Virus record (IMG/VR): IMGVR_UViG_3300042882_001046
Span: 54,269-118,268 of that record
Origin: a virus
Direction: 5' to 3' (one strand)
Length of the DNA: 64,000 nt
Shown in pieces: positions 1 through 64,000 of this stretch. Position 1 is the first letter of the stretch. Each line of letters starts with the position of its first letter. The notes beneath the pieces are model-generated. The model was not told the DNA's origin, made no database searches, and saw only the letters and a program-made list of their open reading frames with translations. A program made the translations under genes and the position numbers.

Positions 1-360
1 TTTATTGACGAAATTTCAAAAATAGAAGAACAAATTAAATCAAACACAGGTGAAAGCGGAAAAATTATGAGAGCCCTATTGGTTAAATTAACGGCAGGTA
101 AATTAATTAGACCTCACGTTGATACCGTAGGGTTTAGTTTAGTTGTTTGTAGAAGAATCCATATTCCAATTCAAACTAATGATGAATGTTTCTTTACTGT
201 CGGTGATGATAAAAGAAATTTAAAGATTGGTGAAATGTGGGAAATCAACAACGACAAAAAAATGCACTCGGTTGAAAATTTTGGAAGTACTGACAGAATA
301 CATTTGATTGTAGATTGGGTTGAGGAATCATTATTTGAAAAATATGATAGACAAAACTAA
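1..360 (+). CDS. Aspartyl/asparaginyl beta-hydroxylase-like protein, 5' partial
   Basis: The frame is open from the window edge, so the N-terminus is missing; the first internal ATG at 67 is not needed as a start. Visible residues include HVD followed by RIHIPIQTN, a GE-WEINN segment and HSVENFG, then RIHLIVDW. This order matches the Fe(II)/2-oxoglutarate core of the aspartyl/asparaginyl hydroxylase family (H-x-D and a distal H). Such enzymes hydroxylate protein side chains; the substrate here is unknown. The gene overlaps the sulfotransferase-like gene downstream. It is one of four 2OG-type oxygenase candidates in the window. Confidence 0.72.
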   Translation, partial: FIDEISKIEEQIKSNTGESGKIMRALLVKLTAGKLIRPHVDTVGFSLVVCRRIHIPIQTNDECFFTVGDDKRNLKIGEMWEINNDKKMHSVENFGSTDRIHLIVDWVEESLFEKYDRQN

Positions 361-1009
361 AAAACTTATTGTTTTGATGCCGCCCAAAACCGCATCAAAT
401 TCTATACGAGTCTTATTGGAGCAACATGGTTACTTTTTTTCTAAAGACTCTAAAAAAACAAATTACCCCCAAATACATTTAAGGTTAAGTGAAATTGTGG
501 ATTTCTACAATATCAATAATTTAGACGAATATAGAATAATACAAATTACCAGAAACCCATATCATCGGTACGTCTCGTCTTTTTACTTTCAAAAAAAAAT
601 TATCCCTCAAAACTTCTCTGTTAAATTTAAAGATTATACTTTAGAACAATTTTCAAACCATTTATTGGAATCAAAAAAAACAAATAATTTTATTGATAAT
701 TTTTATGGTGATTCGTCATTTGTTAATCACACAATTAATAATGGTATTAGTTGGGGTGGGACCAGATTTTATGATAAACAATTTGATTGGAATGATTTGG
801 GGATGGACGTAAAATATTTTAAGTTAGAAAACATAATTGATGATATAAGTGAATTAGAAAATTTTTTAAATCTACCTATTAAAACTTTACCATTAATAAA
901 TTCACAAGGATTGAATGTTGATTATCTATCTTTAATAACACCAAAAATTCAAGATATTATTATTGAATTATTTGGAGAAGATTTTGATAAACTTAACTAC
1001 TCAAAATAA
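344..1009 (+). CDS. Sulfotransferase-family protein
   Basis: A 221-residue protein. PPKTASNS at about residues 13-20 fits the 5'-phosphosulfate loop of PAPS sulfotransferases, and RNPYHRYVSSF at about 70-80 fits the 3'-phosphate-binding motif. Known members move sulfate from PAPS to sugars or proteins; the acceptor here is unknown. The ATG at 344 places the first motif near the N-terminus as usual; a TTG 24 nt upstream would only add residues encoded inside the previous gene. It overlaps that gene by 17 nt and ends at a hairpin shared with the convergent UVR gene. With the GT17, epimerase and cupin genes it suggests glycan decoration. Confidence 0.7.
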   Translation: MIDKTKKLIVLMPPKTASNSIRVLLEQHGYFFSKDSKKTNYPQIHLRLSEIVDFYNINNLDEYRIIQITRNPYHRYVSSFYFQKKIIPQNFSVKFKDYTLEQFSNHLLESKKTNNFIDNFYGDSSFVNHTINNGISWGGTRFYDKQFDWNDLGMDVKYFKLENIIDDISELENFLNLPIKTLPLINSQGLNVDYLSLITPKIQDIIIELFGEDFDKLNYSK

Positions 1010-1010
1010 A

Positions 1011-1037
1011 AAACCCCCGATATGTCGAGGGTTTAAT
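1011..1037. terminator. Bidirectional terminator
   Basis: The hairpin ACCCCCGA/TCGAGGGT is flanked by A-runs on the left and T-rich sequence on the right. It lies between two convergent genes and can serve both strands. Confidence 0.7.
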
Positions 1038-1038
1038 T

Positions 1039-1419
1039 TTACTTTTTCAAGTTTTTAATTTGGTCTCTAAGCTCAATTGATTTTTCAAACTCTTGGTTTT
1101 CAATTGACTTCTTTAATTCCAATTCAAGTTTCTCAATAGATTTTTGATTTTTTTCAAAGCCTTTGATTTGGTCTCTAAGTTTAACTGCCGATTCAAAATC
1201 TTCGTTCTCAATTGCTCTTTCAAGTTGATACTTTAAAGATTCTAATCCTCCTGTTTCTTTAGATGAGTCTCCTCCTCTATAATAAGTTGTTACTTTTATT
1301 GTACCATCATCAGATACTCTACTTTGCGATTTCCATTCCCCTTGGGTTAAATCAAAATGAGAGAACATTTCATCAAACGCTCTAAAGATGTCATTGTAGT
1401 TTTTTCTGTTTCCAAACAT
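1039..1419 (-). CDS. UVR-motif protein, candidate ClpC adaptor
   Basis: 126 residues. The C-terminal half holds two UVR motifs (about 60-90 and 95-125), each with the pattern ENEDFESAVKLRDQI or ENQEFEKSIELRDQI. The N-terminal 50 residues are unrecognised, and the CxxC zinc pairs of McsA are absent. UVR motifs occur in UvrB/C, ClpC and ClpC partners such as McsA. The gene is divergent from the clpC-like gene 170 bp away, with an inverted repeat between them. A role as adaptor or regulator of that ATPase is inference from motif and position. Confidence 0.7.
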   Translation of the reverse strand: MFGNRKNYNDIFRAFDEMFSHFDLTQGEWKSQSRVSDDGTIKVTTYYRGGDSSKETGGLESLKYQLERAIENEDFESAVKLRDQIKGFEKNQKSIEKLELELKKSIENQEFEKSIELRDQIKNLKK

Positions 1420-1499
1420 AATTTTATTTTTTTAATTCAGATTTATTAATTACCTTTGTGGTATTCAAATAATATACCAACTGAATCTTAATGTCAAGA

Positions 1500-1527
1500 T
1501 GTCAGGTAAAATAATTATAACCTGACA
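1500..1527. promoter_or_regulatory. Inverted repeat between UVR and clpC-like genes
   Basis: TGTCAGGT and ACCTGACA form a perfect 8-bp inverted repeat with a 12-nt centre. A further TGTCA lies at each side. It sits between a TACCTTTG box (1451-1458) and a second TTACTTTG box (1565-1572), so it could be an operator or a leader hairpin. Confidence 0.4.
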
Positions 1528-1564
1528 ATTTGTCAAAAGATTTGGAGAAGTCCAATATTTGATA

Positions 1565-1572
1565 TTACTTTG
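1565..1572 (+). promoter_or_regulatory. Putative -7 box of the clpC-like gene
   Basis: TTACTTTG fits the Bacteroidota TAnnTTTG box imperfectly. A TTTGG lies about 20 nt upstream as a -33 element. The start codon follows after 17 nt, giving a short leader. Confidence 0.45.
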
Positions 1573-1589
1573 TAAAAAATTAGAAACAT

Positions 1590-3605
1590 ATGAACGACTT
1601 AATGGACGATGACGACAAAATGATGAGTAAGAAACAGAAATCGACTGGCGACAGTACGACTCCTGTGTTAGACAACTTCAGTCGAGATTTGAATAAACTT
1701 GCTGAGGAAGGTAAATTGGACCCTGTCATTGGACGTGACAGAGAGATTTTGAGAATAGCTCAAATTTTATCTCGTAGAAAAAAGAACAACCCAATCATCG
1801 TTGGTGAACCTGGTTGTGGTAAGACCGCAATTGTGGAAGGTTTGGCGATGAAGATTGTTAGTGGTGAATGTCCACGTAATCTTTTGGATAAACGTTTAGT
1901 CAATCTTGACTTAACTTCTGTTGTTGCTGGTACAAAATACCGTGGACAATTTGAAGAGAGAATGAAGGTAATTATCGAAGAACTTCAAGCAAATCCTAAC
2001 ATCATTGTATTCATTGATGAAATCCATACTCTTGTAGGTTCTGGTAATTCTGCAGGTTCTATGGATGGTTCAAACATTTTTAAACCCGCACTTGCTCGTG
2101 GTGAAGTCCAAGTAATTGGTGCCACCACATTGGATGAGTTCCGTAAGAATATTGAAAAAGACGGAGCGTTAGAACGTAGGTTTCAAAAAGTTGTGGTTGA
2201 ACCTTCAACTGTTGTTGAGACAATTCAAATCTTGAAAAACGTTCGCGACAAATATGAGTCTTATCATAAAGTCACGTATTCTGACGAGGTTATTGAAACT
2301 TGTGTTAAGTTGGCAGACCGTTATATCACGGACCGTGAGTTCCCTGATAAAGCATTTGACATCTTAGATGAAGTTGGAGCTCGTATGCAAACAGAACTTA
2401 AAGTTCCTGAAGTTGTTGAAGAGTTAAAACGTAAAGCGGCTGAAATCAAACAACAAAAAATTGATGTTGTTAAGAAACAAAACTACGAACAAGCTGCTCA
2501 GTTAAGAGACAAAGAGAAAAAGGTATTGGATAAATTGGAGGATGAAAAACGTAAGTTTGAAGAACAGATGTCAAAAGACAAACAAAAAGTTACATTAGAG
2601 GATGTGTACGATGTTGTTTCAAACATGACCAAAATTCCTGTAAACAAAATGTCTGTTGATGATACCAAAGCTTTGTTGAACTTGGATAAACACATTGTTG
2701 GTACCGTAATCGGTCAGGACGCCGCTGTTATTAAAGTGGCTAAATCTATCAAAAGAAATAGATTGGGTATTAAAGACCCGAACCGTCCGATTGGTTCATT
2801 TGTGTTCCTTGGTTCAACAGGTGTTGGTAAAACTCACTTGGCAAAACAATTGGCTAAGGAAATGTTTGGTAGCGAAGATTCATTAATTCGTGTGGATATG
2901 TCCGAGTACCAAGAGAAACACACCGTATCTAAATTGGTTGGAGCCCCTCCAGGTTATGTTGGATACGAAGAAGGTGGATTGTTAACTGAAAAAGTTAAAA
3001 ACAAACCATATTCAGTGATTTTATTTGATGAGGTTGAAAAAGCTCACAAAGATGTATTCACAGTATTACTACAAATCTTGGACGATGGTCACGTTACAGA
3101 TAGTTTAGGTAGAAAGATTAACTTCAAAAATACCTTAATTATCTTAACCTCAAACCTTGGGGTTAAAAAATTACAGGACTTTGGAACGGGTATTGGATTC
3201 GGTACAAACTCTTACAGTAATGAAGAGGCAAAAAAAGACATTTTGATGAAAGAGATGAAGAACTTCTTCTCTCCTGAGTTTATCAACCGTATTGACGATA
3301 CTATTGTTTTTAACTCACTTTCTCAAGAAGATATCAAAAAGATTACGGATATCGAACTTAAAAAATTGATGAAACGTCTTGAAGATATGAAGTACAAGAT
3401 TAATTATGACGATAGTTTAGTTGAGTACATTGCAAAAATTGGATATGATGAAAGTTATGGGGCAAGACCTATGAAAAGAGCAATCCAAGACAAAGTGGAG
3501 GACTTACTATCCGAAGAAGTTCTAACCGACAAAATTGTGGAAGGTAAATCTTACGTGATTAAGGTTGAGGACGAAACGGTAAAGGTCGTTAAAAAAGGAC
3601 GATAA
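1590..3605 (+). CDS. clpC-like: ClpC-type AAA+ unfoldase lacking the N-domain
   Basis: 671 residues against about 810-850 for bacterial ClpC. The usual double Clp N-domain is missing and replaced by an acidic/Lys start. AAA-1 has Walker A GEPGCGKT (72-79) and Walker B IVFIDEIH. A UVR-like linker (NYEQAAQLRDKEKK) follows at about 290-310. AAA-2 has Walker A GSTGVGKT. After TSNLG the sequence DFGTGIGFG occupies the position of the VGF/IGF ClpP-docking loop, so partnership with a ClpP is expected. Both ATPase sites look intact. A ClpP gene lies at 31906 and a UVR protein is divergently encoded next door. Substrate choice probably depends on an adaptor. Confidence 0.93.
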   Translation: MNDLMDDDDKMMSKKQKSTGDSTTPVLDNFSRDLNKLAEEGKLDPVIGRDREILRIAQILSRRKKNNPIIVGEPGCGKTAIVEGLAMKIVSGECPRNLLDKRLVNLDLTSVVAGTKYRGQFEERMKVIIEELQANPNIIVFIDEIHTLVGSGNSAGSMDGSNIFKPALARGEVQVIGATTLDEFRKNIEKDGALERRFQKVVVEPSTVVETIQILKNVRDKYESYHKVTYSDEVIETCVKLADRYITDREFPDKAFDILDEVGARMQTELKVPEVVEELKRKAAEIKQQKIDVVKKQNYEQAAQLRDKEKKVLDKLEDEKRKFEEQMSKDKQKVTLEDVYDVVSNMTKIPVNKMSVDDTKALLNLDKHIVGTVIGQDAAVIKVAKSIKRNRLGIKDPNRPIGSFVFLGSTGVGKTHLAKQLAKEMFGSEDSLIRVDMSEYQEKHTVSKLVGAPPGYVGYEEGGLLTEKVKNKPYSVILFDEVEKAHKDVFTVLLQILDDGHVTDSLGRKINFKNTLIILTSNLGVKKLQDFGTGIGFGTNSYSNEEAKKDILMKEMKNFFSPEFINRIDDTIVFNSLSQEDIKKITDIELKKLMKRLEDMKYKINYDDSLVEYIAKIGYDESYGARPMKRAIQDKVEDLLSEEVLTDKIVEGKSYVIKVEDETVKVVKKGR

Positions 3606-3606
3606 T

Positions 3607-3634
3607 AAAAAGGGGGATTATTCCCCCTTTTTTT
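3607..3634 (+). terminator. Terminator after clpC-like gene
   Basis: AAAGGGGGA-TTA-TTCCCCCTTTTTTT: a strong stem followed by a T-run directly after the stop codon. Confidence 0.8.
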
Positions 3635-3635
3635 G

Positions 3636-3643
3636 TATTTATA
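3636..3643 (+). promoter_or_regulatory. TATTTATA box, 3 nt before start
   Basis: GTATTTATA precedes the ATG at 3647 by 3 nt. It is one of twelve such boxes in the window (see findings) and a candidate phage-specific promoter. Confidence 0.45.
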
Positions 3644-3646
3644 ATC

Positions 3647-4255
3647 ATGAGTAATTTTTCAAAACTATTAGACCATTTTAGACAAAGTTTCCCAGACGAA
3701 TTAAAGTCCAAGGTTGACGTTATTGAAAAATTTGTTGTTAACTATATTAAAAAACACAACATTACAGTTAAGTTTTTAAATTCGTGTGGTACTGGTTTTA
3801 GTGGGGTTAGAACAAGAGACCAAGTAATTATTTGCTCACCAGCAAACATGAGAACTATCGGTGATTTTTTATACACCATATTTCATGAAATTCGGCACGA
3901 ACAACAAGTTAGGGATATAAAAATGGATAACCCACTTACTGATTACGATTTAGAAGATTTTGAAAAATTATATCAGCAATATTGGGAAATGGAGTTGGAT
4001 GCCGACCAGTTTGCAAAAAATATGATTGCTAAATTAGTTATTAAATTAAACATACCCATTTGGTTTGCAAAAGGTCAATTCGGACTATCTTATTATATTG
4101 AACAATATCCTTCTATGTCAAAATCAGTTGAGATGTCTTTGAGGTCAATTGTGTCAACAATTCAACACCTAAAAAAATCGGGGGCCGAGTATGAAGACAT
4201 ACAAGACCACCCGATGGTTAAAAGGTTTATAGATAAGTTAGAAAATTTTATCTAA
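3647..4255 (+). CDS. HEXXH zinc metalloprotease-like protein
   Basis: 202 residues. FHEIRHEQQ gives H80-E81-x-x-H84, and WEMELDADQFA about 30 residues later offers the third ligand and the D/A pattern common in gluzincin-like phage proteases. There is no signal peptide, so it is likely cytoplasmic or virion-associated. A TATTTATA box ends 3 nt before the ATG. It sits between the ClpC-like ATPase and an M20-like peptidase, as part of a proteolysis block. The specific family is not resolved. Confidence 0.7.
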   Translation: MSNFSKLLDHFRQSFPDELKSKVDVIEKFVVNYIKKHNITVKFLNSCGTGFSGVRTRDQVIICSPANMRTIGDFLYTIFHEIRHEQQVRDIKMDNPLTDYDLEDFEKLYQQYWEMELDADQFAKNMIAKLVIKLNIPIWFAKGQFGLSYYIEQYPSMSKSVEMSLRSIVSTIQHLKKSGAEYEDIQDHPMVKRFIDKLENFI

Positions 4256-5101
4256 TTAGAATAACAAATCTCTATTGTTATAACTGTATTGTTTTGCTTC
4301 TTTAAAGTGTAGGGTGTGTCCCAAATCCTGAATCATTTTTCTACCCATTTCAATCCCATTGAACACGTCATCAATAACGACATATTCATTTGGAGTGTGA
4401 TAATCATAATACCCAATCGAGAAGTTAATACAAGAGAAGTCAAATTTACCTCTTAAGGCATAAACGTCAGTATATGGGTGAACCATGTATCTCATATCTT
4501 CATTAACCATTCCTTCGGTTAGGACTTTATCAATTTTTTGGAAGAAGTCTGAATCTCTATCAAACAAAACTTGACCAAAACATTTTTCAGTAATCATCCA
4601 GTTTTCAGGGGCATCAAATTGGATTCCGTATCCAACATTTTCAAAAAACTTTGGGTCGGCAACTCTTGAGCCATGACATCCTGTTTCTTCAGATACAAAA
4701 AATGCTGCTTTTAGATATGGTAATTCTTTTAATAATGTTAAACAAGCAAATACACCACATTTGTCATCACCACCAATACCAGTTGGTTTCCCCTCATTGT
4801 TATAGGCTTTGAGGGATGGTTTTAACACGTCTTGTGCGTTTGGTAACATCATTTCTTTGATGTTAATTGTATCAATATTGTGAACGGTGTCTGTGTGAGA
4901 AATTACACACGGGAAATAAAAATCTTCAGGTAGTTCTGAATTTTCTTGTTTTGTTGCATAGACATTCATTTTGTCATCAACATAATGGTCTATATTGTTT
5001 TCAGTCAACCAATTAACCAAGAATTCCACCATTTGGTGTTCTTGATAGGTTTTTGTGGGTACACTTAAAACTTCTTTTAGAAGTGCTATTTTTTCTGTCA
5101 T
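4256..5101 (-). CDS. M20/M28-type metallopeptidase (peptidase T-like)
   Basis: 281 residues. SHTDTVH (H69, D71), GIGGDDKCGV (D112), SEETGCHGS (E138/E139), FDAPE (about 165) and YHTPNE (about 236) give the full set of di-zinc ligands and catalytic acids of M20-type exopeptidases. Known relatives (PepT) trim short peptides in the cytoplasm. The protein is shorter than typical PepT (about 400), consistent with a reduced dimerisation domain. A TATCTTTG box lies exactly 4 nt before the ATG, predicting a leaderless mRNA. It could finish the degradation of ClpCP products. Confidence 0.82.
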   Translation of the reverse strand: MTEKIALLKEVLSVPTKTYQEHQMVEFLVNWLTENNIDHYVDDKMNVYATKQENSELPEDFYFPCVISHTDTVHNIDTINIKEMMLPNAQDVLKPSLKAYNNEGKPTGIGGDDKCGVFACLTLLKELPYLKAAFFVSEETGCHGSRVADPKFFENVGYGIQFDAPENWMITEKCFGQVLFDRDSDFFQKIDKVLTEGMVNEDMRYMVHPYTDVYALRGKFDFSCINFSIGYYDYHTPNEYVVIDDVFNGIEMGRKMIQDLGHTLHFKEAKQYSYNNRDLLF

Positions 5102-5105
5102 AGCA

Positions 5106-5113
5106 CAAAGATA
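5106..5113 (-). promoter_or_regulatory. TATCTTTG box 4 nt before start (leaderless)
   Basis: Read on the minus strand: TATCTTTG, TGCT, ATG. It matches the Bacteroidota -7 consensus and would put +1 at or next to the A of the start codon of the M20-like gene. Confidence 0.7.
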
Positions 5114-5121
5114 AGAATAAT

Positions 5122-6168
5122 TTATATTTCATCCAAATTAAATAATGTTGGTTGATATAATAAATTATAAAAATTATCCTCAGACAATTTAACTTTTTTC
5201 TGTTGGAATCCTTTTTGTAGTATTACCACTACTTTCATACCAGGGTATTCAAATCCTTCGATTTTGAATCTGGTTTCTTTTTTTGGGTCTTTAGGTAGAT
5301 TATAAAATTTGTCTTGTTCAAATTTTTTAGTAATTCTATCAGTCATTTCAGTGAAGTCGTGAACAGTAACTCCGTCTTCTCCTGGACCGTCTTCCAATTT
5401 TTCTAAAATATCATCTAATTTTCTCGAAGTATAATTATTGAAACTTTCTGTGTCAAAATTATCGTCGTTCATATATTGATACGTGTCATCGGCCCAACCT
5501 CCTGGAGATGTTACGTTTCGTATTATATCATCAATCAAATCTTCAAGAGATAAGTGTATTTTATTTTCTTTTAAATACAACATTATCAGGTTAGCAACCG
5601 TGGTTCTGAATCCGTCACCATAAGATTCAAACCCAAGTTGGTCCAAGAATTCATCAAATTCTTTATTAACCGAGTCTCTAGCACTTGTCCGAGCCTCACT
5701 GTTTCTTTCTGATTGATAATCTGAAATTATATCTTCCGTTTCACGTCTAAAGTTAGTTAATAGTTTTTCTGAAAGTTGGTTTCTAAATTGTTCACTGTCA
5801 AAATCTACTTTAATTGGTAGAATTATCTTTGAAATTTGTGCGAGTTTTTCTTTATTATCATCATTCAAATTATAATATAGTCCCCAACCATTCTCAAAAT
5901 CTTCTTTAGCCGAATGCCAATCCATAAATTCGTAATCACTATATGGAGAATTGATTACACGATAGAACCAACTGTCATCATCACTAAGACCCATCGCCTC
6001 TAAAAACTTTTCCTCGTTTTTAAACTCAACGTTAATCTTACTTTGACCTCTGTTCTGTCTATCTTCCCTTACTTCAGTGAATAACTCGTCCGCGTTTTCA
6101 AGTTCGTAAGCATTTATCTTACCTCTAACGTAGTTCCTTAAAGCAATGAATGTGTCTAATACCGCCAT
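5122..6168 (-). CDS. Conserved hypothetical protein, 348 aa
   Basis: Not recognised. It is an acidic, helix-rich protein without signal peptide or membrane segment; the middle (about 150-180) is rich in E, R, S and D and may be coiled. The N-terminus (IALRNYVRGKINAYELENADELF) forms a predicted helix followed by charged residues, somewhat like the N-termini of other probable virion proteins here. A TATTTATA box (6174-6181) lies 5 nt before the ATG. Role unknown. Confidence 0.6.
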   Translation of the reverse strand: MAVLDTFIALRNYVRGKINAYELENADELFTEVREDRQNRGQSKINVEFKNEEKFLEAMGLSDDDSWFYRVINSPYSDYEFMDWHSAKEDFENGWGLYYNLNDDNKEKLAQISKIILPIKVDFDSEQFRNQLSEKLLTNFRRETEDIISDYQSERNSEARTSARDSVNKEFDEFLDQLGFESYGDGFRTTVANLIMLYLKENKIHLSLEDLIDDIIRNVTSPGGWADDTYQYMNDDNFDTESFNNYTSRKLDDILEKLEDGPGEDGVTVHDFTEMTDRITKKFEQDKFYNLPKDPKKETRFKIEGFEYPGMKVVVILQKGFQQKKVKLSEDNFYNLLYQPTLFNLDEI

Positions 6169-6173
6169 ATGAA

Positions 6174-6181
6174 TATAAATA
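6174..6181 (-). promoter_or_regulatory. TATTTATA box, 5 nt before start
   Basis: The minus strand reads GTATTTATA-TTCAT-ATG upstream of the 348-aa gene. It is a member of the TATTTAT box set. Confidence 0.45.
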
Positions 6182-6214
6182 CAACTTCCACTTGGATTTA
6201 AACATATTTATACT

Positions 6215-6222
6215 TACCTTTG
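6215..6222 (+). promoter_or_regulatory. Promoter of the tmRNA gene
   Basis: TACCTTTG fits TAnnTTTG exactly, with CTTGG about 20 nt upstream as a -33 element. The mature tmRNA 5' end is 19 nt downstream, leaving a leader for RNase P to remove. Confidence 0.6.
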
Positions 6223-6241
6223 TAATGTTCTTTGAAAATAT

Positions 6242-6664
6242 GGGGATGAAATGGTATCGATTGGCATTGTTGGGGATAAGTGGCACGTAGTCAGAATTCA
6301 TCTATGACTTTAATCTATGGTGAAGACAATTAGCTGGCAATACTTTTGCTAAGATGGCGACTTTAGGTTTAACTAGAGAAGCTTCTGTTGTAGCTGCCTA
6401 AGAGGTAGTCACAACCGTTACTCCAACCAAGTTGGTGTAACCTCGGGTCGATTAGGACGTTAACCTAGGAACAGAAGTCCAATATACGGGTCACAGGTCA
6501 GAGCTCGTTTAAAATAATTCTGAGACCAGGTTGTTTGTAAGTTTGGTTCCCACATACATCAAACTTAATATTTCGGAACGTTGAGAAACAACGTTGTACT
6601 AAACGTGTAGTCATTTATTGTCAAAGTGAGCAAGACGCGGGTTCGACTCCCGCCATCTCCACCA
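6242..6664 (+). ncRNA. ssrA: tmRNA (trans-translation RNA)
   Basis: About 423 nt. The 5' GGGGATG pairs with the 3' CATCTCC to form the acceptor stem, including a G3-U70 pair, the alanine identity element. The T arm GCGGG-TTCGACT-CCCGC and an encoded CCA complete the tRNA-like end. The best tag frame starts at GCT 6333 (AGNTFAKMAT...) and ends ...REASVVAA at TAA 6399-6401, giving 22 residues with a hydrophobic Val-Val-Ala-Ala end typical of protease-targeting tags. The tag is longer than the usual 8-15 residues. The RNA rescues stalled ribosomes and tags products for Clp-type proteases, which the phage also encodes. The resume codon is inferred, not proven. Confidence 0.93.
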
Positions 6665-6675
6665 ATTTAAATTTT

Positions 6676-7068
6676 ATGGGAGTAGATTGTAATATATGTA
6701 GCAACAAGTGTTTCGGGGTACCAGGGTACCACGGAAGTTGTTGCACCATAGAGGACCGTGATTATATCATAGGTTCTCATCACGACACCCAAGAATTTAT
6801 TGACTCTCTATCTAATAAATTTGGTAGAGAAGTTTCCTATAATGAAGTGTTTGTTGATTACGAAGAGGGAAAAACTTTATTCCCAAACAAATCAACTTGG
6901 CAAAATCCAAATAGCTATCCCGCACTTCGAGTTGATTTTTACAACCCAAGATTCCCATGTATTTTTTATAACACAAAAATTAAGGCGTGTTCTGTATACG
7001 ACATACGTCCTAAAACCTGTAGAGAATACGAGTGTGATTATTTAAAGGAGCACACAACCAACATTTAA
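6676..7068 (+). CDS. YkgJ-like cysteine cluster protein
   Basis: 130 residues. CNICSNKC near the N-terminus, CC at about 22, and YDIRPKTCREYECDY near the C-terminus match the CxxCxxxC(x)nCC...RPxxCRxYxC pattern of the YkgJ-type zinc/iron-chelating family. The biochemical role of this family is not well defined. It starts 12 nt after the tmRNA 3' end, so it may be read through from the tmRNA promoter. No own promoter was seen. Confidence 0.75.
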   Translation: MGVDCNICSNKCFGVPGYHGSCCTIEDRDYIIGSHHDTQEFIDSLSNKFGREVSYNEVFVDYEEGKTLFPNKSTWQNPNSYPALRVDFYNPRFPCIFYNTKIKACSVYDIRPKTCREYECDYLKEHTTNI

Positions 7069-7143
7069 TAATTTCATAATACATTATTAATACACTTACA
7101 GACATACTTTCATAGTTATTGGGGAACTAATTTAAATAATTTT

Positions 7144-9621
7144 ATGAAGTATTTTCTTTTATTTTTATTGCTACTTCCAACATTAGCAATTGGACAAATA
7201 ACCGTAAACGGTTTAACAAAATCAAAATCCGAAAACATATATTTTTCACATATAAGTTTTAAACACTCAGACGGTGCCACATATTCAACAATTTCAAATG
7301 AAAACGCGGAATATAAATTAAACCTTAAATCTGGTTTATATACAATAAAAGCGTCATACATTGGATATAAAGAATTCACAAAAGAATTAAATGTAACGTC
7401 CGACTTAACCTTTGATATAATATTTGAAGAAACTGAAACTCAGTTGTCAGAAGTTGTTGTAAGGGCGGCTCCACAAAAAGTAACCGAAGCATCAATTGTT
7501 AGGTCAATACGAAATAATAATGTCGTATCCGATGGACTATCAATTGAATTTATTAAGAAAACTCCTGACAGAAACGTTGGTGACGCACTTAAAAGAGTTG
7601 GTGGGGTAACCATCCAAAACGATAAATTTGTATTGGTAAGAGGTTTGGCAGACCGTTATAATTCTGCATTATTAAATAAAACCCCACTACCGTCAACTGA
7701 ACCAGATAAAAGAGCGTTTTCTTTTGACATAATCCCAACTTCTTTAATTGACAACATTATTGTTGCTAAATCATCGTCAGCAAATTTGCCTGGTGATTGG
7801 AGTGGGGGATTAGTTCAAATAACAACAAAAGAAGTTTCTGATAAATTTTTTAATCTGTCATTGGGAAGTGGTTGGGGTTCGGTTTCAACCTTTAGAGATT
7901 TTAAGTTAGTTCAAGCTACCGATTTCCCTTCCACATTCCCTTCAACTTATAGATACCGTATATCATCAAACGGAGATAAAAGGGCGTATACTAAATTAAT
8001 TGGTAATCCATCAGTTGAACAGACTAAATCAACCCCTAATTTAAATGGAGGATTATCATTTGGTCACGCAAATGGAAAATGGAATTCATTATTTAGTTCT
8101 ACAATTAGAAATTCATATACACTAAACAATATTGAAAGAAAAGATTATCAATCATCAACAGAGTTAGCTTATGACTATAAAGATGTTTTATTTACAAAAA
8201 GATTTTCAACAAACAGTTTGTTTAATTTAACTTACTTGGGTGAAAATAGATACAGTTGGAAAACTTTAGTAAACTACCAAATTGAAGATTCATATCTAAA
8301 CCGTAATGGCGATAATTTTGATAACGTTCAGAATGTTTTAACAACGTCTTCGAATCATGTTAACAACGTTGTAATTAGTTCTCAATTTGACGGTAAAATT
8401 AAAACATTAAATTTTAATTTAGGATACAATTATACGTTTAGAGAACAACCAGATTATAGGATTAATCCAATCACAAAATCATTAGGTGTTAACGAACCTT
8501 ACGCAACTGCGTGGAGAGACACATATCGTTTTTGGAGTGTAATGGATGAAAACTCATTTAACGGTAACATAAATAAAGAACTCAATAATATTAAAATTGG
8601 TGGTGGGTACATTAAAAGGTTTAGAGGTTTTAACGCTAGAATATTTCGTTATCTATCAACAGACATGATGGATGAAATAACAAACAACACCGACAGATAT
8701 ACTGCCGATTTTGATTTGGGGTCTCTTTACTCGATGTATGAAAACGAATTTGGTAAATGGAAAATAAATGGTGGAATAAGAGGTGAATATAATTTATTTA
8801 ATGTTCAAACCGCAGATTTTAGTGGTACGGAAGTGAATGTTAACAGAAAATATTTAGACCTTTTACCTTCGTTAAATCTCTCATACAACGAAGAAAAAAC
8901 AAAGTATAGATTCTCAGTAAGTAAAACATTGGCAAGACCTGAATTCAGAGAAGTTGCTAATTTTGCTTATTATGATTTTGTAAGAAATGCTCAAATATTG
9001 GGAAATTCAAAGTTAGAAAAATCTGACATATATAATTTAGACCTTAAATACGAATGGTACCCAAAGACAGGTGAAAACATTTCGGTTTCTTTATTTGGTA
9101 AAAATTTCATTAAACCAATTGAACAAATTGTTGCAGACGGCTCAGTTCCTTCAAATCTTCTTTTAACTTACACAAACCCTAATTCAGCAATCTTATACGG
9201 TATTGAATTTGAAGTTCGTAAAAAGATAAGTGATTGGTTTGATGTTTATACAAATGCTTCGGTAATGAATTCAGAAGTAGAAGTTAATGGTATCAAAAGA
9301 CAATTACAGGGTCAATCAAACTATGTTTTAAACGGAGGAGTAAACATACATAAAAAGAAAAACACCCTTAATTTAACTTATAATAGAGTTGGTGATAGAA
9401 TATCATCTGTAGGGTTTCAGGGGTATCCTGATATATTCGAAAATAGTAGAGATGTATTAGACATTACATTCTTACATAAACTTTCAAAAGGAGAAATAAA
9501 ATTGGCAATAGGTGATGTATTTGCTCAACCATCAATTTATTACCAAAAGGTACAAAACCGAAATCTAATAAAAATAAACAATGAGCAAACAATTTCATTA
9601 ACATTAAATCTAACATTATGA
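7144..9621 (+). CDS. TonB-dependent outer-membrane receptor
   Basis: 825 residues. It has a Sec signal peptide (MKYFLLFLLLLPTLAIGQ), a carboxypeptidase-regulatory-like beta-sandwich at about 20-95 (GLYTIKASYIGYKE), a plug domain at about 115-220 (VLVRGLADRYN, then LPSTEPDKRAFSFDIIPTSL, then GGLVQITTKE), and a long beta-barrel with alternating aromatic strands to the C-terminus. This is the standard architecture of Bacteroidota nutrient receptors energised by host TonB-ExbBD. It overlaps the lipoprotein gene by ATGA. Such a pair is normally chromosomal; here it is most likely acquired cargo that alters uptake or surface recognition of infected cells. The ligand is unknown. Confidence 0.9.
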   Translation: MKYFLLFLLLLPTLAIGQITVNGLTKSKSENIYFSHISFKHSDGATYSTISNENAEYKLNLKSGLYTIKASYIGYKEFTKELNVTSDLTFDIIFEETETQLSEVVVRAAPQKVTEASIVRSIRNNNVVSDGLSIEFIKKTPDRNVGDALKRVGGVTIQNDKFVLVRGLADRYNSALLNKTPLPSTEPDKRAFSFDIIPTSLIDNIIVAKSSSANLPGDWSGGLVQITTKEVSDKFFNLSLGSGWGSVSTFRDFKLVQATDFPSTFPSTYRYRISSNGDKRAYTKLIGNPSVEQTKSTPNLNGGLSFGHANGKWNSLFSSTIRNSYTLNNIERKDYQSSTELAYDYKDVLFTKRFSTNSLFNLTYLGENRYSWKTLVNYQIEDSYLNRNGDNFDNVQNVLTTSSNHVNNVVISSQFDGKIKTLNFNLGYNYTFREQPDYRINPITKSLGVNEPYATAWRDTYRFWSVMDENSFNGNINKELNNIKIGGGYIKRFRGFNARIFRYLSTDMMDEITNNTDRYTADFDLGSLYSMYENEFGKWKINGGIRGEYNLFNVQTADFSGTEVNVNRKYLDLLPSLNLSYNEEKTKYRFSVSKTLARPEFREVANFAYYDFVRNAQILGNSKLEKSDIYNLDLKYEWYPKTGENISVSLFGKNFIKPIEQIVADGSVPSNLLLTYTNPNSAILYGIEFEVRKKISDWFDVYTNASVMNSEVEVNGIKRQLQGQSNYVLNGGVNIHKKKNTLNLTYNRVGDRISSVGFQGYPDIFENSRDVLDITFLHKLSKGEIKLAIGDVFAQPSIYYQKVQNRNLIKINNEQTISLTLNLTL

Positions 9622-10823
9622 AAAAATTATTAATTGCTATTTTAGCATTAGGATTATTGAGTTGCGAAAAAGATTTAGGTGGTGGAGAAGATGGACCAAT
9701 TAACATTCCAACTTCAACAACACTTTCAGGTAACATCAATACAACAACAACTTTAACTGCAGATAAAGTTTGGACACTAAAAGGTTATGTATACGTAACC
9801 GACGGAGCAAAACTTATTATTCAACCAGGTACGACAATCGTTTCTGACATTGCAGAAAAAGGAGCATTATGTATTGAAAGAGGTGCTCAAATTATTGCAG
9901 AAGGAACCGTAACAAAACCAATTATTTTTACATCTGGTAGAGCGGTTGGAGAAAAATCACCTGGTGATTGGGGTGGTATTGTAATATTGGGTAGAGCAAA
10001 AACCAATAGAACATCAGAACCAACAATCGAAGGTGGTATTGGCAGACCGTTTGGTGGAACAAACGATTTAGATAATAGCGGTATTCTTCGTTATGTAAGA
10101 ATTGAATACGCTGGTATCGCGGCAATGCCGAATTCTGAAATAAATGCATTGACATTAGGTGGTGTTGGTAGTGGAACAATAATTGAATATGTTCAAACAA
10201 TTTACGCTAACGATGATGCATTTGAATTCTTTGGAGGAACTGTATCACCAAGAAACTTATACGCGTTTGCGACCGCAGATGATGATTACGATTTTGACTT
10301 TGGATATAACGGAACCGTAACAAACAGTGTTTCAAAAAGAGACCCTCAATTTGTAGACAACGGAGATGCAGGAAATGGTGTAGAATGTGATAACGATGGA
10401 ACAGGTTCATCATCACAACCTTTTACACATCCTAAATTAAGTGGTATGATTTTAATTGGACCGTTTGATGTGTCATCACTATCAAACCATAATTTAGGGT
10501 TAAGATGGAGACGTGCAACACAGTTTACAATAACAAACTCAAAGATATTAGGTTATCAAAAAGGTTCGTTTTCTATTGAAAGTAATGAAACCGCACAATC
10601 ATATAGAGATGGGGTATCTAAATTTCAAAATAATGAGGTTCAATCGTTTGACCCATTATTAAATTTTAAATCAACCTCAACAGTGTTTACCGCATTACAA
10701 ATGAAAGAAAAATCGTTAAGTGAAGGTAACCTTGAGAAAAATTATACGAGAGCAGAATTAGAAATACTTTCTAAACCAACATGGACTAATGGTTGGACAA
10801 GATTTCCATCAAGAGGAAATTAA
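9618..10823 (+). CDS. Secreted beta-helix lipoprotein paired with the TonB receptor
   Basis: 401 residues. A lipoprotein signal peptide ends in LGLLSC, with Cys about 16 as the lipidation site followed by EKD and a Gly-rich spacer, a pattern used for surface export of Bacteroidota lipoproteins. The rest is repetitive (LKGYVYVTDGAKLIIQPGTT; GTIIEYVQTIYANDDAFEFFGG), which suggests a right-handed parallel beta-helix. The start codon overlaps the receptor stop, so the two are translated together, and the protein may be the surface partner of the receptor. Enzymatic activity cannot be assigned. Confidence 0.82.
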   Translation: MKKLLIAILALGLLSCEKDLGGGEDGPINIPTSTTLSGNINTTTTLTADKVWTLKGYVYVTDGAKLIIQPGTTIVSDIAEKGALCIERGAQIIAEGTVTKPIIFTSGRAVGEKSPGDWGGIVILGRAKTNRTSEPTIEGGIGRPFGGTNDLDNSGILRYVRIEYAGIAAMPNSEINALTLGGVGSGTIIEYVQTIYANDDAFEFFGGTVSPRNLYAFATADDDYDFDFGYNGTVTNSVSKRDPQFVDNGDAGNGVECDNDGTGSSSQPFTHPKLSGMILIGPFDVSSLSNHNLGLRWRRATQFTITNSKILGYQKGSFSIESNETAQSYRDGVSKFQNNEVQSFDPLLNFKSTSTVFTALQMKEKSLSEGNLEKNYTRAELEILSKPTWTNGWTRFPSRGN

Positions 10824-10845
10824 TATTCTTTTAATTAAAATTTTA

Positions 10846-10874
10846 AGCCCTCACCTATGGTGGGGGTTTTTTAT
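10846..10874 (+). terminator. Terminator after receptor/lipoprotein operon
   Basis: CCCTCACC-TAT-GGTGGGGG followed by TTTTTTATTTT. Confidence 0.75.
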
Positions 10875-10900
10875 TTTAAATAATTTACTATTATTACGTT

Positions 10901-11248
10901 ATGAGTTTAACAAAAGTATTAATTGCAACTATCATTATGATTTTTGGTCAGATAGGTTCATTTCTGCAATTACAAGGGGCCATCAAATATGGATGGTACG
11001 AAAAATATATGTGGGTGGTTTTACTTTCAAGTATCCCAATAAGTTATTTGTACATTGTAGCCGTTAGAATGTATGTGGAAGGTTTTGGTGGTCAAATTTG
11101 GCCGAGTAGATTGATTGGATTCGCGCTTGGTATCATGGTTTTTACATCTATGTCTTCAATGTTGTTTGGGGAACATATGTCATTAAAAACTGTTGTGTGT
11201 ATATTACTGGCGTTAACAATTGTTGGAATCCAATTGTTTTGGAAGTAA
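10901..11248 (+). CDS. Small integral membrane protein (DMT-like)
   Basis: 115 residues with four hydrophobic segments (about 5-25, 37-58, 68-88, 94-113) and little else. The length and the pattern GEHMSLKTVVCILLALTIVGIQLF resemble a half-size drug/metabolite-transporter unit, but no defining motif was seen. It is preceded by the operon terminator, so it needs its own promoter; none is clear. Confidence 0.6.
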   Translation: MSLTKVLIATIIMIFGQIGSFLQLQGAIKYGWYEKYMWVVLLSSIPISYLYIVAVRMYVEGFGGQIWPSRLIGFALGIMVFTSMSSMLFGEHMSLKTVVCILLALTIVGIQLFWK

Positions 11249-11252
11249 TTGG

Positions 11253-11260
11253 TATTTATT
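11253..11260 (+). promoter_or_regulatory. TATTTATT box, 3 nt before start
   Basis: GGTATTTATT-GGT-ATG. It supports ATG 11264 as the start of the downstream gene rather than an earlier TTG. Confidence 0.45.
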
Positions 11261-11263
11261 GGT

Positions 11264-12748
11264 ATGAAATTCATGTCAATTCTTATATTAGAAGGTAGAA
11301 AAGAAGACCTAAAGAAAAAATACTCAAACAAGTTTGATGAAGAAACATTAAACTGGATTTTGAATATTTCCGACCTTGTAGATTTCAATCACAAATACAC
11401 TGACTTTATTTTAAAGGCTTTAGACCCAAATTCAGATATTGATATGAATGTTGATATTGCCGTTGGGTTAATACAAGATTTTGACAAATATCAATCTCAA
11501 TTAAATAAGAAAGATATTAATCAATATAATACTTTTTCTGAATTAGAAGGAGCTTTATTACCATTCCATGAAAAAGAGAAAGAAAAAGAATTAGAAGGTC
11601 AATCTAAAAAAATCTATGAAAAAGGAGATTTTGTGGTGATTCAACCAAAAACTGAAGAAGCTTCTTGTAAGTATGGCTCAAACACTAAGTGGTGTGTTAC
11701 ATCAAAAGGTTCAGGTCATTTTGGTAGATATACCTCAGGTCGTCAATCGTTATATTTTATTATCAACAAAGCCAAATCCACAAACAAAAATTATTCAAAA
11801 GTTGCAATCCATTTTGATGATGAAGGGTTTATGAGATATTGGGATGCTCAAGATTCACCAATGAGTCAAAGAGAAATTGATGTATTTGAATATGCATTTC
11901 CTGAAATGATTGAGTCAATTAAAAATGACTATAAGGTTTACAAGGGGTCAATGACAGACAGATTTTTGATAGAAACTTTTGATAAAGTGGGTGAGAATTC
12001 TGTTGAAGCTAAAAATTACTTAAATTCTAATTATAATTTAACAACTTATATAAGAGGGTTCCAAAACATCCTCGATTTAGGTTTTGGACATTCCGAAGCC
12101 CGCTTATCAGTTTCTTTAAAATCGGACACAGAAAATAAATTAATTGACGAATATCAAGTTTTTATTACGTACAAAAGTAAAGATGATAGAACGTTCTCTG
12201 CCAGCATAGGGTTTATGGGGAATGATGAGGTTGCGGGTGATGATTTTGAGGACCTTGGTCTTGAAGGGTGGGGAATTGATTCAACATACTATCTTGGTAA
12301 AACCCCCGCAGAAACCGCTGAAGGTGTTAGAAGACACATTGTAACAAGAGTATTAGACCACATTAAAAACAATCCAAAATTACTTCAAAAAGTTGCAGGT
12401 TCTTCAAGAGTTTTTAGGTCTACCTATGGTTACAAATTTGGTAAAAATAAAGGTTGGGTTAAAAAACTTGTTGATTATTTGGATAAAGGAAAGATAGGAA
12501 CAAAACTAGATTTCCTCACAGATATTGGTTATTTAGAAAAAATAACTCAAGACGGTAAAACACAATTTAGAAAAAGTAAACTTGGTTTTCTATATAATCC
12601 TCGAGACTTAAGAGGTCAACATTCTTCATTCTTTGCCGCAGCAAAAAATGCTGGAATTTTAAATTATAGAAAAATAGGAAAAGATTATTTCCTCATCAAA
12701 GGTCCAAATTTTGAGGCCTTCAAAGAAGGTAAGCTCAAGGCTCTTTAG
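11264..12748 (+). CDS. Phage protein with KYG-x3-KWC motif, 494 aa
   Basis: The core at residues 135-147 (CKYGSNTKWCVTS), followed by SLYFIINK, KVAIHF and YWDAQDSPM, is shared with the protein at 51082 (KYGASTRWCTTY, then ILVYFINK, then SFWNSADSRV). The same core occurs in other phage proteins of unknown function. The C-terminal half (about 250-494) is different and unrecognised. The N-terminus (SILILEGRKEDLKKK) carries an L-x-E near residue 10 as in the putative virion proteins. A TATTTATT box lies 3 nt before ATG 11264. It overlaps the convergent membrane gene by 14 nt. Confidence 0.7.
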   Translation: MKFMSILILEGRKEDLKKKYSNKFDEETLNWILNISDLVDFNHKYTDFILKALDPNSDIDMNVDIAVGLIQDFDKYQSQLNKKDINQYNTFSELEGALLPFHEKEKEKELEGQSKKIYEKGDFVVIQPKTEEASCKYGSNTKWCVTSKGSGHFGRYTSGRQSLYFIINKAKSTNKNYSKVAIHFDDEGFMRYWDAQDSPMSQREIDVFEYAFPEMIESIKNDYKVYKGSMTDRFLIETFDKVGENSVEAKNYLNSNYNLTTYIRGFQNILDLGFGHSEARLSVSLKSDTENKLIDEYQVFITYKSKDDRTFSASIGFMGNDEVAGDDFEDLGLEGWGIDSTYYLGKTPAETAEGVRRHIVTRVLDHIKNNPKLLQKVAGSSRVFRSTYGYKFGKNKGWVKKLVDYLDKGKIGTKLDFLTDIGYLEKITQDGKTQFRKSKLGFLYNPRDLRGQHSSFFAAAKNAGILNYRKIGKDYFLIKGPNFEAFKEGKLKAL

Positions 12749-12959
12749 ATAACCTTCGAAAGTAGATATATAATCCAAAAAACAACCCCGCAACACAATA
12801 CAAAACGAAGTTTGCGCTCCATAAACTTCCTGTCAGTAATATTAGGGAGTATTGAACGGCATCGAATCCAAAAGGATTGAAAAATAACGCGAGCATTAAA
12901 AATACCTGTGATAGGTTGTCTTGGAGGCTCCTTCTCCACGTTTTCATTCTTTTCACCAT
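12735..12959 (-). CDS. Two-TM small membrane protein, 74 aa
   Basis: A basic N-terminus (KRMKTWRRSLQDN) is followed by two hydrophobic spans separated by a short loop (about 17-44 and 48-66) and a basic C-terminus (YFRRLSKEP). ATG 12959 was chosen; ATG 12947 is also possible. A competing longer frame on the same strand lacks protein-like composition. Function unknown. Confidence 0.55.
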   Translation of the reverse strand: MVKRMKTWRRSLQDNLSQVFLMLALFFNPFGFDAVQYSLILLTGSLWSANFVLYCVAGLFFGLYIYFRRLSKEP

Positions 12960-13020
12960 CTTCCATATGTAGGTATTTAAAATTTATGCGAATTCCGCGT
13001 TGTTTTTTATATAAATACAT

Positions 13021-13028
13021 TATCTTTG
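13021..13028 (+). promoter_or_regulatory. TATCTTTG box 4 nt before start (leaderless)
   Basis: TATCTTTG-TGAT-ATG: a perfect Bacteroidota -7 box with the 4-nt spacing seen at other genes here. Confidence 0.7.
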
Positions 13029-13032
13029 TGAT

Positions 13033-13485
13033 ATGGAAAAATTTAATGACAAAGAGGCATTCAAAACTTGGGTCAAACAGAAAACTGAGACCAAAGAAGA
13101 GAGATATGCTCGTGTCAAAGAATATTGGAAAACTCGAGGTCCGTTTAAGGATAAAAACGATATTCCACAATTACCAATAGTAGATAAAGAAGAATGGGAA
13201 CAGTTTTATATCCCAAAATTAATTGAGTTGGGTGCAATTCCAAAAAAAGACTTGGTTGTTGGCGAGTATTACATTGGTGACCACAGGTGTACAGGAATTG
13301 CGAGATGGAATGGTGATGTGTTTGAATATTGGAAATGGGAGTTTTTTCCTATGGAAGACGAATGTAACCATTTTGAAGATGATAATGGATTTGCCCTTTT
13401 TGTCCCAATAGGAATTGGGACTAAAGAAGAATTTGATAAATATGGTTATGACGCATGGCTAAAAGAAAAAGAAAAAAAGAATTGA
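13033..13485 (+). CDS. Hypothetical protein, 150 aa
   Basis: Soluble, Trp- and charge-rich (EWEQFY, RWNGDVFEYWKWEFF, GYDAWLKEKEKK). No family recognised. It is the first gene of a plus-strand run 13033-15755 with tiny gaps and overlaps, probably one operon started by the leaderless TATCTTTG promoter. Confidence 0.6.
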   Translation: MEKFNDKEAFKTWVKQKTETKEERYARVKEYWKTRGPFKDKNDIPQLPIVDKEEWEQFYIPKLIELGAIPKKDLVVGEYYIGDHRCTGIARWNGDVFEYWKWEFFPMEDECNHFEDDNGFALFVPIGIGTKEEFDKYGYDAWLKEKEKKN

Positions 13486-13486
13486 T

Positions 13487-14110
13487 ATGAAAGTTATATT
13501 TTTAGACCATGACGGAGTAATATGCTTATCTACTGAGTGGGGTGGTCGCCATAAAAAACAAAAGGAATGGGGCGGACGAAAATTGTCTATGACAAATAGT
13601 GAAGTCCCTTTAGATTGTAGATTTGATAACTTCAATAAAAAGGCAATCAAAATCTTAAATGAAATCTTAGAAGAAACAGGAGCGGAAATCGTTGTGTCGT
13701 CTGATTGGAAAAGATGGGCAAACGTTGAGGAGATGGGTGAATATTATGAGTCTCAGGGAATCAAAAAGAAACCTATTGCATTTACCCCTAATTTGGGTCA
13801 ATGTACTTGGTACATTGATGCATATCCTGCTGGTTTTATGTGGTCTCGAGCATGGGATTTGGAACAAACTAGAGTTATTGAAATTAAACAATACCTACAT
13901 GACCATCCCGAGATTACTCATTGGGTTTCTATTGATGATTTGAGAATGGGTAAAGAAGGTCTTGACTATAGTATACCTTACGAGCATGAGTGGGGATTAG
14001 ATAATTTTGTTGAGACTCCGAAAAGTACTGAGGGTATCAAACAAACAGGTATTAAAGAAAAAATTATAAAATTTTTAAATAGTGAAATACAGGACAAGAA
14101 GATTAATTAA
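13487..14110 (+). CDS. HAD-superfamily hydrolase of the RNA-repair-associated type
   Basis: 207 residues. FLDHDGVI at the N-terminus is the DxDGxx nucleophile motif, VVSSDWKRW is motif II (S/T), and WVSIDDLRMG supplies the distal acidic pair. The lineage resembles the HAD domains found with RNA-repair proteins. Phosphatase activity on RNA or nucleotide ends is inferred. It starts 2 nt after the preceding gene, and the thioesterase-like gene begins inside its end. Confidence 0.72.
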   Translation: MKVIFLDHDGVICLSTEWGGRHKKQKEWGGRKLSMTNSEVPLDCRFDNFNKKAIKILNEILEETGAEIVVSSDWKRWANVEEMGEYYESQGIKKKPIAFTPNLGQCTWYIDAYPAGFMWSRAWDLEQTRVIEIKQYLHDHPEITHWVSIDDLRMGKEGLDYSIPYEHEWGLDNFVETPKSTEGIKQTGIKEKIIKFLNSEIQDKKIN

Positions 14111-14456
14111 ACCAGAAGATTTAAATCCAAGAGGAACCCTATTTGGTGGCAGGGTTCTTCAATGGATTGATGAAGAGTCTGCAATTTATGCAATATGCCA
14201 ATTGAACAGTTCGAACATTGTAACCAAAGCAATGTCTGAAATAAATTTTGTGTCTACAGCAAAAGTTGGTGATGTTATTGAATTTGGATTAGATTTAGTT
14301 AAAATTGGTACTACATCCATTACAATAGCTTGTGATGTTAGAAATAAAAAAACAAAAGATTCTATTATTAAAATTGATGAGATTGTATTTGTGTTATTAG
14401 ACGGAAACGGAAAACCTTACCCTCATGGAAAAACAAGAAAAACTGACGACAATTGA
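14082..14456 (+). CDS. Acyl-CoA thioesterase, hotdog fold (YciA-like)
   Basis: 124 residues starting at GTG (an in-frame stop lies just upstream and there is no ATG). DLNPRGTLFGGRVLQWIDE is the hotdog helix with the catalytic Asp and the Gly-rich turn of YciA/BACH acyl-CoA hydrolases, and SEINFVSTAKVGDVIEF follows as expected. The family hydrolyses acyl-CoA, freeing CoA. It overlaps the HAD gene by 29 nt and the next gene by 32 nt, so translation is coupled. It is an unusual auxiliary gene for a phage. Confidence 0.82.
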   Translation: MKYRTRRLIKPEDLNPRGTLFGGRVLQWIDEESAIYAICQLNSSNIVTKAMSEINFVSTAKVGDVIEFGLDLVKIGTTSITIACDVRNKKTKDSIIKIDEIVFVLLDGNGKPYPHGKTRKTDDN

Positions 14457-14640
14457 CATTAAGAAATTAATCAAAGAAGAAGGTCATATCAGAAAATTTC
14501 ATGGAATCGCCCCTGAAGGGTTTGTTTTAGTTCACGAAAATACATTAGAACAACTAAAGGACATGGATGTATGGTTAGAGTGGAAAATGGAAAAATTATC
14601 TATAGAAGAAATGAATAAAATCAATTTTGATAATAATTAA
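14425..14640 (+). CDS. Hypothetical protein, 71 aa
   Basis: Small charged protein (HIRKFHGIAPEGFVLVHENTLEQL). No family recognised. It starts within the thioesterase gene and is likely translated by coupling. It ends just before a TATATTTG box. Confidence 0.5.
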   Translation: MEKQEKLTTIDIKKLIKEEGHIRKFHGIAPEGFVLVHENTLEQLKDMDVWLEWKMEKLSIEEMNKINFDNN

Positions 14641-14648
14641 AAATATAC

Positions 14649-14656
14649 TATATTTG
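14649..14656 (+). promoter_or_regulatory. TATATTTG promoter box
   Basis: Perfect TAnnTTTG. It would start a transcript carrying the 31-aa ORF at 14684 and the structured RNA at 14785. Confidence 0.55.
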
Positions 14657-14683
14657 TATTAAAGAAGTTAAATCGTTGAATGT

Positions 14684-14779
14684 ATGTCTTATTTGGATTT
14701 TGAGGTAGAACTCGACCCAAATTGCTCTCAAGATTCTCAGGATGATTGGGACCAACACGGTGACAATTGCACATTTTAA
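14684..14779 (+). CDS. Small Asp/Cys-rich protein, 31 aa
   Basis: MSYLDFEVEL... ending DWDQHGDNCTF: very acidic, with two Cys and one His. It lies 27 nt after a TATATTTG box and directly precedes a strong structured RNA that ends in a T-run. It could be a real small protein or a leader peptide; no homology is claimed. Confidence 0.4.
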   Translation: MSYLDFEVELDPNCSQDSQDDWDQHGDNCTF

Positions 14780-14784
14780 CGTAT

Positions 14785-14873
14785 GATGGTCAAGTTGGTG
14801 TAACTGTCTGCAGCAGTGAACGGGTGCTAGCTCCAAGGGTTAATATTCCCACCAACCTCTGACCATCTTTTTT
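14785..14873 (+). ncRNA. tRNA-like structured RNA with terminator tail
   Basis: The outer stem GATGGTCA/TGACCATC is continued by GTTGGTG/CACCAAC. Inside are AGTTGGTGTAACT, which looks like a D arm, and GGGTTAATATTCCC, which looks like a T arm. The 3' strand is followed by TTTTTT. Spacing does not fit a normal tRNA: about ten extra bases separate the T-like arm from the acceptor-like strand. It may act as terminator, attenuator or independent small RNA. Confidence 0.45.
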
Positions 14874-14891
14874 ATTAAAAACAATTTTTTT

Positions 14892-15080
14892 ATGAAAAGA
14901 CTATTAAGACGCGAACACGGAGAGATTGGAGGAGTTTGCGGAGGAATTGGAGATTATTTTAACATTGACGAAACTGTAGTACGAGTTTTGTTTTTAATTG
15001 GAATTTTCACTCCGTTTCCTACGATTTTCACTTATTTTTTACTTTGGATATTCATTCCAAAAGATAGATTAATACCATGA
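14892..15080 (+). CDS. PspC-domain membrane protein
   Basis: 62 residues. LRREHGEIGGVCGGIGDYFNID is followed by one long hydrophobic segment and IFIPKDR, matching the PspC family almost end to end. In bacteria PspC is an inner-membrane part of the phage-shock envelope-stress response. It overlaps the next gene by 4 nt. It may stabilise or tune the membrane during infection; that is inference. Confidence 0.8.
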   Translation: MKRLLRREHGEIGGVCGGIGDYFNIDETVVRVLFLIGIFTPFPTIFTYFLLWIFIPKDRLIP

Positions 15081-15469
15081 GTAAAGTAATTAAAAACCCA
15101 ACATTATTTGTTGACATAGACGGTACACTAGTTGAGTATCGTAAGTTTAGTGAGTTATCTGAATCAATACTTACCCCAATTCAGGATGTGATTGATTTTG
15201 TTAATAACCACTATGATAATGGTTCAGTTGTTATGATAACAACAGCCAGACCTTCAACCTACGAATTATTTACCAAACAAGAATTAGAAAAGATTGGTGT
15301 AAAATACCATCAATTAATTATGGATTGTGGTAGAGGTACAAGAGTCATTTTGAATGACAAAGACCCTGAAAATCCGATAGACAGAGCGGTTGGGATAAAC
15401 TTAGATAGAAACGGTGGGTTAAAAAATATAACCATACCTGAGAGTGTAAAATCTTATGAGTCAAATTAA
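15077..15469 (+). CDS. HAD-like phosphatase
   Basis: 130 residues. LFVDIDGTLVEY is the DxDGTL nucleophile motif at the N-terminus, MITTARPSTY is motif II with Thr, and LNDKDPENP provides the late acidic residues. This compact form resembles HAD proteins found in phage and capsule loci. Substrate unknown. It overlaps both neighbours in one operon. Confidence 0.72.
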   Translation: MSKVIKNPTLFVDIDGTLVEYRKFSELSESILTPIQDVIDFVNNHYDNGSVVMITTARPSTYELFTKQELEKIGVKYHQLIMDCGRGTRVILNDKDPENPIDRAVGINLDRNGGLKNITIPESVKSYESN

Positions 15470-15755
15470 AGTATCTGCTAAGAGACACTTAGCAAAAACA
15501 ATTAGTTATCGTATAATCAGCACATTAATAGGATTTTTAATAATGTGGGCAGTTAGTGGAAGTATAACAGTTGGAGCAGCATTTGGAGTTGCGGAATTAG
15601 TATATAAACCAATTCAGTATTATATTCATGAAAGAATTTGGTATAGATATATAAAATATGGTTTGATTAAGATTAAAGACGAAAAACCAAAAAAAGAAGA
15701 ACAAAAAGAAGAACAAAAAACTAAGAGATTAGTTTATACTAAAAAGGCCAATTAA
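15456..15755 (+). CDS. DUF2061-type membrane protein
   Basis: 99 residues. AKTISYRIISTLIGFLIMW, then a second hydrophobic helix, then YIHERIWYRY is the signature of the DUF2061 family (K-W/Y-R start, two helices, HER-W end). The tail is Lys/Glu rich. Function of the family unknown. Last gene of the 13033 operon. Confidence 0.72.
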   Translation: MSQIKVSAKRHLAKTISYRIISTLIGFLIMWAVSGSITVGAAFGVAELVYKPIQYYIHERIWYRYIKYGLIKIKDEKPKKEEQKEEQKTKRLVYTKKAN

Positions 15756-15783
15756 TATTGGTCTTTTTTATTTATGTCTATGA

Positions 15784-15791
15784 TATTTATT
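15784..15791 (+). promoter_or_regulatory. TATTTATT box, 5 nt before start
   Basis: GATATTTATT-TCAAT-ATG; it supports ATG 15797 as the start of the M23 gene. Confidence 0.45.
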
Positions 15792-15796
15792 TCAAT

Positions 15797-17674
15797 ATGA
15801 GCATAGATAAAAAAATCTTAGAAATCTACAATCAGATTACCGAATCACAAAAGTCAATTATAAAAACGATTGGTTTAAATGAAGCCGCTTTGGAAGCTCC
15901 ATTAGATACTGTAAGAGTAAATTCTGGTTTTGGACCAAGATGGGGTAGATTACATAATGGTGTTGATTTAGCTGCGGACGCAGCAAATGTTAAATCTCCT
16001 GCGGATGGTGTTGTTGACATTGCCGCAATCAAAAATGATGATTGTGGAGGTACTATCATGATTAATCATGCTGACGGTTATAAATCAGGGTATTGCCACA
16101 TGCAAAAAATTAATGTAAGAGCAGGTCAAAAAGTTCAAAAAGGTGAAGTAATCGGAATTAGTGGTGGTGGTCCTAATGACCCTGGTAAAGGTAGAAGTGA
16201 TGGTAGACATTTACATTTTACTTTAAGAAAAGATGGTCAAGTTGTTGACCCTATGAATTTTATTGGCAAAGAAGGTATTGTCATGACAGGAAGTACCCCT
16301 GAATCCTCGTCTAAAGCATCAGAAGATGCGTATGATTATGCAACGTCTAAAAATAAATCCACAACAAGTTCATCACCAAAATATGCTGAGGTTGTTGGTA
16401 CAGTAACAAGTGCAGAAGGAATGAACGAAGAAATACAAGAAATTTTAAAACTTTACGATATAATTCTTAAAGAAGCCTCTTCCGCAAGTAGTGAATTATT
16501 TGGTGGTAATAACGTAAAAATACCTGTAGACGGGGCTCACGCAGGTCAATCAGGATGGCAAAGTAATAATGCTTGGGATATTGCGGCACCCGTAGGTACA
16601 CCTGTTTATGCATTAGCCGATGGAGTTGCCCAAACATTTTCAGACTATGGAAGAGAGGTTAGAGCAACCCAAGGAAAAAAACTTTACGGTCAAAGTTTTA
16701 CAGTGAAAAGTGACGGAGGTCTTCCAAGTATTTATTACACACATTTGGAAGGCTCACCTGTAACAAAAGGAGCAACAATCAAGTGCGGTCAATTTTTAGG
16801 TTATATTATGGATTTTCCTAATAGTAGTTACGACCACGTTCACATTGGAGTTGAGACTGGAAACATACGACAGTTTTTGAATGATGATGGTACAATGAAA
16901 TGTGCAAAAGGTCAACAAATTACTGGAGGAGAAATTAGTAATTCTCCTTCTACTGATGACGCATCATCAAAAGCGTATGATTATGCCGTTAGTAAACAAT
17001 CTTCACAAACATCATCAAGTATTCCAAAATATGCAGAAGTTGTTGGGACTGTGACAAGTGCCGAAGGGTTGAATGAGCAGAGAAATTTTGGTAAAAATAT
17101 ATCAAACAGATATGGTAGGGTTATAATTCCAAAAGATGATAATCCAAAAATTAAATCTCCAATATCTGGTGTTATTAACAATAAAAAGTATTTTTCGGGT
17201 TGCGCAAATCAATTAACTATTGAAAATAATGACAACGGAACTGTTTATTTACAATATTGTGGTATATCAAATGTAAAAGTTAGTAATGGTAGGAGAGTAA
17301 ATGTTGGTGATGTATTAGGTACTACTGATTCGGATGTAGAAGCTATTATGTATGATAGTAGGTGGAATAGAATTAATATTCCTTCTAAGGATTTAAAAAT
17401 AGATAAAAAAGAAAAGGATAAAGAAGAAGAGGTAGATAAAACAAGAAAAAGTTCTGACCCTGAGTATTTTGACCCTCTTATGGCATCTATTATGGGTATT
17501 CCAGGTAAATTGTTTCAAGATAAATATGATAAGTCAGGTAACAGAACAGAAAAAAGATATGGTGGTGTTGCCGACAAACAACAAGTAGACCCATGGGTTT
17601 TAAATTTCTTAAAAGACCCATTCAATAGAAAAAAGGTTAATGAAAATATAGAAAAAATTAAAAAGATGTTATAA
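15797..17674 (+). CDS. Triple M23 (LytM-like) peptidase protein, probably virion-associated
   Basis: 625 residues from ATG 15797. Domain 1 (about 35-160) keeps HNGVDLA and RHLHFTL, so all zinc ligands are present. Domain 2 (about 245-380) has NNAWDIA in place of H-x3-D but keeps YDHVHIG. Domain 3 (about 430-530) keeps the fold pattern without His ligands. Two near-identical linkers (AYDYA.SK then PKYAEVVGTVTSAEG) separate them. Each domain is preceded by an L/M-N-E site (GLNEA, GMNEE, GLNEQ). M23 enzymes cut peptidoglycan cross-bridges; this may be a tail or entry lysin with one live and two decaying copies. Confidence 0.85.
   Translation: MSIDKKILEIYNQITESQKSIIKTIGLNEAALEAPLDTVRVNSGFGPRWGRLHNGVDLAADAANVKSPADGVVDIAAIKNDDCGGTIMINHADGYKSGYCHMQKINVRAGQKVQKGEVIGISGGGPNDPGKGRSDGRHLHFTLRKDGQVVDPMNFIGKEGIVMTGSTPESSSKASEDAYDYATSKNKSTTSSSPKYAEVVGTVTSAEGMNEEIQEILKLYDIILKEASSASSELFGGNNVKIPVDGAHAGQSGWQSNNAWDIAAPVGTPVYALADGVAQTFSDYGREVRATQGKKLYGQSFTVKSDGGLPSIYYTHLEGSPVTKGATIKCGQFLGYIMDFPNSSYDHVHIGVETGNIRQFLNDDGTMKCAKGQQITGGEISNSPSTDDASSKAYDYAVSKQSSQTSSSIPKYAEVVGTVTSAEGLNEQRNFGKNISNRYGRVIIPKDDNPKIKSPISGVINNKKYFSGCANQLTIENNDNGTVYLQYCGISNVKVSNGRRVNVGDVLGTTDSDVEAIMYDSRWNRINIPSKDLKIDKKEKDKEEEVDKTRKSSDPEYFDPLMASIMGIPGKLFQDKYDKSGNRTEKRYGGVADKQQVDPWVLNFLKDPFNRKKVNENIEKIKKML
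16315..16431 (+). repeat. Linker repeat inside the M23 gene (copy 1; copy 2 at 16972-17081)
   Basis: The encoded segments AYDYA...PKYAEVVGTVTSAEG(M/L)NE occur twice, about 650 nt apart. This points to duplication of a linker-plus-M23 unit. Confidence 0.7.
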
Positions 17675-17676
17675 TA

Positions 17677-17705
17677 AAAAACCCACCATTAGGTGGGTTT
17701 TGTTT
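17677..17705. terminator. Bidirectional terminator
   Basis: AACCCACC-ATTA-GGTGGGTT with A-run before and T-run after, between the convergent M23 and lipoprotein genes. Confidence 0.75.
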
Positions 17706-17723
17706 TTAAGGGAAAGTTATAAA

Positions 17724-17915
17724 TTATTTTACTTCTTCTACTTTCTCAACATCAGCTTTAACTGAATCAACTGCCACTGCAGATGAATCAACTTTAACTG
17801 AATCAACAGCTACTGCAGTTGAATCAACCGCTTCTGTAGATTTACCAGTCCCGTTTCCGCAAGATGCTAACATTGTTGTTGCTGCAATTGCAAATAGTGC
17901 TACGATTTTTTTCAT
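17724..17915 (-). CDS. Small repetitive lipoprotein
   Basis: 63 residues from ATG 17915 (an upstream in-frame ATG at 17993 would put the signal peptide inside the protein). The signal peptide ends in the lipobox MLASC, followed by GNG. The mature part is a repeat of VAVDSVK and DSSAVAVDSVKAD. Similar small lipoproteins are common in Flavobacteria, suggesting host origin. Role unknown. Confidence 0.7.
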   Translation of the reverse strand: MKKIVALFAIAATTMLASCGNGTGKSTEAVDSTAVAVDSVKVDSSAVAVDSVKADVEKVEEVK

Positions 17916-18031
17916 GTTTTTTTGTTTTTTGTTTGTTATGTATTTTATTAACTTATGAACCATAAATATATGAAGAATTATCTTATGTGTCAATTATTTT
18001 AAAAGTTTTTTTTTGTTAAAATTTTGTTATG

Positions 18032-18117
18032 CGGAGAGTGTTGGGCTCGAACCAACGCGGCTGTTACACCCTACCTGTTTAGCAAACAGGCCCCTTCACC
18101 AACTTGGGTAACCCTCC
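18032..18117 (-). tRNA. tRNA-Ser(GCT)
   Basis: Acceptor GGAGGGT/ACTCTCC, long variable arm, anticodon loop TTGCTAA, T arm with GGTTCGAG, discriminator G followed by CA. Its 5' end abuts the stop codon of the 112-aa gene. Confidence 0.93.
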
Positions 18118-18456
18118 TTATTGTAATAATTGTATTAAATAATAAGATAATTTATATCCTGTAAACGCACCAAGAGCTGATGGTAATGGGAAAACAATCA
18201 TTTTACCTAAATCTGTAACGTATTTTGGTCTGTTAACAATCTTACCCATATAAAAGTAATATGTTAAGTACCCTAATAACACCGCTAAATCCGTTCTTGT
18301 TGCAATGAATACAACAATAGTCGCACCAATAAAACCAAAAGTAAAATTATCTCTAACTCCTTCCCAAATTTCAAATGTGGTAGCCTCTTTGTACTCTTTA
18401 ACAATTTTTTTAAACTTTGTTCTGTTTGTCTGTTTTTTTTTAATTTGTGATTCCAT
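18118..18456 (-). CDS. Membrane protein filling the gap between two tRNAs, 112 aa
   Basis: A basic N-terminus (about 1-25) precedes hydrophobic helices at about 37-55, 57-72 and 88-110. No family recognised. The start codon lies 1 nt after the tRNA-Ile discriminator base and the stop codon directly touches tRNA-Ser. If the array is one transcript, RNase Z cleavage would leave a mRNA beginning C-AUG. This is a clear case of tRNA punctuation. Confidence 0.65.
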   Translation of the reverse strand: MESQIKKKQTNRTKFKKIVKEYKEATTFEIWEGVRDNFTFGFIGATIVVFIATRTDLAVLLGYLTYYFYMGKIVNRPKYVTDLGKMIVFPLPSALGAFTGYKLSYYLIQLLQ

Positions 18457-18457
18457 G

Positions 18458-18531
18458 TTGGAATAGATGGATTCGAACCATCGACATCTACCGTATCAGG
18501 ATAGCGCTCTAACCAACTGAGCTATATTCCA
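18458..18531 (-). tRNA. tRNA-Ile(GAT)
   Basis: Acceptor TGGAATA/TATTCCA, anticodon stem CTATC/GGTAG with loop CTGATAC, T arm GATGG-TTCGAAT-CCATC, discriminator A. Confidence 0.93.
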
Positions 18532-18536
18532 ATGTG

Positions 18537-18706
18537 CTGTAAGGGAAGGAGTCGAACCTTCAAGAGGAGATTCAATTGATAACACAACGCTTGCAAGCTG
18601 GTGGTCTACCCCATATTATCAATCTATTTCTTTGTCCCCGCCCCCGAGACAGGAGGGTGCGTATGCCAAGGTCATAACTGAGACAACCTAATTTCGCCAC
18701 CTTACA
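18537..18706 (-). ncRNA. Aberrant 170-nt tRNA-like gene
   Basis: Acceptor TGTAAGG/CCTTACA, a normal T arm AAGG-TTCGACT-CCTT, discriminator G and trailing CA are all present. After the acceptor come TG, GCG...CGC (D-stem-like with a 30-nt loop) and a perfect 5-bp/7-nt arm CCCTC-CTGTCTC-GGGGG that would present GTC. About 85 nt then replace the variable region, including the stem ATTGATAA/TTATCAAT, and TTGTCTC/GGGACAA offers an alternative pairing. It is either an expanded tRNA, an interrupted tRNA or a tRNA-like regulatory RNA. Confidence 0.5.
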
Positions 18707-18711
18707 ATTTG

Positions 18712-18798
18712 CGGAGGAACAGGGATTCGAACCCCAGATACCCTTTCGAGTATGCCAGTTTTCAAGACTGGTGCAATCAACCGCTCTGCCATTCCTCC
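18712..18798 (-). tRNA. tRNA-Ser(TGA)
   Basis: Acceptor GGAGGAA/TTCCTCC, anticodon arm CCAGT-CTTGAAA-ACTGG, long variable arm, discriminator G. Confidence 0.94.
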
Positions 18799-18802
18799 AA
18801 AT

Positions 18803-18902
18803 AAAAGTGTTTTGGTCAACCACTCGCTACCCACCGCAGTATGACGATTCCCCCTGTGGTCATCGTACTTACGCCTAAGCCTTGTCCGTTGTAAACACTT
18901 TT
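18803..18902 (-). ncRNA. Structured spacer RNA between tRNA-Ser and tRNA-His
   Basis: A perfect 10-bp outer stem (AAAAGTGTTT/AAACACTTTT) is extended inward by CAAC/GTTG. An inner hairpin GTACGATGAC...GTCATAC has a 2-nt bulge. It is not a tRNA (no TTCGA) and has no convincing ORF. Its length of 100 nt and exact placement between tRNAs suggest an array-encoded small RNA. Confidence 0.4.
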
Positions 18903-18903
18903 G

Positions 18904-18977
18904 GGTGACTAACGGGAATCGAACCCGTGACAACTTGAACCACAATCAAGCGCTCTACCTACTGAGCTATAGACACC
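18904..18977 (-). tRNA. tRNA-His(GTG)
   Basis: Anticodon arm CTTGA-TTGTGGT-TCAAG, T arm ACGGG-TTCGATT-CCCGT. An encoded G at -1 faces C73, the tRNA-His hallmark. The acceptor has one T-T mismatch. Confidence 0.92.
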
Positions 18978-18982
18978 ATATG

Positions 18983-19052
18983 TTGCGTGTATGAGGTTCG
19001 AACTCACTTGACCTTCCTTATGAGAGAAAGTTCTTTCCCACTAAGCCACGCA
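18983..19052 (-). tRNA. tRNA with CAT anticodon (Met or Ile2)
   Basis: Anticodon loop CTCATAA, T arm GTGAG-TTCGAAC-CTCAT, acceptor TGCGTGG/ACACGCA with one mismatch. No initiator hallmarks. Only 70 nt because of a short D arm. A second CAT tRNA lies at 26499. Confidence 0.85.
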
Positions 19053-19058
19053 GTTTAG

Positions 19059-19130
19059 TGGTTTTATTAGGACTCGAACCCAAACTCCGAAATCCGTAGT
19101 TTCGTGTGCTATCCATTACACCATAAAACC
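19059..19130 (-). tRNA. tRNA-Arg(ACG)
   Basis: Acceptor GGTTTTA/TAAAACC, anticodon arm CGAAA-CTACGGA-TTTCG, T arm TTGGG-TTCGAGT-CCTAA, discriminator A. A34 would need host TadA to become inosine. Confidence 0.9.
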
Positions 19131-19134
19131 GTTG

Positions 19135-19205
19135 TTGTCCCTCAGGGATTCGAACCCCAACTGGATGGACCAAAACCACCTGTACTACCGTTATACTAAA
19201 GGACA
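19135..19205 (-). tRNA. tRNA-Gln(TTG)
   Basis: Acceptor TGTCCTT/AGGGACA, anticodon arm GGTGG-TTTTGGT-CCATC, T loop TTCGAAT, discriminator A. Confidence 0.92.
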
Positions 19206-19213
19206 CTTTAGTG

Positions 19214-19293
19214 TGGGAGTGGAGGGATTCGAACCCCCAATGTCGACGACCACAGATTTACAGTCTGCTAAGCAACCGTTGCTCAACACTCCC
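19214..19293 (-). tRNA. tRNA-Tyr(GTA)
   Basis: Acceptor GGGAGTG/CACTCCC, anticodon loop CTGTAAA on stem CAGA/TCTG, long variable arm, T loop TTCGAAT, discriminator A. Confidence 0.93.
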
Positions 19294-19298
19294 AAGTT

Positions 19299-19524
19299 AG
19301 GAAAGGAGAAGATGGTCGAGTGGACATCTCCTTTTACGATTGGCATTACTCAGGTGTATTTCTCCCAACTCCGATGATACCGACCAAAATACACTCTCAT
19401 GTCATAGGTACCACCATTCCCCAATCAACCTATAAAACGATAATAGAATGTCCCAGCCGTCTCCTTCTCTTATCTAACATACACTAACAGCTAAATACGG
19501 CTTGACTGATTATACTGTATGTTT
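19299..19524 (-). ncRNA. Large structured RNA candidate with pseudoknot
   Basis: A 233-nt spacer between tRNA-Tyr and tRNA-Trp. On the minus strand, in order: AACATACA/TGTATGTT (8 bp); AGCCGT in that loop pairs with ACGGCT downstream, forming an H-type pseudoknot; ATAGGT/ACCTAT; GTGTATTT/AAATACAC (8 bp); AAAGGAGATG/CATCTTCTCCTTT. No convincing ORF over 16 codons. Not RNase P, 6S or tmRNA by visible motifs. Confidence 0.45.
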
Positions 19525-19526
19525 TG

Positions 19527-19600
19527 CACGGGTGGAGAGGTTCGAACTCCCGACAACTGGTTTTGGAGACCAGTACTCTACCAAACTGAGCTACACCCGC
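19527..19600 (-). tRNA. tRNA-Trp(CCA)
   Basis: Acceptor GCGGGTG/CACCCGT, anticodon arm CTGGT-CTCCAAA-ACCAG, T loop TTCGAAC, discriminator G. Confidence 0.94.
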
Positions 19601-19605
19601 TTATA

Positions 19606-19848
19606 TTACCTATACTTCCTGATAATCTTCATTATCTCTCCGATATCTGTAAGTTCCATCTTTTGTCCGACACGGATTGGATAGAATGCCACGGTAAATC
19701 CGTGGTTTCCACAAAAACGTTCGGTTACTCTTTTTCCATTAACTTTTTCAAGATAAATCCATGGAATGTTACCTGCGAATTCACATTTGATTCCCAGTTT
19801 GTCCATTCTTCTTCTGAAATCGTTTAATACTCTTGTGTCTGTTTCCAT
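19606..19848 (-). CDS. Hypothetical protein, 80 aa
   Basis: Soluble and basic (DFRRRMDKLGIKCEFAGNIPWIYLEKVNGKRVTERF). The FAGNIPWIYLEKVNGKRV stretch looks like a small mixed alpha/beta fold; no family named. It lies in the array 14 nt downstream of the tRNA-Cys 3' end, so its leader would be made by tRNA processing. Confidence 0.6.
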   Translation of the reverse strand: METDTRVLNDFRRRMDKLGIKCEFAGNIPWIYLEKVNGKRVTERFCGNHGFTVAFYPIRVGQKMELTDIGEIMKIIRKYR

Positions 19849-19862
19849 AAGTTTATTTTTTG

Positions 19863-19934
19863 AGGTCGAACCCAGAATCGAACTGGGGTAATTAGTTTTG
19901 CAGACTAACGCCTAAGCCGCTCGGCCACCCGACC
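19863..19934 (-). tRNA. tRNA-Cys(GCA)
   Basis: Acceptor GGTCGGG/TTCGACC, anticodon loop CTGCAAA on TTAGT/ACTAA, T loop TTCGATT, discriminator T as expected for Cys. Confidence 0.93.
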
Positions 19935-19940
19935 ATTGTT

Positions 19941-20174
19941 TTATTTAACCATATCAAAGTTAATCATATTCTCTGACATTAATTCACGAAGTTCATTTCT
20001 TATTTCCTGATATGCGTCATACTTGTCCTGTGGTAAATCATCGGAAGCATATTTAGTTTTCGCTCTCAATGATTGGTCCAAATCCCAAAGTATTGACCAC
20101 ATCTTCATTCCTTTAGTTGCCAAGTCGAAATCTTGTTGGTCCTCAGGTAAATTAAATTCTAAAACAGCTTTCAT
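19941..20174 (-). CDS. Hypothetical protein, 77 aa
   Basis: Start at ATG 20174 (KAVLEFNLPEDQQDFDLATKG); an upstream in-frame ATG at 20270 would add residues lying inside the preceding gene. Helical, Trp-containing (MWSILWDLDQSLRAKTKY). This type recurs in phage genomes without known function. It overlaps the upstream gene by 23 nt. Confidence 0.65.
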   Translation of the reverse strand: MKAVLEFNLPEDQQDFDLATKGMKMWSILWDLDQSLRAKTKYASDDLPQDKYDAYQEIRNELRELMSENMINFDMVK

Positions 20175-20352
20175 TTTTTTTCTCTTTATATTTTTTACAT
20201 CTCTTTTTTGGTACTTCAACGTAATATGAACCCATAAACGATGAGAATACACCAACGTAGTTGGACCCAACCTCTTTTACATCATGGAGCACTGAACCCT
20301 CAAAAAGGTTGAAGAAGATGTCAGTACAGTCTTTTTTTGTTACAACTTTCAT
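20152..20352 (-). CDS. Hypothetical protein, 66 aa
   Basis: Start at ATG 20352 (MKVVTKKDC), chosen because TATATTTG lies exactly 4 nt upstream; the longer frame from 20367 would run through this promoter. A C-terminal PKKRCKKYKEKK tail may bind nucleic acid. Function unknown. Confidence 0.55.
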   Translation of the reverse strand: MKVVTKKDCTDIFFNLFEGSVLHDVKEVGSNYVGVFSSFMGSYYVEVPKKRCKKYKEKKNESCFRI

Positions 20353-20356
20353 ATTA

Positions 20357-20364
20357 CAAATATA
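20357..20364 (-). promoter_or_regulatory. TATATTTG box 4 nt before start (leaderless)
   Basis: Minus strand TATATTTG-TAAT-ATG. It defines the start of the 66-aa gene. Confidence 0.65.
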
Positions 20365-20390
20365 CACAATTTTATTTAATTTTTCTAATG

Positions 20391-20464
20391 TGACCCCGCC
20401 GAGATTCGAACTCGGGACTCCTTCATTAAAAGTGAAGTGCTCTAGCCAACTGAGCTACGAAGTC
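20391..20464 (-). tRNA. tRNA-Lys(TTT)
   Basis: Acceptor GACTTCG/CGGGGTC, anticodon arm CTTCA-CTTTTAA-TGAAG, T arm CCGAG-TTCGAAT-CTCGG, discriminator A. Confidence 0.94.
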
Positions 20465-20470
20465 TTATTG

Positions 20471-20543
20471 TGGTAACGGTCAGAATCGAACTGACGACAC
20501 CTTGGTCTTCAGCCAAGTGCTCTACCAACTGAGCTACATCACC
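20471..20543 (-). tRNA. tRNA-Phe(GAA)
   Basis: Acceptor GGTGATG/CGTTACC, anticodon arm CTTGG-CTGAAGA-CCAAG, T loop TTCGATT, discriminator A. Confidence 0.94.
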
Positions 20544-20548
20544 ATTTG

Positions 20549-20621
20549 TAGTCCCTGTAGGAATCGAACCTACGACATCTTGCATGTAAAACAAGCGCTC
20601 TCCCAACTGAGCTAAAGGACT
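20549..20621 (-). tRNA. tRNA-Val(TAC)
   Basis: Acceptor AGTCCTT/AGGGACT, anticodon arm CTTGT-TTTACAT-GCAAG, T arm GTAGG-TTCGATT-CCTAC, discriminator A. Confidence 0.94.
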
Positions 20622-20626
20622 GTTTG

Positions 20627-20700
20627 TACTCCGTACGGGGCTCGAACCCGTAATCTTCACCGTGAAAGGGTGACGACTTAACCAATTTGTCCAACGGAGC
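20627..20700 (-). tRNA. tRNA-Glu(TTC)
   Basis: Acceptor GCTCCGT/ACGGAGT, anticodon arm TCACC-CTTTCAC-GGTGA, T arm ACGGG-TTCGAGC-CCCGT, discriminator A. Confidence 0.93.
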
Positions 20701-20756
20701 AATTATTCAACAAAAATACGACCAATAAATCAAAGAACCAAAAAACATCAAAATAA

Positions 20757-20790
20757 AAAACCCCGAACCTTTTTACGAGTTCGGGGTATA
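20757..20790 (-). terminator. Minus-strand terminator after the 32-aa gene
   Basis: CCCCGAAC/GTTCGGGG; read on the minus strand it is followed by TTTTTTATTTT. Confidence 0.7.
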
Positions 20791-20820
20791 TAAAAAATTT
20801 AGTTTATTAATCTAAAAAAA

Positions 20821-20919
20821 TTATCCTATTTTGACATCCGAACTACATAATAGCATACGCTCATACCAACAAATCGATTGTTGTGTACTAAAGACCATAT
20901 GTTTAAATGTAGTTTTCAT
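20821..20919 (-). CDS. Small protein, 32 aa
   Basis: MKTTFKHMVFST... ends SSDVKIG, with two Cys. It is bracketed by its own signals: TATCTTTG (20938-20945) 18 nt before the ATG, and a hairpin with T-run about 30 nt after the stop. That arrangement supports a real transcription unit, though the product may be unimportant if it is an RNA gene. No homology claimed. Confidence 0.45.
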   Translation of the reverse strand: MKTTFKHMVFSTQQSICWYERMLLCSSDVKIG

Positions 20920-20937
20920 TGTTTCTTATATATAGTA

Positions 20938-20945
20938 CAAAGATA
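20938..20945 (-). promoter_or_regulatory. TATCTTTG promoter box
   Basis: Perfect -7 box on the minus strand, 18 nt before the 32-aa ORF (leadered class). Confidence 0.55.
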
Positions 20946-20981
20946 CAAAAAAATCTTTGGGTGTCAAATATTTTTTTTAAC

Positions 20982-20989
20982 TATTTATA
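20982..20989 (+). promoter_or_regulatory. TATTTATA box, 4 nt before start
   Basis: CTATTTATA-AAAG-ATG upstream of the 139-aa gene. Confidence 0.45.
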
Positions 20990-20993
20990 AAAG

Positions 20994-21413
20994 ATGAAAA
21001 CATTGAGACAAATCATTAAGGAAGAATTATTACTTGAAAAAAGAATCACTCAAGTTAATTCGTCTTTAGAAGTAGTATTCCTATTTGACGTAAACAGGAC
21101 CACTCACGCCTTTGATAGAGACACAAGAGATGATATTGAAGGGTATAATGTAAGACCGATTGTTAACGCTGAAATTAGAGAGATTATCAGTACAGTAAAA
21201 AAAGATATTGCCGAAAAAATAGTTTCAAGGGAAATTAACCCTGAAGTAGATTTTGTTGTAAAGTCCTTAAAATGGGAATTAGCCATGGCAATAACTCCTG
21301 TTCATATTGGAGGAACTTATTGGCAATTAATTATCAAAACAGTATTCAGAGAATCCAAATACAACCCTTTTAGAGTGGGTGAAAACCAATTGGTGATTTA
21401 CTCAGACATTTAA
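20994..21413 (+). CDS. Putative virion protein with N-terminal targeting helix, 139 aa
   Basis: The N-terminus MKTLRQIIKEELLLEKR is an amphipathic helix with L-x-E, like several proteins here and like N-termini common in environmental tailed phages. The rest is a soluble alpha/beta protein (EVVFLFDVNRT; HIGGTYWQLIIKTVF), unrecognised. A TATTTATA box lies 4 nt before the ATG. Processing by a prohead protease is hypothesised. Confidence 0.55.
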   Translation: MKTLRQIIKEELLLEKRITQVNSSLEVVFLFDVNRTTHAFDRDTRDDIEGYNVRPIVNAEIREIISTVKKDIAEKIVSREINPEVDFVVKSLKWELAMAITPVHIGGTYWQLIIKTVFRESKYNPFRVGENQLVIYSDI

Positions 21414-21418
21414 AAAAA

Positions 21419-21505
21419 AAAAGGGTAACACTAGTATCTGAATCGTTCCCGTGTTACCCAGTTTGTAATTGAGCTTGTGTATCTAAATCGTGCTCCTCAA
21501 TCACA
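21419..21505 (-). ncRNA. Small RNA candidate with promoter and terminator
   Basis: TATCTTTG at 21509-21516 is followed after 4 nt by GTG. About 45-85 nt later comes the 9-bp hairpin GGGTAACAC/GTGTTACCC and a run of T (minus strand). A 16-codon GTG ORF (21454-21504) ends inside the hairpin. The unit is either a short RNA of about 85 nt or a leaderless micro-ORF. Confidence 0.45.
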
Positions 21506-21508
21506 ATA

Positions 21509-21516
21509 CAAAGATA
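21509..21516 (-). promoter_or_regulatory. TATCTTTG promoter of the small RNA
   Basis: Perfect TAnnTTTG on the minus strand; +1 is predicted near 21504. Confidence 0.55.
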
Positions 21517-21543
21517 CAAAAATATTTCGTACCACAAAAAATA

Positions 21544-22254
21544 TTATCCCTGAATATTAAAATTAATCACACATCTGTGAGTTTTTCCGTAAAAAGGTTT
21601 AACCGAATGAACAATATCGTAAGGCCAAATTATTAACATCCCTTTCTTTGGTCTAATAAAGTAAGACATTCCCCTAACGTGAAATGTAAATACCCCACTA
21701 TATGGATGGTCATCAACTGGGTCTCCGTCAGATAGATAATAACCACCAGAAAAGTTTAAAGTTGTTTCTTCATTTGGTTGCCATCTACAATGATTATGAG
21801 CGTTATGTCCACGACCTTCAGTTGGATTATAATATTGCATCCAACTCTCAGTAATCATTGGTTTTCTGTTGTGTTCAAATCCAAGTTTGTCCAGCATCTC
21901 CATATAACCCAATTCTACCCTTTTTTTAATTTTCTTAACACATTCCTCATCTATATTAAGAAAATCGTTTGGCGGGGTCCAAAATCGACTACCAATGGGG
22001 TTATGTTCCGTTGGTTCCACCCACATGTCTTGCCTATTGTAGTTTACTTGATATGTAGATTGTCTTTGTTCGTCGTATTGTTCTGGTAACTCTTGACCCA
22101 TCAATTTTTGTTGGTCGGTTAGAGCATTAAAACCAAAATTATAAACTTCGTCTTGAAGTTCGTCATCTGTGAATACTTTCATAAACACAGGAATAGGTGC
22201 AAGATGAAAAAGATTCTCCTGACTTGTTTTAACTAATGGATTTTTTACGTACAT
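21544..22254 (-). CDS. 2OG-Fe(II) oxygenase, phage type
   Basis: 236 residues. The C-terminal half has HNHCRWQPN, SGGYYLSDGD, FHVRGMSYFIRPKKGMLIIWP and IVHSVKPF followed by RCVINFNI, matching the 2OG-FeII_Oxy_5 group frequent in large environmental phages. The target is unknown. It lies 13 nt after the tRNA-Leu(TAG) 3' end in the same direction, so a tRNA-processing-derived leader is likely. Confidence 0.8.
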   Translation of the reverse strand: MYVKNPLVKTSQENLFHLAPIPVFMKVFTDDELQDEVYNFGFNALTDQQKLMGQELPEQYDEQRQSTYQVNYNRQDMWVEPTEHNPIGSRFWTPPNDFLNIDEECVKKIKKRVELGYMEMLDKLGFEHNRKPMITESWMQYYNPTEGRGHNAHNHCRWQPNEETTLNFSGGYYLSDGDPVDDHPYSGVFTFHVRGMSYFIRPKKGMLIIWPYDIVHSVKPFYGKTHRCVINFNIQG

Positions 22255-22267
22255 AATTTAAATCTTG

Positions 22268-22348
22268 TACCCCAAGAGAGACTCGAACTCTCACGACCGA
22301 AGTCATTGGTTCCTAAGACCAACGCGGCTACCGTTACGCCATCGGGGT
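22268..22348 (-). tRNA. tRNA-Leu(TAG)
   Basis: Acceptor ACCCCGA/TTGGGGT, anticodon loop CTTAGGA on TTGGT/ACCAA, long variable arm, T loop TTCGAGT, discriminator A. Confidence 0.93.
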
Positions 22349-22351
22349 GTG

Positions 22352-22443
22352 TCATTATCGCTTCAGCCACATCGGGAAAGGCGCCTCTCCCGCGTTGTTT
22401 AAGTGTGTAACTTGCGCCGTATCTCACTGAGGTACGATAATGA
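22352..22443 (-). ncRNA. Cloverleaf-like structured spacer RNA
   Basis: A perfect 9-bp outer stem (TCATTATCG/CGATAATGA) encloses three possible hairpins: GTACCTC-AGT-GAGATAC (one mismatch), AAGT/ACTT, and the GC-rich CGGGAGAGGCGCCTTTCCCG. There is no TTCGA T loop and no long ORF. It sits between tRNA-Leu and tRNA-Arg like the element at 18803. Confidence 0.42.
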
Positions 22444-22446
22444 TTG

Positions 22447-22520
<74 letters not shown>

Positions 22521-22524
22521 ATTG

Positions 22525-22610
22525 TACCGAGGGAGGGACTCGAACCCTCACGGCCGTTTACTGACCAAGGGATTTTAAGTCCCTCGTGGCTACCATTACA
22601 CCACCTCGGC
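22525..22610 (-). tRNA. tRNA-Leu(TAA)
   Basis: Acceptor GCCGAGG/CCTCGGT, anticodon arm AGGGA-CTTAAAA-TCCCT, long variable arm, T loop TTCGAGT, discriminator A. Confidence 0.94.
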
Positions 22611-22646
22611 ATTGTCTTACAAATATAACCTTTATGGAATCATAAA

Positions 22647-22684
22647 TCAAAAAAAACCCCAAACTTTTTTTTTAGTTTGGGGTC
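22647..22684 (-). terminator. Minus-strand terminator
   Basis: CCCCAAAC/GTTTGGGG; on the minus strand it is followed by TTTTTTTT. It ends the 22710-23441 transcript. Confidence 0.75.
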
Positions 22685-22709
22685 CTATTATATAAAGTTA
22701 TTACCTTTT

Positions 22710-23441
22710 TTATTGAGCATCAAACTCTTCTTCCCATAACGTATCAGAAGAATTTTCTTCTGTATTATAAGTGTGATTTAATTCAATTGTCATGTCATTG
22801 AAATTAAATACGAACTCTCCGTCTGACCCTTCATTAATTTCCCAACCACCATAATGACTTTCAAGTTGATTATAACACCAATCTTCAATTGTTGACGGAA
22901 CTGAATCACCATTTTCTTCAAATGAACTTTCAATATAACCAGAATCCCCCGAACCATTATATCTTAGAGTTAATATTCCATCTTGTGGAATTTCTAAATC
23001 AGATAGAACCCCATCTTTTTCCCATTCTTCAAAAATTTCTTGACCTTCTTCTTCTGACCATTCAGTCCCACTAGCGTCTCCTCTATCATACCAAGACCAA
23101 TAATGGTTAAATGAAATGTCTTTGTTTGCAGAATTAATACTAATCTCAAACTTTTGCCATGACATCGCATCAATATCTGGTGTCTCACTACTATATAATT
23201 CTTGGTCAGACGCATACTTCGTAATTTTTTGAAGTATCGGTATCAACCCTGACGGAACGTCCGCTCTCCAGTTATTGGAGAAATGTGTCATTTGATTCCA
23301 ATCTATATTATTATAGTTAAGTGTATCACCATAATCATCCATCTCGAATTCAAACTCACCGACTTCCATTCCGAGAGAGCTCAAATAATTACAAACTCTT
23401 CTCAGGTATTGTTTTTCTTCTGTTGTTAAAAGTTTTTCCAT
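22710..23441 (-). CDS. Acidic hypothetical protein, 243 aa
   Basis: Strongly acidic, rich in E, D, W and S (EWSEEEGQEIFEEWEKDG; TEENSSDTLWEEEFDAQ). The middle RYNGSGDSGYIESSFEENG followed by DWCYNQLESHYGGWEINEG resembles a pattern seen in other phage and plasmid hypotheticals. No catalytic motif. A TATTTATT box (23445-23452) lies 3 nt before the ATG, and a strong terminator follows. Confidence 0.6.
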   Translation of the reverse strand: MEKLLTTEEKQYLRRVCNYLSSLGMEVGEFEFEMDDYGDTLNYNNIDWNQMTHFSNNWRADVPSGLIPILQKITKYASDQELYSSETPDIDAMSWQKFEISINSANKDISFNHYWSWYDRGDASGTEWSEEEGQEIFEEWEKDGVLSDLEIPQDGILTLRYNGSGDSGYIESSFEENGDSVPSTIEDWCYNQLESHYGGWEINEGSDGEFVFNFNDMTIELNHTYNTEENSSDTLWEEEFDAQ

Positions 23442-23444
23442 ATA

Positions 23445-23452
23445 AATAAATA
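23445..23452 (-). promoter_or_regulatory. TATTTATT box, 3 nt before start
   Basis: Minus strand GATATTTATT-TAT-ATG upstream of the 243-aa gene. Confidence 0.42.
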
Positions 23453-23806
23453 TCAGTCTTCAAACTCTAATTTCATTGTTTTTAACATCCATTGGGGTCT
23501 TTGATTTGACGAGATGTTACTAATCCACTCTTTGGCTGAAGGTATGTAATTATTACAATCTTCTTTTACGTGTTGTTCTCCAACATATCGGGTATAAACT
23601 GTTTTTCCGTCTGAGTTTAAGAACTCAGTTCCAAATCTTTTTTCCATTTCAAAAATTCCTTCACTATGATGTCTAAACATTCTATGAAGAGAATCTCCAA
23701 ACCAAGATTTGGTTTCATCTAACCATTCATGTAAATGAATGTAATCCTCAGGTTTTCCTCCAAACTTTTTGGCGGATGATTTTGCATGTAAATTTGGATG
23801 TGCCAT
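23453..23806 (-). CDS. DUF6915-like conserved protein
   Basis: 117 residues. MAHPNLHAKSSAKKFGG, then LHEWLDETKSWFGDSLHRMF, RHHSEGIFEMEKRFG, NSDGKTVYTRYVGEQHVKED and PSAKEW form a pattern with many conserved His known from bacterial and phage proteins of unknown function. The His content suggests metal binding. Followed by a membrane gene 3 nt upstream in array order. Confidence 0.62.
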   Translation of the reverse strand: MAHPNLHAKSSAKKFGGKPEDYIHLHEWLDETKSWFGDSLHRMFRHHSEGIFEMEKRFGTEFLNSDGKTVYTRYVGEQHVKEDCNNYIPSAKEWISNISSNQRPQWMLKTMKLEFED

Positions 23807-23808
23807 GA

Positions 23809-24042
23809 TTATTTAATTTGTGAGTTGTTTCTTCTTGCTTCCTCAGCTTCTTTGTAAACCCTAACCCATGTTAAAAATACATCAATAGGTGCTAAAATCC
23901 AACACATAATAATTAACGCCATACTCTCAAGACCTGGAGATATTCCAAGACCACCTGACATAACATCTCTGTTCCATTTTCTAATTGACATGATTACGCA
24001 GTAAATGAAACAAACAACGTAATACGACCAAAATAATTGCAT
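23809..24042 (-). CDS. Small membrane protein, 77 aa
   Basis: Start at ATG 24042 (MQLFWSYYVVCF), 15 nt after the tRNA-Ala 3' end; the longer frame would run into the tRNA. Two hydrophobic spans at about 2-20 and 42-60, then a charged EAEEARRNN tail. Function unknown. Confidence 0.55.
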   Translation of the reverse strand: MQLFWSYYVVCFIYCVIMSIRKWNRDVMSGGLGISPGLESMALIIMCWILAPIDVFLTWVRVYKEAEEARRNNSQIK

Positions 24043-24057
24043 AAATAAAAGTTTTAG

Positions 24058-24130
24058 TGGAGAATGAGGGAATCGAACCCACGACAACTTGAATGCAAAT
24101 CAAGCGCTCTACCAACTGAGCTAATTCCCC
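24058..24130 (-). tRNA. tRNA-Ala(TGC)
   Basis: Acceptor GGGGAAT/ATTCTCC, anticodon arm CTTGA-TTTGCAT-TCAAG, T loop TTCGATT, discriminator A. Confidence 0.94.
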
Positions 24131-24136
24131 TGTTTG

Positions 24137-24209
24137 AGCCTCCTGTCGGAATCGAACCAACGACCTACTGATTACAAATCAGTTGCTCTACCTGCTGAGC
24201 TAAGGAGGC
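24137..24209 (-). tRNA. tRNA-Thr(TGT)
   Basis: Acceptor GCCTCCT/AGGAGGC, anticodon arm ACTGA-TTTGTAA-TCAGT, T loop TTCGATT, discriminator T. Confidence 0.94.
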
Positions 24210-24259
24210 ATTTGTGGGTGTATGCTCATCACATACTCATGGGTTCCCACAACCCGTTG

Positions 24260-24332
24260 AGCGGAAGACCAGGCTCGAACTGGCCACCCCCGACTTGGAA
24301 GGACGGTGCTCTACCAAATGAGCTACTTCCGC
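24260..24332 (-). tRNA. tRNA-Gly(TCC)
   Basis: Acceptor GCGGAAG/CTTCCGC, anticodon loop CTTCCAA (stem with one T-T mismatch), T arm CCAG-TTCGAGC-CTGG, discriminator T. The 50-nt spacer on its 3' side holds a small hairpin TATG/CATA inside GTGGG/CCCAC. Confidence 0.91.
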
Positions 24333-24337
24333 AATTT

Positions 24338-24413
24338 TGGCGGTCCCGACGGGATTCGAACCCGTATCTCGCACCGTGACAGGGTGGAATTGTAACCATT
24401 CAACCACGGGACC
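24338..24413 (-). tRNA. tRNA-Asp(GTC)
   Basis: Acceptor GGTCCCG/CGGGACC, anticodon loop CTGTCAC, T arm ACGGG-TTCGAAT-CCCGT, discriminator G. It is the only ordinary tRNA here followed by an encoded CCA. Confidence 0.92.
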
Positions 24414-24441
24414 GTGTGTGGGGAGTTTCACCCCAAACTTT

Positions 24442-24933
24442 TTAATTTGTTAAGATGTGTTGATGTTCTCCGATTACTCGTTTTAAACTACTAACATATC
24501 TCTTATCAGACGCATATACCCTTCCGAGTAGTGCAAGATACTGATTTTTTGTCAAATCGTCTTTACCTTTTAACATATAATCTTGCCATAAAAAGTAATC
24601 ATATACGCTAAGGTTCCAATCTGTATATTTTGAGTATCCGCTCTGAGTTTTACCAACTGAAGACGTTTCTCTTTTTGTTGGAACTCTCATTCCAAACAGA
24701 TTGTTTGCCGTTTTGAACAATTTTGATGTAAATGCTCCTGACTCTAACACAGCTTGTGCAAACACAATATCAGGAAATTTTATACCAAACTTAATTATCT
24801 GCTCGTACAATTCTTCTTTTGTCAACCTATCATCTTGTGTCTGATAAGTTGTTTGTACTTGCTTCTCTTGTGCTTTTGTTGTCATTGTTCCTAACAATAA
24901 CAACACAGTCAATAAGAATGTTTTTAACTTCAT
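24442..24933 (-). CDS. Secreted glucosaminidase-type peptidoglycan hydrolase
   Basis: 163 residues. A Sec signal peptide ends at TTKAQ. FAQAVLESGAFTSKLFKTAN, then NLFGMR is the catalytic-Glu region of the mannosyl-glycoprotein endo-beta-N-acetylglucosaminidase (FlgJ-like) family. The Bacteroidota-style signal peptide suggests it acts in the periplasm. Likely roles are lysis or wall remodelling. Embedded in the tRNA array. Confidence 0.83.
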   Translation of the reverse strand: MKLKTFLLTVLLLLGTMTTKAQEKQVQTTYQTQDDRLTKEELYEQIIKFGIKFPDIVFAQAVLESGAFTSKLFKTANNLFGMRVPTKRETSSVGKTQSGYSKYTDWNLSVYDYFLWQDYMLKGKDDLTKNQYLALLGRVYASDKRYVSSLKRVIGEHQHILTN

Positions 24934-25013
24934 TTCTTTCTTTTTGTCTGTTTATGCTTCAGGATTACTCCATCCACGATACCACAACATTGGAAATTTT
25001 CCACCCACCTCAG

Positions 25014-25085
25014 CTGCTCCACCTGGGCTCGAACCAGGATAAAAGGATTAACAGTCCTCCGTAATAACCATTATACGATAGAGCA
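25014..25085 (-). tRNA. tRNA-Asn(GTT)
   Basis: Acceptor TGCTCTA/TGGAGCA, anticodon arm GAGGA-CTGTTAA-TCCTT, T arm CCTGG-TTCGAGC-CCAGG, discriminator G. Confidence 0.92.
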
Positions 25086-25122
25086 AAATTATAATCAAAT
25101 TTTCCAACAAAGGAAACTTTTG

Positions 25123-25196
25123 TCGGGATGGCTGGATTCGAACCAACGGCCTCCACGTCCCAAACGTGGCGCGATACCTGACTACGCTACATCCCG
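25123..25196 (-). tRNA. tRNA-Pro(TGG)
   Basis: Acceptor CGGGATG/CATCCCG, anticodon arm CCACG-TTTGGGA-CGTGG, T loop TTCGAAT, discriminator A. Confidence 0.94.
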
Positions 25197-25202
25197 TACA
25201 TA

Positions 25203-25232
25203 AAAAAACCCTGAAGTATTAGTTCAGGGTTT
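25203..25232 (-). terminator. Minus-strand terminator after the 32-aa gene
   Basis: ACCCTGAA/TTCAGGGT; followed by TTTTTTT on the minus strand. Confidence 0.7.
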
Positions 25233-25254
25233 AGATAATTGGCTATAATATTGT

Positions 25255-25353
25255 TTACCAACCACTCGCTTCTGAACTTACGCAAATAGTGCCCGCATCC
25301 CCATTAGGAGTTGTCGGTGTGTCTAAATTCGTATTTGTGTTCATAGTTTTCAT
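25255..25353 (-). CDS. Small Thr/Asn-rich protein, 32 aa
   Basis: MKTMNTNTNLDTPTT... ends CVSSEASGW, with one Cys. A hairpin terminator lies about 25 nt after the stop. TAATATTG sits 4 nt before the ATG, a near match to the leaderless promoter class. The Gly-Asp-Ala...Ser-Gly-Trp end could resemble a small ribosomally made peptide precursor, but that is only an impression. Confidence 0.42.
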   Translation of the reverse strand: MKTMNTNTNLDTPTTPNGDAGTICVSSEASGW

Positions 25354-25398
25354 AGTGCAATATTACAATAAATATATTTAAAAACCAAAAAATAAATA

Positions 25399-26181
25399 TT
25401 AGTTACTAAAACCTCTCAAATAAACATCATTTGTCATATTGAAATTAATCCTCATTGATGAGTTTGGATAAGTACTATAAACTCTATATTGACCCTGTGG
25501 AATTACATTCCCTGTATAATTAATCAAGTATGATGACAACTGAGTATTTGTGTTCAACACTGTTTGACTATTGTTAGCACTTGACACTATTCTTGTACCG
25601 TTTTTCGCATAATAACCAATTCTAGTTTGTCTTTTTGTATCATTATTCATTGCCGAGACAGGAATCAAAACTAAAACCCAAGCGTTATCATTAACAGTAT
25701 TTTTAGATATTTTTACTGTTGTAAAATTATATGCCATTTTAGGGTTACCGTGTTCATCAACTCCACCACTTACTTGTGGTATGTCAGCCTGAATAACTTG
25801 TGGTAACACACCATTAGTCCAAAATGGCATGTTTAAATAATTGTTTAAATCTCGGTAATTGGTATTTTGAATACTCACCATTGTCCAACAAGAGTAAAAT
25901 GGAACGCTTGTAGATTGTGGGTTTCTTGGAACTGAGTTTTTAAGGTAATTAACAATTAATGTTGTTTTAGCTTGCTTTTCAATAAAAACATACGCCTTCA
26001 AATTAGGTGTTGAACTTGTCGTAACCCTTAAATTAGGGTTCGTACTTGAAGTTGAGTTAAGTTCTTGGGATTGCTCAATTTTAGTTTTTTCGAAGTCTAC
26101 TCCAGTGATGTCTTCTTTAGAACAAGACACAACAAATACCGATAAGGTAAGGAATGATAATAATAATTGTTTGATTTTCAT
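25399..26181 (-). CDS. Secreted lipoprotein, 260 aa
   Basis: The signal peptide ends in VFVVSC followed by SKED. After a Ser/Thr/Asn linker with a repeat (NPNLRVTTSSTPNLK), the body is beta-rich (YNFTTVKISKNTVNDNAWVLVLIPVSA), resembling Bacteroidota surface lipoproteins. No family recognised. It may be cargo altering the host surface. It lies downstream of the 93-aa gene by 10 nt. Confidence 0.68.
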   Translation of the reverse strand: MKIKQLLLSFLTLSVFVVSCSKEDITGVDFEKTKIEQSQELNSTSSTNPNLRVTTSSTPNLKAYVFIEKQAKTTLIVNYLKNSVPRNPQSTSVPFYSCWTMVSIQNTNYRDLNNYLNMPFWTNGVLPQVIQADIPQVSGGVDEHGNPKMAYNFTTVKISKNTVNDNAWVLVLIPVSAMNNDTKRQTRIGYYAKNGTRIVSSANNSQTVLNTNTQLSSYLINYTGNVIPQGQYRVYSTYPNSSMRINFNMTNDVYLRGFSN

Positions 26182-26191
26182 GATTGTTTGT

Positions 26192-26473
26192 TTAAATGTA
26201 TTTTTTAAAAATTGTTTCTAAGGTGTCTTCATCTTCCCTACTTATAACATGAAATTTTTGAGATAACTTATCCATTTTCTCTAAAAATTCATCTTCTAAA
26301 ATAGATGTTTTTGGTTTACCATTTTTATCAGTTTGTATTTGAGACAACACTGATTTAGGTAAATGGTTTTCTTCAACTAACCCTTCAATTAATTCTTTAA
26401 TTTCTCTTGGGTCACAGGCCGTAACAAATTCATACGGGTCAATGTCGATTTCTTCTACACAAAATTCAGGCAT
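26192..26473 (-). CDS. Hypothetical protein, 93 aa
   Basis: Acidic and helical (EEIDIDPYEFVTACDPREIKEL; DEDTLETIFKKYI). The pattern P-x-E-F-V-x-x-C-D-P-x-E-I-x-E-L looks like a phage accessory protein; no function known. It lies 25 nt after tRNA(CAT) in the array. Confidence 0.58.
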   Translation of the reverse strand: MPEFCVEEIDIDPYEFVTACDPREIKELIEGLVEENHLPKSVLSQIQTDKNGKPKTSILEDEFLEKMDKLSQKFHVISREDEDTLETIFKKYI

Positions 26474-26498
26474 AATTATTTTTTTTTTAATAGTTTAG

Positions 26499-26572
26499 TG
26501 GACCAGCCTGGGCTCGAACCAGGGACCTTCACATTATGAGTGTGTTGCTCTAACCAACTGAGCTACAAGTCC
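26499..26572 (-). tRNA. Second tRNA with CAT anticodon (Met or Ile2)
   Basis: Anticodon loop CTCATAA on CACA/TGTG, T arm CCTGG-TTCGAGC-CCAGG, acceptor GGACTTG/CTGGTCC with one mismatch. One of the two CAT tRNAs may carry lysidine and read AUA. Confidence 0.86.
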
Positions 26573-26623
26573 AATTTGATACAAAGATAAACAATAAATT
26601 TGATTTTGGAAATTTTTTTGTGA

Positions 26624-26631
26624 TATTTATA
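26624..26631 (+). promoter_or_regulatory. TATTTATA box, 6 nt before a small ORF
   Basis: GATATTTATA-GATATT-ATG before the 33-aa ORF. Confidence 0.42.
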
Positions 26632-26637
26632 GATATT

Positions 26638-26739
26638 ATGACAGACAAAAATATAACGTGTCTTTTGGGAACTAACCAAAAATATGAGAACTCGGGCGAT
26701 TTGAGACGTGGAAAACCTCGAACCATAAACTATTGCTAA
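26638..26739 (+). CDS. Small basic protein, 33 aa
   Basis: MTDKNITCLLGTNQ... ends RRGKPRTINYC. It has a TATTTATA box 6 nt upstream and a terminator 16 nt downstream, so it forms a compact unit in the 250-bp gap between the tRNA array and the HNH gene. No homology claimed. Confidence 0.42.
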   Translation: MTDKNITCLLGTNQKYENSGDLRRGKPRTINYC

Positions 26740-26755
26740 ATCTGTAGTATAATAT

Positions 26756-26787
26756 AAAGGGGTCGACTAAATTGACCCCTTTTGTTT
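26756..26787 (+). terminator. Terminator after the 33-aa ORF
   Basis: AAAGGGGTC/GACCCCTTT followed by TGTTTTT. Confidence 0.7.
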
Positions 26788-26802
26788 TTAATAAAAATAA
26801 TA

Positions 26803-26810
26803 TATCTTTG
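26803..26810 (+). promoter_or_regulatory. TATCTTTG promoter of the HNH gene
   Basis: Perfect -7 box with 15 nt to ATG 26826. Confidence 0.6.
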
Positions 26811-26825
26811 TAAAAAATTTTAGTG

Positions 26826-27314
26826 ATGAGCACTGTATTGGTATTAAATTTTGACTACACTCCGTTAAACACAACTAGTGTTTGGAGGGGGTTTGTGTTA
26901 GTTGATAAAGGAAAGGCAGAAATTGTAAAATCAGACGAAAATCCGATTGTTGCAGGATATAATACTTATGTACGTCCACTTATTATTAGATTACTGAAAT
27001 ATATCAAACATCGTTCAAGGACATTAAGGGCAAACAGAAGTCGAATATATAAAAGAGACGGATATGAGTGTGTTTATTGTGGGTCAAAAAAAGAGTTGAC
27101 CTTAGACCACGTATTACCCAAATCAAGAGGTGGGACAAATGAATGGACTAACCTTGTTACGTCTTGTATGAAATGTAATCGTAAAAAAGCAGATAGAACA
27201 CCAGATGAGGCCAAAATGAACATGAAATCTAAACCATACATTCCACAAATTATGTACGAAGACAAAACTTTATTGAATGTTTGGAATGCGTATCAAGAAT
27301 CATTCATTTCTTAA
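26826..27314 (+). CDS. HNH endonuclease
   Basis: 162 residues. VYCGSKKELTLDHVLPKSRGG, then CMKCNRKKADRTP gives the two CxxC zinc knuckles and the DH...N HNH core. The whole-length organisation (LVLNFDYTPLNTTSVWRGFVLV at the start) matches the widespread bacterial HNH family found next to many cellular genes and in phages. It could be a packaging-linked nicking enzyme or a homing/defence nuclease. ATG 26826 was preferred over the GTG 3 nt upstream. Confidence 0.88.
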   Translation: MSTVLVLNFDYTPLNTTSVWRGFVLVDKGKAEIVKSDENPIVAGYNTYVRPLIIRLLKYIKHRSRTLRANRSRIYKRDGYECVYCGSKKELTLDHVLPKSRGGTNEWTNLVTSCMKCNRKKADRTPDEAKMNMKSKPYIPQIMYEDKTLLNVWNAYQESFIS

Positions 27315-27331
27315 AAATAAAACCTATAATT

Positions 27332-27652
27332 ATGAGTAATATGTCAGACAAATCATTGAGAATTACAATTGTTATCCTTGGATTAATTCTTTGCTGGGGA
27401 ACTGTTATGTACAGTAAACAAGAACAAAAATTAAAAGAAAAAGAATTAAAAATTGAGGTGTTTAGTGGCGGAGATATTTCTAAAGTTCAAACTATGGATT
27501 CATTACAAAATGTAATTGATTCTTTAGAGGTTGAAATTTTCCCATGTCAAGTTGAGCTTGGAAGATATCAAATCGCATATGAAATTTTTAAGGAGAGAAA
27601 TCCAAAAGCCGCGTCACAATACGGTGACATAATATCACAAGAAACAGAATAA
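27332..27652 (+). CDS. Membrane-anchored coiled-coil protein, 106 aa
   Basis: Start at ATG 27332 (MSNMSDKSLRITI); the longer frame begins inside the HNH gene. One N-terminal membrane helix (about 9-27) followed by charged helix (KQEQKLKEKELKIEVF). This looks like a spanin or phage-anchor layout, but no such assignment can be proved. Confidence 0.6.
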   Translation: MSNMSDKSLRITIVILGLILCWGTVMYSKQEQKLKEKELKIEVFSGGDISKVQTMDSLQNVIDSLEVEIFPCQVELGRYQIAYEIFKERNPKAASQYGDIISQETE

Positions 27653-27664
27653 AAATAAAATAAA

Positions 27665-27970
27665 ATGCAAGATTCAAATTACACAAACCCAGAACAATCA
27701 GGTCAGGGACAAAACCCTCAAGACCTTATTAACGCATCATTAATTTTTGCCAGAGCTTTAGGTTTAATTCTTAAAGAAGGTGAAGGTATTGTTGTCGACA
27801 TCAAAGGAGACATTAATTTAGGAGAAGACGTAAAAAAAGTTATCGTTTTTGAATATCAAAACCAAGTTCACATATATAAGTGTGAAGAAGACCTTGAAGA
27901 AGGGACCGCGGTAAATATGGACCAAAAAAATGAGGGTCCTGAAGTTGTGGAACCAACCGAAGAGGTATAA
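27665..27970 (+). CDS. Hypothetical protein, 101 aa
   Basis: Soluble. The Gln/Pro/Asn-rich start is followed by IFARALGLILKEGEGIVVDIKGDINLGEDVKKVIVF and a very acidic end. Not recognised. It lies between the coiled-coil gene and the carbamoyltransferase pair, in the same operon. Confidence 0.58.
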   Translation: MQDSNYTNPEQSGQGQNPQDLINASLIFARALGLILKEGEGIVVDIKGDINLGEDVKKVIVFEYQNQVHIYKCEEDLEEGTAVNMDQKNEGPEVVEPTEEV

Positions 27971-27992
27971 TTTTTTTAAAAACAAATTTTAA

Positions 27993-29660
27993 ATGAGGGT
28001 ATTAGGGTTTTCAGTAGGCCACGATAAAGGAGCGGTTATTATTGAAGATGGGAAAGTTATTGTGGGTATAACACAAGAAAGAATTTCTCGTGTTAAACAT
28101 GATGGAGCACATCAAGGAGGACTTATACCTTTTGAGTCAATAAATTATTGTCTAAACTCAATTGGTATTACTTATAAAGAAATTGACCTTTTTGTTTATA
28201 GTACAACGGAGCTTGAGGATAAAACAGCTGCGGATTTTTTCAGAAAATATAATGACATTAGTTACGATAGATTATTTTTTATACCTCACCATTTAGCACA
28301 CGCTTATTCAACATTCTTTAGTTCAGGATTTGATGACGCTGCGGTTATTGTTGCCGACGCGTCAGGTAGTATATTAAACTTCAAAAATAAATTACATTTA
28401 TGGTATGAAGTTGACCGTACGGGATTGAACCCTGATGAAGATTGGACAGAAGGAATTTCAATATATCATTTTAAGAAAAATGAATATAATGAAGTTTATA
28501 AAAAATGGATAAAATATCCTGTACCTATTGATACTAATGAAGGTGTGTCGGTTGGTACCGTATATTCACAAGGTTCTTTACAGTTAATCTATGAACCAAA
28601 TGAACATACTTGGCCTGCAGGTAAATTAATGGGACTGGCATCTTATGCGGATGATGAAATTGTAAAAGAAGCCCCTGAATATGTTCAAGATTTAGGTGAT
28701 GATATCTATATTCCCAATAACGCAATATACCCAAAAGTTACTTGGGGGTCTGATTTCTTTTCAAGAGCATGTGTTGCGGGAATATATCAAAGAGAACAAG
28801 AAAGAGCATCCTTAATTTTAGCAAAAATCGCAAAAGATAAAACAGGTTCAGAAAATGTATGTGTTGCGGGTGGTTCTTTTTTGAATTGTAATTCTAATGA
28901 AAGAATTTTAAATTCAGGTTTATATGAAAATTGTTATTTCATTCCGCCAAGCGATGATAGTGGAATTCCATTAGGTTGTGCTTGGTTTGCATATCAAAAA
29001 TTAACCGATATTTCGGAAGTAGAACAATTAAGCCCTTATCTTGGTAAATCATACAGTAAAAACGATGTTGTTGAAGCACTTAACGAGTATCCAGGTTTAA
29101 AGTATACTGAATACGATAATTTTGATTTACTAATCAATGAAATTAGTTATTGGTTAACACAAAATAGAGTTATTGGGTGGTTTCAAGGAGGTTCGGAGAT
29201 TGGTCCAAGAGCGTTAGGTAATCGTTCTATATTGGCATCTCCAATTAAGTCATGGATGACTGGTCATATAAACTCAGACATAAAGAAAAGAGAGTGGTAT
29301 AGACCTTTTGCACCTGCAGTATTATTTGAGCATCAATCAGAAGTTTTTGAATCTGATGTATATTCACCTTACATGTTGTTGACAACAACAGTTAAAGAAG
29401 ATTGGATAAATAAAATACCAGCCGTAGTTCATATTGATAATTCTGCAAGACATCAATCGGTTACCGAAAAAAATAACCCTAAATTCTATTCTTTGATTAA
29501 AAAATTCTACGAAAAAACTAATGTTCCTGTTTTATTGAACACAAGTTTTAACGGACCAAAAGAACCTATTGTAGAAACACCTAAAGAAGCAATTAATACA
29601 TTCTTAGAAAACAATTTAGACTACTTGGTCATCAATAATTTTATTATCTCCAAAAATTAA
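27993..29660 (+). CDS. Carbamoyltransferase, NodU/TobZ family (copy A)
   Basis: 555 residues. The N-terminal ASKHA-type domain starts VLGFSVGHDKGAVIIEDGK and has PHHLAHAYS (metal His) and GGSFLNCNSN. The C-terminal YrdC-like part has GWFQGGSEIGPRALGNRS, RPFAPAVL and PVLLNTSFNGP. All expected motifs are present, so it should transfer carbamoyl from carbamoyl phosphate (via carbamoyl-AMP) to a hydroxyl. Substrate unknown: a sugar, or a modified base as proposed for phage carbamoyltransferases. A second enzyme follows after 1 nt. Confidence 0.92.
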   Translation: MRVLGFSVGHDKGAVIIEDGKVIVGITQERISRVKHDGAHQGGLIPFESINYCLNSIGITYKEIDLFVYSTTELEDKTAADFFRKYNDISYDRLFFIPHHLAHAYSTFFSSGFDDAAVIVADASGSILNFKNKLHLWYEVDRTGLNPDEDWTEGISIYHFKKNEYNEVYKKWIKYPVPIDTNEGVSVGTVYSQGSLQLIYEPNEHTWPAGKLMGLASYADDEIVKEAPEYVQDLGDDIYIPNNAIYPKVTWGSDFFSRACVAGIYQREQERASLILAKIAKDKTGSENVCVAGGSFLNCNSNERILNSGLYENCYFIPPSDDSGIPLGCAWFAYQKLTDISEVEQLSPYLGKSYSKNDVVEALNEYPGLKYTEYDNFDLLINEISYWLTQNRVIGWFQGGSEIGPRALGNRSILASPIKSWMTGHINSDIKKREWYRPFAPAVLFEHQSEVFESDVYSPYMLLTTTVKEDWINKIPAVVHIDNSARHQSVTEKNNPKFYSLIKKFYEKTNVPVLLNTSFNGPKEPIVETPKEAINTFLENNLDYLVINNFIISKN

Positions 29661-29661
29661 T

Positions 29662-31254
29662 ATGAGTTCAATTTATTCTTTTTTTGCGGGTTCACATAGT
29701 GCAACATCATCATTAATCATTGATGGTGAAATAAAATATGTTATTGAGGAAGAGAGATTAAGTAGAATCAAAGCAGGAGATAAATACGAATCATTTCCAA
29801 ATTTATCGTCATCCAAAATTGTTGAATTATCTGGTTTACAAATAAAAGATGCGGACTATAGAATAATGGTAGAGCCAGTACCTGATTTGTATGCAGATGA
29901 ACTTACAAATGGTAAATATGAAAGAGTTAGTCACCACGACTCACATTGTTACGGTTCATATTTTACAAGTGGAATGGACGGAAAAGTTATGACAATATCC
30001 TATGATGGTGGAGGTGATAAGTCAGTTATGAAAATTTACCTATGTGAAAATGGTAAAATGACATTACTTAAAAGTTTGGATTATTCAACCTTTGGAAGTT
30101 TATCACATCTTTGGGGATTTTCTACTACAGGTATTTTAGGGGTTGGTGAGAACGGTGCATCAATTTGGAAAATTTGTAAAGATGAAGGTAAATTAATGGG
30201 TATGGCGGCGGACGGATATTACGATGAAAACATTATTAATATGTTAAAGTCCGTTATAAAATATAAAGATTTAAAATTTAGTCCATCAACAACAGGAGAA
30301 AGAACTAAATTTTTAATGGACTCATTACGATTACAAGGTGCCTTTGATACCAAAGAACAACGAGAAGTTTTTTCATATAATTTACAACATTATACAAACA
30401 AAATGTTTGTTGAGTTTTTAACTGACCTAAACAAACTTTACCCTGAGTATAGAAAATTTGCGTTCTCGGGTGGACTTTTTGCAAACGTAAAGTTGAACCA
30501 AAAGATAAATGAATTAGATTTTGTTGATGAGATTTTTGTTTATCCCCCAATGGGTGATGAAGGACTTCCATTAGGTGCCTGTATTAAAAAAGCTGTGGAG
30601 TTGGGTGAAATAACAAAACCAATTAAGTTAAAAAATGTGTTTTTTGGTATTGAATACACAAATGAAGAAGTGGACAACATATCAAAAGATTATGACTTCA
30701 ATAAGTCACTATATGTACCTGAAGAAATTGCATCAGACATCGATAATGGTGGTATTATAGGATGGTTTCAGGATAGATTTGAACATGGTCCAAGAGCATT
30801 AGGCGCACGAAGTATATTGGTTAAACCAACCGAAATTGGTACGCACCGAGTTCTAAATGAAAGACTTAAGAGGTATGAAATAATGCCATTTGCACCAATT
30901 GTAATGGAAGAATATTTTGACGAAATTTTTTATCCTTCCAAATCAAAATACTCTTCTGAATTTATGACAATTTGTTATTCCACAAGAGAATCTTGGATAA
31001 ACAAAATTCCCGCAGTTATTCAAAAATCCGATAAAACGGCAAGACCTCAGATTGTTGTAAAAAATAAAAACAAAAAGTTTTGGGAAATATTAAACGCGTA
31101 TTATAAAATTTCAGGAATCCCTGTTTTATTGAATACGTCATTTAATTCTCACAACGAACCAATTATAGATTCTCCACAACAAGCGTTTGATACGTTAAAA
31201 AAAGGAATCATAGATAAATTAATTATAGGAGATTATGTTTATTATCGTAAATAA
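29662..31254 (+). CDS. Carbamoyltransferase, NodU/TobZ family (copy B)
   Basis: 530 residues, same architecture as copy A but clearly diverged. SHHDSHCYGSYFTSG holds the metal His, FSGGLFANVKLN matches GGSFLN, and GWFQDRFEHGPRALGARS with MPFAPIVM and PVLLNTSFNSHNEP form the C-terminal domain. Because both copies keep the motifs they probably act on different substrates or as a heteromer. Overlaps the next gene by 20 nt. Confidence 0.9.
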   Translation: MSSIYSFFAGSHSATSSLIIDGEIKYVIEEERLSRIKAGDKYESFPNLSSSKIVELSGLQIKDADYRIMVEPVPDLYADELTNGKYERVSHHDSHCYGSYFTSGMDGKVMTISYDGGGDKSVMKIYLCENGKMTLLKSLDYSTFGSLSHLWGFSTTGILGVGENGASIWKICKDEGKLMGMAADGYYDENIINMLKSVIKYKDLKFSPSTTGERTKFLMDSLRLQGAFDTKEQREVFSYNLQHYTNKMFVEFLTDLNKLYPEYRKFAFSGGLFANVKLNQKINELDFVDEIFVYPPMGDEGLPLGACIKKAVELGEITKPIKLKNVFFGIEYTNEEVDNISKDYDFNKSLYVPEEIASDIDNGGIIGWFQDRFEHGPRALGARSILVKPTEIGTHRVLNERLKRYEIMPFAPIVMEEYFDEIFYPSKSKYSSEFMTICYSTRESWINKIPAVIQKSDKTARPQIVVKNKNKKFWEILNAYYKISGIPVLLNTSFNSHNEPIIDSPQQAFDTLKKGIIDKLIIGDYVYYRK

Positions 31255-31873
31255 TGAACGGATAGAGATTAAGTTTGACCCTTACATTTATGTTAATGTT
31301 TGGGGTCCTGAACATTTTTATTATGTTGAGGTTCGTGAATATGTTAAAGACAATCCTGAATCAAAATTTGTAGAAGGATTTCATTTTAACAGAAACGCCA
31401 ATGTTGTCAAAGATTATAATTTTTATTTCTTTGGTGAATTCTACGGAGACTATGAAATATCAATTTTCAAATTTGTAAAAAATGTTGGCTTACAAAAAAT
31501 ACATTCTCATAGGTATAATGATTGTGGCCAATTAGTTCAATTTAATTTAGTTACGGATAATATTGAAGATGCCAAGATTTGGACTAAAAGTATTGATGAA
31601 TATCAAAAAAAACACGGGTGTATTGTAAAAGTTAATTCTAAATTTGAGGAAATTAACAATCAATACTCAACTGAAATCCAGTCTCCATATAAAACATACA
31701 ACATAGGTAGGTTTCATAAAACAGTAAATGATTTCAAAAGTGTTGGTGAAACAAGAAAATATGGTAATCTTTGGTTTGGAAACTGGAAAGTTTTTTGGTC
31801 TTATCAACACCCAAGAAATTGGAAGGAGTTATCCGCAAAAGAAATTTCAGATGATATTTTGGGTTTAAGTTAA
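31235..31873 (+). CDS. Hypothetical protein linked to carbamoyltransferases, 212 aa
   Basis: Starts within carbamoyltransferase B and is therefore coupled to it. Rich in Y, F, W and H (GPEHFYYVEVREY; RYNDCGQLVQFNL; NLWFGNWKVFWSYQHPRNW). Globular, no signal peptide or membrane span. The position suggests it supplies or uses the carbamoylation substrate, for example as a glycosyltransferase-like partner; no motif proves that. Confidence 0.55.
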   Translation: MFIIVNNERIEIKFDPYIYVNVWGPEHFYYVEVREYVKDNPESKFVEGFHFNRNANVVKDYNFYFFGEFYGDYEISIFKFVKNVGLQKIHSHRYNDCGQLVQFNLVTDNIEDAKIWTKSIDEYQKKHGCIVKVNSKFEEINNQYSTEIQSPYKTYNIGRFHKTVNDFKSVGETRKYGNLWFGNWKVFWSYQHPRNWKELSAKEISDDILGLS

Positions 31874-31880
31874 TTTTTCT

Positions 31881-31888
31881 TATCTTTG
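31881..31888 (+). promoter_or_regulatory. TATCTTTG promoter of clpP
   Basis: Perfect -7 box with 17 nt to the ATG, a leadered arrangement like that of the clpC-like gene. Confidence 0.6.
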
Positions 31889-31905
31889 TTCAAAATAAAA
31901 CATAT

Positions 31906-32586
31906 ATGAATATAGGACAAGATTTTCAAAACTACTACGTTAAACATTTAGGTAAGTCTTCATTGGATTTACATAATTTTTCAAACCATATCGAATCTTC
32001 CATGACTCCTTATATTTTGGAAGAAAGGGAATTGAGGGCAACTCAAATTGATATCTTTTCAAGATTAATGAGAGATAGGATTCTATGGGTTGCGGGTCCT
32101 GTTAATGACCATATGTCAACAATAGTTCAAGCTCAATTAATGTTCTTGGATTCAAGCGATAAAACAGATATTACAATGCATATTGACTCTCCAGGTGGAA
32201 GTGTTAAATCTGGTTTATCTATGGTTGATGTTATGAATTACATCGCTTGTGATATTAGAACTATTAACACAGGTATGGCAGCATCTATGGGGTCAGTATT
32301 GTTAGGTGCAGGAACTAAAGGTAAAAGAAGTTCATTAAAGTTCTCAAGAACTATGTTACACCAATCTTCAGGAGGTGCTGGTGGAAATATCCAAGACGCT
32401 AGAGTATCATTTAAAGAATGGGAAAAAATCAACGATACTTTATTTGACCTTTTAGGTGAATATTGTGGTAAAACCGCAGAACAAGTTAAACTTGATGCAA
32501 CTCGTGATTTATGGTTAGATAGTGAAGAGGCGTTAGCTTACGGAATTATTGATGAAATTGTTAAAACAAAAAAGAAGGGTAAATAA
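31906..32586 (+). CDS. clpP-like: ClpP-type serine protease
   Basis: 226 residues. IDSPGGSVKSGLSMVDVM is the oxyanion-strand region, GMAASMGS holds catalytic Ser127, MLHQSSGG gives His152, and LDATRDLWLDSEEA supplies Asp197, so the triad is complete. Length fits ClpP with a longer N-terminus (about 35 extra residues) whose maturation is unknown. It should form the proteolytic barrel for a Clp ATPase; the phage ClpC-like protein carries the docking loop. It stands alone with its own promoter and terminator. A prohead protease role is possible for some phage ClpP-like proteins, but the sequence is closer to true ClpP. Confidence 0.9.
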   Translation: MNIGQDFQNYYVKHLGKSSLDLHNFSNHIESSMTPYILEERELRATQIDIFSRLMRDRILWVAGPVNDHMSTIVQAQLMFLDSSDKTDITMHIDSPGGSVKSGLSMVDVMNYIACDIRTINTGMAASMGSVLLGAGTKGKRSSLKFSRTMLHQSSGGAGGNIQDARVSFKEWEKINDTLFDLLGEYCGKTAEQVKLDATRDLWLDSEEALAYGIIDEIVKTKKKGK

Positions 32587-32599
32587 CCCTTCTTTTTTT
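32571..32599 (+). terminator. Terminator after clpP-like gene
   Basis: AAGAAGGGT-AAAT-AACCCTTCTT followed by TTTTT; the stem includes the end of the gene. Confidence 0.75.
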
Positions 32600-32656
32600 A
32601 GACTTTAGAACACCCCCTTTATTTTTGTTCGTCAGTTTATCACAAAATAGTTTTAC

Positions 32657-33361
32657 TTATTTTGGCGTAGCTGAAGTTCCCAAAGATGGAATTAGACCTC
32701 CAAGACCACCACTAGTAACATCAGTTTTAAGTTTGTCGTAAACTCCTGAAGCTTTATCATTCATTTTTCCAAACAATTCACAAACTATTCCACTTATCTG
32801 TTTTTCAATACTTTGTATAAACCCATAATCTTTAACCGCGCCTCCTAAAGCATTTCTAAGGAACGTATATCCTTGACCTTCTAATCCTTGTTGTCTTTGA
32901 ATCATCATGAAGACCGCCTCAGACAACGCCTCAGCAATTAATTTTGTAAGTTCTTCACAACTTTTCATTGCTTTAGCTAATCTTGCAGGGTTTGTTGTTA
33001 TAAATGAAACTAAAAAATCTTTAAAATATCCTTTTAGTCCAATTGCACTTAATACTGAATTAACTAAAGGTTCAGCAACCGTTTGAAAAATACCTCCTAA
33101 ACTATTCCCAAAGATTTTACCTAAAAAGTCCATAAGTTGTTCATTCAACAAACTTGTTTCTTGTAGGTAATTAATTTCTTCTAAAAGTTTATAAGCAATT
33201 TTTTCTTGTTTTTTCTTAGGAAGAGAACTAAAATTTTTGATGTTTTTTTCTGACTCAAAAATCATCATAATTCTACTTTTGACTAAATTTTCTTCAATCA
33301 AAAGTTTTTCTTTCCTTTCTTTAGTTTCTAAAATTGCTTTTTTGATGTTTTTATCTAACAT
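32657..33361 (-). CDS. Putative virion protein, 234 aa
   Basis: A long helical N-terminus (LETKERKEKLLIEENLVKS; LPKKKQEKIAYKLLEEINYL) contains L/I-x-E sites and SLLNEQ at about 96, then a hydrophobic, Gly-rich region (LGKIFGNSLGGIFQTVAEPLVNSVLSAIG). It is the last of three adjacent minus-strand genes with similar N-terminal motifs. Unrecognised; an injected or internal head protein is a guess. Confidence 0.55.
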   Translation of the reverse strand: MLDKNIKKAILETKERKEKLLIEENLVKSRIMMIFESEKNIKNFSSLPKKKQEKIAYKLLEEINYLQETSLLNEQLMDFLGKIFGNSLGGIFQTVAEPLVNSVLSAIGLKGYFKDFLVSFITTNPARLAKAMKSCEELTKLIAEALSEAVFMMIQRQQGLEGQGYTFLRNALGGAVKDYGFIQSIEKQISGIVCELFGKMNDKASGVYDKLKTDVTSGGLGGLIPSLGTSATPK

Positions 33362-33370
33362 ATTCTCAAA

Positions 33371-34387
33371 TTACTTTATTCTCCAAATTGAATCGTCTCC
33401 GTATGATGTTGGACCACCTTCTTTATTTCCTGATAATATATCTAAATAATTGTCTAATCTATTTCCACCACCTGCAATACCCCATTTACCATAGTGTTCA
33501 TCCTTACAAGCTTGTACAATTCTTTTCGCTTTGTTAATTGTTGCTGGGTCAATGACAATACTATTTTTTCTTCTGAATGTTTCGAAGTAATCCGTAACAT
33601 TTTTTCTACAAGCTTGTCTATTAATTGATTGATTTGAAAGAACATCCGAAAGAACGCTTCCATCATTTCTTTTAATATCGTCTTGAGTATTAGGATTATA
33701 CCACATAACCAATCCATTAGGGAAAAGGTCTGCAGGTGCACCTAAATCTTTATCGGTAACCTTTACCAAAGTTGATTGTTCGATTCTACTTGGATTTAAC
33801 TTATATCCTTTTTGTTCAAACGTAGAAATGAATGATAATTGGTCTTTGTTAAAATCTGTTGTTGAAGTGTTTGGTGTAAAATTTGTTGAGGAACCTTTTG
33901 GTCTGTATAATGTTACGTTACCAACAACTTGAGTGTCGTAAACTTTATCTAATGTTGTTAAATCAACTCCTTCAGCTCTTAAAGTTTCTAATTTTTTCCA
34001 ACCTTTTTTAATTTCGGTCGCAATTTTAGATTCGTTATCTGCCGTTGTTTGTTGTGTTGTAATTTCAGTCGCAGTTGCATTTGCTAATTGAGGACAAACC
34101 CATTTTCCTTTTCTACTTCCGTCTTCAAATGCAAAAGTCATGTCAGGAAAAAATCTAACAAATTTTCCAACTTGTTTAGTACTTTCTTTCTTGTAGTATA
34201 GTTTACCTGTAGATTTTTGACGTTTTAATGAACCGTTTTTCAAACATCCAGCACTAATAGCTTTACGTAAAAGACCTTCTTCAGGAGATAATTCTCCCGT
34301 CGCTTTAGTTTGTTCTTTCATCAAAGATTTGTGCATTGACAAAATATTTTTCTTTTCTGATTCTTCTTCTATTAAAAACTGTTTCAT
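33371..34387 (-). CDS. Putative virion protein with EKKNILSMH N-terminal motif, 338 aa
   Basis: The N-terminus KQFLIEEESEKKNILSMHKS, then LMKEQTKA is a version of a motif frequent at N-termini in environmental Bacteroidota phage proteins, and the 39468 protein has a related EKSDILNQHKSLY. The body (CLKNGSLKRQKSTGKLYYKK; VRFFPDMTFAFEDGSRKGKW) is beta-rich. Two repeats of a basic/charged segment are absent. No enzyme motif. Confidence 0.58.
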   Translation of the reverse strand: MKQFLIEEESEKKNILSMHKSLMKEQTKATGELSPEEGLLRKAISAGCLKNGSLKRQKSTGKLYYKKESTKQVGKFVRFFPDMTFAFEDGSRKGKWVCPQLANATATEITTQQTTADNESKIATEIKKGWKKLETLRAEGVDLTTLDKVYDTQVVGNVTLYRPKGSSTNFTPNTSTTDFNKDQLSFISTFEQKGYKLNPSRIEQSTLVKVTDKDLGAPADLFPNGLVMWYNPNTQDDIKRNDGSVLSDVLSNQSINRQACRKNVTDYFETFRRKNSIVIDPATINKAKRIVQACKDEHYGKWGIAGGGNRLDNYLDILSGNKEGGPTSYGDDSIWRIK

Positions 34388-34390
34388 ATT

Positions 34391-35278
34391 TTAAATTTGA
34401 TTTGGGTCTACTCCATCAACATCTTCTTCATCAGAATCTACTGTAGGTGTTGTTGTTGGTTTATTACAGATTTTATCAACCTCTGCATCTGTAAATGATG
34501 AAAATCCTTTTGCCTTTAACGCCGCTTCAGTTTTTGGACCAAATTTACCGTCGGTAACTAATCCTAAACATCCTTGAACTTTTGCAATTGCATCAGACTT
34601 ACATCCTTTAGTGTAGCTTCCTGAACATGGTTTATATCCGCCACCAGTTCCTCCGCCTCCGCCTTTTTTCTTTTTACCATCACCTTCTTCTTTACCACCT
34701 TCTTCTTTTGATTTTGCCAAATCTTCTTCAGCGTCGTCAACTATAGGTGCAATTGCTGACCAAACATATTTTCTAAAATCTTCTCCATCAATATCACTAT
34801 CTAAGTCATCATATAAATCACCATAAACTTTATTGTAGTATTTCGCCATTGCACAAAGGTCGGCAACAGTTTCCATCGATGATATAGCTCCTTTAATTGC
34901 ATCCTCATCAGTACCTATTCCTTGAATAGCGTTGTATATTGAATCCGCAGCCTCTCTGTGGTCTCCTTTACTTTGAGTTGGTTTTAAGTTTTTATCAAGT
35001 GAAGAACATCCTTGTAAAAATGTTTGGGTTTTACTAAAAGCGTCTCCTCCTCCTTGGACCTTATAAATCCAAGCACCTACAGCTGCTGCTGCGGTTGCCC
35101 CTGCGGCCCAAAGCCAAGGTGCTGCGATTGTAATTGCAGGAATAACTAATGGGGCAACCTCATTTACTGGTTGTTTAATTGTTTCAACGTTTTCATTTAA
35201 CGTTTTTGAAGTATCATACTTCATCATCAATTTTATTCTGTCTAGCGCCTCTTGTGGGCTGTATTGTGGTTGTACCAT
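34391..35278 (-). CDS. Annexin-like repeat plus peptidoglycan-binding protein
   Basis: 295 residues. The N-terminal motif EALDRIKLMMKYDTSKTLNE is followed by a hydrophobic Ala/Trp-rich segment (about 42-72). Residues about 108-172 match one annexin repeat: G120-I-G-T123 and, 39 residues later, D162 in DSDIDGEDF, i.e. GxGT-x38-D of a type II Ca site, with KVYGDLYDDL between. An acidic/Lys/Gly linker leads to a PG_binding_1-like domain (about 222-270; KVQGCLGLVTDGKFGPKTEAAL). It may bridge membrane and cell wall during entry. No known phage annexin is asserted. Confidence 0.7.
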   Translation of the reverse strand: MVQPQYSPQEALDRIKLMMKYDTSKTLNENVETIKQPVNEVAPLVIPAITIAAPWLWAAGATAAAAVGAWIYKVQGGGDAFSKTQTFLQGCSSLDKNLKPTQSKGDHREAADSIYNAIQGIGTDEDAIKGAISSMETVADLCAMAKYYNKVYGDLYDDLDSDIDGEDFRKYVWSAIAPIVDDAEEDLAKSKEEGGKEEGDGKKKKGGGGGTGGGYKPCSGSYTKGCKSDAIAKVQGCLGLVTDGKFGPKTEAALKAKGFSSFTDAEVDKICNKPTTTPTVDSDEEDVDGVDPNQI

Positions 35279-35311
35279 GATAAGTAATTTTTATTTATAA
35301 ATATACGATTA

Positions 35312-35560
35312 TTACCAAATTTGATTAGCAGCACCTCTTGTGAGGCCAGTTTCCCATTTTTCTCCCGAAGCACCTAATTTATTTGCCTTTCCTCTTGTTA
35401 TATTATATGAATCAGACCATTTAGGAACTTTCCCACCTCCTCCTGATGAAGGTGCTGGTGAAGCAGCTGCGGCTGCGTCTTGTTCACCCATTTCACCTTT
35501 TGATTCTGTGTTTGAAAATTTTTTAAAAAAATCTATAAGGAAATCTACGTCTAATGTCAT
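35312..35560 (-). CDS. Hypothetical protein, 82 aa
   Basis: The N-terminal helix TLDVDFLIDFFKKFSN is followed by an Ala/Ser/Pro/Gly linker and KWETGLTRGAANQIW. The GLTRGAANQIW ending resembles short C-termini of structural proteins in related phages; unproven. A TATTTATT box (35564-35571) lies 3 nt before the ATG. Confidence 0.5.
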   Translation of the reverse strand: MTLDVDFLIDFFKKFSNTESKGEMGEQDAAAAASPAPSSGGGGKVPKWSDSYNITRGKANKLGASGEKWETGLTRGAANQIW

Positions 35561-35563
35561 GTT

Positions 35564-35571
35564 AATAAATA
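35564..35571 (-). promoter_or_regulatory. TATTTATT box, 3 nt before start
   Basis: Minus strand TATTTATT-AAC-ATG upstream of the 82-aa gene. Confidence 0.42.
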
Positions 35572-35596
35572 TTTTGTAATTTGAAAAGAATTTGAT

Positions 35597-35604
35597 TATC
35601 TTAG
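35597..35604 (+). promoter_or_regulatory. TATCTTAG box 4 nt before start
   Basis: TATCTTAG-CCCC-ATG: one mismatch to TAnnTTTG, with the same 4-nt spacing as the leaderless set. Confidence 0.5.
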
Positions 35605-35608
35605 CCCC

Positions 35609-36139
35609 ATGAGAAAACTTATTTTATTATTAGGTATATTTTTAACCTCTTGTGAACAATATGTGGTTGAAATTAAAGATGTTACATTAAGTGGTAAGTA
35701 CGTGGTATCAAAGTTAGAGATTACAAATGTGGACCAAAACTATACAAGGGATTCTTTATACCTTGTTGGTACAACATATGTAAATCCTAACTTACCTCAT
35801 CCATTTAATAATATTCCCATTAACAACTCTTATTTTCATTTTGACTATTCTACAGTTAGAATGAAATTATTAGGGGTTTCAAATGCTGGCCAAGATATTT
35901 GGCAGTATGGAAATTCTCCTAATGAAATTTTTTATAAAACTTTTGGTGGAACTCCGTATCATGCGGGTTATCTACAATATGACTACACCTCACAAAGCGG
36001 CGGGCATCGTCTGATTACATTTTTAATTGAGGACGATGGTTTACAATCCCTCCAATTAAAAACAGAAGGAGCGTGGTTTAACGGTAAATTTGGTCAGAAA
36101 CAAGTTATGACACTTTCATTAACAAGAGTGGGTCCTTAA
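35609..36139 (+). CDS. Lipoprotein, 176 aa
   Basis: The signal peptide ends in IFLTSC followed by EQY. The mature part is beta-rich (LSGKYVVSKLEITNVDQNY; HRLITFLIEDDGLQSLQL), similar to lipocalin-like Bacteroidota lipoproteins. Not assigned to a family. A near-consensus leaderless promoter precedes it. It converges with the 100-aa gene, overlapping by 4 nt. Confidence 0.65.
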   Translation: MRKLILLLGIFLTSCEQYVVEIKDVTLSGKYVVSKLEITNVDQNYTRDSLYLVGTTYVNPNLPHPFNNIPINNSYFHFDYSTVRMKLLGVSNAGQDIWQYGNSPNEIFYKTFGGTPYHAGYLQYDYTSQSGGHRLITFLIEDDGLQSLQLKTEGAWFNGKFGQKQVMTLSLTRVGP

Positions 36140-36438
36140 TAGAACTCACTCTTTGGTAATACCTCAGGGTTAATCGTATAATATTCGTTTAAAAACGTAA
36201 TTAATTCATCCTCATCTAATTCAACTTTGTCCATTGGTAAGACTTCGTCATCTTCAAAGTCATCATCAAAAAAGTCAAAAGATTCGGTCACTAAATCAAA
36301 TCCGTAATCTTCAACAATACTATAATCTATACTGTCGGTTCTCATAACCTCTTCGTCGTCTTCAATAGTTCTGAAAGACACGTCTAAAATGTTGGAGTCA
36401 CTATTAAGGAAATAGGACACAATTTCTTTTATTTCCAT
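36136..36438 (-). CDS. Acidic hypothetical protein, 100 aa
   Basis: Start at ATG 36438. Very acidic (FDFFDDDFEDDEVL; KVELDEDELITFLNEYY), possibly a DNA-mimic-like or regulatory protein, but no motif supports that. Function unknown. Confidence 0.55.
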   Translation of the reverse strand: MEIKEIVSYFLNSDSNILDVSFRTIEDDEEVMRTDSIDYSIVEDYGFDLVTESFDFFDDDFEDDEVLPMDKVELDEDELITFLNEYYTINPEVLPKSEFY

Positions 36439-36535
36439 AAACACAATTTATAAAGAAATATCTAAAAACAAATTAAAAGTCATATTTTTTTATTTGTATT
36501 TATGATTATAATTAAGATAGAAAAATACGCAACAT

Positions 36536-37117
36536 ATGAGATTTAATTCATTAACAATCGATAACTTCTATGAAAACCCAATGGAGGTTAGAGAATTTGC
36601 CCTTAATCAAGAATTTAAAGTAAGAGGGAACTACCCTGGAATGAGAACTGAATCGTTCTTATCTGACGGAATTAGAAAAAAATTTAGAGATATTCTTTAT
36701 CCATTTGCGGGTGAGATTACTTGGTGGGGTGGTGAATATACTGGGTCATTCCAATACACAACAGCATCAGATAGGTCATGGATTCATGCGGACTCAACAA
36801 CTGATTGGGCGGCATTGATTTACCTTACTCCTAACGCACCTTTGTCATCAGGTACAGGTATTTTTAGACACAAAGAAACTGGTTGGCAACATTTTGATTA
36901 TAAGAGAGAAAACGAACCAGGATATAAAGAATCGGCTCCTCCAGGTCACGATATGCAAGATTATACAAAATGGGAAATGGTTGACAGATATGGAAACTCA
37001 TTTAATAGATGTGTAATGTACAGAGCAGACAATTACCACGTATCATTAGATTATTTTGGTAAGGATATGTACGACGGAAGACTGTTTCAAGTATTCTTTT
37101 TCAACACTGAAAAATAA
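36536..37117 (+). CDS. DUF6445-type 2OG-Fe(II) oxygenase-like protein
   Basis: 193 residues. SWIHADSTTDWAALIYLTP (H-x-D ligands), SGTGIFRH and YRADNYHVSLDYFG, then RLFQVFFFN follow the DUF6445 pattern, a phage-rich group related to 2OG oxygenases. The N-terminus IDNFYENPMEVREFALNQEF is also typical. Substrate unknown. It ends at a terminator shared with the convergent gene. Confidence 0.75.
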   Translation: MRFNSLTIDNFYENPMEVREFALNQEFKVRGNYPGMRTESFLSDGIRKKFRDILYPFAGEITWWGGEYTGSFQYTTASDRSWIHADSTTDWAALIYLTPNAPLSSGTGIFRHKETGWQHFDYKRENEPGYKESAPPGHDMQDYTKWEMVDRYGNSFNRCVMYRADNYHVSLDYFGKDMYDGRLFQVFFFNTEK

Positions 37118-37123
37118 AAATAA

Positions 37124-37148
37124 ACCCCGATTTTGGTCGGGGTTTTTT
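37124..37148. terminator. Bidirectional terminator
   Basis: AACCCCGA-TTT-TGGTCGGGGTT between convergent genes, A-rich on one side and T-rich on the other. Confidence 0.7.
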
Positions 37149-37149
37149 A

Positions 37150-37572
37150 TTACAAACTATTATTTAATTCTTCTATAAACTTTGGGTCTAAGTCATTTAG
37201 TATACTTATAACTCCATCGTGACAATAACAATAATCAAATGTGGAAGATATTTTGGTAAATTTTTTGAACCCGATTATAACAGGACTAAATTTTCTTTTT
37301 TGTTCTATTTTAGCATTTCTATATAAGTTTTCATATCTAATCCCCAATTCCATTAAAAAATCAATACTGTCCTCCGTATAAGATTCAAAATAAGGTATAT
37401 TAATGTTATCAATTATAAACGGTAACGTGTTTGTTTCCTTTATATCCCCAATTAATGTGGATATCGCAAGACTACCTTCATTTTGGTCCTTTTGCAAAAA
37501 ATGCCAAAGAAAATATTCATTCTCTTTGGCAATTTTGAAATAATCTTTATGTGATACTTTTTCCCTAATCAT
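37150..37572 (-). CDS. Hypothetical protein, 140 aa
   Basis: Soluble and helical (HKDYFKIAKENEYFLWHFLQKDQ; FLMELGIRYENLYRNAKIEQ), with CYCHDG near the C-terminus. No family recognised. Its ATG overlaps the stop of the PKHD-type oxygenase gene by 1 nt, so the two are likely cotranslated. Confidence 0.55.
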   Translation of the reverse strand: MIREKVSHKDYFKIAKENEYFLWHFLQKDQNEGSLAISTLIGDIKETNTLPFIIDNINIPYFESYTEDSIDFLMELGIRYENLYRNAKIEQKRKFSPVIIGFKKFTKISSTFDYCYCHDGVISILNDLDPKFIEELNNSL

Positions 37573-38171
37573 TATCTAAGATTTGCCCCGCAAAACCAAG
37601 TAACCAATGATTTTCTAACACCTGATGTTAGTGGAGTTACTCTATGTAATAAAAACGAAGGGAAAAAAACCATTGTTCCCAATCCTTTTGGTACTTCAAT
37701 TATATTCCCACCTGGATTAATTTGTAATTGACCTCCTTCATATTCTTCTGGTGTTGATAATTGTAACACACAAGAAAGTTTTCTATTTGAAATGCCAGGA
37801 CCTAAATCAACATGCCAATCGTAATGACCACCATCTCCATAGTATTTTGTATATTGTAATCCGTCTCCAAATCCCCATATATCAAAGTTCCACATTTCTT
37901 TATTGGCAATAATAGCATATTCCGCCAATTTGTCATAAATGAATGCGGTTTCTGGTGTTTCATTCAACCAAGCAATCTCACTTATTCTATAATCGGAAAC
38001 ATCCTGACTTTGGTCGTGACCCACTGTTGTTGCGGCTTGTTTAGGGTACGATTCCCCTATTTCAATTATTTTTTCAATTTCTTTAGGTGTAAATGCGTTT
38101 GTGAAATAATAATAATTTAAGTGGTTTACGTTATTTCTCTGTTCGTCTAAAAATTTGTTTGCTGCTGACAT
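37572..38171 (-). CDS. 2OG-Fe(II) oxygenase, PKHD/prolyl-4-hydroxylase type
   Basis: 199 residues from ATG 38171. HYDWHVDLG (H-x-D), EYEGGQLQI, VPKGLGTMVFFPSFLLHRVTP (distal His) and SGVRKSLVTWFCG are the full metal- and 2OG-binding set of the P4H/PKHD family. Upstream Met codons would lengthen it into the promoter region. Such enzymes hydroxylate proteins; related phage genes are common. Substrate unknown. Confidence 0.88.
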   Translation of the reverse strand: MSAANKFLDEQRNNVNHLNYYYFTNAFTPKEIEKIIEIGESYPKQAATTVGHDQSQDVSDYRISEIAWLNETPETAFIYDKLAEYAIIANKEMWNFDIWGFGDGLQYTKYYGDGGHYDWHVDLGPGISNRKLSCVLQLSTPEEYEGGQLQINPGGNIIEVPKGLGTMVFFPSFLLHRVTPLTSGVRKSLVTWFCGANLR

Positions 38172-38225
38172 TTTATTTAAATTTTGTATTTTAATTATAA
38201 ACAATAACAAATCTAATTTCAATAG

Positions 38226-39440
38226 ATGGAAATGAATATAGAAAAAAAATTTAAGGTTGTTGATTCCGTATTTTTTAACGGGGAGATAGATTATTTGCAA
38301 TTCAGATTTACGGAACTAAACAACATGGTAGATTTTTTTATTATCTTAGAAATAACAGGTGAAAATGAAAAAACATCATTATTTGAAAGTAATATAGAAA
38401 AATTTGAATTGTGGAAAGATAAGATAATACATATCAAATCGACTCACCCTTCGGAAGAAACTATTAGTGATATGCTTGAAAAGCATGAATTAAATGAAAA
38501 AAATAACCTTAAAGTTGTACCAATTAAACTTAGTCAAATCCACGATTTATCCGTTTGTCTAATCTCTTTAAATTTAAATTTTGATGATATAATTTTAATT
38601 TCAAACATTGATGAGATTCCGATTCTACCTAAGTCAGAGGTTTTACAATCTTTCCTTTCTTTTGAACCTGTTGTTTTTTTACAAAAAAATTTTTTGTGGA
38701 ATAAAGGTTTTGTTAAGCAAGAGAATCATTTAGGGTCGTTGTGTTTTCAATATTCACATTTTATAACAAACAACCACATTTCCCACATTTTTACTGAAAA
38801 TAGTTCAAGAGAAATAACTTTAAATTTTACTCCAATAAACTCAGGATTTAAATTTGAATTATTCCAAAACTTAGAAAATTCCGTACATAGTATTGCATCA
38901 AAATACGGTCACGATGACCTTGAAAAAATTAATTCAATTGTTTCTAATAGTAGAAATGAGTTAATTTATTATGATTTTAAAACGTTATTAAACCCAATGT
39001 CGTTAGTAAAATATGATGGGGATTTACCAGTATATGTTGATATGTTAGATAGCCAAGAAATTGGTAGGGTATTACCTAAAAAACATTTAGTTGTTGTTGG
39101 GATTGATGCTTCTCAAAATATCGATACTGATAATTTTGAAACAGTGTCTATAATATCCCATACTACTTCAATTGATACGGAACCATATAAACAAGTTTCA
39201 GATAACGTTAAAATACACTACATTCAAATTCCAAACATAAATTATTATGACGTATTAATAGAAGATAATAATTTGAAAAATTTTCAGAAAATGTATGTTT
39301 TAAATGAAATTAAGTCGGTTTTAATTTCATTACACCCATTAGATATTGATATTTTTGAGTTTTATTTTGCTGGTAAAACCATATCATATCCTTGGTCAAT
39401 AATTAAAGATAATTTTATATACGATTTACTACATAAATAA
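38226..39440 (+). CDS. GT17-like glycosyltransferase
   Basis: 404 residues. KVVDSVFFNGEIDYLQFRFTEL, then VDFFIILEITGE, KIIHIK and ILISNIDEIPILP match the start and the D-x-D-like region of family 17 (beta-1,4-GlcNAc-transferase-like) proteins. The C-terminal third is unrecognised and may hold an extra domain. Likely sugar decoration of phage or host surface molecules. Transcribed divergently from the PKHD gene. Confidence 0.72.
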   Translation: MEMNIEKKFKVVDSVFFNGEIDYLQFRFTELNNMVDFFIILEITGENEKTSLFESNIEKFELWKDKIIHIKSTHPSEETISDMLEKHELNEKNNLKVVPIKLSQIHDLSVCLISLNLNFDDIILISNIDEIPILPKSEVLQSFLSFEPVVFLQKNFLWNKGFVKQENHLGSLCFQYSHFITNNHISHIFTENSSREITLNFTPINSGFKFELFQNLENSVHSIASKYGHDDLEKINSIVSNSRNELIYYDFKTLLNPMSLVKYDGDLPVYVDMLDSQEIGRVLPKKHLVVVGIDASQNIDTDNFETVSIISHTTSIDTEPYKQVSDNVKIHYIQIPNINYYDVLIEDNNLKNFQKMYVLNEIKSVLISLHPLDIDIFEFYFAGKTISYPWSIIKDNFIYDLLHK

Positions 39441-39472
39441 AAAACCCCTCTTTTGGAGGGGATTTTTTTATT
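39441..39472. terminator. Bidirectional terminator
   Basis: AACCCCTC-TTTTG-GAGGGGATT with A-run left and T-run right, between convergent genes. Confidence 0.75.
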
Positions 39473-40505
39473 TTATAATTTTCATTCTGTTCATCATTTC
39501 CATTACTTTGTTCTTTTGTGAGATAAAAGACTCTTGTAAATCTTCGTCAACCTCATCCCAATCACCTGTGTAAGATTTGATTTCTTCCCACGATTTGTCT
39601 CTCGGGTCAAATTTGCCAAAATCAATTTCTAACTCATCTTCTTCAAAGTCGTCATCATCTCTTTTTCTTCTTTGTTCTTCAACTTCGTTTTCATTGTATG
39701 ATGAACGTTGGTAAGGTCCTGCCTTTCCTGGTCCTTCACTATCAAAGTCATAAGCACTTTCCATGTCACCATAAATTCCTTGAGAACCTGATACATCTAC
39801 TTCGTCCATTTCTGATTCCGCCCACGCAGATTCCATAGTTTCATACTCTTCATCACAATCTAAACATTGTTCGTCCATTTCTTCAGTTGGATAGACATCT
39901 CCTCCCGCCATTGGTCCGTCAGAAATGAAATCATATGCTGGGTCAATGTTACTTAAGTCCATATCAGGGGCGTTTCCACCACCAGTATATCCTTGTTCGT
40001 CCATTTCTTCACCTGATTCAATATCTTCAAATCCATCATCTTCATTGTCCGTATTTTCATATTCATCTTCTTTGTAAAGATTTTTATGCATACCTTCAAA
40101 CGTATCAACATCATTAGATGGTCCTTCAATGTAATCAAACCCACCTGTTGGGTCTAAATCTTGTTCATCATAGATATCATCTAAATGTCCAGTTTCTTCT
40201 TCCATGTAACCCGAACCACATTCATTACAAACACCTTCTTCCATGTAACCCGAACCACATTCTGAACACATTTGTTTTTCTTCAACTTGTTCATTGATTC
40301 CCATGTTTGTGTATTTCTTAACTTCACCTTTATTGTTTACAACCATACCGTCTTTATCACCAGCAAAATCATACACGTACAAAGGTTGTGTATTTGAAAC
40401 TTGTGGCTGCATTGTTTGGTATCCGTTATATAAACTTTTATGTTGGTTCAAGATGTCTGACTTCTCAGTTGCAGACAATTGACCTAATCCAAAGTATCCT
40501 CTCAT
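39468..40505 (-). CDS. Acidic putative virion protein with zinc-ribbon-like repeats, 345 aa
   Basis: The N-terminal motif ATEKSDILNQHKSLYNGYQ resembles that of the 33371 protein. GINEQVEE follows, then MCSECGSGYMEEGVCNECG, a duplicated CxxCGSGYMEE unit that could bind zinc. The long middle is extremely acidic (D/E/G repeats such as DFDSEGPGKAG), and the end KFDPRDKSWEEIKSYTG precedes a helix. An acidic scaffold-like or internal head protein is possible; unproven. Confidence 0.55.
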   Translation of the reverse strand: MRGYFGLGQLSATEKSDILNQHKSLYNGYQTMQPQVSNTQPLYVYDFAGDKDGMVVNNKGEVKKYTNMGINEQVEEKQMCSECGSGYMEEGVCNECGSGYMEEETGHLDDIYDEQDLDPTGGFDYIEGPSNDVDTFEGMHKNLYKEDEYENTDNEDDGFEDIESGEEMDEQGYTGGGNAPDMDLSNIDPAYDFISDGPMAGGDVYPTEEMDEQCLDCDEEYETMESAWAESEMDEVDVSGSQGIYGDMESAYDFDSEGPGKAGPYQRSSYNENEVEEQRRKRDDDDFEEDELEIDFGKFDPRDKSWEEIKSYTGDWDEVDEDLQESFISQKNKVMEMMNRMKIIK

Positions 40506-40676
40506 AGTTTTTAGTTTTCTTAATAAATAGTTTTGTTTTTTAATTTATTTCGTTTGACATTATTCAGAACTAATTCTATTATTTGTTGAGACAAGTGAGA
40601 CCCGTATTTCATTCGATAGTATCTTGGTAATTTATTTATCGCCTTAATCTACACGGTCCACTTGTTTCTTTTTTAT

Positions 40677-40931
40677 ATGACTATTAACAACTATGATATT
40701 GACCAATATGCGGAAGGAGCCATCATTCTTGATGGACTTGATGATGCCATTATCGGTATTGTTGAGGAGTTTGGTAATGGTCCTCGTATCCTATATTCAA
40801 AAAACAAAATTCTTAACATTTTGTGTGAAAGAGACCTGATGACAATGGGAGAGGCTGAAGAATTTTTTGACTACAATATTATCGGTCTTTACGCTGGAGA
40901 ACAAAATCCTGTTTTTTTAGTTTCAGAATAA
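40677..40931 (+). CDS. Conserved phage hypothetical protein, 84 aa
   Basis: Start at ATG 40677 (MTINNYDIDQYAEGAIILDG); an upstream TTG is less likely. The protein (GIVEEFGNGPRILYSKNKIL; MGEAEEFFDYNIIGLYAGE) belongs to a small family seen in many phages, function unknown. The 171-bp gap upstream (40506-40676) is AT-rich, holds no ORF and only a weak TATCTTGG promoter-like box. Confidence 0.65.
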   Translation: MTINNYDIDQYAEGAIILDGLDDAIIGIVEEFGNGPRILYSKNKILNILCERDLMTMGEAEEFFDYNIIGLYAGEQNPVFLVSE

Positions 40932-40940
40932 TTTTTTTAT

Positions 40941-40948
40941 TATCTTTG
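40941..40948 (+). promoter_or_regulatory. TATCTTTG box 4 nt before start (leaderless)
   Basis: TATCTTTG-CTCT-ATG; perfect -7 box. Confidence 0.7.
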
Positions 40949-40952
40949 CTCT

Positions 40953-41627
40953 ATGATAAAAGTAGACGTAAATAGCAAAGGTCGGCCAGAGAACAATGTT
41001 TGGATATTCTCTGACCCTCACTATAACCACAAGAATATATGTCGTGGTGTAACCAATTGGAAAACTTCTGATGGTGAAATCCCTATTGCTCAAACCCGTG
41101 ATTTTCCAACCATAGAAAAAATGAACGCAGCAATTGTTAATAACATTAACAACTGTGCAATGCCTGACGATACACTAATATGTCTTGGTGATTGGTCTTT
41201 TGGTGGGTTTGAAAGTATCCGCGAGTTCTGGGATAGAATTATGTGTAAAAATATTCACTTAATTCTTGGTAATCACGACCACCACATCGATAGAAATAGA
41301 GACGGGTCCCAAGGACTTTTTAAAAGTGTTTCTCACTACAATACTCTTGAGATGGGTCAGTTTAAGTTCCGTTTGATGCACTATCCTATTAGTTCATGGG
41401 ATGGTCTTAATAAAGGTGTTATGCACTTACACGGACACTGTCACTTACCAACAAATTTAAGATTTGGTAAAGGACAAAGAATGGATGTCGGTATGGACGG
41501 ACACCCTGAATTCAGACCTTACAATGTTATGGATGAAGTGGTACCATTACTTAGACATAGAGAAAAATTATCAGAAATGCCAAATGACCACCATTTAGAT
41601 GACCTTGTAAATAAAGACAATGGATAA
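40953..41627 (+). CDS. Calcineurin-like metallophosphoesterase (A)
   Basis: 224 residues. WIFSDPHYNHKN (D-x-H), LICLGDWSFGG (GD), LILGNHDHH (GNHD) and MHLHGHCH (GHxH) are the complete two-metal set. This short form is widespread in phages and plasmids. Probable phosphodiesterase on nucleotides or RNA ends; substrate unknown. First gene of a plus-strand operon with several 4-8 nt overlaps running to about 43 kb. Confidence 0.88.
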   Translation: MIKVDVNSKGRPENNVWIFSDPHYNHKNICRGVTNWKTSDGEIPIAQTRDFPTIEKMNAAIVNNINNCAMPDDTLICLGDWSFGGFESIREFWDRIMCKNIHLILGNHDHHIDRNRDGSQGLFKSVSHYNTLEMGQFKFRLMHYPISSWDGLNKGVMHLHGHCHLPTNLRFGKGQRMDVGMDGHPEFRPYNVMDEVVPLLRHREKLSEMPNDHHLDDLVNKDNG

Positions 41628-41985
41628 GTCAGTCAAATTGTTTTATAAACCACCCAAAGACGAGTGTTTTGAGGAGTTAAAATCTCTTTGCATTCGTTTT
41701 TGGAATGTGTTTCCAGGATTTGCGGTTTGGGATGAAGAACATCATAAATTACAACGTGAATATGCAAAATCTAAAATTGACGAAATAAAAGATTTAAAAA
41801 ACGAGGGGTCTAATTTTGTAATGATGGTTCAAATGATTCATCAAAATAGTAGAGAACATCTTTCAAAATTCCTATCTTTGGAGACTCGTAATGAAATTAG
41901 TATGAGGATATATGGGTGGGAAAAAGAAAACGAGTTTGACCCTTTCAATATTTGGAAAATAGAAAACAATATACGCGATGCCTAA
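41620..41985 (+). CDS. Hypothetical protein, 121 aa
   Basis: Helical and charged (FEELKSLCIRFWNVFPGFAVWDEEHHKL). Overlaps both neighbours by 8 nt, indicating a tightly coupled operon. No family recognised. Confidence 0.6.
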   Translation: MDKSVKLFYKPPKDECFEELKSLCIRFWNVFPGFAVWDEEHHKLQREYAKSKIDEIKDLKNEGSNFVMMVQMIHQNSREHLSKFLSLETRNEISMRIYGWEKENEFDPFNIWKIENNIRDA

Positions 41986-42181
41986 TAAAATAATTTGTGT
42001 CGAATTAAACGACAAACAACAAAAAATGTACGAAGAATGGTTGTCTCATCTGAAGGCTTTGTATGGTGAATACGGTTCTTTGACTTGGAAAATTACTCCA
42101 ACAGGGATTGGAGAAGGGATTTACGTTTACAGCGAAAAAGCAAGGGTAGAATTAGATTTAACCGATATAGATTCTTGGTAG
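41978..42181 (+). CDS. Hypothetical protein, 67 aa
   Basis: Small alpha/beta protein (ICVELNDKQQKMYEEWLSHLK; GIYVYSEKARVELDLTDID). Starts within the previous gene and ends 1 nt before the kinase gene. Function unknown. Confidence 0.58.
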   Translation: MPNKIICVELNDKQQKMYEEWLSHLKALYGEYGSLTWKITPTGIGEGIYVYSEKARVELDLTDIDSW

Positions 42182-42182
42182 T

Positions 42183-42593
42183 ATGGAAAAAAATTTATAT
42201 ATTATAAGGGGAGTTCCTGGAAGTGGTAAATCCACTTTCGCGAAGTCTATTGCCAAACCTTGGCAAATTTTTGAGGCCGACCAATTTTTTATGAAACATG
42301 GAAAATATGATTTTGACTTCACAAAACTTAGGTTGGCACATGAATCCTGCAAACGTAGAGTTCATTATTGGATGCACCCTGGTTTGTTTAATTGGTTATT
42401 TTTTCGTAATATTGTGGTGTCAAACACATTTACTCAAGAATGGGAGATGAAGTTTTACCAAATAATTGCAAAGAAATACGGTTATAAGGTAACAACTATT
42501 ATTGTTGAAAATAGGCATGGGGGGAACAATGAACATGGGGTTCCTAATGAAAAAATTCAACAAATGAAAGACAGATTTGAAATTAAACTTTAA
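42183..42593 (+). CDS. P-loop kinase (T4 Pnkp/AAA_33-like)
   Basis: 136 residues. IIRGVPGSGKSTFAKSIA is the Walker A, EADQFFM the conserved acid, and NTFTQEWEM plus a C-terminal ENRHGGNNEHGVP segment complete the AAA_33/NEDD4BP2-like polynucleotide-kinase pattern. It lacks a phosphatase domain. It lies 475 nt upstream of an RNA ligase, so 5'-end RNA repair is plausible. Confidence 0.8.
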   Translation: MEKNLYIIRGVPGSGKSTFAKSIAKPWQIFEADQFFMKHGKYDFDFTKLRLAHESCKRRVHYWMHPGLFNWLFFRNIVVSNTFTQEWEMKFYQIIAKKYGYKVTTIIVENRHGGNNEHGVPNEKIQQMKDRFEIKL

Positions 42594-42604
42594 AATAAAA
42601 TAAA

Positions 42605-42826
42605 ATGCAGACACTCGTATTTAACACAAAAACCAAGACAGTGGTCGTTTATGAAGGCGTACCAGAAGAGTCAAAAATAATCCACACATTTAACGATGTT
42701 CCAACCGTATCTGTTGCCGTAGCACATTATGAGGTAAAGGCAAAAGTGATGATTAATGAAATTGAAAACAGAGTACCTGTTGCCAGATTTCCAATTTCTA
42801 ACACAAACATGTTAATTCAAAATTAA
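42605..42826 (+). CDS. Hypothetical protein, 73 aa
   Basis: Small beta-rich protein (TLVFNTKTKTVVVYEGVPEES; HYEVKAKVMINEIENRVPVA). This pattern recurs in phages near nucleotide genes; function unknown. Confidence 0.55.
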   Translation: MQTLVFNTKTKTVVVYEGVPEESKIIHTFNDVPTVSVAVAHYEVKAKVMINEIENRVPVARFPISNTNMLIQN

Positions 42827-42829
42827 TAT

Positions 42830-43051
42830 ATGAAAGAGAAAATCAAAAATGGTTTAAAAATCCTATTTTCAGTATTGGGTGTTGTGGCAATTTTTGATTG
42901 GATTATTGCACCTGGACTAACATCTCAAAGTATAACAATTAACATTTTATCATTTATATTGTCAGGTATTGTTTCAACAATAGTTGGGGTCATTATTTGG
43001 AATGAAATAACTGAAAACCAAGAAGATGATAAAGATGGAAAAATATATTAA
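42830..43051 (+). CDS. Small two-TM membrane protein, 73 aa
   Basis: Hydrophobic helices at about 9-28 and 36-56, then an acidic tail (NEITENQEDDKDGK). No family recognised. Confidence 0.55.
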   Translation: MKEKIKNGLKILFSVLGVVAIFDWIIAPGLTSQSITINILSFILSGIVSTIVGVIIWNEITENQEDDKDGKIY

Positions 43052-43067
43052 TATTCAATAATAAAAA

Positions 43068-44129
43068 GTGGTATTCGATATAGACATATTAAATGATTAC
43101 ATAGAGAAGGGGTTGGTGGTTAAAAATGACCACCCAACCCTTCCTTTATCTATATACAACTATTCTCGTACTACTCAGTATGAAGGTAAATGGGACAATA
43201 TAACCAAAAGTTGCCGAGGGCTGATATTGGATAGAGAAGGAAATGTTGTCGCAAAATCATTTGATAAGTTTTTTAATCTTGAGGAGCACAATCCTGAAGA
43301 AATACCAAACGAAGAATTTGAAGTTTACGAAAAACTTGATGGTTCATTAGGAATATTGTTTTGGTACCAAGGTAAATGGATACTTGCAAGTAAGGGTTCT
43401 TTTATTTCCGACCAAGCAATTAAGGGAAAAAACATATTGAATTCAAAATACAACGTAGAACCAATACCTAAAGGATATACCACTTTGGTTGAGATAATAT
43501 ACCCTGAGAATCGTATAGTTTGTAGCTACGGAAATGATGAAGTTTTAGTTGTTTTATCTATGGTAAGTAACGCTTCAGGTAAAGAACTTGATTACGATTC
43601 TCTTCTAAAAATAAATGAAGAAACTGGCCTTCCTGTTATAAAAAAATATGACGGAATTCAAGATTATAAGACCCTAAAAACTTTAATATCTAAAGATAGA
43701 GAAGGATATGTTGTTCGTTTCAGAAACGGTTTTAGAATAAAGATAAAAGGTGATGAATATGTTCGTCTTCATAGAATACTTACTGGATTTTCTAACGTAG
43801 ATATATGGGAATACCTTAAAGACAAAAAAGATTTAAACGAACTTTTAGACAAAGTTCCTGACGAATTTGATGCATGGGTTAGAAATACAGTAAACGAATT
43901 AAATTCACAATTTGAGGGTATAGAAAAAGAATATCAGTGGATTTTTAAGGTAACTAAACGAGTTGAAGGTATTGAAGACAGAAAAATATTTGCAGAATAC
44001 GCAATGAGATATAAAAACCCATCAATTTTATTTTCAATGTTAGATAATAAAAATTATGATGAAATAATTTGGAAGTTAATAAGACCACAATATTCAAAAC
44101 CGTTTTGGCAAAAAGAAGATGAATCATGA
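43068..44129 (+). CDS. T4 Rnl1-like RNA ligase
   Basis: 353 residues from GTG 43068 (no in-frame ATG fits). YEKLDGSLGILF is nucleotidyltransferase motif I with adenylated Lys89; TTLVEIIYPENRIV (motif III-IIIa), REGYVVRF (motif IV) and FRIKIKGDEY (motif V, K-x-K) follow in order. The upstream SCRGLILDREG is the family's substrate-loop region. It joins 3'-OH and 5'-P RNA ends, classically to repair tRNA cut by host anticodon nucleases. The next gene overlaps by 4 nt. Confidence 0.93.
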   Translation: MVFDIDILNDYIEKGLVVKNDHPTLPLSIYNYSRTTQYEGKWDNITKSCRGLILDREGNVVAKSFDKFFNLEEHNPEEIPNEEFEVYEKLDGSLGILFWYQGKWILASKGSFISDQAIKGKNILNSKYNVEPIPKGYTTLVEIIYPENRIVCSYGNDEVLVVLSMVSNASGKELDYDSLLKINEETGLPVIKKYDGIQDYKTLKTLISKDREGYVVRFRNGFRIKIKGDEYVRLHRILTGFSNVDIWEYLKDKKDLNELLDKVPDEFDAWVRNTVNELNSQFEGIEKEYQWIFKVTKRVEGIEDRKIFAEYAMRYKNPSILFSMLDNKNYDEIIWKLIRPQYSKPFWQKEDES

Positions 44130-44326
44130 AATCAGAATTAGAAAAAATAATAGAAAAAAACATAGTCCACAATAGTTTTTTAGACAAACAATCAGTTGAA
44201 AAATGTGTTGAGGAATCTTATAATTTAGGGGTTAATGACGTGTTAGGTTGGTTATCCAAAATGGATTACCTATCTGACAACGTCAAGTACATAATTGAAG
44301 AATGGAACAACCAACATAAATCATGA
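44126..44326 (+). CDS. Hypothetical protein, 66 aa
   Basis: Helical (SVEKCVEESYNLGVNDVLGWLSKMD), ATGA-coupled to the RNA ligase gene and to the next ORF. A small phage accessory protein of unknown function. Confidence 0.55.
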   Translation: MKSELEKIIEKNIVHNSFLDKQSVEKCVEESYNLGVNDVLGWLSKMDYLSDNVKYIIEEWNNQHKS

Positions 44327-44487
44327 CAAACGAAGAAATTGTTGAAGAACTGCTTCACGAGGCAGAACAATTGAAATTAAGAATAGAGGTGTTAGACCTT
44401 GCTACTAAAATAAAAGAAGTATCTCCAAATATGTCTTTTTTAGAATCATTGGAGCACGCAATGAAACACATAAAAGAACACGTTTAA
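44323..44487 (+). CDS. Small helical protein, 54 aa
   Basis: MTNEEIVEELLHEAEQLKLR... ends HAMKHIKEHV. It starts at ATGA overlapping the upstream stop and ends 2 nt before the thymidylate synthase start. The position fills the operon exactly, so it is likely real. Confidence 0.6.
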   Translation: MTNEEIVEELLHEAEQLKLRIEVLDLATKIKEVSPNMSFLESLEHAMKHIKEHV

Positions 44488-44489
44488 TT

Positions 44490-45722
44490 ATGAATAACAT
44501 AGATAAAAAATATACGGAGCTTCTTCAAGACATTCTTGACAACGGAGTAGAAAAGAAAGACCGAACTGGAACAGGGACCCTTTCGGTTTTTGGTAGACAA
44601 ATCAGACATAAAATGTCTGAAGGGTTTCCATTACTTACCACAAAAAAAATGGCTTGGAATTCGATTGTTACCGAGCTTTTGTGGTTTTTAAGAGGAGAAA
44701 CAAATATTAAATTCTTGTTAGACTACGACTGTCATATATGGGATGGGGATGCATACAAAAGATATGAAAGGTCTCGTACTTGGGAATTGCAAGAAACTCC
44801 AACAATGAGTGAGTTTATCAAAAAAATAAAAGAGGACGAATTGTTTAGAAAAACATGGGGAGAATTGGGTCCAATTTATGGTAAACAATGGAGGCATTGG
44901 GAAAATGAAGTGGTTAATTATGCGGGTATGAAATATGATAGGGAACATATCGACCAAATTAAAAACTTAATTGATGAACTTAAAACAAACCCTGATTCAA
45001 GACGATTAATGGTTAATGCGTGGAATGTTGGAGAGTTAGACCAAATGGTTCTTCCTCCTTGTCATTATGGGTTTCAGGTTTACACAAGAGAGTTGAGATA
45101 CAAAGAAAGATATGATTATTGGTTTTCCAGAAACTATGAAACAGGGATGGAGAAAAACTATAATCTAATTCCCGATATGGAAAACCCATATTATGAGCCA
45201 ACACCAAAACGTGCAATTTCTTTAATATGGAACCAACGTTCTGTGGACACATTTTTGGGATTACCTTTTAATATTGCATCATACGCCTTGTTATTAGAAA
45301 TTATCGCCAAAGAGGTTGGAATGATTCCCGATGAATTAATTGGCAATCTTGGTGACACTCACTTATATTTGAATCATATTGAACAAGCAAAAGAACAAAT
45401 AGGAAGACCATTAACATTTGATGAGAGATATTCAATGTATACTGGCGATAATAAAACTTGGGAAGATGGTGGAGGAAATGCTTGGGGTAAAATAAACGGA
45501 TTAGATATTATGGACGACGCTGGAATCCCAACTCGAACTAGACAACCATTTAAATTACCAAGATTAAAAATTACAGAAAGAAATTGGTACCAACACGAAT
45601 TAGTTAAGGAACATTTAGGTGAAAAAACTTTAGATGAGAAAATCAAAAGTTATCGACCTGATTGTTTTGAACTAATCAATTATCAATCACACCCAAAAAT
45701 TAAAGCTCCTTTATCAAACTAA
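44490..45722 (+). CDS. thyA-like: Thymidylate synthase
   Basis: 410 residues against about 264 for E. coli ThyA; extra length lies mainly in two internal segments (about 85-130 and 205-245). DRTGTGTLSVFG, LLWFLRGETNI, LPPCHYGFQVY (catalytic Cys191), NQRSVDTFLGLPFNIASYAL and GDTHLYLNH are conserved. The Asn in FNIAS indicates dUMP rather than dCMP as substrate, so a hydroxymethylase is unlikely. It makes dTMP for phage DNA. Confidence 0.95.
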   Translation: MNNIDKKYTELLQDILDNGVEKKDRTGTGTLSVFGRQIRHKMSEGFPLLTTKKMAWNSIVTELLWFLRGETNIKFLLDYDCHIWDGDAYKRYERSRTWELQETPTMSEFIKKIKEDELFRKTWGELGPIYGKQWRHWENEVVNYAGMKYDREHIDQIKNLIDELKTNPDSRRLMVNAWNVGELDQMVLPPCHYGFQVYTRELRYKERYDYWFSRNYETGMEKNYNLIPDMENPYYEPTPKRAISLIWNQRSVDTFLGLPFNIASYALLLEIIAKEVGMIPDELIGNLGDTHLYLNHIEQAKEQIGRPLTFDERYSMYTGDNKTWEDGGGNAWGKINGLDIMDDAGIPTRTRQPFKLPRLKITERNWYQHELVKEHLGEKTLDEKIKSYRPDCFELINYQSHPKIKAPLSN

Positions 45723-45943
45723 TGGAATACGAAATTATACTACCCGAAATAATCGGTGACGAATGGCATAACATTGGAATTGATTTTGCCCCTCAAACAA
45801 TTACTGGAGTTATCCGAGGTGAAAATGTGGATAAAACAATTATCGATTTGAAAAAATATTGTCTTTCATTAGATAATCGCTATTTGAAAGAATATAAAAT
45901 AATAAAGAAAGAAGATAAAACGATAATTCAAATTACTGTTTAA
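45722..45943 (+). CDS. Hypothetical protein, 73 aa
   Basis: Small alpha/beta protein (IILPEIIGDEWHNIGIDFAPQ; IIDLKKYCLSLDNRYLKEY). Shares 1 nt with both neighbours (TAATG junctions), so translation is coupled to thymidylate synthase and the nucleotidyltransferase. Unknown. Confidence 0.58.
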   Translation: MEYEIILPEIIGDEWHNIGIDFAPQTITGVIRGENVDKTIIDLKKYCLSLDNRYLKEYKIIKKEDKTIIQITV

Positions 45944-46371
45944 TGAAAAAATACGGAATAACCTCAATGTATGGAAACCCTATCCATCCAGGACATATCG
46001 AATGTCTTATGTTGTCCAAAGAACTTGTGGACGAATTATGGGTAATCGTAAATAACGATAAACAGGCTGAATTAAAGAGAGGGGTTCCTTCCTTTCAAGA
46101 TGAGGAATATCGTAAAGTGGTTATTGAATCAATTAGATACGTTGACCATGCAGAAATCGCTATTGACCAAGATGGTAGTGTTTGTGAAACAATTAAATTA
46201 TTCCACAATAAAATTAAATCATTAGACTCTGAGTCTGAAATCATCTTCACAAAGGGTGGAGACCGATTCGCAAATGAAATCCCTGAGAAAGTAGTTTGTG
46301 ATTCATTAGCTATAAAAATAGTTGATGGGTTAGGATTAAAAACTCACAACTCAAGTGACATGATTAAGTAA
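45943..46371 (+). CDS. Cytidylyltransferase-like nucleotidyltransferase
   Basis: 142 residues. GNPIHPGHIECLMLS is the HxGH motif of the cytidylyltransferase (TagD/RfaE-C) family, and FTKGGDRFANEIPE the region before the usual ISSS/T-like end (NSSDM). Likely activates a sugar or polyol phosphate with NTP. It opens a sugar cassette with the epimerase and cupin genes. Confidence 0.82.
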   Translation: MKKYGITSMYGNPIHPGHIECLMLSKELVDELWVIVNNDKQAELKRGVPSFQDEEYRKVVIESIRYVDHAEIAIDQDGSVCETIKLFHNKIKSLDSESEIIFTKGGDRFANEIPEKVVCDSLAIKIVDGLGLKTHNSSDMIK

Positions 46372-46376
46372 AAACT

Positions 46377-47231
46377 ATGAAAAAAATTTTAGTAACGGGT
46401 GGTAATGGATTTATCGGTAGTAATTTAATTAAGAGATTAGTTAGTGAAGGTCATAACGTAGTGTCATTAGATGACTTATCAACAGGTTTGAAAGAATATG
46501 AAGTTAAAGGATGTAGTTACTCGTATGGCGACATTGAACAACTTTTATATTGGAAAAATGATAACTTTGATTTGTGTTACCATCTTGCTGCGTTGTCTCG
46601 AATCCAAACTTCATTTGATGACCCAATGGAAAACTTCAGAGTAAACGCGGGAGGTACTCAAACTGTTGCTCAATGGGCAAAAGAAAATAATGTTAAAGTA
46701 GTTTATGCTGGTTCATCATCTCGTTGGTGTAATCCTCAAACTTCTCCTTACGCAACAAGTAAAAAAATTGGTGAGGACATTCTTAAGATGTACAGGACGG
46801 CATATAATTGTGATTTTGAAATTTGTAGATTCTATAATGTTTATGGTCCAAACGAATTAGTCGACAGTAAGATGGCGGCGGTTATTGGAATTTGGAGATA
46901 TCAAATTAATAATGGATTACCAATTACAATAGTTGGTGATGGTAACCAACGTAGAGACTTTACCCATGTTGAAGACATTGTAGATGGTCTATATAGAGTT
47001 GGCATGTCTTCAGAAAAACATGAGGACGCTTGGGAATTAGGAACAGGGGTTAATTACTCAGTAAATGAAGTTTATGAAATGATGGTAGAAAGATTTGGTG
47101 AGATTAAAAAAATCCATATTCCTGACCAAGCGGGAAACTATCCTTCAACACTAAGAGAAAATTTTGACACATTGGCCCGATTGGGGTGGAGTCCATCAGA
47201 TAAATTAAAATTATATATTCAATCATTATGA
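46377..47231 (+). CDS. NAD-dependent sugar epimerase/dehydratase (extended SDR)
   Basis: 284 residues. VTGGNGFIGSNL is the NAD-binding TGxxGxxG, HLAALS follows, AGSSSR carries the Ser, and SPYATSKKIGED the YxxxK pair. RFYNVYGP and RRDFTHVEDI are standard for UDP-sugar epimerases/dehydratases. It should act on a nucleotide sugar. It overlaps the cupin gene by ATGA. Confidence 0.9.
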   Translation: MKKILVTGGNGFIGSNLIKRLVSEGHNVVSLDDLSTGLKEYEVKGCSYSYGDIEQLLYWKNDNFDLCYHLAALSRIQTSFDDPMENFRVNAGGTQTVAQWAKENNVKVVYAGSSSRWCNPQTSPYATSKKIGEDILKMYRTAYNCDFEICRFYNVYGPNELVDSKMAAVIGIWRYQINNGLPITIVGDGNQRRDFTHVEDIVDGLYRVGMSSEKHEDAWELGTGVNYSVNEVYEMMVERFGEIKKIHIPDQAGNYPSTLRENFDTLARLGWSPSDKLKLYIQSL

Positions 47232-47569
47232 GAGAAGAAAGACCTTGGGGATTTTATGAAATCCTATTAGATAAAGAATACACTAAAGTAAAACAGATAA
47301 CGGTAAACCCTGGTCAAAAATTGTCCTACCAATACCATAACTTTAGGAAAGAATATTGGACAATAGTTCAGGGTTCTGCAACTATAATTTTAGATGATGA
47401 AAAAGTTTTCAGGTATCAAGGAGAATCAATCCACATTCCACTTGGTGCAAAACATAGAATCATCAATGAAGAAGAATTCCCATTAGTTTTTATTGAAGTA
47501 CAGGTTGGTGAATACTTTGGTGAAGATGATATCGTAAGATTAGAAGATGATTATGGTAGACAGGATTAA
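47228..47569 (+). CDS. Mannose-6-phosphate isomerase type II-like cupin
   Basis: 113 residues. RPWGFYEILL, LSYQYHNFRKEYW, IPLGAKHRI and IEVQVGEYFGEDDIVRLEDDYGR reproduce the cupin domain of type II phosphomannose isomerase, without the GMP domain. As a free cupin it could isomerise a hexose phosphate. Terminal gene of the sugar cassette; converges with the 207-aa gene. Confidence 0.9.
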   Translation: MREERPWGFYEILLDKEYTKVKQITVNPGQKLSYQYHNFRKEYWTIVQGSATIILDDEKVFRYQGESIHIPLGAKHRIINEEEFPLVFIEVQVGEYFGEDDIVRLEDDYGRQD

Positions 47570-48189
47570 GATAGATTACCTGTCATTCCCGCCAAAGTTA
47601 TATATAAACCAAGTATTTTTTGAGAAAAGTTTTTCGCATAATGATTAACCATTCCCATATTGTCAAGGTCTTTGTTATGCTTAATCATATAACTAATCAC
47701 ACCTTGTACAATTTTGTCCTTGGACTCGTCAGCATCTTCTAAAACCGCTTGAAATTCCTCCTCGTCTTCTCTACCTTCACCATAATATCTGTCAATGTGT
47801 TCTTTACCTGCATATAATAAAGGAGACGCTCCGAACATATTAATAATCCCTGAATCCCTAATTTTAGTTAAGTACTCTCTAAACCATCTCCAATCGAAGT
47901 GGTCATAAATGTCTGGATTTTGTGTTATATAATTCCAATTACCATCTTTGGCTTCTTTAATTGATTCCGACTCAACTTTTTTCCAAGCGTCGGTTGTAGA
48001 TAAAAGGCCTAACGTGCTTCCGTTTTCCCAATTAACATTATAAATTAATTCACCTGCAGGTTCAAATGGGTCTCTTGATAAACTCCTAACAGTTCCTCTT
48101 GTACCTGGTGGTACTGATGTTTCACCATCCATATGGTAACAAACTACTACATCACCCTCTTTTAATGGTGGATTTAACTGTCCTTTCAT
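47566..48189 (-). CDS. Hypothetical protein with SH3-like start, 207 aa
   Basis: Start at ATG 48189 (MKGQLNPPLKEGDVVVCYHM), chosen because a TATTTATT box lies 3 nt upstream. The first 75 residues look like a small beta-barrel (TSVPPGTRGTVRSLSRDPF; LIYNVNWENGS). The rest is helical and acidic. Unknown; possibly virion-associated by its promoter class. Confidence 0.58.
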   Translation of the reverse strand: MKGQLNPPLKEGDVVVCYHMDGETSVPPGTRGTVRSLSRDPFEPAGELIYNVNWENGSTLGLLSTTDAWKKVESESIKEAKDGNWNYITQNPDIYDHFDWRWFREYLTKIRDSGIINMFGASPLLYAGKEHIDRYYGEGREDEEEFQAVLEDADESKDKIVQGVISYMIKHNKDLDNMGMVNHYAKNFSQKILGLYITLAGMTGNLS

Positions 48190-48192
48190 AAT

Positions 48193-48217
48193 AATAAATA
48201 TATACAGTATATTTATA
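48193..48217. promoter_or_regulatory. Back-to-back TATTTAT boxes
   Basis: TATTTATT on the minus strand (48193-48200, 3 nt before ATG 48189) and TATTTATA on the plus strand (48210-48217, 6 nt before ATG 48224) serve two divergent genes within 34 bp. Confidence 0.5.
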
Positions 48218-48223
48218 AGTTGT

Positions 48224-48844
48224 ATGGAGTTTTTAATTACAGAATCACAACTTAAAAAAATATTAACTGAACAGGAAAGGTCCAGAATGGATGGGTATAT
48301 GAAACAATTAAACTCATTCACAAAACAAATTGTCAATAGAGTTCTTAAATCTTACGGTTTGAACTTAAGAATGTTATTAACATGGGGTACTTCTGTTGGT
48401 GGTATGGTTTTACCTTTGGACCGTTATCTTAGGACAGGTAATTTTGATTTAACTGACAATCAAAGGATGTTAGTTTTGGCGGGAATTGCGTTTACTCTTT
48501 TCTTTGAGACTAAAAGTCCTTTAAGTAAATTATTAAAATTAATTAAAGAAGAGGGTCTTTCTGATGTTTATAAAGTTGGACTTAACAAGGGTAAACAACT
48601 TAAAGAATCTTTTTTGAATTTTATGAGTTCTGTGAATGTAAGCACTGGTAGTTTTATGGATACCGTGGCTTATAGTTTTTTAATACCTATAATTACAGAC
48701 ATACAAGAAGCGGCAATGAGTGGTGGAGACCCAAAAGAAACCGCGATTATGATTGCTCAAAGATTATCCGCATCGGGTGTGGTTATAATTGGAAGTCAGG
48801 TTTTATCAAGAACTATTAAGAAAATTATAGATAGAATTAAGTAA
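48224..48844 (+). CDS. Putative virion membrane protein with L-T-E-Q motif, 206 aa
   Basis: The N-terminus MEFLITESQLKKILTEQERS is a targeting-type helix with I-T-E and L-T-E sites, common in environmental tailed phages. Hydrophobic stretches at about 50-62, 82-95 and 180-195 suggest a membrane-interacting protein. Unrecognised; an injected membrane protein is possible. Confidence 0.55.
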   Translation: MEFLITESQLKKILTEQERSRMDGYMKQLNSFTKQIVNRVLKSYGLNLRMLLTWGTSVGGMVLPLDRYLRTGNFDLTDNQRMLVLAGIAFTLFFETKSPLSKLLKLIKEEGLSDVYKVGLNKGKQLKESFLNFMSSVNVSTGSFMDTVAYSFLIPIITDIQEAAMSGGDPKETAIMIAQRLSASGVVIIGSQVLSRTIKKIIDRIK

Positions 48845-49577
48845 ATAATTCTCGAGTTATATAGACACCCCAATCACTCCCTGAAACTTCAATTCCATCT
48901 ATTTTGTTAACGTAGAATGAGACATTATAATATAAGTCATCAACATTCATAACTCTCATATCTGGTTCTAATATTCTATAGATTACATTCTCAACAAAAT
49001 TTCTAATGTAATCATTATCATTCATTCCTTCTGAAATTGCCGCACCTAAATCATCTATTTTATCTAAATTAGGGTTAATTGGTTTCCCGTTTTCTTGAAA
49101 AGAACTCGCTTGTACGGTAAAATAAAAATTAATATTAACATCACTTAACTCATAAAAATAATCTTTTGCGGGTCTGAATCCAGTATTAAAATCAACTCTA
49201 AATTCTTTACCTCTAAGTTCTATTCTCCCAACATCGTTATTTAAACTTGATATAATTTCTTTTTGTTTTTCGGGTGTAATGTATATTGGGTATTCAGGTA
49301 TTTTTCCATTAACAAATATTTTATCTATTGAATATGAAAATTGCGTTCCAATATAATTCCAAAGATTGATTAATATGTCTTGTATGTTCCCGTCAAATTT
49401 TGGTACAGCATAACACATATTTTCTCTTGGTAATATGACATTAACCTTGAATCTGAAGGCCATCTTACTATGAAGGTCATACGGTTCAACGGAAAGAAAT
49501 TTGAATCGGTTTTCATCAATTTCAAATTCGTTTTCAAGTAAAAATCTTTTAATTATATTTTCTATTCTACTCGTCAT
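48837..49577 (-). CDS. Putative virion protein, 246 aa
   Basis: The N-terminus MTSRIENIIKRFLLENEFEI carries the L-x-E motif. The body is beta-rich (KMAFRFKVNVILP; VNINFYFTVQASSF; YYNVSFYVNKIDGIE). Its start overlaps the stop of the zincin gene, so the two are coupled. No family recognised. Confidence 0.55.
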   Translation of the reverse strand: MTSRIENIIKRFLLENEFEIDENRFKFLSVEPYDLHSKMAFRFKVNVILPRENMCYAVPKFDGNIQDILINLWNYIGTQFSYSIDKIFVNGKIPEYPIYITPEKQKEIISSLNNDVGRIELRGKEFRVDFNTGFRPAKDYFYELSDVNINFYFTVQASSFQENGKPINPNLDKIDDLGAAISEGMNDNDYIRNFVENVIYRILEPDMRVMNVDDLYYNVSFYVNKIDGIEVSGSDWGVYITRELFT

Positions 49578-50557
49578 TATTTTGTGTCCAAAATTTTCTG
49601 AATAACTCTCTCTTTTTGGTTAGGATTCAAGTTATGTTTATGAGAATTTTTTTCAAACCATTGTCTTACAATAGTTTCAAAATCGGACTTTTCTGATTTG
49701 GCTCTTTTTCTAAAACCAGCTCTCTGAGCTCCAAGTTCGTGTGGTTGTGTGTAATATTTTTCAGGAGATTTTGGTTCTTTTTTCGGAATTTTCATACCCT
49801 CCCTATGTTGTTTGATATGTTCTAACTCGTGTCTTATAATGTCATTAAGTTCTCTAGTTAATTCATCCAAATTAGAATATCCTGATTCAGGGTTAGATAT
49901 AATTGTAATGTTTACCAAATCATCGTCAAAATATAAATCACCGTCAACATCTACACCTTCAATGTTCTCATCAGTTTGTAAATCTAAAAATATGGTAAAC
50001 CCTTCAAACCCTGGTAAATTATATACCATCTCCTCGTCACTCAAATCTTCAGGTAATCCGAACTCACCCTTTCTTTGGTGCTTAAAAAACTTAATAACGT
50101 CTTGAACCAGCTTTCTTGTTGTCTTATCTAAAACACCTTCTGTTATAATACCTTCTGTTAATTTCATTGCCCTTACCTCATTTATTACTTTAGTACATAT
50201 TGCTGGCATTTCAATGCCAAAATATTTTAAAAAATTTGTTAGTTTATCACTAATAACCCACCTTAAATTTGCATATTCTTGACTACTTGTATTGATATCA
50301 ATGTCGTTACCGTACACCTGACCGAACACACTACTCCATCTGTCTGAGTTTTCGTTTGTTGGTAGAATATATGCGGTATACTCAACGTGAGGTTTTTTAT
50401 CTCCAATACTAATATAATCTTTAACACCTGTTAGTTTTACCTTAACATTTGTTGGCAGAGAAAAATCCTCATCATGTGTTGGTTGTAAATAAACCTCAAA
50501 GATGTGGTTTTCAAAAAACTGATTTATTCTTTCTATTGGAAAATCTATTAGATTCAT
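49577..50557 (-). CDS. Zincin-type metalloprotease with N-terminal beta domain, 326 aa
   Basis: The C-terminal half has IIRHELEHIKQHRE (HEXXH) and, about 30 residues on, HELGAQRAGF, offering the third ligand, as in phage metallopeptidases. The N-terminal half (FEVYLQPTHDEDFSLPTNVKVKLTG) resembles the partner encoded upstream. An internal TEGIITEGVLDK offers I-T-E processing sites. It may be a virion peptidase. Confidence 0.68.
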   Translation of the reverse strand: MNLIDFPIERINQFFENHIFEVYLQPTHDEDFSLPTNVKVKLTGVKDYISIGDKKPHVEYTAYILPTNENSDRWSSVFGQVYGNDIDINTSSQEYANLRWVISDKLTNFLKYFGIEMPAICTKVINEVRAMKLTEGIITEGVLDKTTRKLVQDVIKFFKHQRKGEFGLPEDLSDEEMVYNLPGFEGFTIFLDLQTDENIEGVDVDGDLYFDDDLVNITIISNPESGYSNLDELTRELNDIIRHELEHIKQHREGMKIPKKEPKSPEKYYTQPHELGAQRAGFRKRAKSEKSDFETIVRQWFEKNSHKHNLNPNQKERVIQKILDTK

Positions 50558-50559
50558 CT

Positions 50560-50994
50560 CTAATAAATACCATCAAATGGAATTGCAATCCCAACTCCGA
50601 AACGAAAACCCTTCATGTAGTTAACTCCGAATGTGAAATCGAACCCTCTTTCAGTATTTGTAATGATTCTTAATGGATAAACTTTAACCCAAACATCTGG
50701 CTCAAGTTCAATTTTATCAACATAACTTTCAATAAACGCACCACCCATCACACTAATTTTGTTGTTTGTTAAACTAATTCCAACCCGATTCATAAATGAT
50801 ATTGGGGTGGTGTAGATATACGGTTGTGGGAAGCTGGTTCTGAAATACCCCCCAACGTAATAACCTATTGGAGAATAGTTGCTATTGTAAGTTGCAACCA
50901 ATGTGTTTTGGTCTTTAACGTACATTACATCTGCTGTCTGCCCATACACAATGGAACATAATAACACAAAAATTGAGGTGATGGTTGTTTTCAT
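50560..50994 (-). CDS. Secreted beta-rich protein, 144 aa
   Basis: A Sec signal peptide ends at SIVYGQ. The mature part has alternating short strands (GYYVGGYFRTSF; GFDFTFGVNYMKGFRFGVGIAIPF), which suggests a small outer-membrane barrel. A TATATTTG box lies exactly 4 nt before the ATG. Likely host-surface cargo; not assigned to a family. Confidence 0.62.
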   Translation of the reverse strand: MKTTITSIFVLLCSIVYGQTADVMYVKDQNTLVATYNSNYSPIGYYVGGYFRTSFPQPYIYTTPISFMNRVGISLTNNKISVMGGAFIESYVDKIELEPDVWVKVYPLRIITNTERGFDFTFGVNYMKGFRFGVGIAIPFDGIY

Positions 50995-50998
50995 AATG

Positions 50999-51006
50999 CA
51001 AATATA
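50999..51006 (-). promoter_or_regulatory. TATATTTG box 4 nt before start (leaderless)
   Basis: Minus strand TATATTTG-CATT-ATG. Confidence 0.68.
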
Positions 51007-51081
51007 TTATTTTTGGGAATACAAAACGAATGTTGATTATAATTTTTATTATTTGTAAATTTAAAAAAAAATACGTTAAAG

Positions 51082-52098
51082 ATGTCGAGATTAGATGAAT
51101 TAAAAAAACAGTACCCTGAGTTGAACATTAGCTTGTTTGACCTTTTAAACCGTATGGATACGTCAAAAACCTACAAATACATGCCGTTGTTATGTAAAAT
51201 TTTTGGCGAAAGGTTTGATGCGGAAAAACAATATGGATTTAATAAAAAATCAAAAATTGATGGTCAAAAAGATGAGTTAGTAAGCGGATTAACACATAAA
51301 GGAATTACGTGTTCAGATTTAACATTTTCTGAACTTTACACAATTCACCAATTCACTGATTTTTATAACTATGAAACTTTTACAACTGTTAAAGAATTCA
51401 TGGAAAGAATGGATAAAAATCAAATGGAAAATAAAGATGTTACATCTTATCCAAACTTGGAATCTTTAAGGACTGCTGTAAGTTTGGCATCTTTAAAAGA
51501 ATTAGATAAAGAACTTGAATTACAAGTTGTTAAAGAATTTGAAGACGAAAAGTGGTTGGTGGTTAGACCTCTAACATTCCAATCATCTTCAAAGTACGGA
51601 GCATCAACAAGATGGTGTACAACCTATCAAAAAGAAAAACAATATTTCGCAAGATATTGGAAAAAAGGTATTTTGGTTTACTTTATCAATAAAGAAAGTG
51701 GATATAAATTTGCGGGATTTAAAGCGTTAGATGGTGATACAGAATTAAGTTTTTGGAATTCGGCGGATAGTCGTGTTGATTATTTAGATGTACAAGTGGA
51801 TGATTACTTGTTCCCAATTGTTAAAAAAATCTTGAGCTCGACAAAAACAAACAAAGATTTTTGTTCTGAAGAATTGGCTGATAGCGTTTTAAAAGAATGC
51901 GAATATTATGAGATAAAATCTGAAATAGAAGTACCAAGAGAAATCGGATATGAACAACCAATGATGGATGAAATGGCTGAAGAAGGAATTATTGAAACTG
52001 TTCGTGACTTTGGTAGATTATTACAAGAAAGAATTAATACGGAAGAAGTTATGGAAATGGAGGTTCAATCCGAAATTGTTCCTACTATGAGAGCATAA
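51082..52098 (+). CDS. Phage protein with KYG-x3-RWC motif, 338 aa
   Basis: Residues 168-181 (SSSKYGASTRWCTT), then G-x-LVYFINK and FAGFKALDGD, then FWNSADSRVDYL match the core of the 11264 protein, although the flanks differ. An N-terminal helical part (about 1-130) and an acidic C-terminus (NTEEVMEMEVQSEI) surround it. Function of the shared core is unknown. The conserved K, W and C in a compact loop suggest ligand or nucleic-acid binding. Confidence 0.7.
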   Translation: MSRLDELKKQYPELNISLFDLLNRMDTSKTYKYMPLLCKIFGERFDAEKQYGFNKKSKIDGQKDELVSGLTHKGITCSDLTFSELYTIHQFTDFYNYETFTTVKEFMERMDKNQMENKDVTSYPNLESLRTAVSLASLKELDKELELQVVKEFEDEKWLVVRPLTFQSSSKYGASTRWCTTYQKEKQYFARYWKKGILVYFINKESGYKFAGFKALDGDTELSFWNSADSRVDYLDVQVDDYLFPIVKKILSSTKTNKDFCSEELADSVLKECEYYEIKSEIEVPREIGYEQPMMDEMAEEGIIETVRDFGRLLQERINTEEVMEMEVQSEIVPTMRA

Positions 52099-52103
52099 AT
52101 AAA

Positions 52104-52131
52104 TAACCCACCTATTGGTGGGTTTTTTATT
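52104..52131 (+). terminator. Terminator (usable on both strands)
   Basis: AACCCACC-TATT-GGTGGGTT followed by TTTTATTTTT. Confidence 0.75.
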
Positions 52132-52132
52132 T

Positions 52133-52399
52133 TTAAAATTCTTCTATTTCTACAATTAAAGGTGTTTCTCCTTTTATGACTCTATGCCAAACAAATTTTG
52201 GAATTAGAATTTGTTCGGCATTTAACAATTTGTTTGGCAAACCATCATCCATTTGAAATGACCAACCTCCAGATTCTATAATTGTAACTTTTCGGTCCAT
52301 TAGGTCTTGATGCCACTTTAATTCGTCTGAATCAACATCAGGACTAAAAGTCCTAACTAATTTTCCTTCTTTTTCTATTTGTTTAAAGGGATGTTCCAT
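52133..52399 (-). CDS. Small cupin-like protein, 88 aa
   Basis: A beta-rich short protein (KVTIIESGGWSFQMDDGLP; QILIPKFVWHRVIKGETPLIVEIEE). The IPKFVWHRVIKG end is the second cupin motif pattern with one His. Function unknown. Starts an apparent minus-strand operon of small genes (52133-53639). Confidence 0.55.
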   Translation of the reverse strand: MEHPFKQIEKEGKLVRTFSPDVDSDELKWHQDLMDRKVTIIESGGWSFQMDDGLPNKLLNAEQILIPKFVWHRVIKGETPLIVEIEEF

Positions 52400-52400
52400 A

Positions 52401-52721
52401 TTATAAATCTTTGGTTCCGTAAAAATCCGTATTTTTGAATGCGGGGGTTTTATTCCAGTGTACCTTTATTCTATTATTAATAGAAAAAACTTTAAAAAAG
52501 TCAGCAATGTTTGATTCAGTTTTTTTTAATAAACTTTTTAATGTATCGTGAGGCTCAATTTGGATAAAAACATGATATATTGGTGGTTGATAACTCCCTT
52601 TTAGAACATCTGTCACATTCATAGTAATAGGTTCAATCAAAGATTCATCTGTATTGATTTTTGGTATAAGAACTGAGTCTACATAGTTTTGTAAATACTC
52701 TTTTATTATTTCTAAATCCAT
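52401..52721 (-). CDS. Tandem paralog 1, 106 aa
   Basis: IIKEYLQNYVDSVLIPKIN at the start and IKVHWNKTPAF at the end match the neighbour at 52723 (KIERYLQTYIDDVVEPKIN; LRIYWNKRPLF). Small alpha/beta fold, function unknown. They lie 1 nt apart, a local gene duplication. Confidence 0.6.
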   Translation of the reverse strand: MDLEIIKEYLQNYVDSVLIPKINTDESLIEPITMNVTDVLKGSYQPPIYHVFIQIEPHDTLKSLLKKTESNIADFFKVFSINNRIKVHWNKTPAFKNTDFYGTKDL

Positions 52722-52722
52722 A

Positions 52723-53016
52723 TTAAAATAAAGGTCTTTTGTTCCAATAAATGCGTAAGTCTTTGTTAATACCTAACAATCTAAAAAAACTTGAAATGTC
52801 TGAATTAATGTTGTTGATAATACTACCTTTAGACCAATCTGGGTCCATATCTAAGAAAAAAACAATTCTGTTAGGATTTGTTTCAGCATGATGTACTTTA
52901 TAAACCGTAATTTTTATTGGTTCGTCATCTTCGCCGACTAACTCATCATTAATTTTCGGCTCAACAACATCATCAATATACGTTTGTAAGTATCTTTCAA
53001 TTTTATCTGATTCCAT
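52723..53016 (-). CDS. Tandem paralog 2, 97 aa
   Basis: Start at ATG 53016, overlapping the upstream TAA (TAATG). See the paralog at 52401 for the shared ends. The centre (VYKVHHAETNPNRIVFFLDMD) differs. Function unknown. Confidence 0.6.
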   Translation of the reverse strand: MESDKIERYLQTYIDDVVEPKINDELVGEDDEPIKITVYKVHHAETNPNRIVFFLDMDPDWSKGSIINNINSDISSFFRLLGINKDLRIYWNKRPLF

Positions 53017-53639
53017 TACCAAGAGTTTGAAGAAGAAAGTCCTAATTGTTTTGCATATCTCCCAACATTACAAGACCAGTATCCTGCGGTGGTTCTATCT
53101 TTCTTTTGGTCACATTTGTGTCTTGCTCTAAAAGATTTTGCAGCTCCTTTGTTCTTATTTCTTACTCTTAAATTAGGGTCACCAAACGATACCTTTTTAA
53201 TACCTCCACTTTTTGATTTAACGTAAACCGAAAACTTTTTTGCCCCACCAGAAGTTCTGAATGGTTTATTAAGTTTAACATTTTTACCTCTGTGTTTTGC
53301 TTCCTCTAAAACTTCCTCGTCTTCCTCATCTTCATAAATGAAAGGAGCATCAAGATAAATTAATTTTCCATTAACCATAATTTTTTTACCTAAGTCGGAT
53401 TCAACCATAAGAGTATCCTCTTCGTTCAATTTAATTAACCCGTTCTCCCAAAGAGCTCTTACTTCGTTTACTAAATTGAAATAACTCTCAGAGTATGTTC
53501 TGAAGATATTGTTCGTTAATGTCATACCATTTTCAACATGGTATTTCAATGCATCGGACATTTCAACCGACTCTTTAAGAACTAAAGATTTGTCTAAATG
53601 TTCTTCTAATGTTTCTTTAATTAATTCTTTTAAATTCAT
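53016..53639 (-). CDS. Putative virion protein with conserved phage C-terminal domain, 207 aa
   Basis: The N-terminal helix MNLKELIKETLEEHLDKS carries L-x-E. The C-terminal 95 residues (KNVKLNKPFRTSGGAKKFSVY; KVSFGDPNLRVR; FRARHKCDQKKDRTTAGYWSC) form a well-known pattern in cyanophage and other marine phage virion proteins, with Cys/His suggesting metal binding. Role unknown. Overlaps the next gene start by TAATG. Confidence 0.65.
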   Translation of the reverse strand: MNLKELIKETLEEHLDKSLVLKESVEMSDALKYHVENGMTLTNNIFRTYSESYFNLVNEVRALWENGLIKLNEEDTLMVESDLGKKIMVNGKLIYLDAPFIYEDEEDEEVLEEAKHRGKNVKLNKPFRTSGGAKKFSVYVKSKSGGIKKVSFGDPNLRVRNKNKGAAKSFRARHKCDQKKDRTTAGYWSCNVGRYAKQLGLSSSNSW

Positions 53640-53642
53640 ATG

Positions 53643-54743
53643 TTAAGGTTTTAATACAGCAACAACCTCGGGGTATTCTTTTTCTAAGACTTTTTTGTCT
53701 TTACCCTCATAAGGAATATTTTGTAAAATGTATCTAATGGCGTTTAATCCCGATATTCTTTTATCTTGTGAATCAATAATAACCCAAGGATTGTTAACTG
53801 TGGAGGTTTTATCAAAAAGTTTTTCTTTAAATTCTGTAAATCTATCCCATAGGTCTTGCATTTTTGAATCATTTGGAGAATATTTCCAATATTTTAATGG
53901 CGATTTTTGTCTGATGTCAAATCTTCTTTTTTGAGTATCTTTTTCAATTGAAAACCATAACTTAAACAAATAATCTCCTTCTCTAACTAAATCGTTTTCA
54001 AAATTCTCAACGTTTTCCATAAAGTCCTCATACTCTTCTGGTGACCCGTATCCCATAACAGGCTCAACTAAACCTCTGTTATACCAACTTCTATCAAAGA
54101 AATTAATCATTCCTGGTTTAATTTCTCTTTTGTATCTTCCCCACCAATCTTTTCTATCTTCAGGACTTGGTATCCCTAAAGCAACCACATTGTAGTATCT
54201 TGGATTTAAATTTTCTGTAAATTTCTTAATTGTAGAACCTTTACCTGCAGAATCCCTACCTTCAAAAACTATGATTACTGTTTTACCTGTTTTCTTTAAC
54301 CATTCTTGTAATTTCAACAATTCAACTTGAAGTTCAAACATTTCTTTTTTGTAAACTTTCTTTGGGACGATTGATGGTTCTTCGTCAAAGTCAAATTCAT
54401 AATCTTCAGCGTCAGGTTCAACACCATACCCTTTTTTTTCTCTAAATTTTAAAGAACTGATTATTTTACCAAAATAGTCTGATACGTTTCTTTTTTTGTC
54501 TCCCTTCTTAAGTAGAACTTTTCTAAGTCCTCTCTCTAACAATCCAAAATCAATAATTTGTTCTTTGGCTAAATTGGTAATTTCAATCAACATCCTCTCA
54601 ATTGTCGGGTTATAGATTTTAAGATACCTTAAAGCCTCCACACTTTTTGATAAATTAATGTTAAGATGTTTTGGCGAATTTTTATCTTCGGTCATCACAC
54701 CCATTACACTTTTGATTCTATCTATCTCATTTAATAACTGCAT
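53643..54743 (-). CDS. Polyphosphate kinase 2 (PPK2) family, with phage-type N-terminus
   Basis: 366 residues. The PPK2 core (about 130-350) has VIIVFEGRDSAGKGSTIKKF (Walker A 162-169), GIPSPEDRKDWWGRYKREI, INFFDRSWYNRGLVEPVMGY (Walker B region) and the lid arginines QKRRFDIRQKSPLKYWKYSP. PPK2 uses polyphosphate to phosphorylate nucleoside mono- or diphosphates. The 125-residue N-terminus starts QLLNEIDRIKSVMGVMTED, the targeting-type motif, and is not part of usual PPK2. It suggests a kinase packaged in or attached to the virion. Confidence 0.9.
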   Translation of the reverse strand: MQLLNEIDRIKSVMGVMTEDKNSPKHLNINLSKSVEALRYLKIYNPTIERMLIEITNLAKEQIIDFGLLERGLRKVLLKKGDKKRNVSDYFGKIISSLKFREKKGYGVEPDAEDYEFDFDEEPSIVPKKVYKKEMFELQVELLKLQEWLKKTGKTVIIVFEGRDSAGKGSTIKKFTENLNPRYYNVVALGIPSPEDRKDWWGRYKREIKPGMINFFDRSWYNRGLVEPVMGYGSPEEYEDFMENVENFENDLVREGDYLFKLWFSIEKDTQKRRFDIRQKSPLKYWKYSPNDSKMQDLWDRFTEFKEKLFDKTSTVNNPWVIIDSQDKRISGLNAIRYILQNIPYEGKDKKVLEKEYPEVVAVLKP

Positions 54744-54879
54744 CGTTATTTATAATTTAACTATAAATACCTCTCAAGTTGGTCTTTTTTGATATTTATC
54801 TATACCAAGATACTATCTAAAAGTTTTTTTAGCTTTTTAGATTTAATAAACGGTATTAATTAATAAAAATTAGATAAAA
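54744..54879. other. Intergenic region between PPK2-like and PAS genes
   Basis: 136 AT-rich bases. It has TATTTATA-like boxes on both strands, at longer distances from starts than in the 3-6 nt set, and an A/T inverted repeat ATCTAAAA/TTTTTAGAT. It probably carries divergent promoters; no ORF. Confidence 0.35.
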
Positions 54880-55998
54880 ATGAAAAATTTATCAAAGGAA
54901 GAGCTATTAAGTAGAATTGAGGCAATTAATAGAAGTAATGCAATAATATATTTTGACCTAAATGGTTTTATTTTAGGGGTTAATCCCATTTTCTTAAAGA
55001 CCATGGGATATTCGGAGAATGAACATGAAAAAGTTATAGGCCAGCATCATAGTATTTTTGTTTCACCTGAAGTTGTAAAGTCGGATGATTACAAGGAGTT
55101 TTGGAAAAAACTATCAGAGGGAAAGTTCTACGAGGGAGAGTTCGAAAGAATAAAATCAGATGGTAGTATTATTTATCTTCAAGCAACCTATAACCCAATA
55201 ATTAATGAAGATGGTACAGTTACAAAGATAATGAAAATTGCTACCGATATTACTACAACTGTAATAGCTAAAAATGAAATCGGGGCCGTGGGTAGAAGTA
55301 ACGCTATCATCTATTTTGATTGTGACGGTTACATACTTGGAGCAAATTCTATTTTTTTAAAGGCGATGGGGTTCGATGAAAAAGATGAAAAAAGAATTAT
55401 TGGTAAACACCATAGTATTTTTGTAAGTCATGAGTATTCAAAATCGGAGGAATATAAAGAATTTTGGGTAAAACTGAGTAGTGGAAAGTTTTTCGAAGGG
55501 GAATTCGAAAGAAGAAAACTAGATGGTTCTCCAATCTTTTTGAAAGCAACCTACAATCCAATACTTAATAACGACGGTATTTGTAAAAAAGTAATGAAAA
55601 TTGCTAATGATATTACCGAGACTGTTGTTAGTAAGAATAAAATAGATGAACTTTCAAAAAATTTACAAACAGAATTAGATAATTCAAACAAACTTCGTAT
55701 GTCAATCGAGCTCGAGAAAAACGCAGCGTTAGAGGACTTAGATGCTACAATCAAAAAAAGTCAAAACCAATTGATAGGAACTATTGTTAAATCAGCTCTG
55801 TTTGTAATTATGAGTGTTGGATTTATTACCACTATAATGTACTCATTTGCAATACTGTCGAATAAAGATACACAAATAATTGGCTCAACGTGGAGTAATA
55901 TGTTCAGTGTCTTACTCACAAACGCGTTCTCCATCGTAGGTACGATTATGGGTATCAAATACGCTACCTCAGATGATAAAAAAAATAAATTAGAATAA
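54880..55998 (+). CDS. Double PAS-domain membrane protein
   Basis: 372 residues. Two tandem PAS/PAC units at about 15-130 and 135-255, nearly repeats of each other (NAIIYFDLNGFILGVNPIFL; HHSIFVSPEVVKSDDYKEFW; EGEFERIKSDGSIIYLQATY). A coiled coil follows at about 260-295, then two hydrophobic segments at about 300-322 and 335-352. The PAS type is that of chemotaxis receptors and Aer-like sensors. No kinase, HAMP or signalling output is present. It may sense redox or a small ligand at the membrane, or interfere with host receptors by mixed complexes. Confidence 0.88.
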   Translation: MKNLSKEELLSRIEAINRSNAIIYFDLNGFILGVNPIFLKTMGYSENEHEKVIGQHHSIFVSPEVVKSDDYKEFWKKLSEGKFYEGEFERIKSDGSIIYLQATYNPIINEDGTVTKIMKIATDITTTVIAKNEIGAVGRSNAIIYFDCDGYILGANSIFLKAMGFDEKDEKRIIGKHHSIFVSHEYSKSEEYKEFWVKLSSGKFFEGEFERRKLDGSPIFLKATYNPILNNDGICKKVMKIANDITETVVSKNKIDELSKNLQTELDNSNKLRMSIELEKNAALEDLDATIKKSQNQLIGTIVKSALFVIMSVGFITTIMYSFAILSNKDTQIIGSTWSNMFSVLLTNAFSIVGTIMGIKYATSDDKKNKLE

Positions 55999-56077
55999 AG
56001 TATTTTTTTTAGAGAAACATACTCTCATCTTACTCCCCATAATTAAAGAATATTTATAGTAATAAAAATAAATTACT

Positions 56078-56920
56078 ATGATACTAAAAGTTGGGTCTAA
56101 AGGAGAAGACGTAAAAAAACTCCAACAGAAATTAGGATTAGGTGCCGATGGAATTTTCGGTACAGGAACTGAAGCTGCGGTAAAAAAATGGCAAGCAGCT
56201 AACGGATTAACGGCTGATGGAATTGTAGGAGAAGGTACATGGGGTAAAATGTTTAGTTCAGGTCAACAATTAATTACTGAACCATCAACTCCGTCCACAC
56301 CTATTAAATCAGTTGGTAATCTTAAATTAGAAAACCTTAAGGGGCATATTCCTGAGGCGGTAATTGCACAAATCCCTGATACCGCAGCAAAGTTTGAATT
56401 AAACACTCCATTAAGATTGGCACACTTCTTAGCTCAGTGTGGGCATGAAAGTGGCGGATTCAAAGCAACTCAAGAGAACTTAAACTATTCGGCGAGTGGT
56501 CTTAAAGGTATTTTTGGTAAGTACTTTAAAGAAGCTGGATTAGCGGAATCATACCAAAGAAATCCTCAAAAAATTGCAAGTAGAGTTTATGGTGGAAGAA
56601 TGGGTAACGGACCTGAATCTACAGGTGAAGGTTACAAATTCAGAGGTAGAGGGTATATTCAGTTAACTGGTAAAGATAATTACACCGCGTTTGGTAAAGC
56701 AATAAATGAAGATATGACGGCATCTCCTGATAAAGTTGCAACACATTATCCATTATTATCAGCAGCATGGTTCTTTACAAAAAATGGTTTACATAAACTT
56801 GCAGACCAAGGGTCAACTGATGCGGTTGTTACACAAATTACAAAAAGAGTTAACGGTGGTACAATCGGATTGGCAGATAGAATCAAACATTTTAAAGAAT
56901 ATTATCATTTACTTGCGTAA
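56078..56920 (+). CDS. Endolysin: peptidoglycan-binding plus GH19 domain
   Basis: 280 residues. The N-terminal PG_binding_1 domain (about 1-60) has VKKLQQKLGLGADGIFGTGT and GIVGEGTWGKM. The GH19 chitinase/lysozyme-like domain (about 85-280) has LAQCGHESGGF (catalytic Glu124), YKFRGRGYIQLTGKDNY and LSAAWFFTKNG. No signal peptide, so it would need a holin or other release route. It cuts the glycan strands of the wall. A TATTTATA box lies about 25 nt upstream. Confidence 0.94.
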   Translation: MILKVGSKGEDVKKLQQKLGLGADGIFGTGTEAAVKKWQAANGLTADGIVGEGTWGKMFSSGQQLITEPSTPSTPIKSVGNLKLENLKGHIPEAVIAQIPDTAAKFELNTPLRLAHFLAQCGHESGGFKATQENLNYSASGLKGIFGKYFKEAGLAESYQRNPQKIASRVYGGRMGNGPESTGEGYKFRGRGYIQLTGKDNYTAFGKAINEDMTASPDKVATHYPLLSAAWFFTKNGLHKLADQGSTDAVVTQITKRVNGGTIGLADRIKHFKEYYHLLA

Positions 56921-56946
56921 TATTTTTGTAATATAAAAATTAACCC

Positions 56947-56954
56947 TATCTTTG
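56947..56954 (+). promoter_or_regulatory. TATCTTTG promoter box
   Basis: Perfect -7 box, 16 nt before ATG 56971 (leadered class). Confidence 0.6.
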
Positions 56955-56970
56955 TAGTAAAGATATTATC

Positions 56971-57210
56971 ATGATAGCAATGAATAGAACAACAGCAATT
57001 AACGACTTTAAGTGGGTAATTAAAGTATTGGATTCATCCGAAAGTAAAGAACATATGGACACAACTCTAAAGTGTTTTACTCTATGGGAAAACAAACATG
57101 TTGATAAATCATTAACTACAGTTGATAAAAAAATAATAACTGAATTAAAATCCAAATTTTGGTCTAAATTCAAAAATAAAGTATCATGTATTGGAACCTT
57201 TAACATTTAA
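56971..57210 (+). CDS. Hypothetical protein, 79 aa
   Basis: Helical, charged (NDFKWVIKVLDSSESKEHMD; CFTLWENKHVDKSL). This small protein type is found in several large phages; function unknown. The start may be ATG 56971 or 56980. It overlaps the zincin-like gene. Confidence 0.6.
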   Translation: MIAMNRTTAINDFKWVIKVLDSSESKEHMDTTLKCFTLWENKHVDKSLTTVDKKIITELKSKFWSKFKNKVSCIGTFNI

Positions 57211-57598
57211 AAGTCAATTTGACCCAAACATAACAATTGTAATAATTTTATCTGACCATCCTCAATATGAACAGGTAAAACCGATGTTTGACGAGTATGG
57301 TTATGGATTTATGGTACCAGGTCAAAACTTAATTATTATTGATGGGGAACAATTTATTGATAATTTTAACTCAGATGTTTTAAAGTTCATTGAAGCTCAT
57401 GAAGTGGCCCATTTTATGTTAAACCATAATGGACCAAGAGATGATGATGATGAGATGGATGCTGATTTAGGGGCTTATTTGTTATTACAAAATATTGGGG
57501 CAACAGATTCAATTAAATTATTAGTGAAACACTTCAAAAATAGACATGGAGTTAGATTTGACGAAAAATTGTTAGAAAGAGTAAAAAATTCATTCTGA
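57191..57598 (+). CDS. HEXXH zincin-like protein, 135 aa
   Basis: FIEAHEVAHFMLNH is the HEXXH helix, and DDDDEMDADLGAYLLLQ with its acidic cluster supplies the third ligand, as in ImmA/IrrE-like or small phage zincins. No in-frame ATG precedes the first conserved strand, so TTG 57191 inside the previous gene is taken as start; translational coupling is likely. Target unknown. Confidence 0.7.
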   Translation: MEPLTFKSQFDPNITIVIILSDHPQYEQVKPMFDEYGYGFMVPGQNLIIIDGEQFIDNFNSDVLKFIEAHEVAHFMLNHNGPRDDDDEMDADLGAYLLLQNIGATDSIKLLVKHFKNRHGVRFDEKLLERVKNSF

Positions 57599-57687
57599 CG
57601 CTAATGAAAAGTGGACTTTTTTAAAAAAAAGTCATATTTATTAGTACAATCGCTCCAATAAGGAGTGTTCTCATATATCCCTTTCCA

Positions 57688-57727
57688 AAAGACCCGCGAA
57701 ATTTATTTTGTCGGGTCTTATTTTTTT
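57688..57727 (+). terminator. Terminator
   Basis: AAGACCCG/CGGGTCTT followed by ATTTTTTT, just before the TATATTTG promoter of the next gene. Confidence 0.65.
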
Positions 57728-57729
57728 AC

Positions 57730-57737
57730 TATATTTG
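57730..57737 (+). promoter_or_regulatory. TATATTTG box 4 nt before start (leaderless)
   Basis: TATATTTG-TACT-ATG; perfect -7 box. Confidence 0.7.
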
Positions 57738-57741
57738 TACT

Positions 57742-58479
57742 ATGGAAAATACACTATATCAAAAGATTGAAACCGCAATCATAAGATGGAATATCGATGG
57801 TACAAAAACCGCAGGAACATTAACAAGAGAAATTTTAGAAATTATGGAACCAGAAAAAGACATATTTGAACAATGGGATGAAGAAAGGTCCAAAAAACCT
57901 TGGATTATGCGAAAATTAGAATTTATCCCGTTATGGTGGAATCATGAAGGCAAGTACCTACATAAAGAAATTCGGACTGGAATAAAGAATATTTGGTATT
58001 GGCTACCTATAATTTGGAAAGACCGAAATTGGGATTCTCATTATATATTTGAGATAATGATGCACAAATTAAAGGCTCAGTCCAAATATATTGGAGGTAG
58101 GGGTATTCATTTACGTGCTGAAAGAGATGCTGAAGTTATGATGACATGTGTCAAATTAATGAAACTTATTCAAGATGATTTTTATAGTTCAGAGTACTCA
58201 GGTTATCATAAAACAAAACATTGGTTTGAAGATGTGCCAGGAAAAGAAGGTTATAGCTCTTGGGAGTCTAAATTAGTTAAAGAAAATTTTGATGATTATT
58301 TTAAAAAATACCCATTAATTTATAAAAGAGTATTAAACGGTGAAGGTGTATTTAGAAAAGAAGGTCGTGAAGAGGACAAACAAGTTATTGCCATGAGTAT
58401 TGCACACATTAATCATGACAGAGCGAGGAAATTATTATTTAAATTAATGGAAGAAAACATCGAAAGATGGTGGGATTAA
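57742..58479 (+). CDS. Conserved phage hypothetical protein, 245 aa
   Basis: Soluble, Trp- and His-rich (WIMRKLEFIPLWWNHEGKYLHK; SHYIFEIMMHKLKAQSKYIGG; IAMSIAHINHDRARKLLFKLM). The pattern recurs in large phages without known function. First gene of the plus-strand operon 57742-60335, driven by a leaderless promoter. Confidence 0.65.
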   Translation: MENTLYQKIETAIIRWNIDGTKTAGTLTREILEIMEPEKDIFEQWDEERSKKPWIMRKLEFIPLWWNHEGKYLHKEIRTGIKNIWYWLPIIWKDRNWDSHYIFEIMMHKLKAQSKYIGGRGIHLRAERDAEVMMTCVKLMKLIQDDFYSSEYSGYHKTKHWFEDVPGKEGYSSWESKLVKENFDDYFKKYPLIYKRVLNGEGVFRKEGREEDKQVIAMSIAHINHDRARKLLFKLMEENIERWWD

Positions 58480-58493
58480 TAAATTAAAAAATT

Positions 58494-58649
58494 ATGTGGA
58501 AAGTTTATACATTAATGTTTATTGTAGTCGCAGTTATTTCATACCTTTGGGTTCGTGGAATTGACTACATGAAAGAAAATTATCCTGATTATAAAGGAGA
58601 CGATTTATTTGGGCCATTTAACGAAGACGATAAAGACAATATATTATGA
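58494..58649 (+). CDS. Small membrane protein, 51 aa
   Basis: MWKVYTLMFIVVAVISYLWV gives one membrane helix, then an acidic tail (DDLFGPFNEDDKDNIL). The stop overlaps the start of the phosphoesterase gene (ATGA), which supports translation. Confidence 0.62.
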   Translation: MWKVYTLMFIVVAVISYLWVRGIDYMKENYPDYKGDDLFGPFNEDDKDNIL

Positions 58650-59323
58650 AAATAACATTCATCAGCGACACTCACAACAAACACAACCACCTTACAAGTA
58701 AGGGGATGGGTAATATATTGGGTAGTGGAGACGTACTTGTACACGCTGGTGATATCAGTAGTATGGGTAAACAACATGAAATCCAAAATTTCTTGAACTG
58801 GTTTGCCCGCACTGATTTCAAACATAAAATCTTTATTGCGGGTAACCACGATTTCGGATTTGAACATGGGTTTGAAATTGACCAAGAATTCAAGGATATG
58901 GGGGTTATCTATCTTCAAGATAGTGAAGTTGTAATCGATGGTGTTAAGTTCTACGGAAGTCCATGGCAGCCTGAATTTTACAATTGGGCCTTCAACCTAC
59001 CAAGAGGAGAGAAACTAGCTGAGAAGTGGTCTAAAATCCCTGGTAACACAGATATCCTTATTACTCATGGTCCTGTTTACGGATTGTTGGATTACGCACC
59101 TATGGGTGGTCACGTTGGATGTGAAATGTTGTACCAAAGAGTTTTTGAAGTAAAACCAAAAATTCACGTTTGTGGTCATATCCACAGTGGGTATGGACAA
59201 AAAAGTATCGATGGTGTTGAGTTCCTTAATGCATCCGTACTTGACGAAAGATACGAACATGCTCACAAACCAATTGTTGTAAACTTCAACACTGAAACTA
59301 AGGAAGTTGAGGGATATGCTTAA
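58646..59323 (+). CDS. Calcineurin-like metallophosphoesterase (B), MPPED-type
   Basis: 225 residues. FISDTHNKHN (D-x-H), VLVHAGDISSMG, FIAGNHDFGF and ITHGP, then VCGHIHSGYGQ (GHIH) are complete. This arrangement matches MPPED1/2-like phosphodiesterases, different from copy A at 40953. Substrate unknown; cyclic nucleotides or RNA 2',3'-cyclic ends are possibilities, given the cREC protein in the same operon. Confidence 0.9.
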   Translation: MKITFISDTHNKHNHLTSKGMGNILGSGDVLVHAGDISSMGKQHEIQNFLNWFARTDFKHKIFIAGNHDFGFEHGFEIDQEFKDMGVIYLQDSEVVIDGVKFYGSPWQPEFYNWAFNLPRGEKLAEKWSKIPGNTDILITHGPVYGLLDYAPMGGHVGCEMLYQRVFEVKPKIHVCGHIHSGYGQKSIDGVEFLNASVLDERYEHAHKPIVVNFNTETKEVEGYA

Positions 59324-59639
59324 AGAATATTGTGATTGTGGAAAATTGGCGACTTGGTGTTATATGCCTGGTTATAGTAGTGGTGAAAGCTCATATTCTT
59401 GTGACGAATGCGTTCCAAGGGGGTGTGATTGTAATCACATTTATTGTAAGGGTAGTGCACATGACCCGCCTTTAGAACACGAACAATGTCCTGAAGGTGA
59501 TGAGAGTTCAAATTGGAAATGGATTGAAAAAGATATCATTTGGACACATATTGATGACAAAGGTAGAGAGTATCCATGTGCGGAATATGATTGGGACCCT
59601 GATGGGTACGAACGGGATATTAATCCTCATATAAAATAA
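59316..59639 (+). CDS. Cys-rich zinc-ribbon-like protein, 107 aa
   Basis: Start at ATG 59316, overlapping the phosphoesterase stop. CDCGKLATWCYMP, CDECVPRGCDCNHIYC and EQCPEGD give about ten Cys and several His in paired arrangement, typical of zinc-binding small phage proteins. Function unknown. Confidence 0.6.
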   Translation: MLKEYCDCGKLATWCYMPGYSSGESSYSCDECVPRGCDCNHIYCKGSAHDPPLEHEQCPEGDESSNWKWIEKDIIWTHIDDKGREYPCAEYDWDPDGYERDINPHIK

Positions 59640-59644
59640 ATGTT

Positions 59645-59938
59645 ATGGAATTAAAAAAAACAAAAGAAGTATTAATTTGTGATTGTCATTCAAGTGACCA
59701 TCAGATTTTATTAATGTACAGCGAAGATGAATATTCTACTGGTGAAACTTTTCCTACTTGTTACGCTCATATACATCTTAACCGAAGACCGTTTTGGGAA
59801 AGAGTAAAATATGGTATAAAATATATTTTTGGATATAGATGTAGATTCGGTGCATTTGACGAATTTTTATTCAATCCTGATGACGTTGAAAAATTAGAAA
59901 AACTTGTAAAATACCTAAAAAATGAAACAAATGATTAA
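59645..59938 (+). CDS. Hypothetical protein, 97 aa
   Basis: Starts with a Cys/His pair (ICDCHSSDHQ), followed by beta-rich and basic parts (RRPFWERVKYGIKYIFGYRC). A small phage protein of unknown function. Overlaps the cREC gene by 17 nt. Confidence 0.58.
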   Translation: MELKKTKEVLICDCHSSDHQILLMYSEDEYSTGETFPTCYAHIHLNRRPFWERVKYGIKYIFGYRCRFGAFDEFLFNPDDVEKLEKLVKYLKNETND

Positions 59939-60335
59939 AGTATATTTGGACGACGTAAGAACTCCTGTTGATAAAGATTGGGTTGTGGTTCGCTCTTACG
60001 ATGAGTTTGTTGACAAAGTGAATGAAATTGGTTTAAATAAGATTGAAGTAATTTCTTTGGACCATGATTTGGGGGATACTGCAATGGCTGAATGGCATCG
60101 TAATGTATACCACAACTACACCTTGGATTACAACAATATCAAAGAAAAAACAGGGTATGATTGTGCTAAGTGGTTAGTAGACCAATGGATGGAAGGTGAG
60201 CCTGTTGTTGATGTTTATACTCACTCAGCGAATGCTATCGGTAGTGCGAATATTATGGGGTACGTAAATAACTACAGACACGTTAATCGATTACCTCAAA
60301 ATTGTGTAAGAGTTCAAATCGAACATACGGTATAA
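59922..60335 (+). CDS. Cyclic-phosphate-processing receiver-like (cREC) protein
   Basis: 137 residues. VYLDDVRTP, then SYDEFV, ISLDHDLGD, GYDCAKWLVD and YTHSANAIGSANI follow the cREC/REC-like family thought to process RNA 2',3'-cyclic phosphate ends. The acidic DD and DHD residues are intact. With RNA ligase, kinase, HAD and phosphoesterases in the window, this supports an RNA-repair theme. The function is proposed, not proven. Confidence 0.78.
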   Translation: MKQMIKVYLDDVRTPVDKDWVVVRSYDEFVDKVNEIGLNKIEVISLDHDLGDTAMAEWHRNVYHNYTLDYNNIKEKTGYDCAKWLVDQWMEGEPVVDVYTHSANAIGSANIMGYVNNYRHVNRLPQNCVRVQIEHTV

Positions 60336-60362
60336 AGAAAGATGGAGAAATCCATCTTTTTT
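60336..60362 (+). terminator. Terminator after the cREC operon
   Basis: AAAGATGGA-GAAA-TCCATCTTT followed by TTTT. Confidence 0.75.
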
Positions 60363-60364
60363 TG

Positions 60365-60372
60365 TATTTATT
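60365..60372 (+). promoter_or_regulatory. TATTTATT box, 3 nt before start
   Basis: GTATTTATT-AAT-ATG upstream of the 221-aa gene. Confidence 0.45.
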
Positions 60373-60375
60373 AAT

Positions 60376-61041
60376 ATGGCATCACAGAGTCAATTTTCTA
60401 AACTATCAAAAAAACAATTAGTATTCATTTGTGAAAAACTAGTTGACGATGAATTTCCAATAGGAAATCCATACGAACAGGATTTTGACCACGCGTATAA
60501 TACGTTGAAGGATGTTTCGAAATATTTCAACATTGAACCAGCTCATGAAGATGTTGAGTTTTTTTCAAAACTTTTAGAAATCAATGGAGAGATTATTGGG
60601 GACTTTTTTGCAAATAATCGTGAAGAAATGAGAAATAAGGAATTAATTGAGCAATTAGTTCTTCCTGTATCAAAAACATATGATTTACATTATACCACAA
60701 ACGGTACTTGTAATTTTGAAGAATTCATGGGGCAGTACTTTGATTGTTACGATAAAGACTGGGTTAGAGATTCTGCAGAACAACAAAGACAAGACGGAAA
60801 TTGGGACTTGTATGATGGTAGAAATCTAAGAGAAACCGAATACGACAATTACGAAATAAATGACGAAAGTTATGGTCATGTCTATGAGGTAACCGAGGAC
60901 TATATTAAGGATGGTTTTGTAAACGAATCAATCTTAGATAGAATTGTTTTAGAAAATACTAAAGACGTTGTTAATTCTTTAGACAAAAAAACTCTATTAA
61001 AATTAAGAACCATTATTGAATCAAGGCTTCGTTCTCTTTAA
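60376..61041 (+). CDS. Hypothetical protein, 221 aa
   Basis: Acidic, helical (KKQLVFICEKLVDDEFPIGNP; NFEEFMGQYFDCYDKDWV). Its 3' end overlaps the convergent 80-aa gene by 21 nt. No family recognised. A TATTTATT box suggests the same expression class as the virion-like genes. Confidence 0.58.
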   Translation: MASQSQFSKLSKKQLVFICEKLVDDEFPIGNPYEQDFDHAYNTLKDVSKYFNIEPAHEDVEFFSKLLEINGEIIGDFFANNREEMRNKELIEQLVLPVSKTYDLHYTTNGTCNFEEFMGQYFDCYDKDWVRDSAEQQRQDGNWDLYDGRNLRETEYDNYEINDESYGHVYEVTEDYIKDGFVNESILDRIVLENTKDVVNSLDKKTLLKLRTIIESRLRSL

Positions 61042-61263
61042 CCTTGCATCTTTTCTGGCATCTTTAGCCAATTCCCCTAAAGTTTTTTTCTTTTTTTCCA
61101 ACGGATGAGTATACCCTTTCTTATACTTATGCTCAACTTCTACGGGTCCTGCAGTTGTTATTTTTGAGTTATATTTCCAAATAGAAATACATTCATCATC
61201 TTCATATACTACCTCCCATTTTGTAGGTTTTTCTGTTGGTTTTGTGTTTGTTAAAATTGCCAT
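61021..61263 (-). CDS. Hypothetical protein, 80 aa
   Basis: A compact beta domain (KWEVVYEDDECISIWKYNSK; GPVEVEHKYKKGYTHPL) and a basic tail (KDARKDARLKRTKP), a profile of small phage DNA-binding or virion proteins. A TATCTTTG box lies exactly 4 nt before the ATG (61268-61275). Confidence 0.58.
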   Translation of the reverse strand: MAILTNTKPTEKPTKWEVVYEDDECISIWKYNSKITTAGPVEVEHKYKKGYTHPLEKKKKTLGELAKDARKDARLKRTKP

Positions 61264-61267
61264 AAGA

Positions 61268-61275
61268 CAAAGATA
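61268..61275 (-). promoter_or_regulatory. TATCTTTG box 4 nt before start (leaderless)
   Basis: Minus strand TATCTTTG-TCTT-ATG. Confidence 0.68.
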
Positions 61276-61284
61276 CGGATATTT

Positions 61285-62319
61285 TTAATCTTCTCCAAAC
61301 TCTTCTTCAGGTGAAGAATAACAGAATTGCATTTGATTTGATTGGTCTGGATTACCATGAACGTTCAAGAAAGTTGTTTGGTCTAATTCTAACGTTTTAC
61401 ATTGTTTCTTGGACTTAGCCATTCTCTCTCCGTCGTATACTCTAATATTAAAATATTTGGCCTCGTTTGAGACACACCAGTTTTCGCACATATGTTGTCT
61501 CGCATATTTGATTGTGGTGTCATCACATCCACCAACATATTTTTTTACTTGAACTGGAACCCAATTTCCTTCAGGATTTCTAACTAACATGTCAATACCA
61601 ATCATATCCATAAATGAATAATCTCCAGAATACATAACAACATTTTCAGACCCAATTTGTTCTGAAATATACTCATAAAATTTATCTTCAATTAAAGACC
61701 CTTCTTTTGTTTTCTGTGCAATTGTTTGATTAATCCTATCCCTAATTTCTTTTTTATTTTCACCCTCAATTCTACCCATAAATTGTTCAAATGGTGTAAC
61801 ACCATCTTCATTTACACGATTAAAGAAATATTCTAAAGCATTTTCAAAAGAAACATTGGTTTTATAATGTTCTGGGAGTTCAGAGGTCATCATGTATGCC
61901 GCGGCTGTGTAATTCGTGTTTAACTTATTAAGTAAGTCGTATTGTTTTTCTTCATTCCAAATCACATATTGTTCTGTAAACTTAACCATTCTATCTATAA
62001 CATATTTTCTGAGTTTTGGACATGAAGATTTGAATTTGGTTAAAGCATCAACAACCATCTCTCTCCTTTCAGAAAAAAATTCATTCTCTTTGTCGTATTT
62101 TACAGCTCTAATTCCTGTGGTATAGGTTGATAAGTAATTTTTAATGTACTCATCCATGGCTTGTTTTACCTTTCTGGTGTTTCTCATAAGTTTGTTTTCC
62201 GCAAACTTGCACCATCTATGGTCGTTGGTGTGTGGAGGAAAAAAATCACACCCAACCAAATTCTTTTTTGAACCTTTCTGTTCTTTTAAAACTTCTTTAA
62301 TTTTTGCACGAATATCCAT
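61285..62319 (-). CDS. Putative PD-(D/E)XK-type nuclease with virion-type N-terminus, 344 aa
   Basis: Start at ATG 62319, 4 nt after TATTTATA; a TTG one codon upstream is less likely. The N-terminus MDIRAKIKEVLKEQKGSK has L-K-E-Q. The C-terminal region IGIDMLVRNPEGNWVPVQVKKY has the spacing D...QxK of the PD-(D/E)XK fold, with a Cys cluster (CDDTTIKY; CENWCVSNEA) nearby. It could be a packaged nuclease. The helical middle is unrecognised. Confidence 0.6.
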   Translation of the reverse strand: MDIRAKIKEVLKEQKGSKKNLVGCDFFPPHTNDHRWCKFAENKLMRNTRKVKQAMDEYIKNYLSTYTTGIRAVKYDKENEFFSERREMVVDALTKFKSSCPKLRKYVIDRMVKFTEQYVIWNEEKQYDLLNKLNTNYTAAAYMMTSELPEHYKTNVSFENALEYFFNRVNEDGVTPFEQFMGRIEGENKKEIRDRINQTIAQKTKEGSLIEDKFYEYISEQIGSENVVMYSGDYSFMDMIGIDMLVRNPEGNWVPVQVKKYVGGCDDTTIKYARQHMCENWCVSNEAKYFNIRVYDGERMAKSKKQCKTLELDQTTFLNVHGNPDQSNQMQFCYSSPEEEFGED

Positions 62320-62323
62320 CAAG

Positions 62324-62331
62324 TATAAATA
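62324..62331 (-). promoter_or_regulatory. TATTTATA box, 4 nt before start
   Basis: Minus strand GTATTTATA-CTTG-ATG upstream of the nuclease-like gene. Confidence 0.45.
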
Positions 62332-62342
62332 CCTACATTAAC

Positions 62343-62370
62343 TAAAAATCCCCTCTTTTGGAGGGGATTA
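62343..62370 (-). terminator. Terminator after the holin-like gene
   Basis: AATCCCCTC/GAGGGGATT with T-rich sequence on the minus-strand side. The stem resembles the hairpin at 39441. Confidence 0.65.
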
Positions 62371-62376
62371 GTTAAT

Positions 62377-62628
62377 TTACTCTTCAGTACTGTCAGATTT
62401 TCCTTTGTTAATCCATTTGTCAATGGAACCGATTCCAAAAGACCCAAGAACTAACCATAGGAACGCGTTAAAGATGAACTCGTTAATTACAAGGTCTTTT
62501 CCTAAAGAACCTGTTACGATGTCTGCAATTGCAAACCCTGTCATCATTACAAAAGCTAAAAATCCAACGACACTTTTTTCGTTGATTGCGTTGTTGTCGT
62601 TAAACAACTGTGAGAAAAATTTTTTCAT
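62377..62628 (-). CDS. Holin-like small membrane protein, 83 aa
   Basis: Start at ATG 62628 (MKKFFSQLFNDNNAINEKSVVG). Two hydrophobic helices (about 22-43 and 52-71) and a charged C-terminus (KWINKGKSDSTEE) fit class II-type holins and related phage membrane proteins. It lies near the tail-fibre gene rather than the endolysin. The assignment is by topology only. Confidence 0.55.
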   Translation of the reverse strand: MKKFFSQLFNDNNAINEKSVVGFLAFVMMTGFAIADIVTGSLGKDLVINEFIFNAFLWLVLGSFGIGSIDKWINKGKSDSTEE

Positions 62629-62685
62629 AGTATTTGGTAATTTACTTACCAATAAATATCTAAAACTTCACTAAGATACTACAAA

Positions 62686-64000
62686 TTAAAATGGTTCATC
62701 ACTTGTTTGTGTCACACCATTATTGTTTGTTACAGTTTGTGTTCCTGAACTATCAGTTGTTACCACAGCACCCAACATCAAATATTGAGTGTTTGCTAAC
62801 GATGTAAGAGGTCCTCTTGGTGTTGATTGAGTTGTTTGAGTTGAATCATATACTGCAGTTCCAATTGTCATTCTCATATTAGTCCAATAACCTGGCCAAT
62901 ATCCACCGTAGAATCTACCAATAGTGTCAGTTGCAGTGGTATAATTTAATGTATCAGATTGTGTACCACCTGCTCTAACTCCATCAATATACACCGCAGT
63001 AGTTCCATCTGCATTTCTATTGTAAATCAAATAGTGCCAAACGTTGGCACTAATTGCTGATGATGTTACGTAACTAAACGAACCACCTCCACCATTTCTG
63101 TCCGAAGTTATTGTTGTACCATTAGCAAAATATAAATTCAAACATCCTGTAGGACTAGTAACTGGAGAACCTACTATTCCCTTATCAACAAAAAGGTCAT
63201 TATTATAAAACCATCCTTCCAACGTAAATGCACCCGCTCCAAAAGTTACTCCAGGACTTAAACTTAATGATTGATTGGTACCATTGAATAGTAAACTACC
63301 CGCTAATGTTTGGAATGGTGTAGGACTTGGAGTTTGTGTTAATGTTGGTGTAGGTGTTGGTGTTGATGAAGTCCTTGTAGGTGTTGGTGTTAATGTTGGT
63401 GTAACTGATGATGTTTGAGTATTAGTTACACTTGGCGTAGGTGTACTTGTATTTGTTGGTGTTGCCGTAGGTGTTGGTGTTACTAATGAAGCCTCACAAT
63501 CATCACAGTTAAAATAGAAAGTTAGTGGTGCTCCTGTATCTGTTGGGGTAGCAACAATCTTATTGACAATTCTGTAACATCCACTTGGAGTTGCTCCTGT
63601 AAATGTCATGTTGAATATATCACCAGCACCGAATGCTCCTGGTCCTAAATCAGCGACTAATACATTCAAAGTAGTACATCCTGAAATTGTGTAAGTTGTG
63701 GTTGTTCCGTCAATACAATCGGCACAATTAGGATAGGAAGATATTGGGTTACCACCATCTGTAGGTGTTGCGTTGATTTTATTGATAATTGTGTAACATT
63801 CAGTTGCAGTCGCTCCTGTAAAGTCCAAATAGAATGTATCACCAGGGAAAAATGCTCCTGGTCCTAAATCAGCAACAATCACATTTGAACTACTACATCC
63901 TGAGATGGTGTAAGTGGTAATCGCACTTAAATCAGTTGGAGTTGGTGTTTGTGTTAATGTTGGTGTAACTGATGGTGTTTGAGTTGCCGCCGCAGTTCCT
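62686..64000 (-). CDS. Tail-fibre/adhesin-like protein with LamG domain, 5' partial
   Basis: The frame stays open to the window edge, so the N-terminus is missing. From left of the protein: a Thr/Pro stretch, two about 65-residue repeats with four Cys each (VIVADLGPGAFFPGD; VLVADLGPGAFGAGD; C-Y-x-I-x-N-K), another low-complexity PTPTPT segment, and a C-terminal LamG/concanavalin-like lectin domain (LEGWFYNNDLFVDKG; VWHYLIYNRNADG; AVYIDGVRAGG). This is typical of surface-binding phage tail proteins or Bacteroidota adhesins. Confidence 0.8.
   Translation of the reverse strand, partial: GTAAATQTPSVTPTLTQTPTPTDLSAITTYTISGCSSSNVIVADLGPGAFFPGDTFYLDFTGATATECYTIINKINATPTDGGNPISSYPNCADCIDGTTTTYTISGCTTLNVLVADLGPGAFGAGDIFNMTFTGATPSGCYRIVNKIVATPTDTGAPLTFYFNCDDCEASLVTPTPTATPTNTSTPTPSVTNTQTSSVTPTLTPTPTRTSSTPTPTPTLTQTPSPTPFQTLAGSLLFNGTNQSLSLSPGVTFGAGAFTLEGWFYNNDLFVDKGIVGSPVTSPTGCLNLYFANGTTITSDRNGGGGSFSYVTSSAISANVWHYLIYNRNADGTTAVYIDGVRAGGTQSDTLNYTTATDTIGRFYGGYWPGYWTNMRMTIGTAVYDSTQTTQSTPRGPLTSLANTQYLMLGAVVTTDSSGTQTVTNNNGVTQTSDEPF
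63260..63480 (-). repeat. Low-complexity Thr/Pro-coding repeats
   Basis: Degenerate GTTGGTGTAGG-type repeats on the plus strand encode PTPT/TNT linkers of the LamG protein. They continue at 63930-63990. Confidence 0.65.

Follow-up and report, generated by a model that had tools for sequence, protein, structure and literature searches.

Gene Pair and Terminator

The window analyzed here (the whole stretch of 64,000 nucleotides) carries on its plus strand a TonB-dependent receptor gene (7144..9621) followed by a lipoprotein gene (9618..10823). The receptor ORF encodes 825 aa, and its three Pfam matches all lie over the cut-off, namely a CarboxypepD_reg-like N-terminal domain (CarbopepD_reg_2, PF13715; aa 44-106, 7273..7461), a Plug domain (PF07715, E 1.9e-8; aa 132-217, 7537..7794) and an outer-membrane beta-barrel (OMP_b-brl_3, PF14905, E 5.9e-26; aa 414-822 matched, 8383..9609). 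A signal peptide is visible in the sequence, together with a TonB-box-like stretch, LSEVVV (aa 101-106), at the end of the N-terminal domain. An earlier note on this DNA had described a full-length receptor with signal peptide, regulatory domain, plug and barrel, and each of these parts was recovered. The CarboxypepD_reg-like domain is missing from about one third of the sampled phage receptors (long and short forms counted on the tree). The AF2 model of the receptor (pLDDT 86.1) matched TonB-dependent transporters (TBDTs) in a fold search of the PDB, with E to 2e-24. The best folds are siderophore and heme receptors, and XusA-XusB (9gbc) and a B12 transporter with a surface lipoprotein (8bmx) are also among them, at an identity of 13% or less and in a manner generic to all TBDTs. 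Plug and outer-membrane beta-barrel with the TBDT fold, the features of a TonB-dependent transporter, are both present, and this conserved plug and transport architecture suggests TonB-dependent transport. In a sequence search of the PDB, neither protein had a substantial relative.

The second ORF encodes a lipoprotein of 401 aa with the lipobox LLSC (aa 13-16), which was assigned to no Pfam family. Its AF2 model (pLDDT 93.5) has a beta-rich, helix-type fold, and the PDB matches found by Foldseek are weak (best E 0.013); the majority are beta-helix proteins, among them pectate lyases, polygalacturonases and tailspikes. Membership in SusCD/PusCD was rejected, the partner having a beta-helix model instead of a SusD-type domain (Pfam). 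The two ORFs are coupled by a 4-nt ATGA overlap, in agreement with the overlap of receptor and beta-helix lipoprotein genes claimed before. An intrinsic-terminator-like hairpin with a T-rich tail lies downstream (10845..10879, plus strand; 11 pairs, 6 of them G-C, loop of 3); the hairpin is placed at 10845-10869, with a T tract. This hairpin-like element 3' of the lipoprotein gene fits the claim that the pair has its own terminator, an argument that rests on position and strength because shuffled sequence yields about as many hairpins in the scan.

Upstream Repeat and Leader

The putative Pho box of the receptor gene consists of three TTAAYA-like hexamers with an 11-bp period (TTAATA-ATTTC-ATAATA-CATTA-TTAATA; 7065..7092, plus strand). 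It lies 79 bp upstream of the receptor and is the only three-copy site with at least 17 of 18 matches, at periods from 8 to 15, in the whole 118-kb record. At a threshold of at least 11 of 12 matches, the TTAAYA repeat was found upstream of 31 of 58 phage receptors, against 10 of 815 other phage genes; the p-value of this comparison is optimistic because the repeat was first noticed in, and then scored on, the same phage upstreams. The bacterial test is the fairer one, as its data played no part in defining the repeat, and there, at the same threshold, the repeat precedes 50 of 71 receptors and 58 of 525 other genes, most strongly at period 11. When the phages were thinned to less than 80% receptor identity, the repeat remained in 9 of 22 at period 11 and in 0-3 of 22 at other periods. 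Perfect sites also occur upstream of genes for PitA, two Porin_O_P proteins and a polyphosphate kinase (PPK). About half of the phage pairs fall below the 11/12 threshold, and the subgroups L011, L013, L014 and L017 have no repeat. Among the controls, upstreams of PBP_like_2 (PstS-containing) genes of Chitinophagaceae, taken as positive control, gave no clear repeat (3/29), and those of alkaline phosphatase genes gave a weak signal (4/23).

The repeat at 7065-7092 is likely a binding site for the phosphate-starvation regulator of the host. This regulator would be supplied by the host and not by the phage, the PhoB-type DNA-binding domain Trans_reg_C being present in 0 of 42 phage records, which may be fragments. 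Predicted phage Pho boxes are regarded as unreliable without binding tests (PMC10976474). A different view would be that the repeat is the site of another OmpR-family regulator or AT-rich noise, and that the pair is a phosphorus importer without Pho control; we consider this unlikely, though it deserves serious weight. The genome has an A+T content of 67%, the PstS-family controls were negative and the alkaline phosphatases weak, and OmpR-family regulators have this type of repeat in common. Against it stand the strict period specificity in bacteria, the presence of the repeat upstream of bacterial receptor genes and also of those for PitA, Porin_O_P and PPK, and the regulator gene beside many homologs, which matches PhoB best.

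Between the repeat and the start codon, a conserved leader or core-promoter-like element, TAGTTATTGGGGAACTAA (7113..7130, plus strand), lies 31 bp upstream of the start codon. In a motif search on 58 phage upstreams, roughly 50 had it near -30 to -40, and it is unique in the window at three or fewer mismatches, with about 0.3 chance matches expected. A structured leader RNA found no support (z -0.63). The generic phage promoter was also considered and rejected, since its TATTTAT motif (23 of 101 upstreams of this phage, 2.1 expected) is absent before the receptor.

Bacterial Homologs and the Substrate

In bacteria, 80 homologous loci were surveyed, with PitA in 23, PhoU_div in 22 and a pair of histidine kinase and PhoB-type response regulator in 21; at least one of the three is present in 32 of the 80. 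The neighbors were identified as PHO4/PitA, PhoU_div, Alk_phosphatase, phosphodiesterase and the phosphate porin Porin_O_P. The response regulator has PhoB as its best NCBIfam match, under the curated cut-off, and the PhoR calls are likewise under the cut-off, while the match to a phosphonate-degradation HD oxygenase is over it. The closest bacterial pair, that of Aquirufa (62% / 70% identity), adjoins genes for phosphodiesterase, PitA, phosphonate functions and alkaline phosphatase. For many bacterial homologs, several from Pedobacter among them, neither Pit nor PhoBR lies within 10 kb. The bacterial genes are mostly separate, with a median spacing of about 65 nt in contrast to the 4-nt overlap in phages, and most bacterial lipoproteins are 440-490 aa long compared with about 400 aa in phages. 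In the phages, the other phosphorus gene is phoH (17 of 42 records), a common phage gene without diagnostic value, and PstS was found in none of 28 phage records.

Because close bacterial homologs sit in phosphate loci, phosphorus can be inferred as the substrate class, and the cargo would be phosphate or organic phosphorus. It is improbable, in our judgment, that the two genes are an auxiliary metabolic pair importing some other nutrient, such as siderophore or iron, glycan or vitamin. Such cargo would suit the siderophore, heme and B12 systems among the best PDB folds, and glycan binding is frequent among beta-helix folds, but those matches are generic at their low identity. In Flavobacterium johnsoniae, moreover, the comparable Fjoh_0545/0546 pair is strongly induced by phosphate depletion, with emphasis in the same study on the repression of such loci when N or Fe is limiting (PMC8115612). 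Next to the homologs, phosphate genes stood out and no iron or glycan genes did.

The TonB-dependent receptors are well-known phage receptors, and the earlier note had offered three roles for the pair, of which replacing a receptor and blocking superinfection would both have the phage protein displace or mask the host entry protein of related phages. We hold this to be quite improbable. The known use of such receptors by phages and the retention of the pair across a large phage lineage speak for it; however, it predicts neither the lipoprotein coupled in nearly all pairs nor the upstream Pho-type repeats and the kinship to Pho-locus receptors, and the conserved plug and transport architecture suggests a working transporter. 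The two roles found no specific support, whereas the third, feeding the infected cell, is favored by the Pho-locus kinship and the repeat, and is narrowed by the bacterial neighbors and the repeat to phosphorus acquisition under host Pho control.

Phage Context and Phylogeny

The virus record of 118,268 bp also encodes a T4-type major capsid protein (G000:C1:38232-39770), a portal, a terminase and a major head protein, so that the receptor and lipoprotein genes share one record with T4-type capsid, portal and terminase. The pair was found again in about 100 viral stretches whose neighboring phage genes vary, and 78 of 80 distinct phage pairs keep the identical 4-nt overlap; therefore the pair is neither chance nor misassembly. 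The carrier is a large T4-like phage of Bacteroidota with at least 80 relatives that have the same pair, and the pair is widespread in this lineage. Carriage by a phage, as proposed before, is borne out, and neither chimeric assembly nor bacterial flanks were seen; the view that it is unusual for a phage to encode such a receptor does not hold. Neither protein is present in PHROGs, and the literature searched yielded no description of a phosphate TBDT encoded by a phage (subscription papers and preprints lay outside the search).

In the trees, the phage genes group in a separate deep clade, next to or within which three Aquirufa genomes alone are placed. Aquirufa is nested within the phages in the receptor tree, where phage monophyly is not rejected by the AU test (p 0.249), and is sister to the phages in the lipoprotein tree. 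The phage-like copy is present in 3 of 38 Aquirufa genomes, and the one examined has it inside a phosphate locus. A firm claim of transfer from phage to Aquirufa was dropped in view of the AU result and the lipoprotein tree. Misassembly or contamination of the contig by bacterial DNA can practically be discarded: relatives of the lipoprotein are frequent in Bacteroidota (318 of 395 genomes), but the pair recurs on numerous independent viral contigs beside differing phage genes, the record holds capsid, portal and terminase, and the phage genes stand in a clade of their own.

Proposed Function

The pair is probably a phage-borne phosphorus importer under control of the host PhoB, an outer-membrane analog of cyanophage pstS. 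The two genes would be a phosphorus-acquisition unit taken from the phosphate-starvation (Pho) regulon of Bacteroidota. When a phosphate-starved host is infected, its activated PhoB would bind the TTAAYA repeat at 7065-7092 and switch on the pair, while the remaining phage genes would use other promoters. The receptor would be inserted into the outer membrane. Its beta-helix partner, as a surface-anchored lipoprotein, would form a complex with it and capture the ligand, in the manner of BtuG on BtuB and XusB on XusA. Two acidic motifs of the pair, NDDAFEF and DDDFDFDFG, are conserved. Phosphate or a phosphorus-containing compound would then be taken up by TonB-driven transport, and the imported phosphorus could sustain synthesis of the large phage genome once host transcription declines. 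These features suggest that the virus maintains phosphorus uptake by its phosphate-starved host while infection proceeds, to the possible benefit of the phage.

On a broader reading, to which we give somewhat better than even chances, T4-like phages of Bacteroidota carry a mobile, self-contained phosphate-starvation module that works as a phosphorus importer during infection and whose genes are exchanged with bacteria. The parts of such a module would be a host-PhoB-responsive promoter, a TonB-dependent transporter, a surface lipoprotein and a terminator. If true, phages of a main heterotrophic phylum take over outer-membrane nutrient import via the starvation sensor of the host, and phage infection is tied to the phosphorus cycling that particle- and plant-associated bacteria carry out. 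The proposal also gives a testable function for this Bacteroidota receptor/lipoprotein family.

Comparison With Known Systems

The SusCD/PusCD systems share the logic of an outer-membrane TBDT with a lipoprotein, but the phage partner is without the SusD-type lipoprotein domain. The BtuB-BtuG and XusA-XusB systems of Bacteroides (8bmx, 9gbc) likewise combine a TBDT with a surface lipoprotein and match the phage receptor in fold; in contrast, their cargo is vitamin B12 or siderophore, the likeness in fold being that of the receptors. In Caulobacter crescentus, the lipoprotein ElpS is made on phosphate starvation and its gene adjoins the TonB receptor CC0171 (PMC2996285), and a low-phosphate-inducible Caulobacter lipoprotein has 31-36% identity to FI-FIII (PMC8115612). 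By description, a phosphate-starvation surface lipoprotein next to a TonB-dependent receptor resembles the phage pair; however, this system is alphaproteobacterial, release of ElpS depends on type II secretion, and CC0171 is reported as constitutive (PMC2996285).

The phoBR operon of F. johnsoniae (PUSIV) contains Fjoh_0545 (pf07715, pf13715, pf14905) and the adjacent lipoprotein FII, Fjoh_0546 (IPR011050) (PMC8115612). The phage receptor has the same three Pfam domains, both have an adjacent downstream lipoprotein of pectin-lyase-like fold (likened by fold class, the phage fold being predicted), and the Pho-regulon setting resembles the phosphate loci of the bacterial homologs. Fjoh_0545/0546 is chromosomal, whereas the present pair is phage-borne.

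The known phage phosphate-uptake genes, such as cyanophage pstS, belong to periplasmic and mainly marine cyanobacterial systems. Control by the host PhoBR is described for pstS and other phage genes (PMC10976474). In both cases a gene of host phosphate acquisition, host-derived and under host Pho control (putative in the Bacteroidota phage), is carried on the genome of a T4-like phage, the phosphate kinship of the present pair being read from neighborhood. While cyanophage pstS encodes one periplasmic binding protein that serves inner-membrane uptake, the Bacteroidota phages would have a two-gene importer of the outer membrane.

A Receptor and Lipoprotein Gene Pair on a Phage Genome

The TonB-dependent receptor (TBDT) gene (7144–9621, 825 aa) and the lipoprotein gene (9618–10823, 401 aa) overlap by 4 nt, ATGA, and a terminator-like hairpin is positioned 3' of the latter (10845–10869). 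The receptor contains CarbopepD_reg_2, Plug and OMP_b-brl_3, all above Pfam cut-offs, and its AlphaFold model (pLDDT 86.1) matches solved TBDTs with E-values to 2e-24. The observation of the earlier note that a phage carries this pair is confirmed. The lipoprotein matched no family in Pfam, NCBIfam or PHROGs; its structure was predicted with confidence to be of beta-helix type (pLDDT 93.5), and fold comparison gave weak matches, to pectate lyases, polygalacturonases and tailspikes.

The virus record of 118,268 bases, of which the window covers bases 54269–118268, encodes the T4-type capsid Gp23 (38232–39770 of the record), portal, terminase, major head protein and PhoH. The window also contains a ClpB/ClpC-like ATPase of the AAA+ class that has two AAA modules (1590–3605), a tmRNA with the tag GNTFAKMATLGLTREASVVAA (6242–6664) lying 480 bp 5' of the receptor gene, a set of 23 tRNA genes that together serve all 20 amino acids (18031–26572), two tandem Nol-like carbamoyltransferases (27993–31254) and a 372 aa protein with two PAS sensory domains and no kinase domain match (54880–55995). 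The thymidylate synthase (44490–45722) is longer than usual at 410 aa and matched in two stretches, and it possibly contains an insert.

Distribution and Exchange of the Pair

Scans of IMG/VR confirmed 109 stretches with lipoprotein relatives and 99 with receptor relatives, and the best 80 of each were kept. The receptor precedes the lipoprotein in all 80 distinct phage pairs, 78 of which have the exact 4-nt overlap, whereas the two genes of bacterial homologues are mostly apart (median about 65 nt). The flanking genes vary from phage to phage, and the pair is therefore either transferred or retained as one unit. A distant pair in reversed order (lipoprotein 38% and receptor 28% identity) was found in the 634-kb phage record LR745206.1 (L164, 10575–14415), perhaps an independent acquisition. 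The N-terminal CarboxypepD_reg domain is missing in about one third of the phage receptors sampled (L050, L011, L013, L126 and others), its presence switching at least five times on the receptor tree. A frameshift or an error of assembly splits the receptor into two overlapping ORFs in one phage contig (L053, 7850–10004).

The phages of this lineage form one group (support 98) in the lipoprotein tree, adjoining three sequences of the genus Aquirufa, and a long branch (support 100) separates both from Chitinophagaceae and Sphingobacteriaceae. In the receptor tree, Aquirufa is nested within the phages, grouping with six of them at support 100; phage monophyly was not rejected there (p-AU 0.249). 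The phage-like copy occurs in only 3 of 38 Aquirufa genomes. Gene exchange between the phage and Aquirufa lineages, in either direction, is likely.

A Putative Pho Box Upstream of the Receptor

Hexamers repeated at an 11-bp period are the site layout of the PhoB/OmpR family. TTAAYA hexamers with this period occur upstream of the phage receptors, where 31 of 58 have at least 11/12 matches vs. 10 of 815 other phage genes; the excess is greatest at period 11, and the result holds after the phages were thinned by receptor identity. Because the repeat was first seen in the phage upstreams themselves, the bacterial homologues served as the test set, giving 50 of 71 receptors vs. 58 of 525 other genes, with 15 perfect sites at period 11 and none at periods 9, 10, 12 and 13. 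Across the 1.4 Mb of bacterial loci, PitA, two Porin_O_P genes and a polyphosphate kinase gene likewise have perfect sites upstream, as do several genes without a known phosphate link. Controls were mixed (PBP_like_2 genes 3/29, alkaline phosphatases 4/23).

In the present phage, the putative Pho box is a triple repeat (7065–7092) that begins 79 bp 5' of the receptor gene; no other triple site in the whole 118-kb record reaches 17/18 matches. A second conserved leader element, TAGTTATTGGGGAACTAA (7113–7130), has a position fitting a core promoter or untranslated leader. TATTTAT, the common upstream motif and perhaps a promoter element of the phage (before 23 of 101 gene starts in the whole record vs. 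2.1 expected), is absent before the receptor. The T4 late motif TATAAATA reads TATTTATA on the opposite strand. A Trans_reg_C domain is absent from all of the 42 phage records scanned, and therefore a host regulator would be needed.

Probable Phosphate-Linked Function and Known Systems

All genes within 10 kb of 80 bacterial homologues were clustered. Of the 80 loci, 23 contain PitA, 22 contain PhoU_div and 21 contain a histidine kinase with response regulator, at least one of these being present in 32; Porin_O_P also occurs in some. The best NCBIfam match of the response regulator is PhoB, but below the curated cut-off. In the Aquirufa locus, the pair is followed by a phosphodiesterase-type metalloenzyme and PitA, then by phosphonate-degradation genes and alkaline phosphatase.

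Feeding of the infected cell had been suggested as one role, and the phosphate-locus homologues and upstream repeat support it, narrowed to Pho-linked phosphorus import, which is probably the function of the pair. Most likely, host PhoB would activate the two genes when the cell is starved of phosphate, and a receptor–lipoprotein complex would bring in phosphorus, as phosphate or in organic form, while the large phage genome is copied. We infer PhoB binding, induction, complex formation and substrate alike, and the acidic beta-helix lipoprotein may bind the cargo directly.

In the phoBR operon of F. johnsoniae, phosphate depletion strongly induces both the TBDT Fjoh_0545, which has the three Pfams of the phage receptor, and the lipoprotein Fjoh_0546 (PMC8115612). 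ElpS, a related lipoprotein from Caulobacter, adjoins the TBDT CC0171 and is made under phosphate starvation, and its overproduction raises secreted phosphatase activity (PMC2996285). Our mechanism is modeled on cyanophage pstS, whose expression requires host PhoBR (PMC10976474); the proposed host Pho control is alike, whereas the pair would act at the outer membrane instead.
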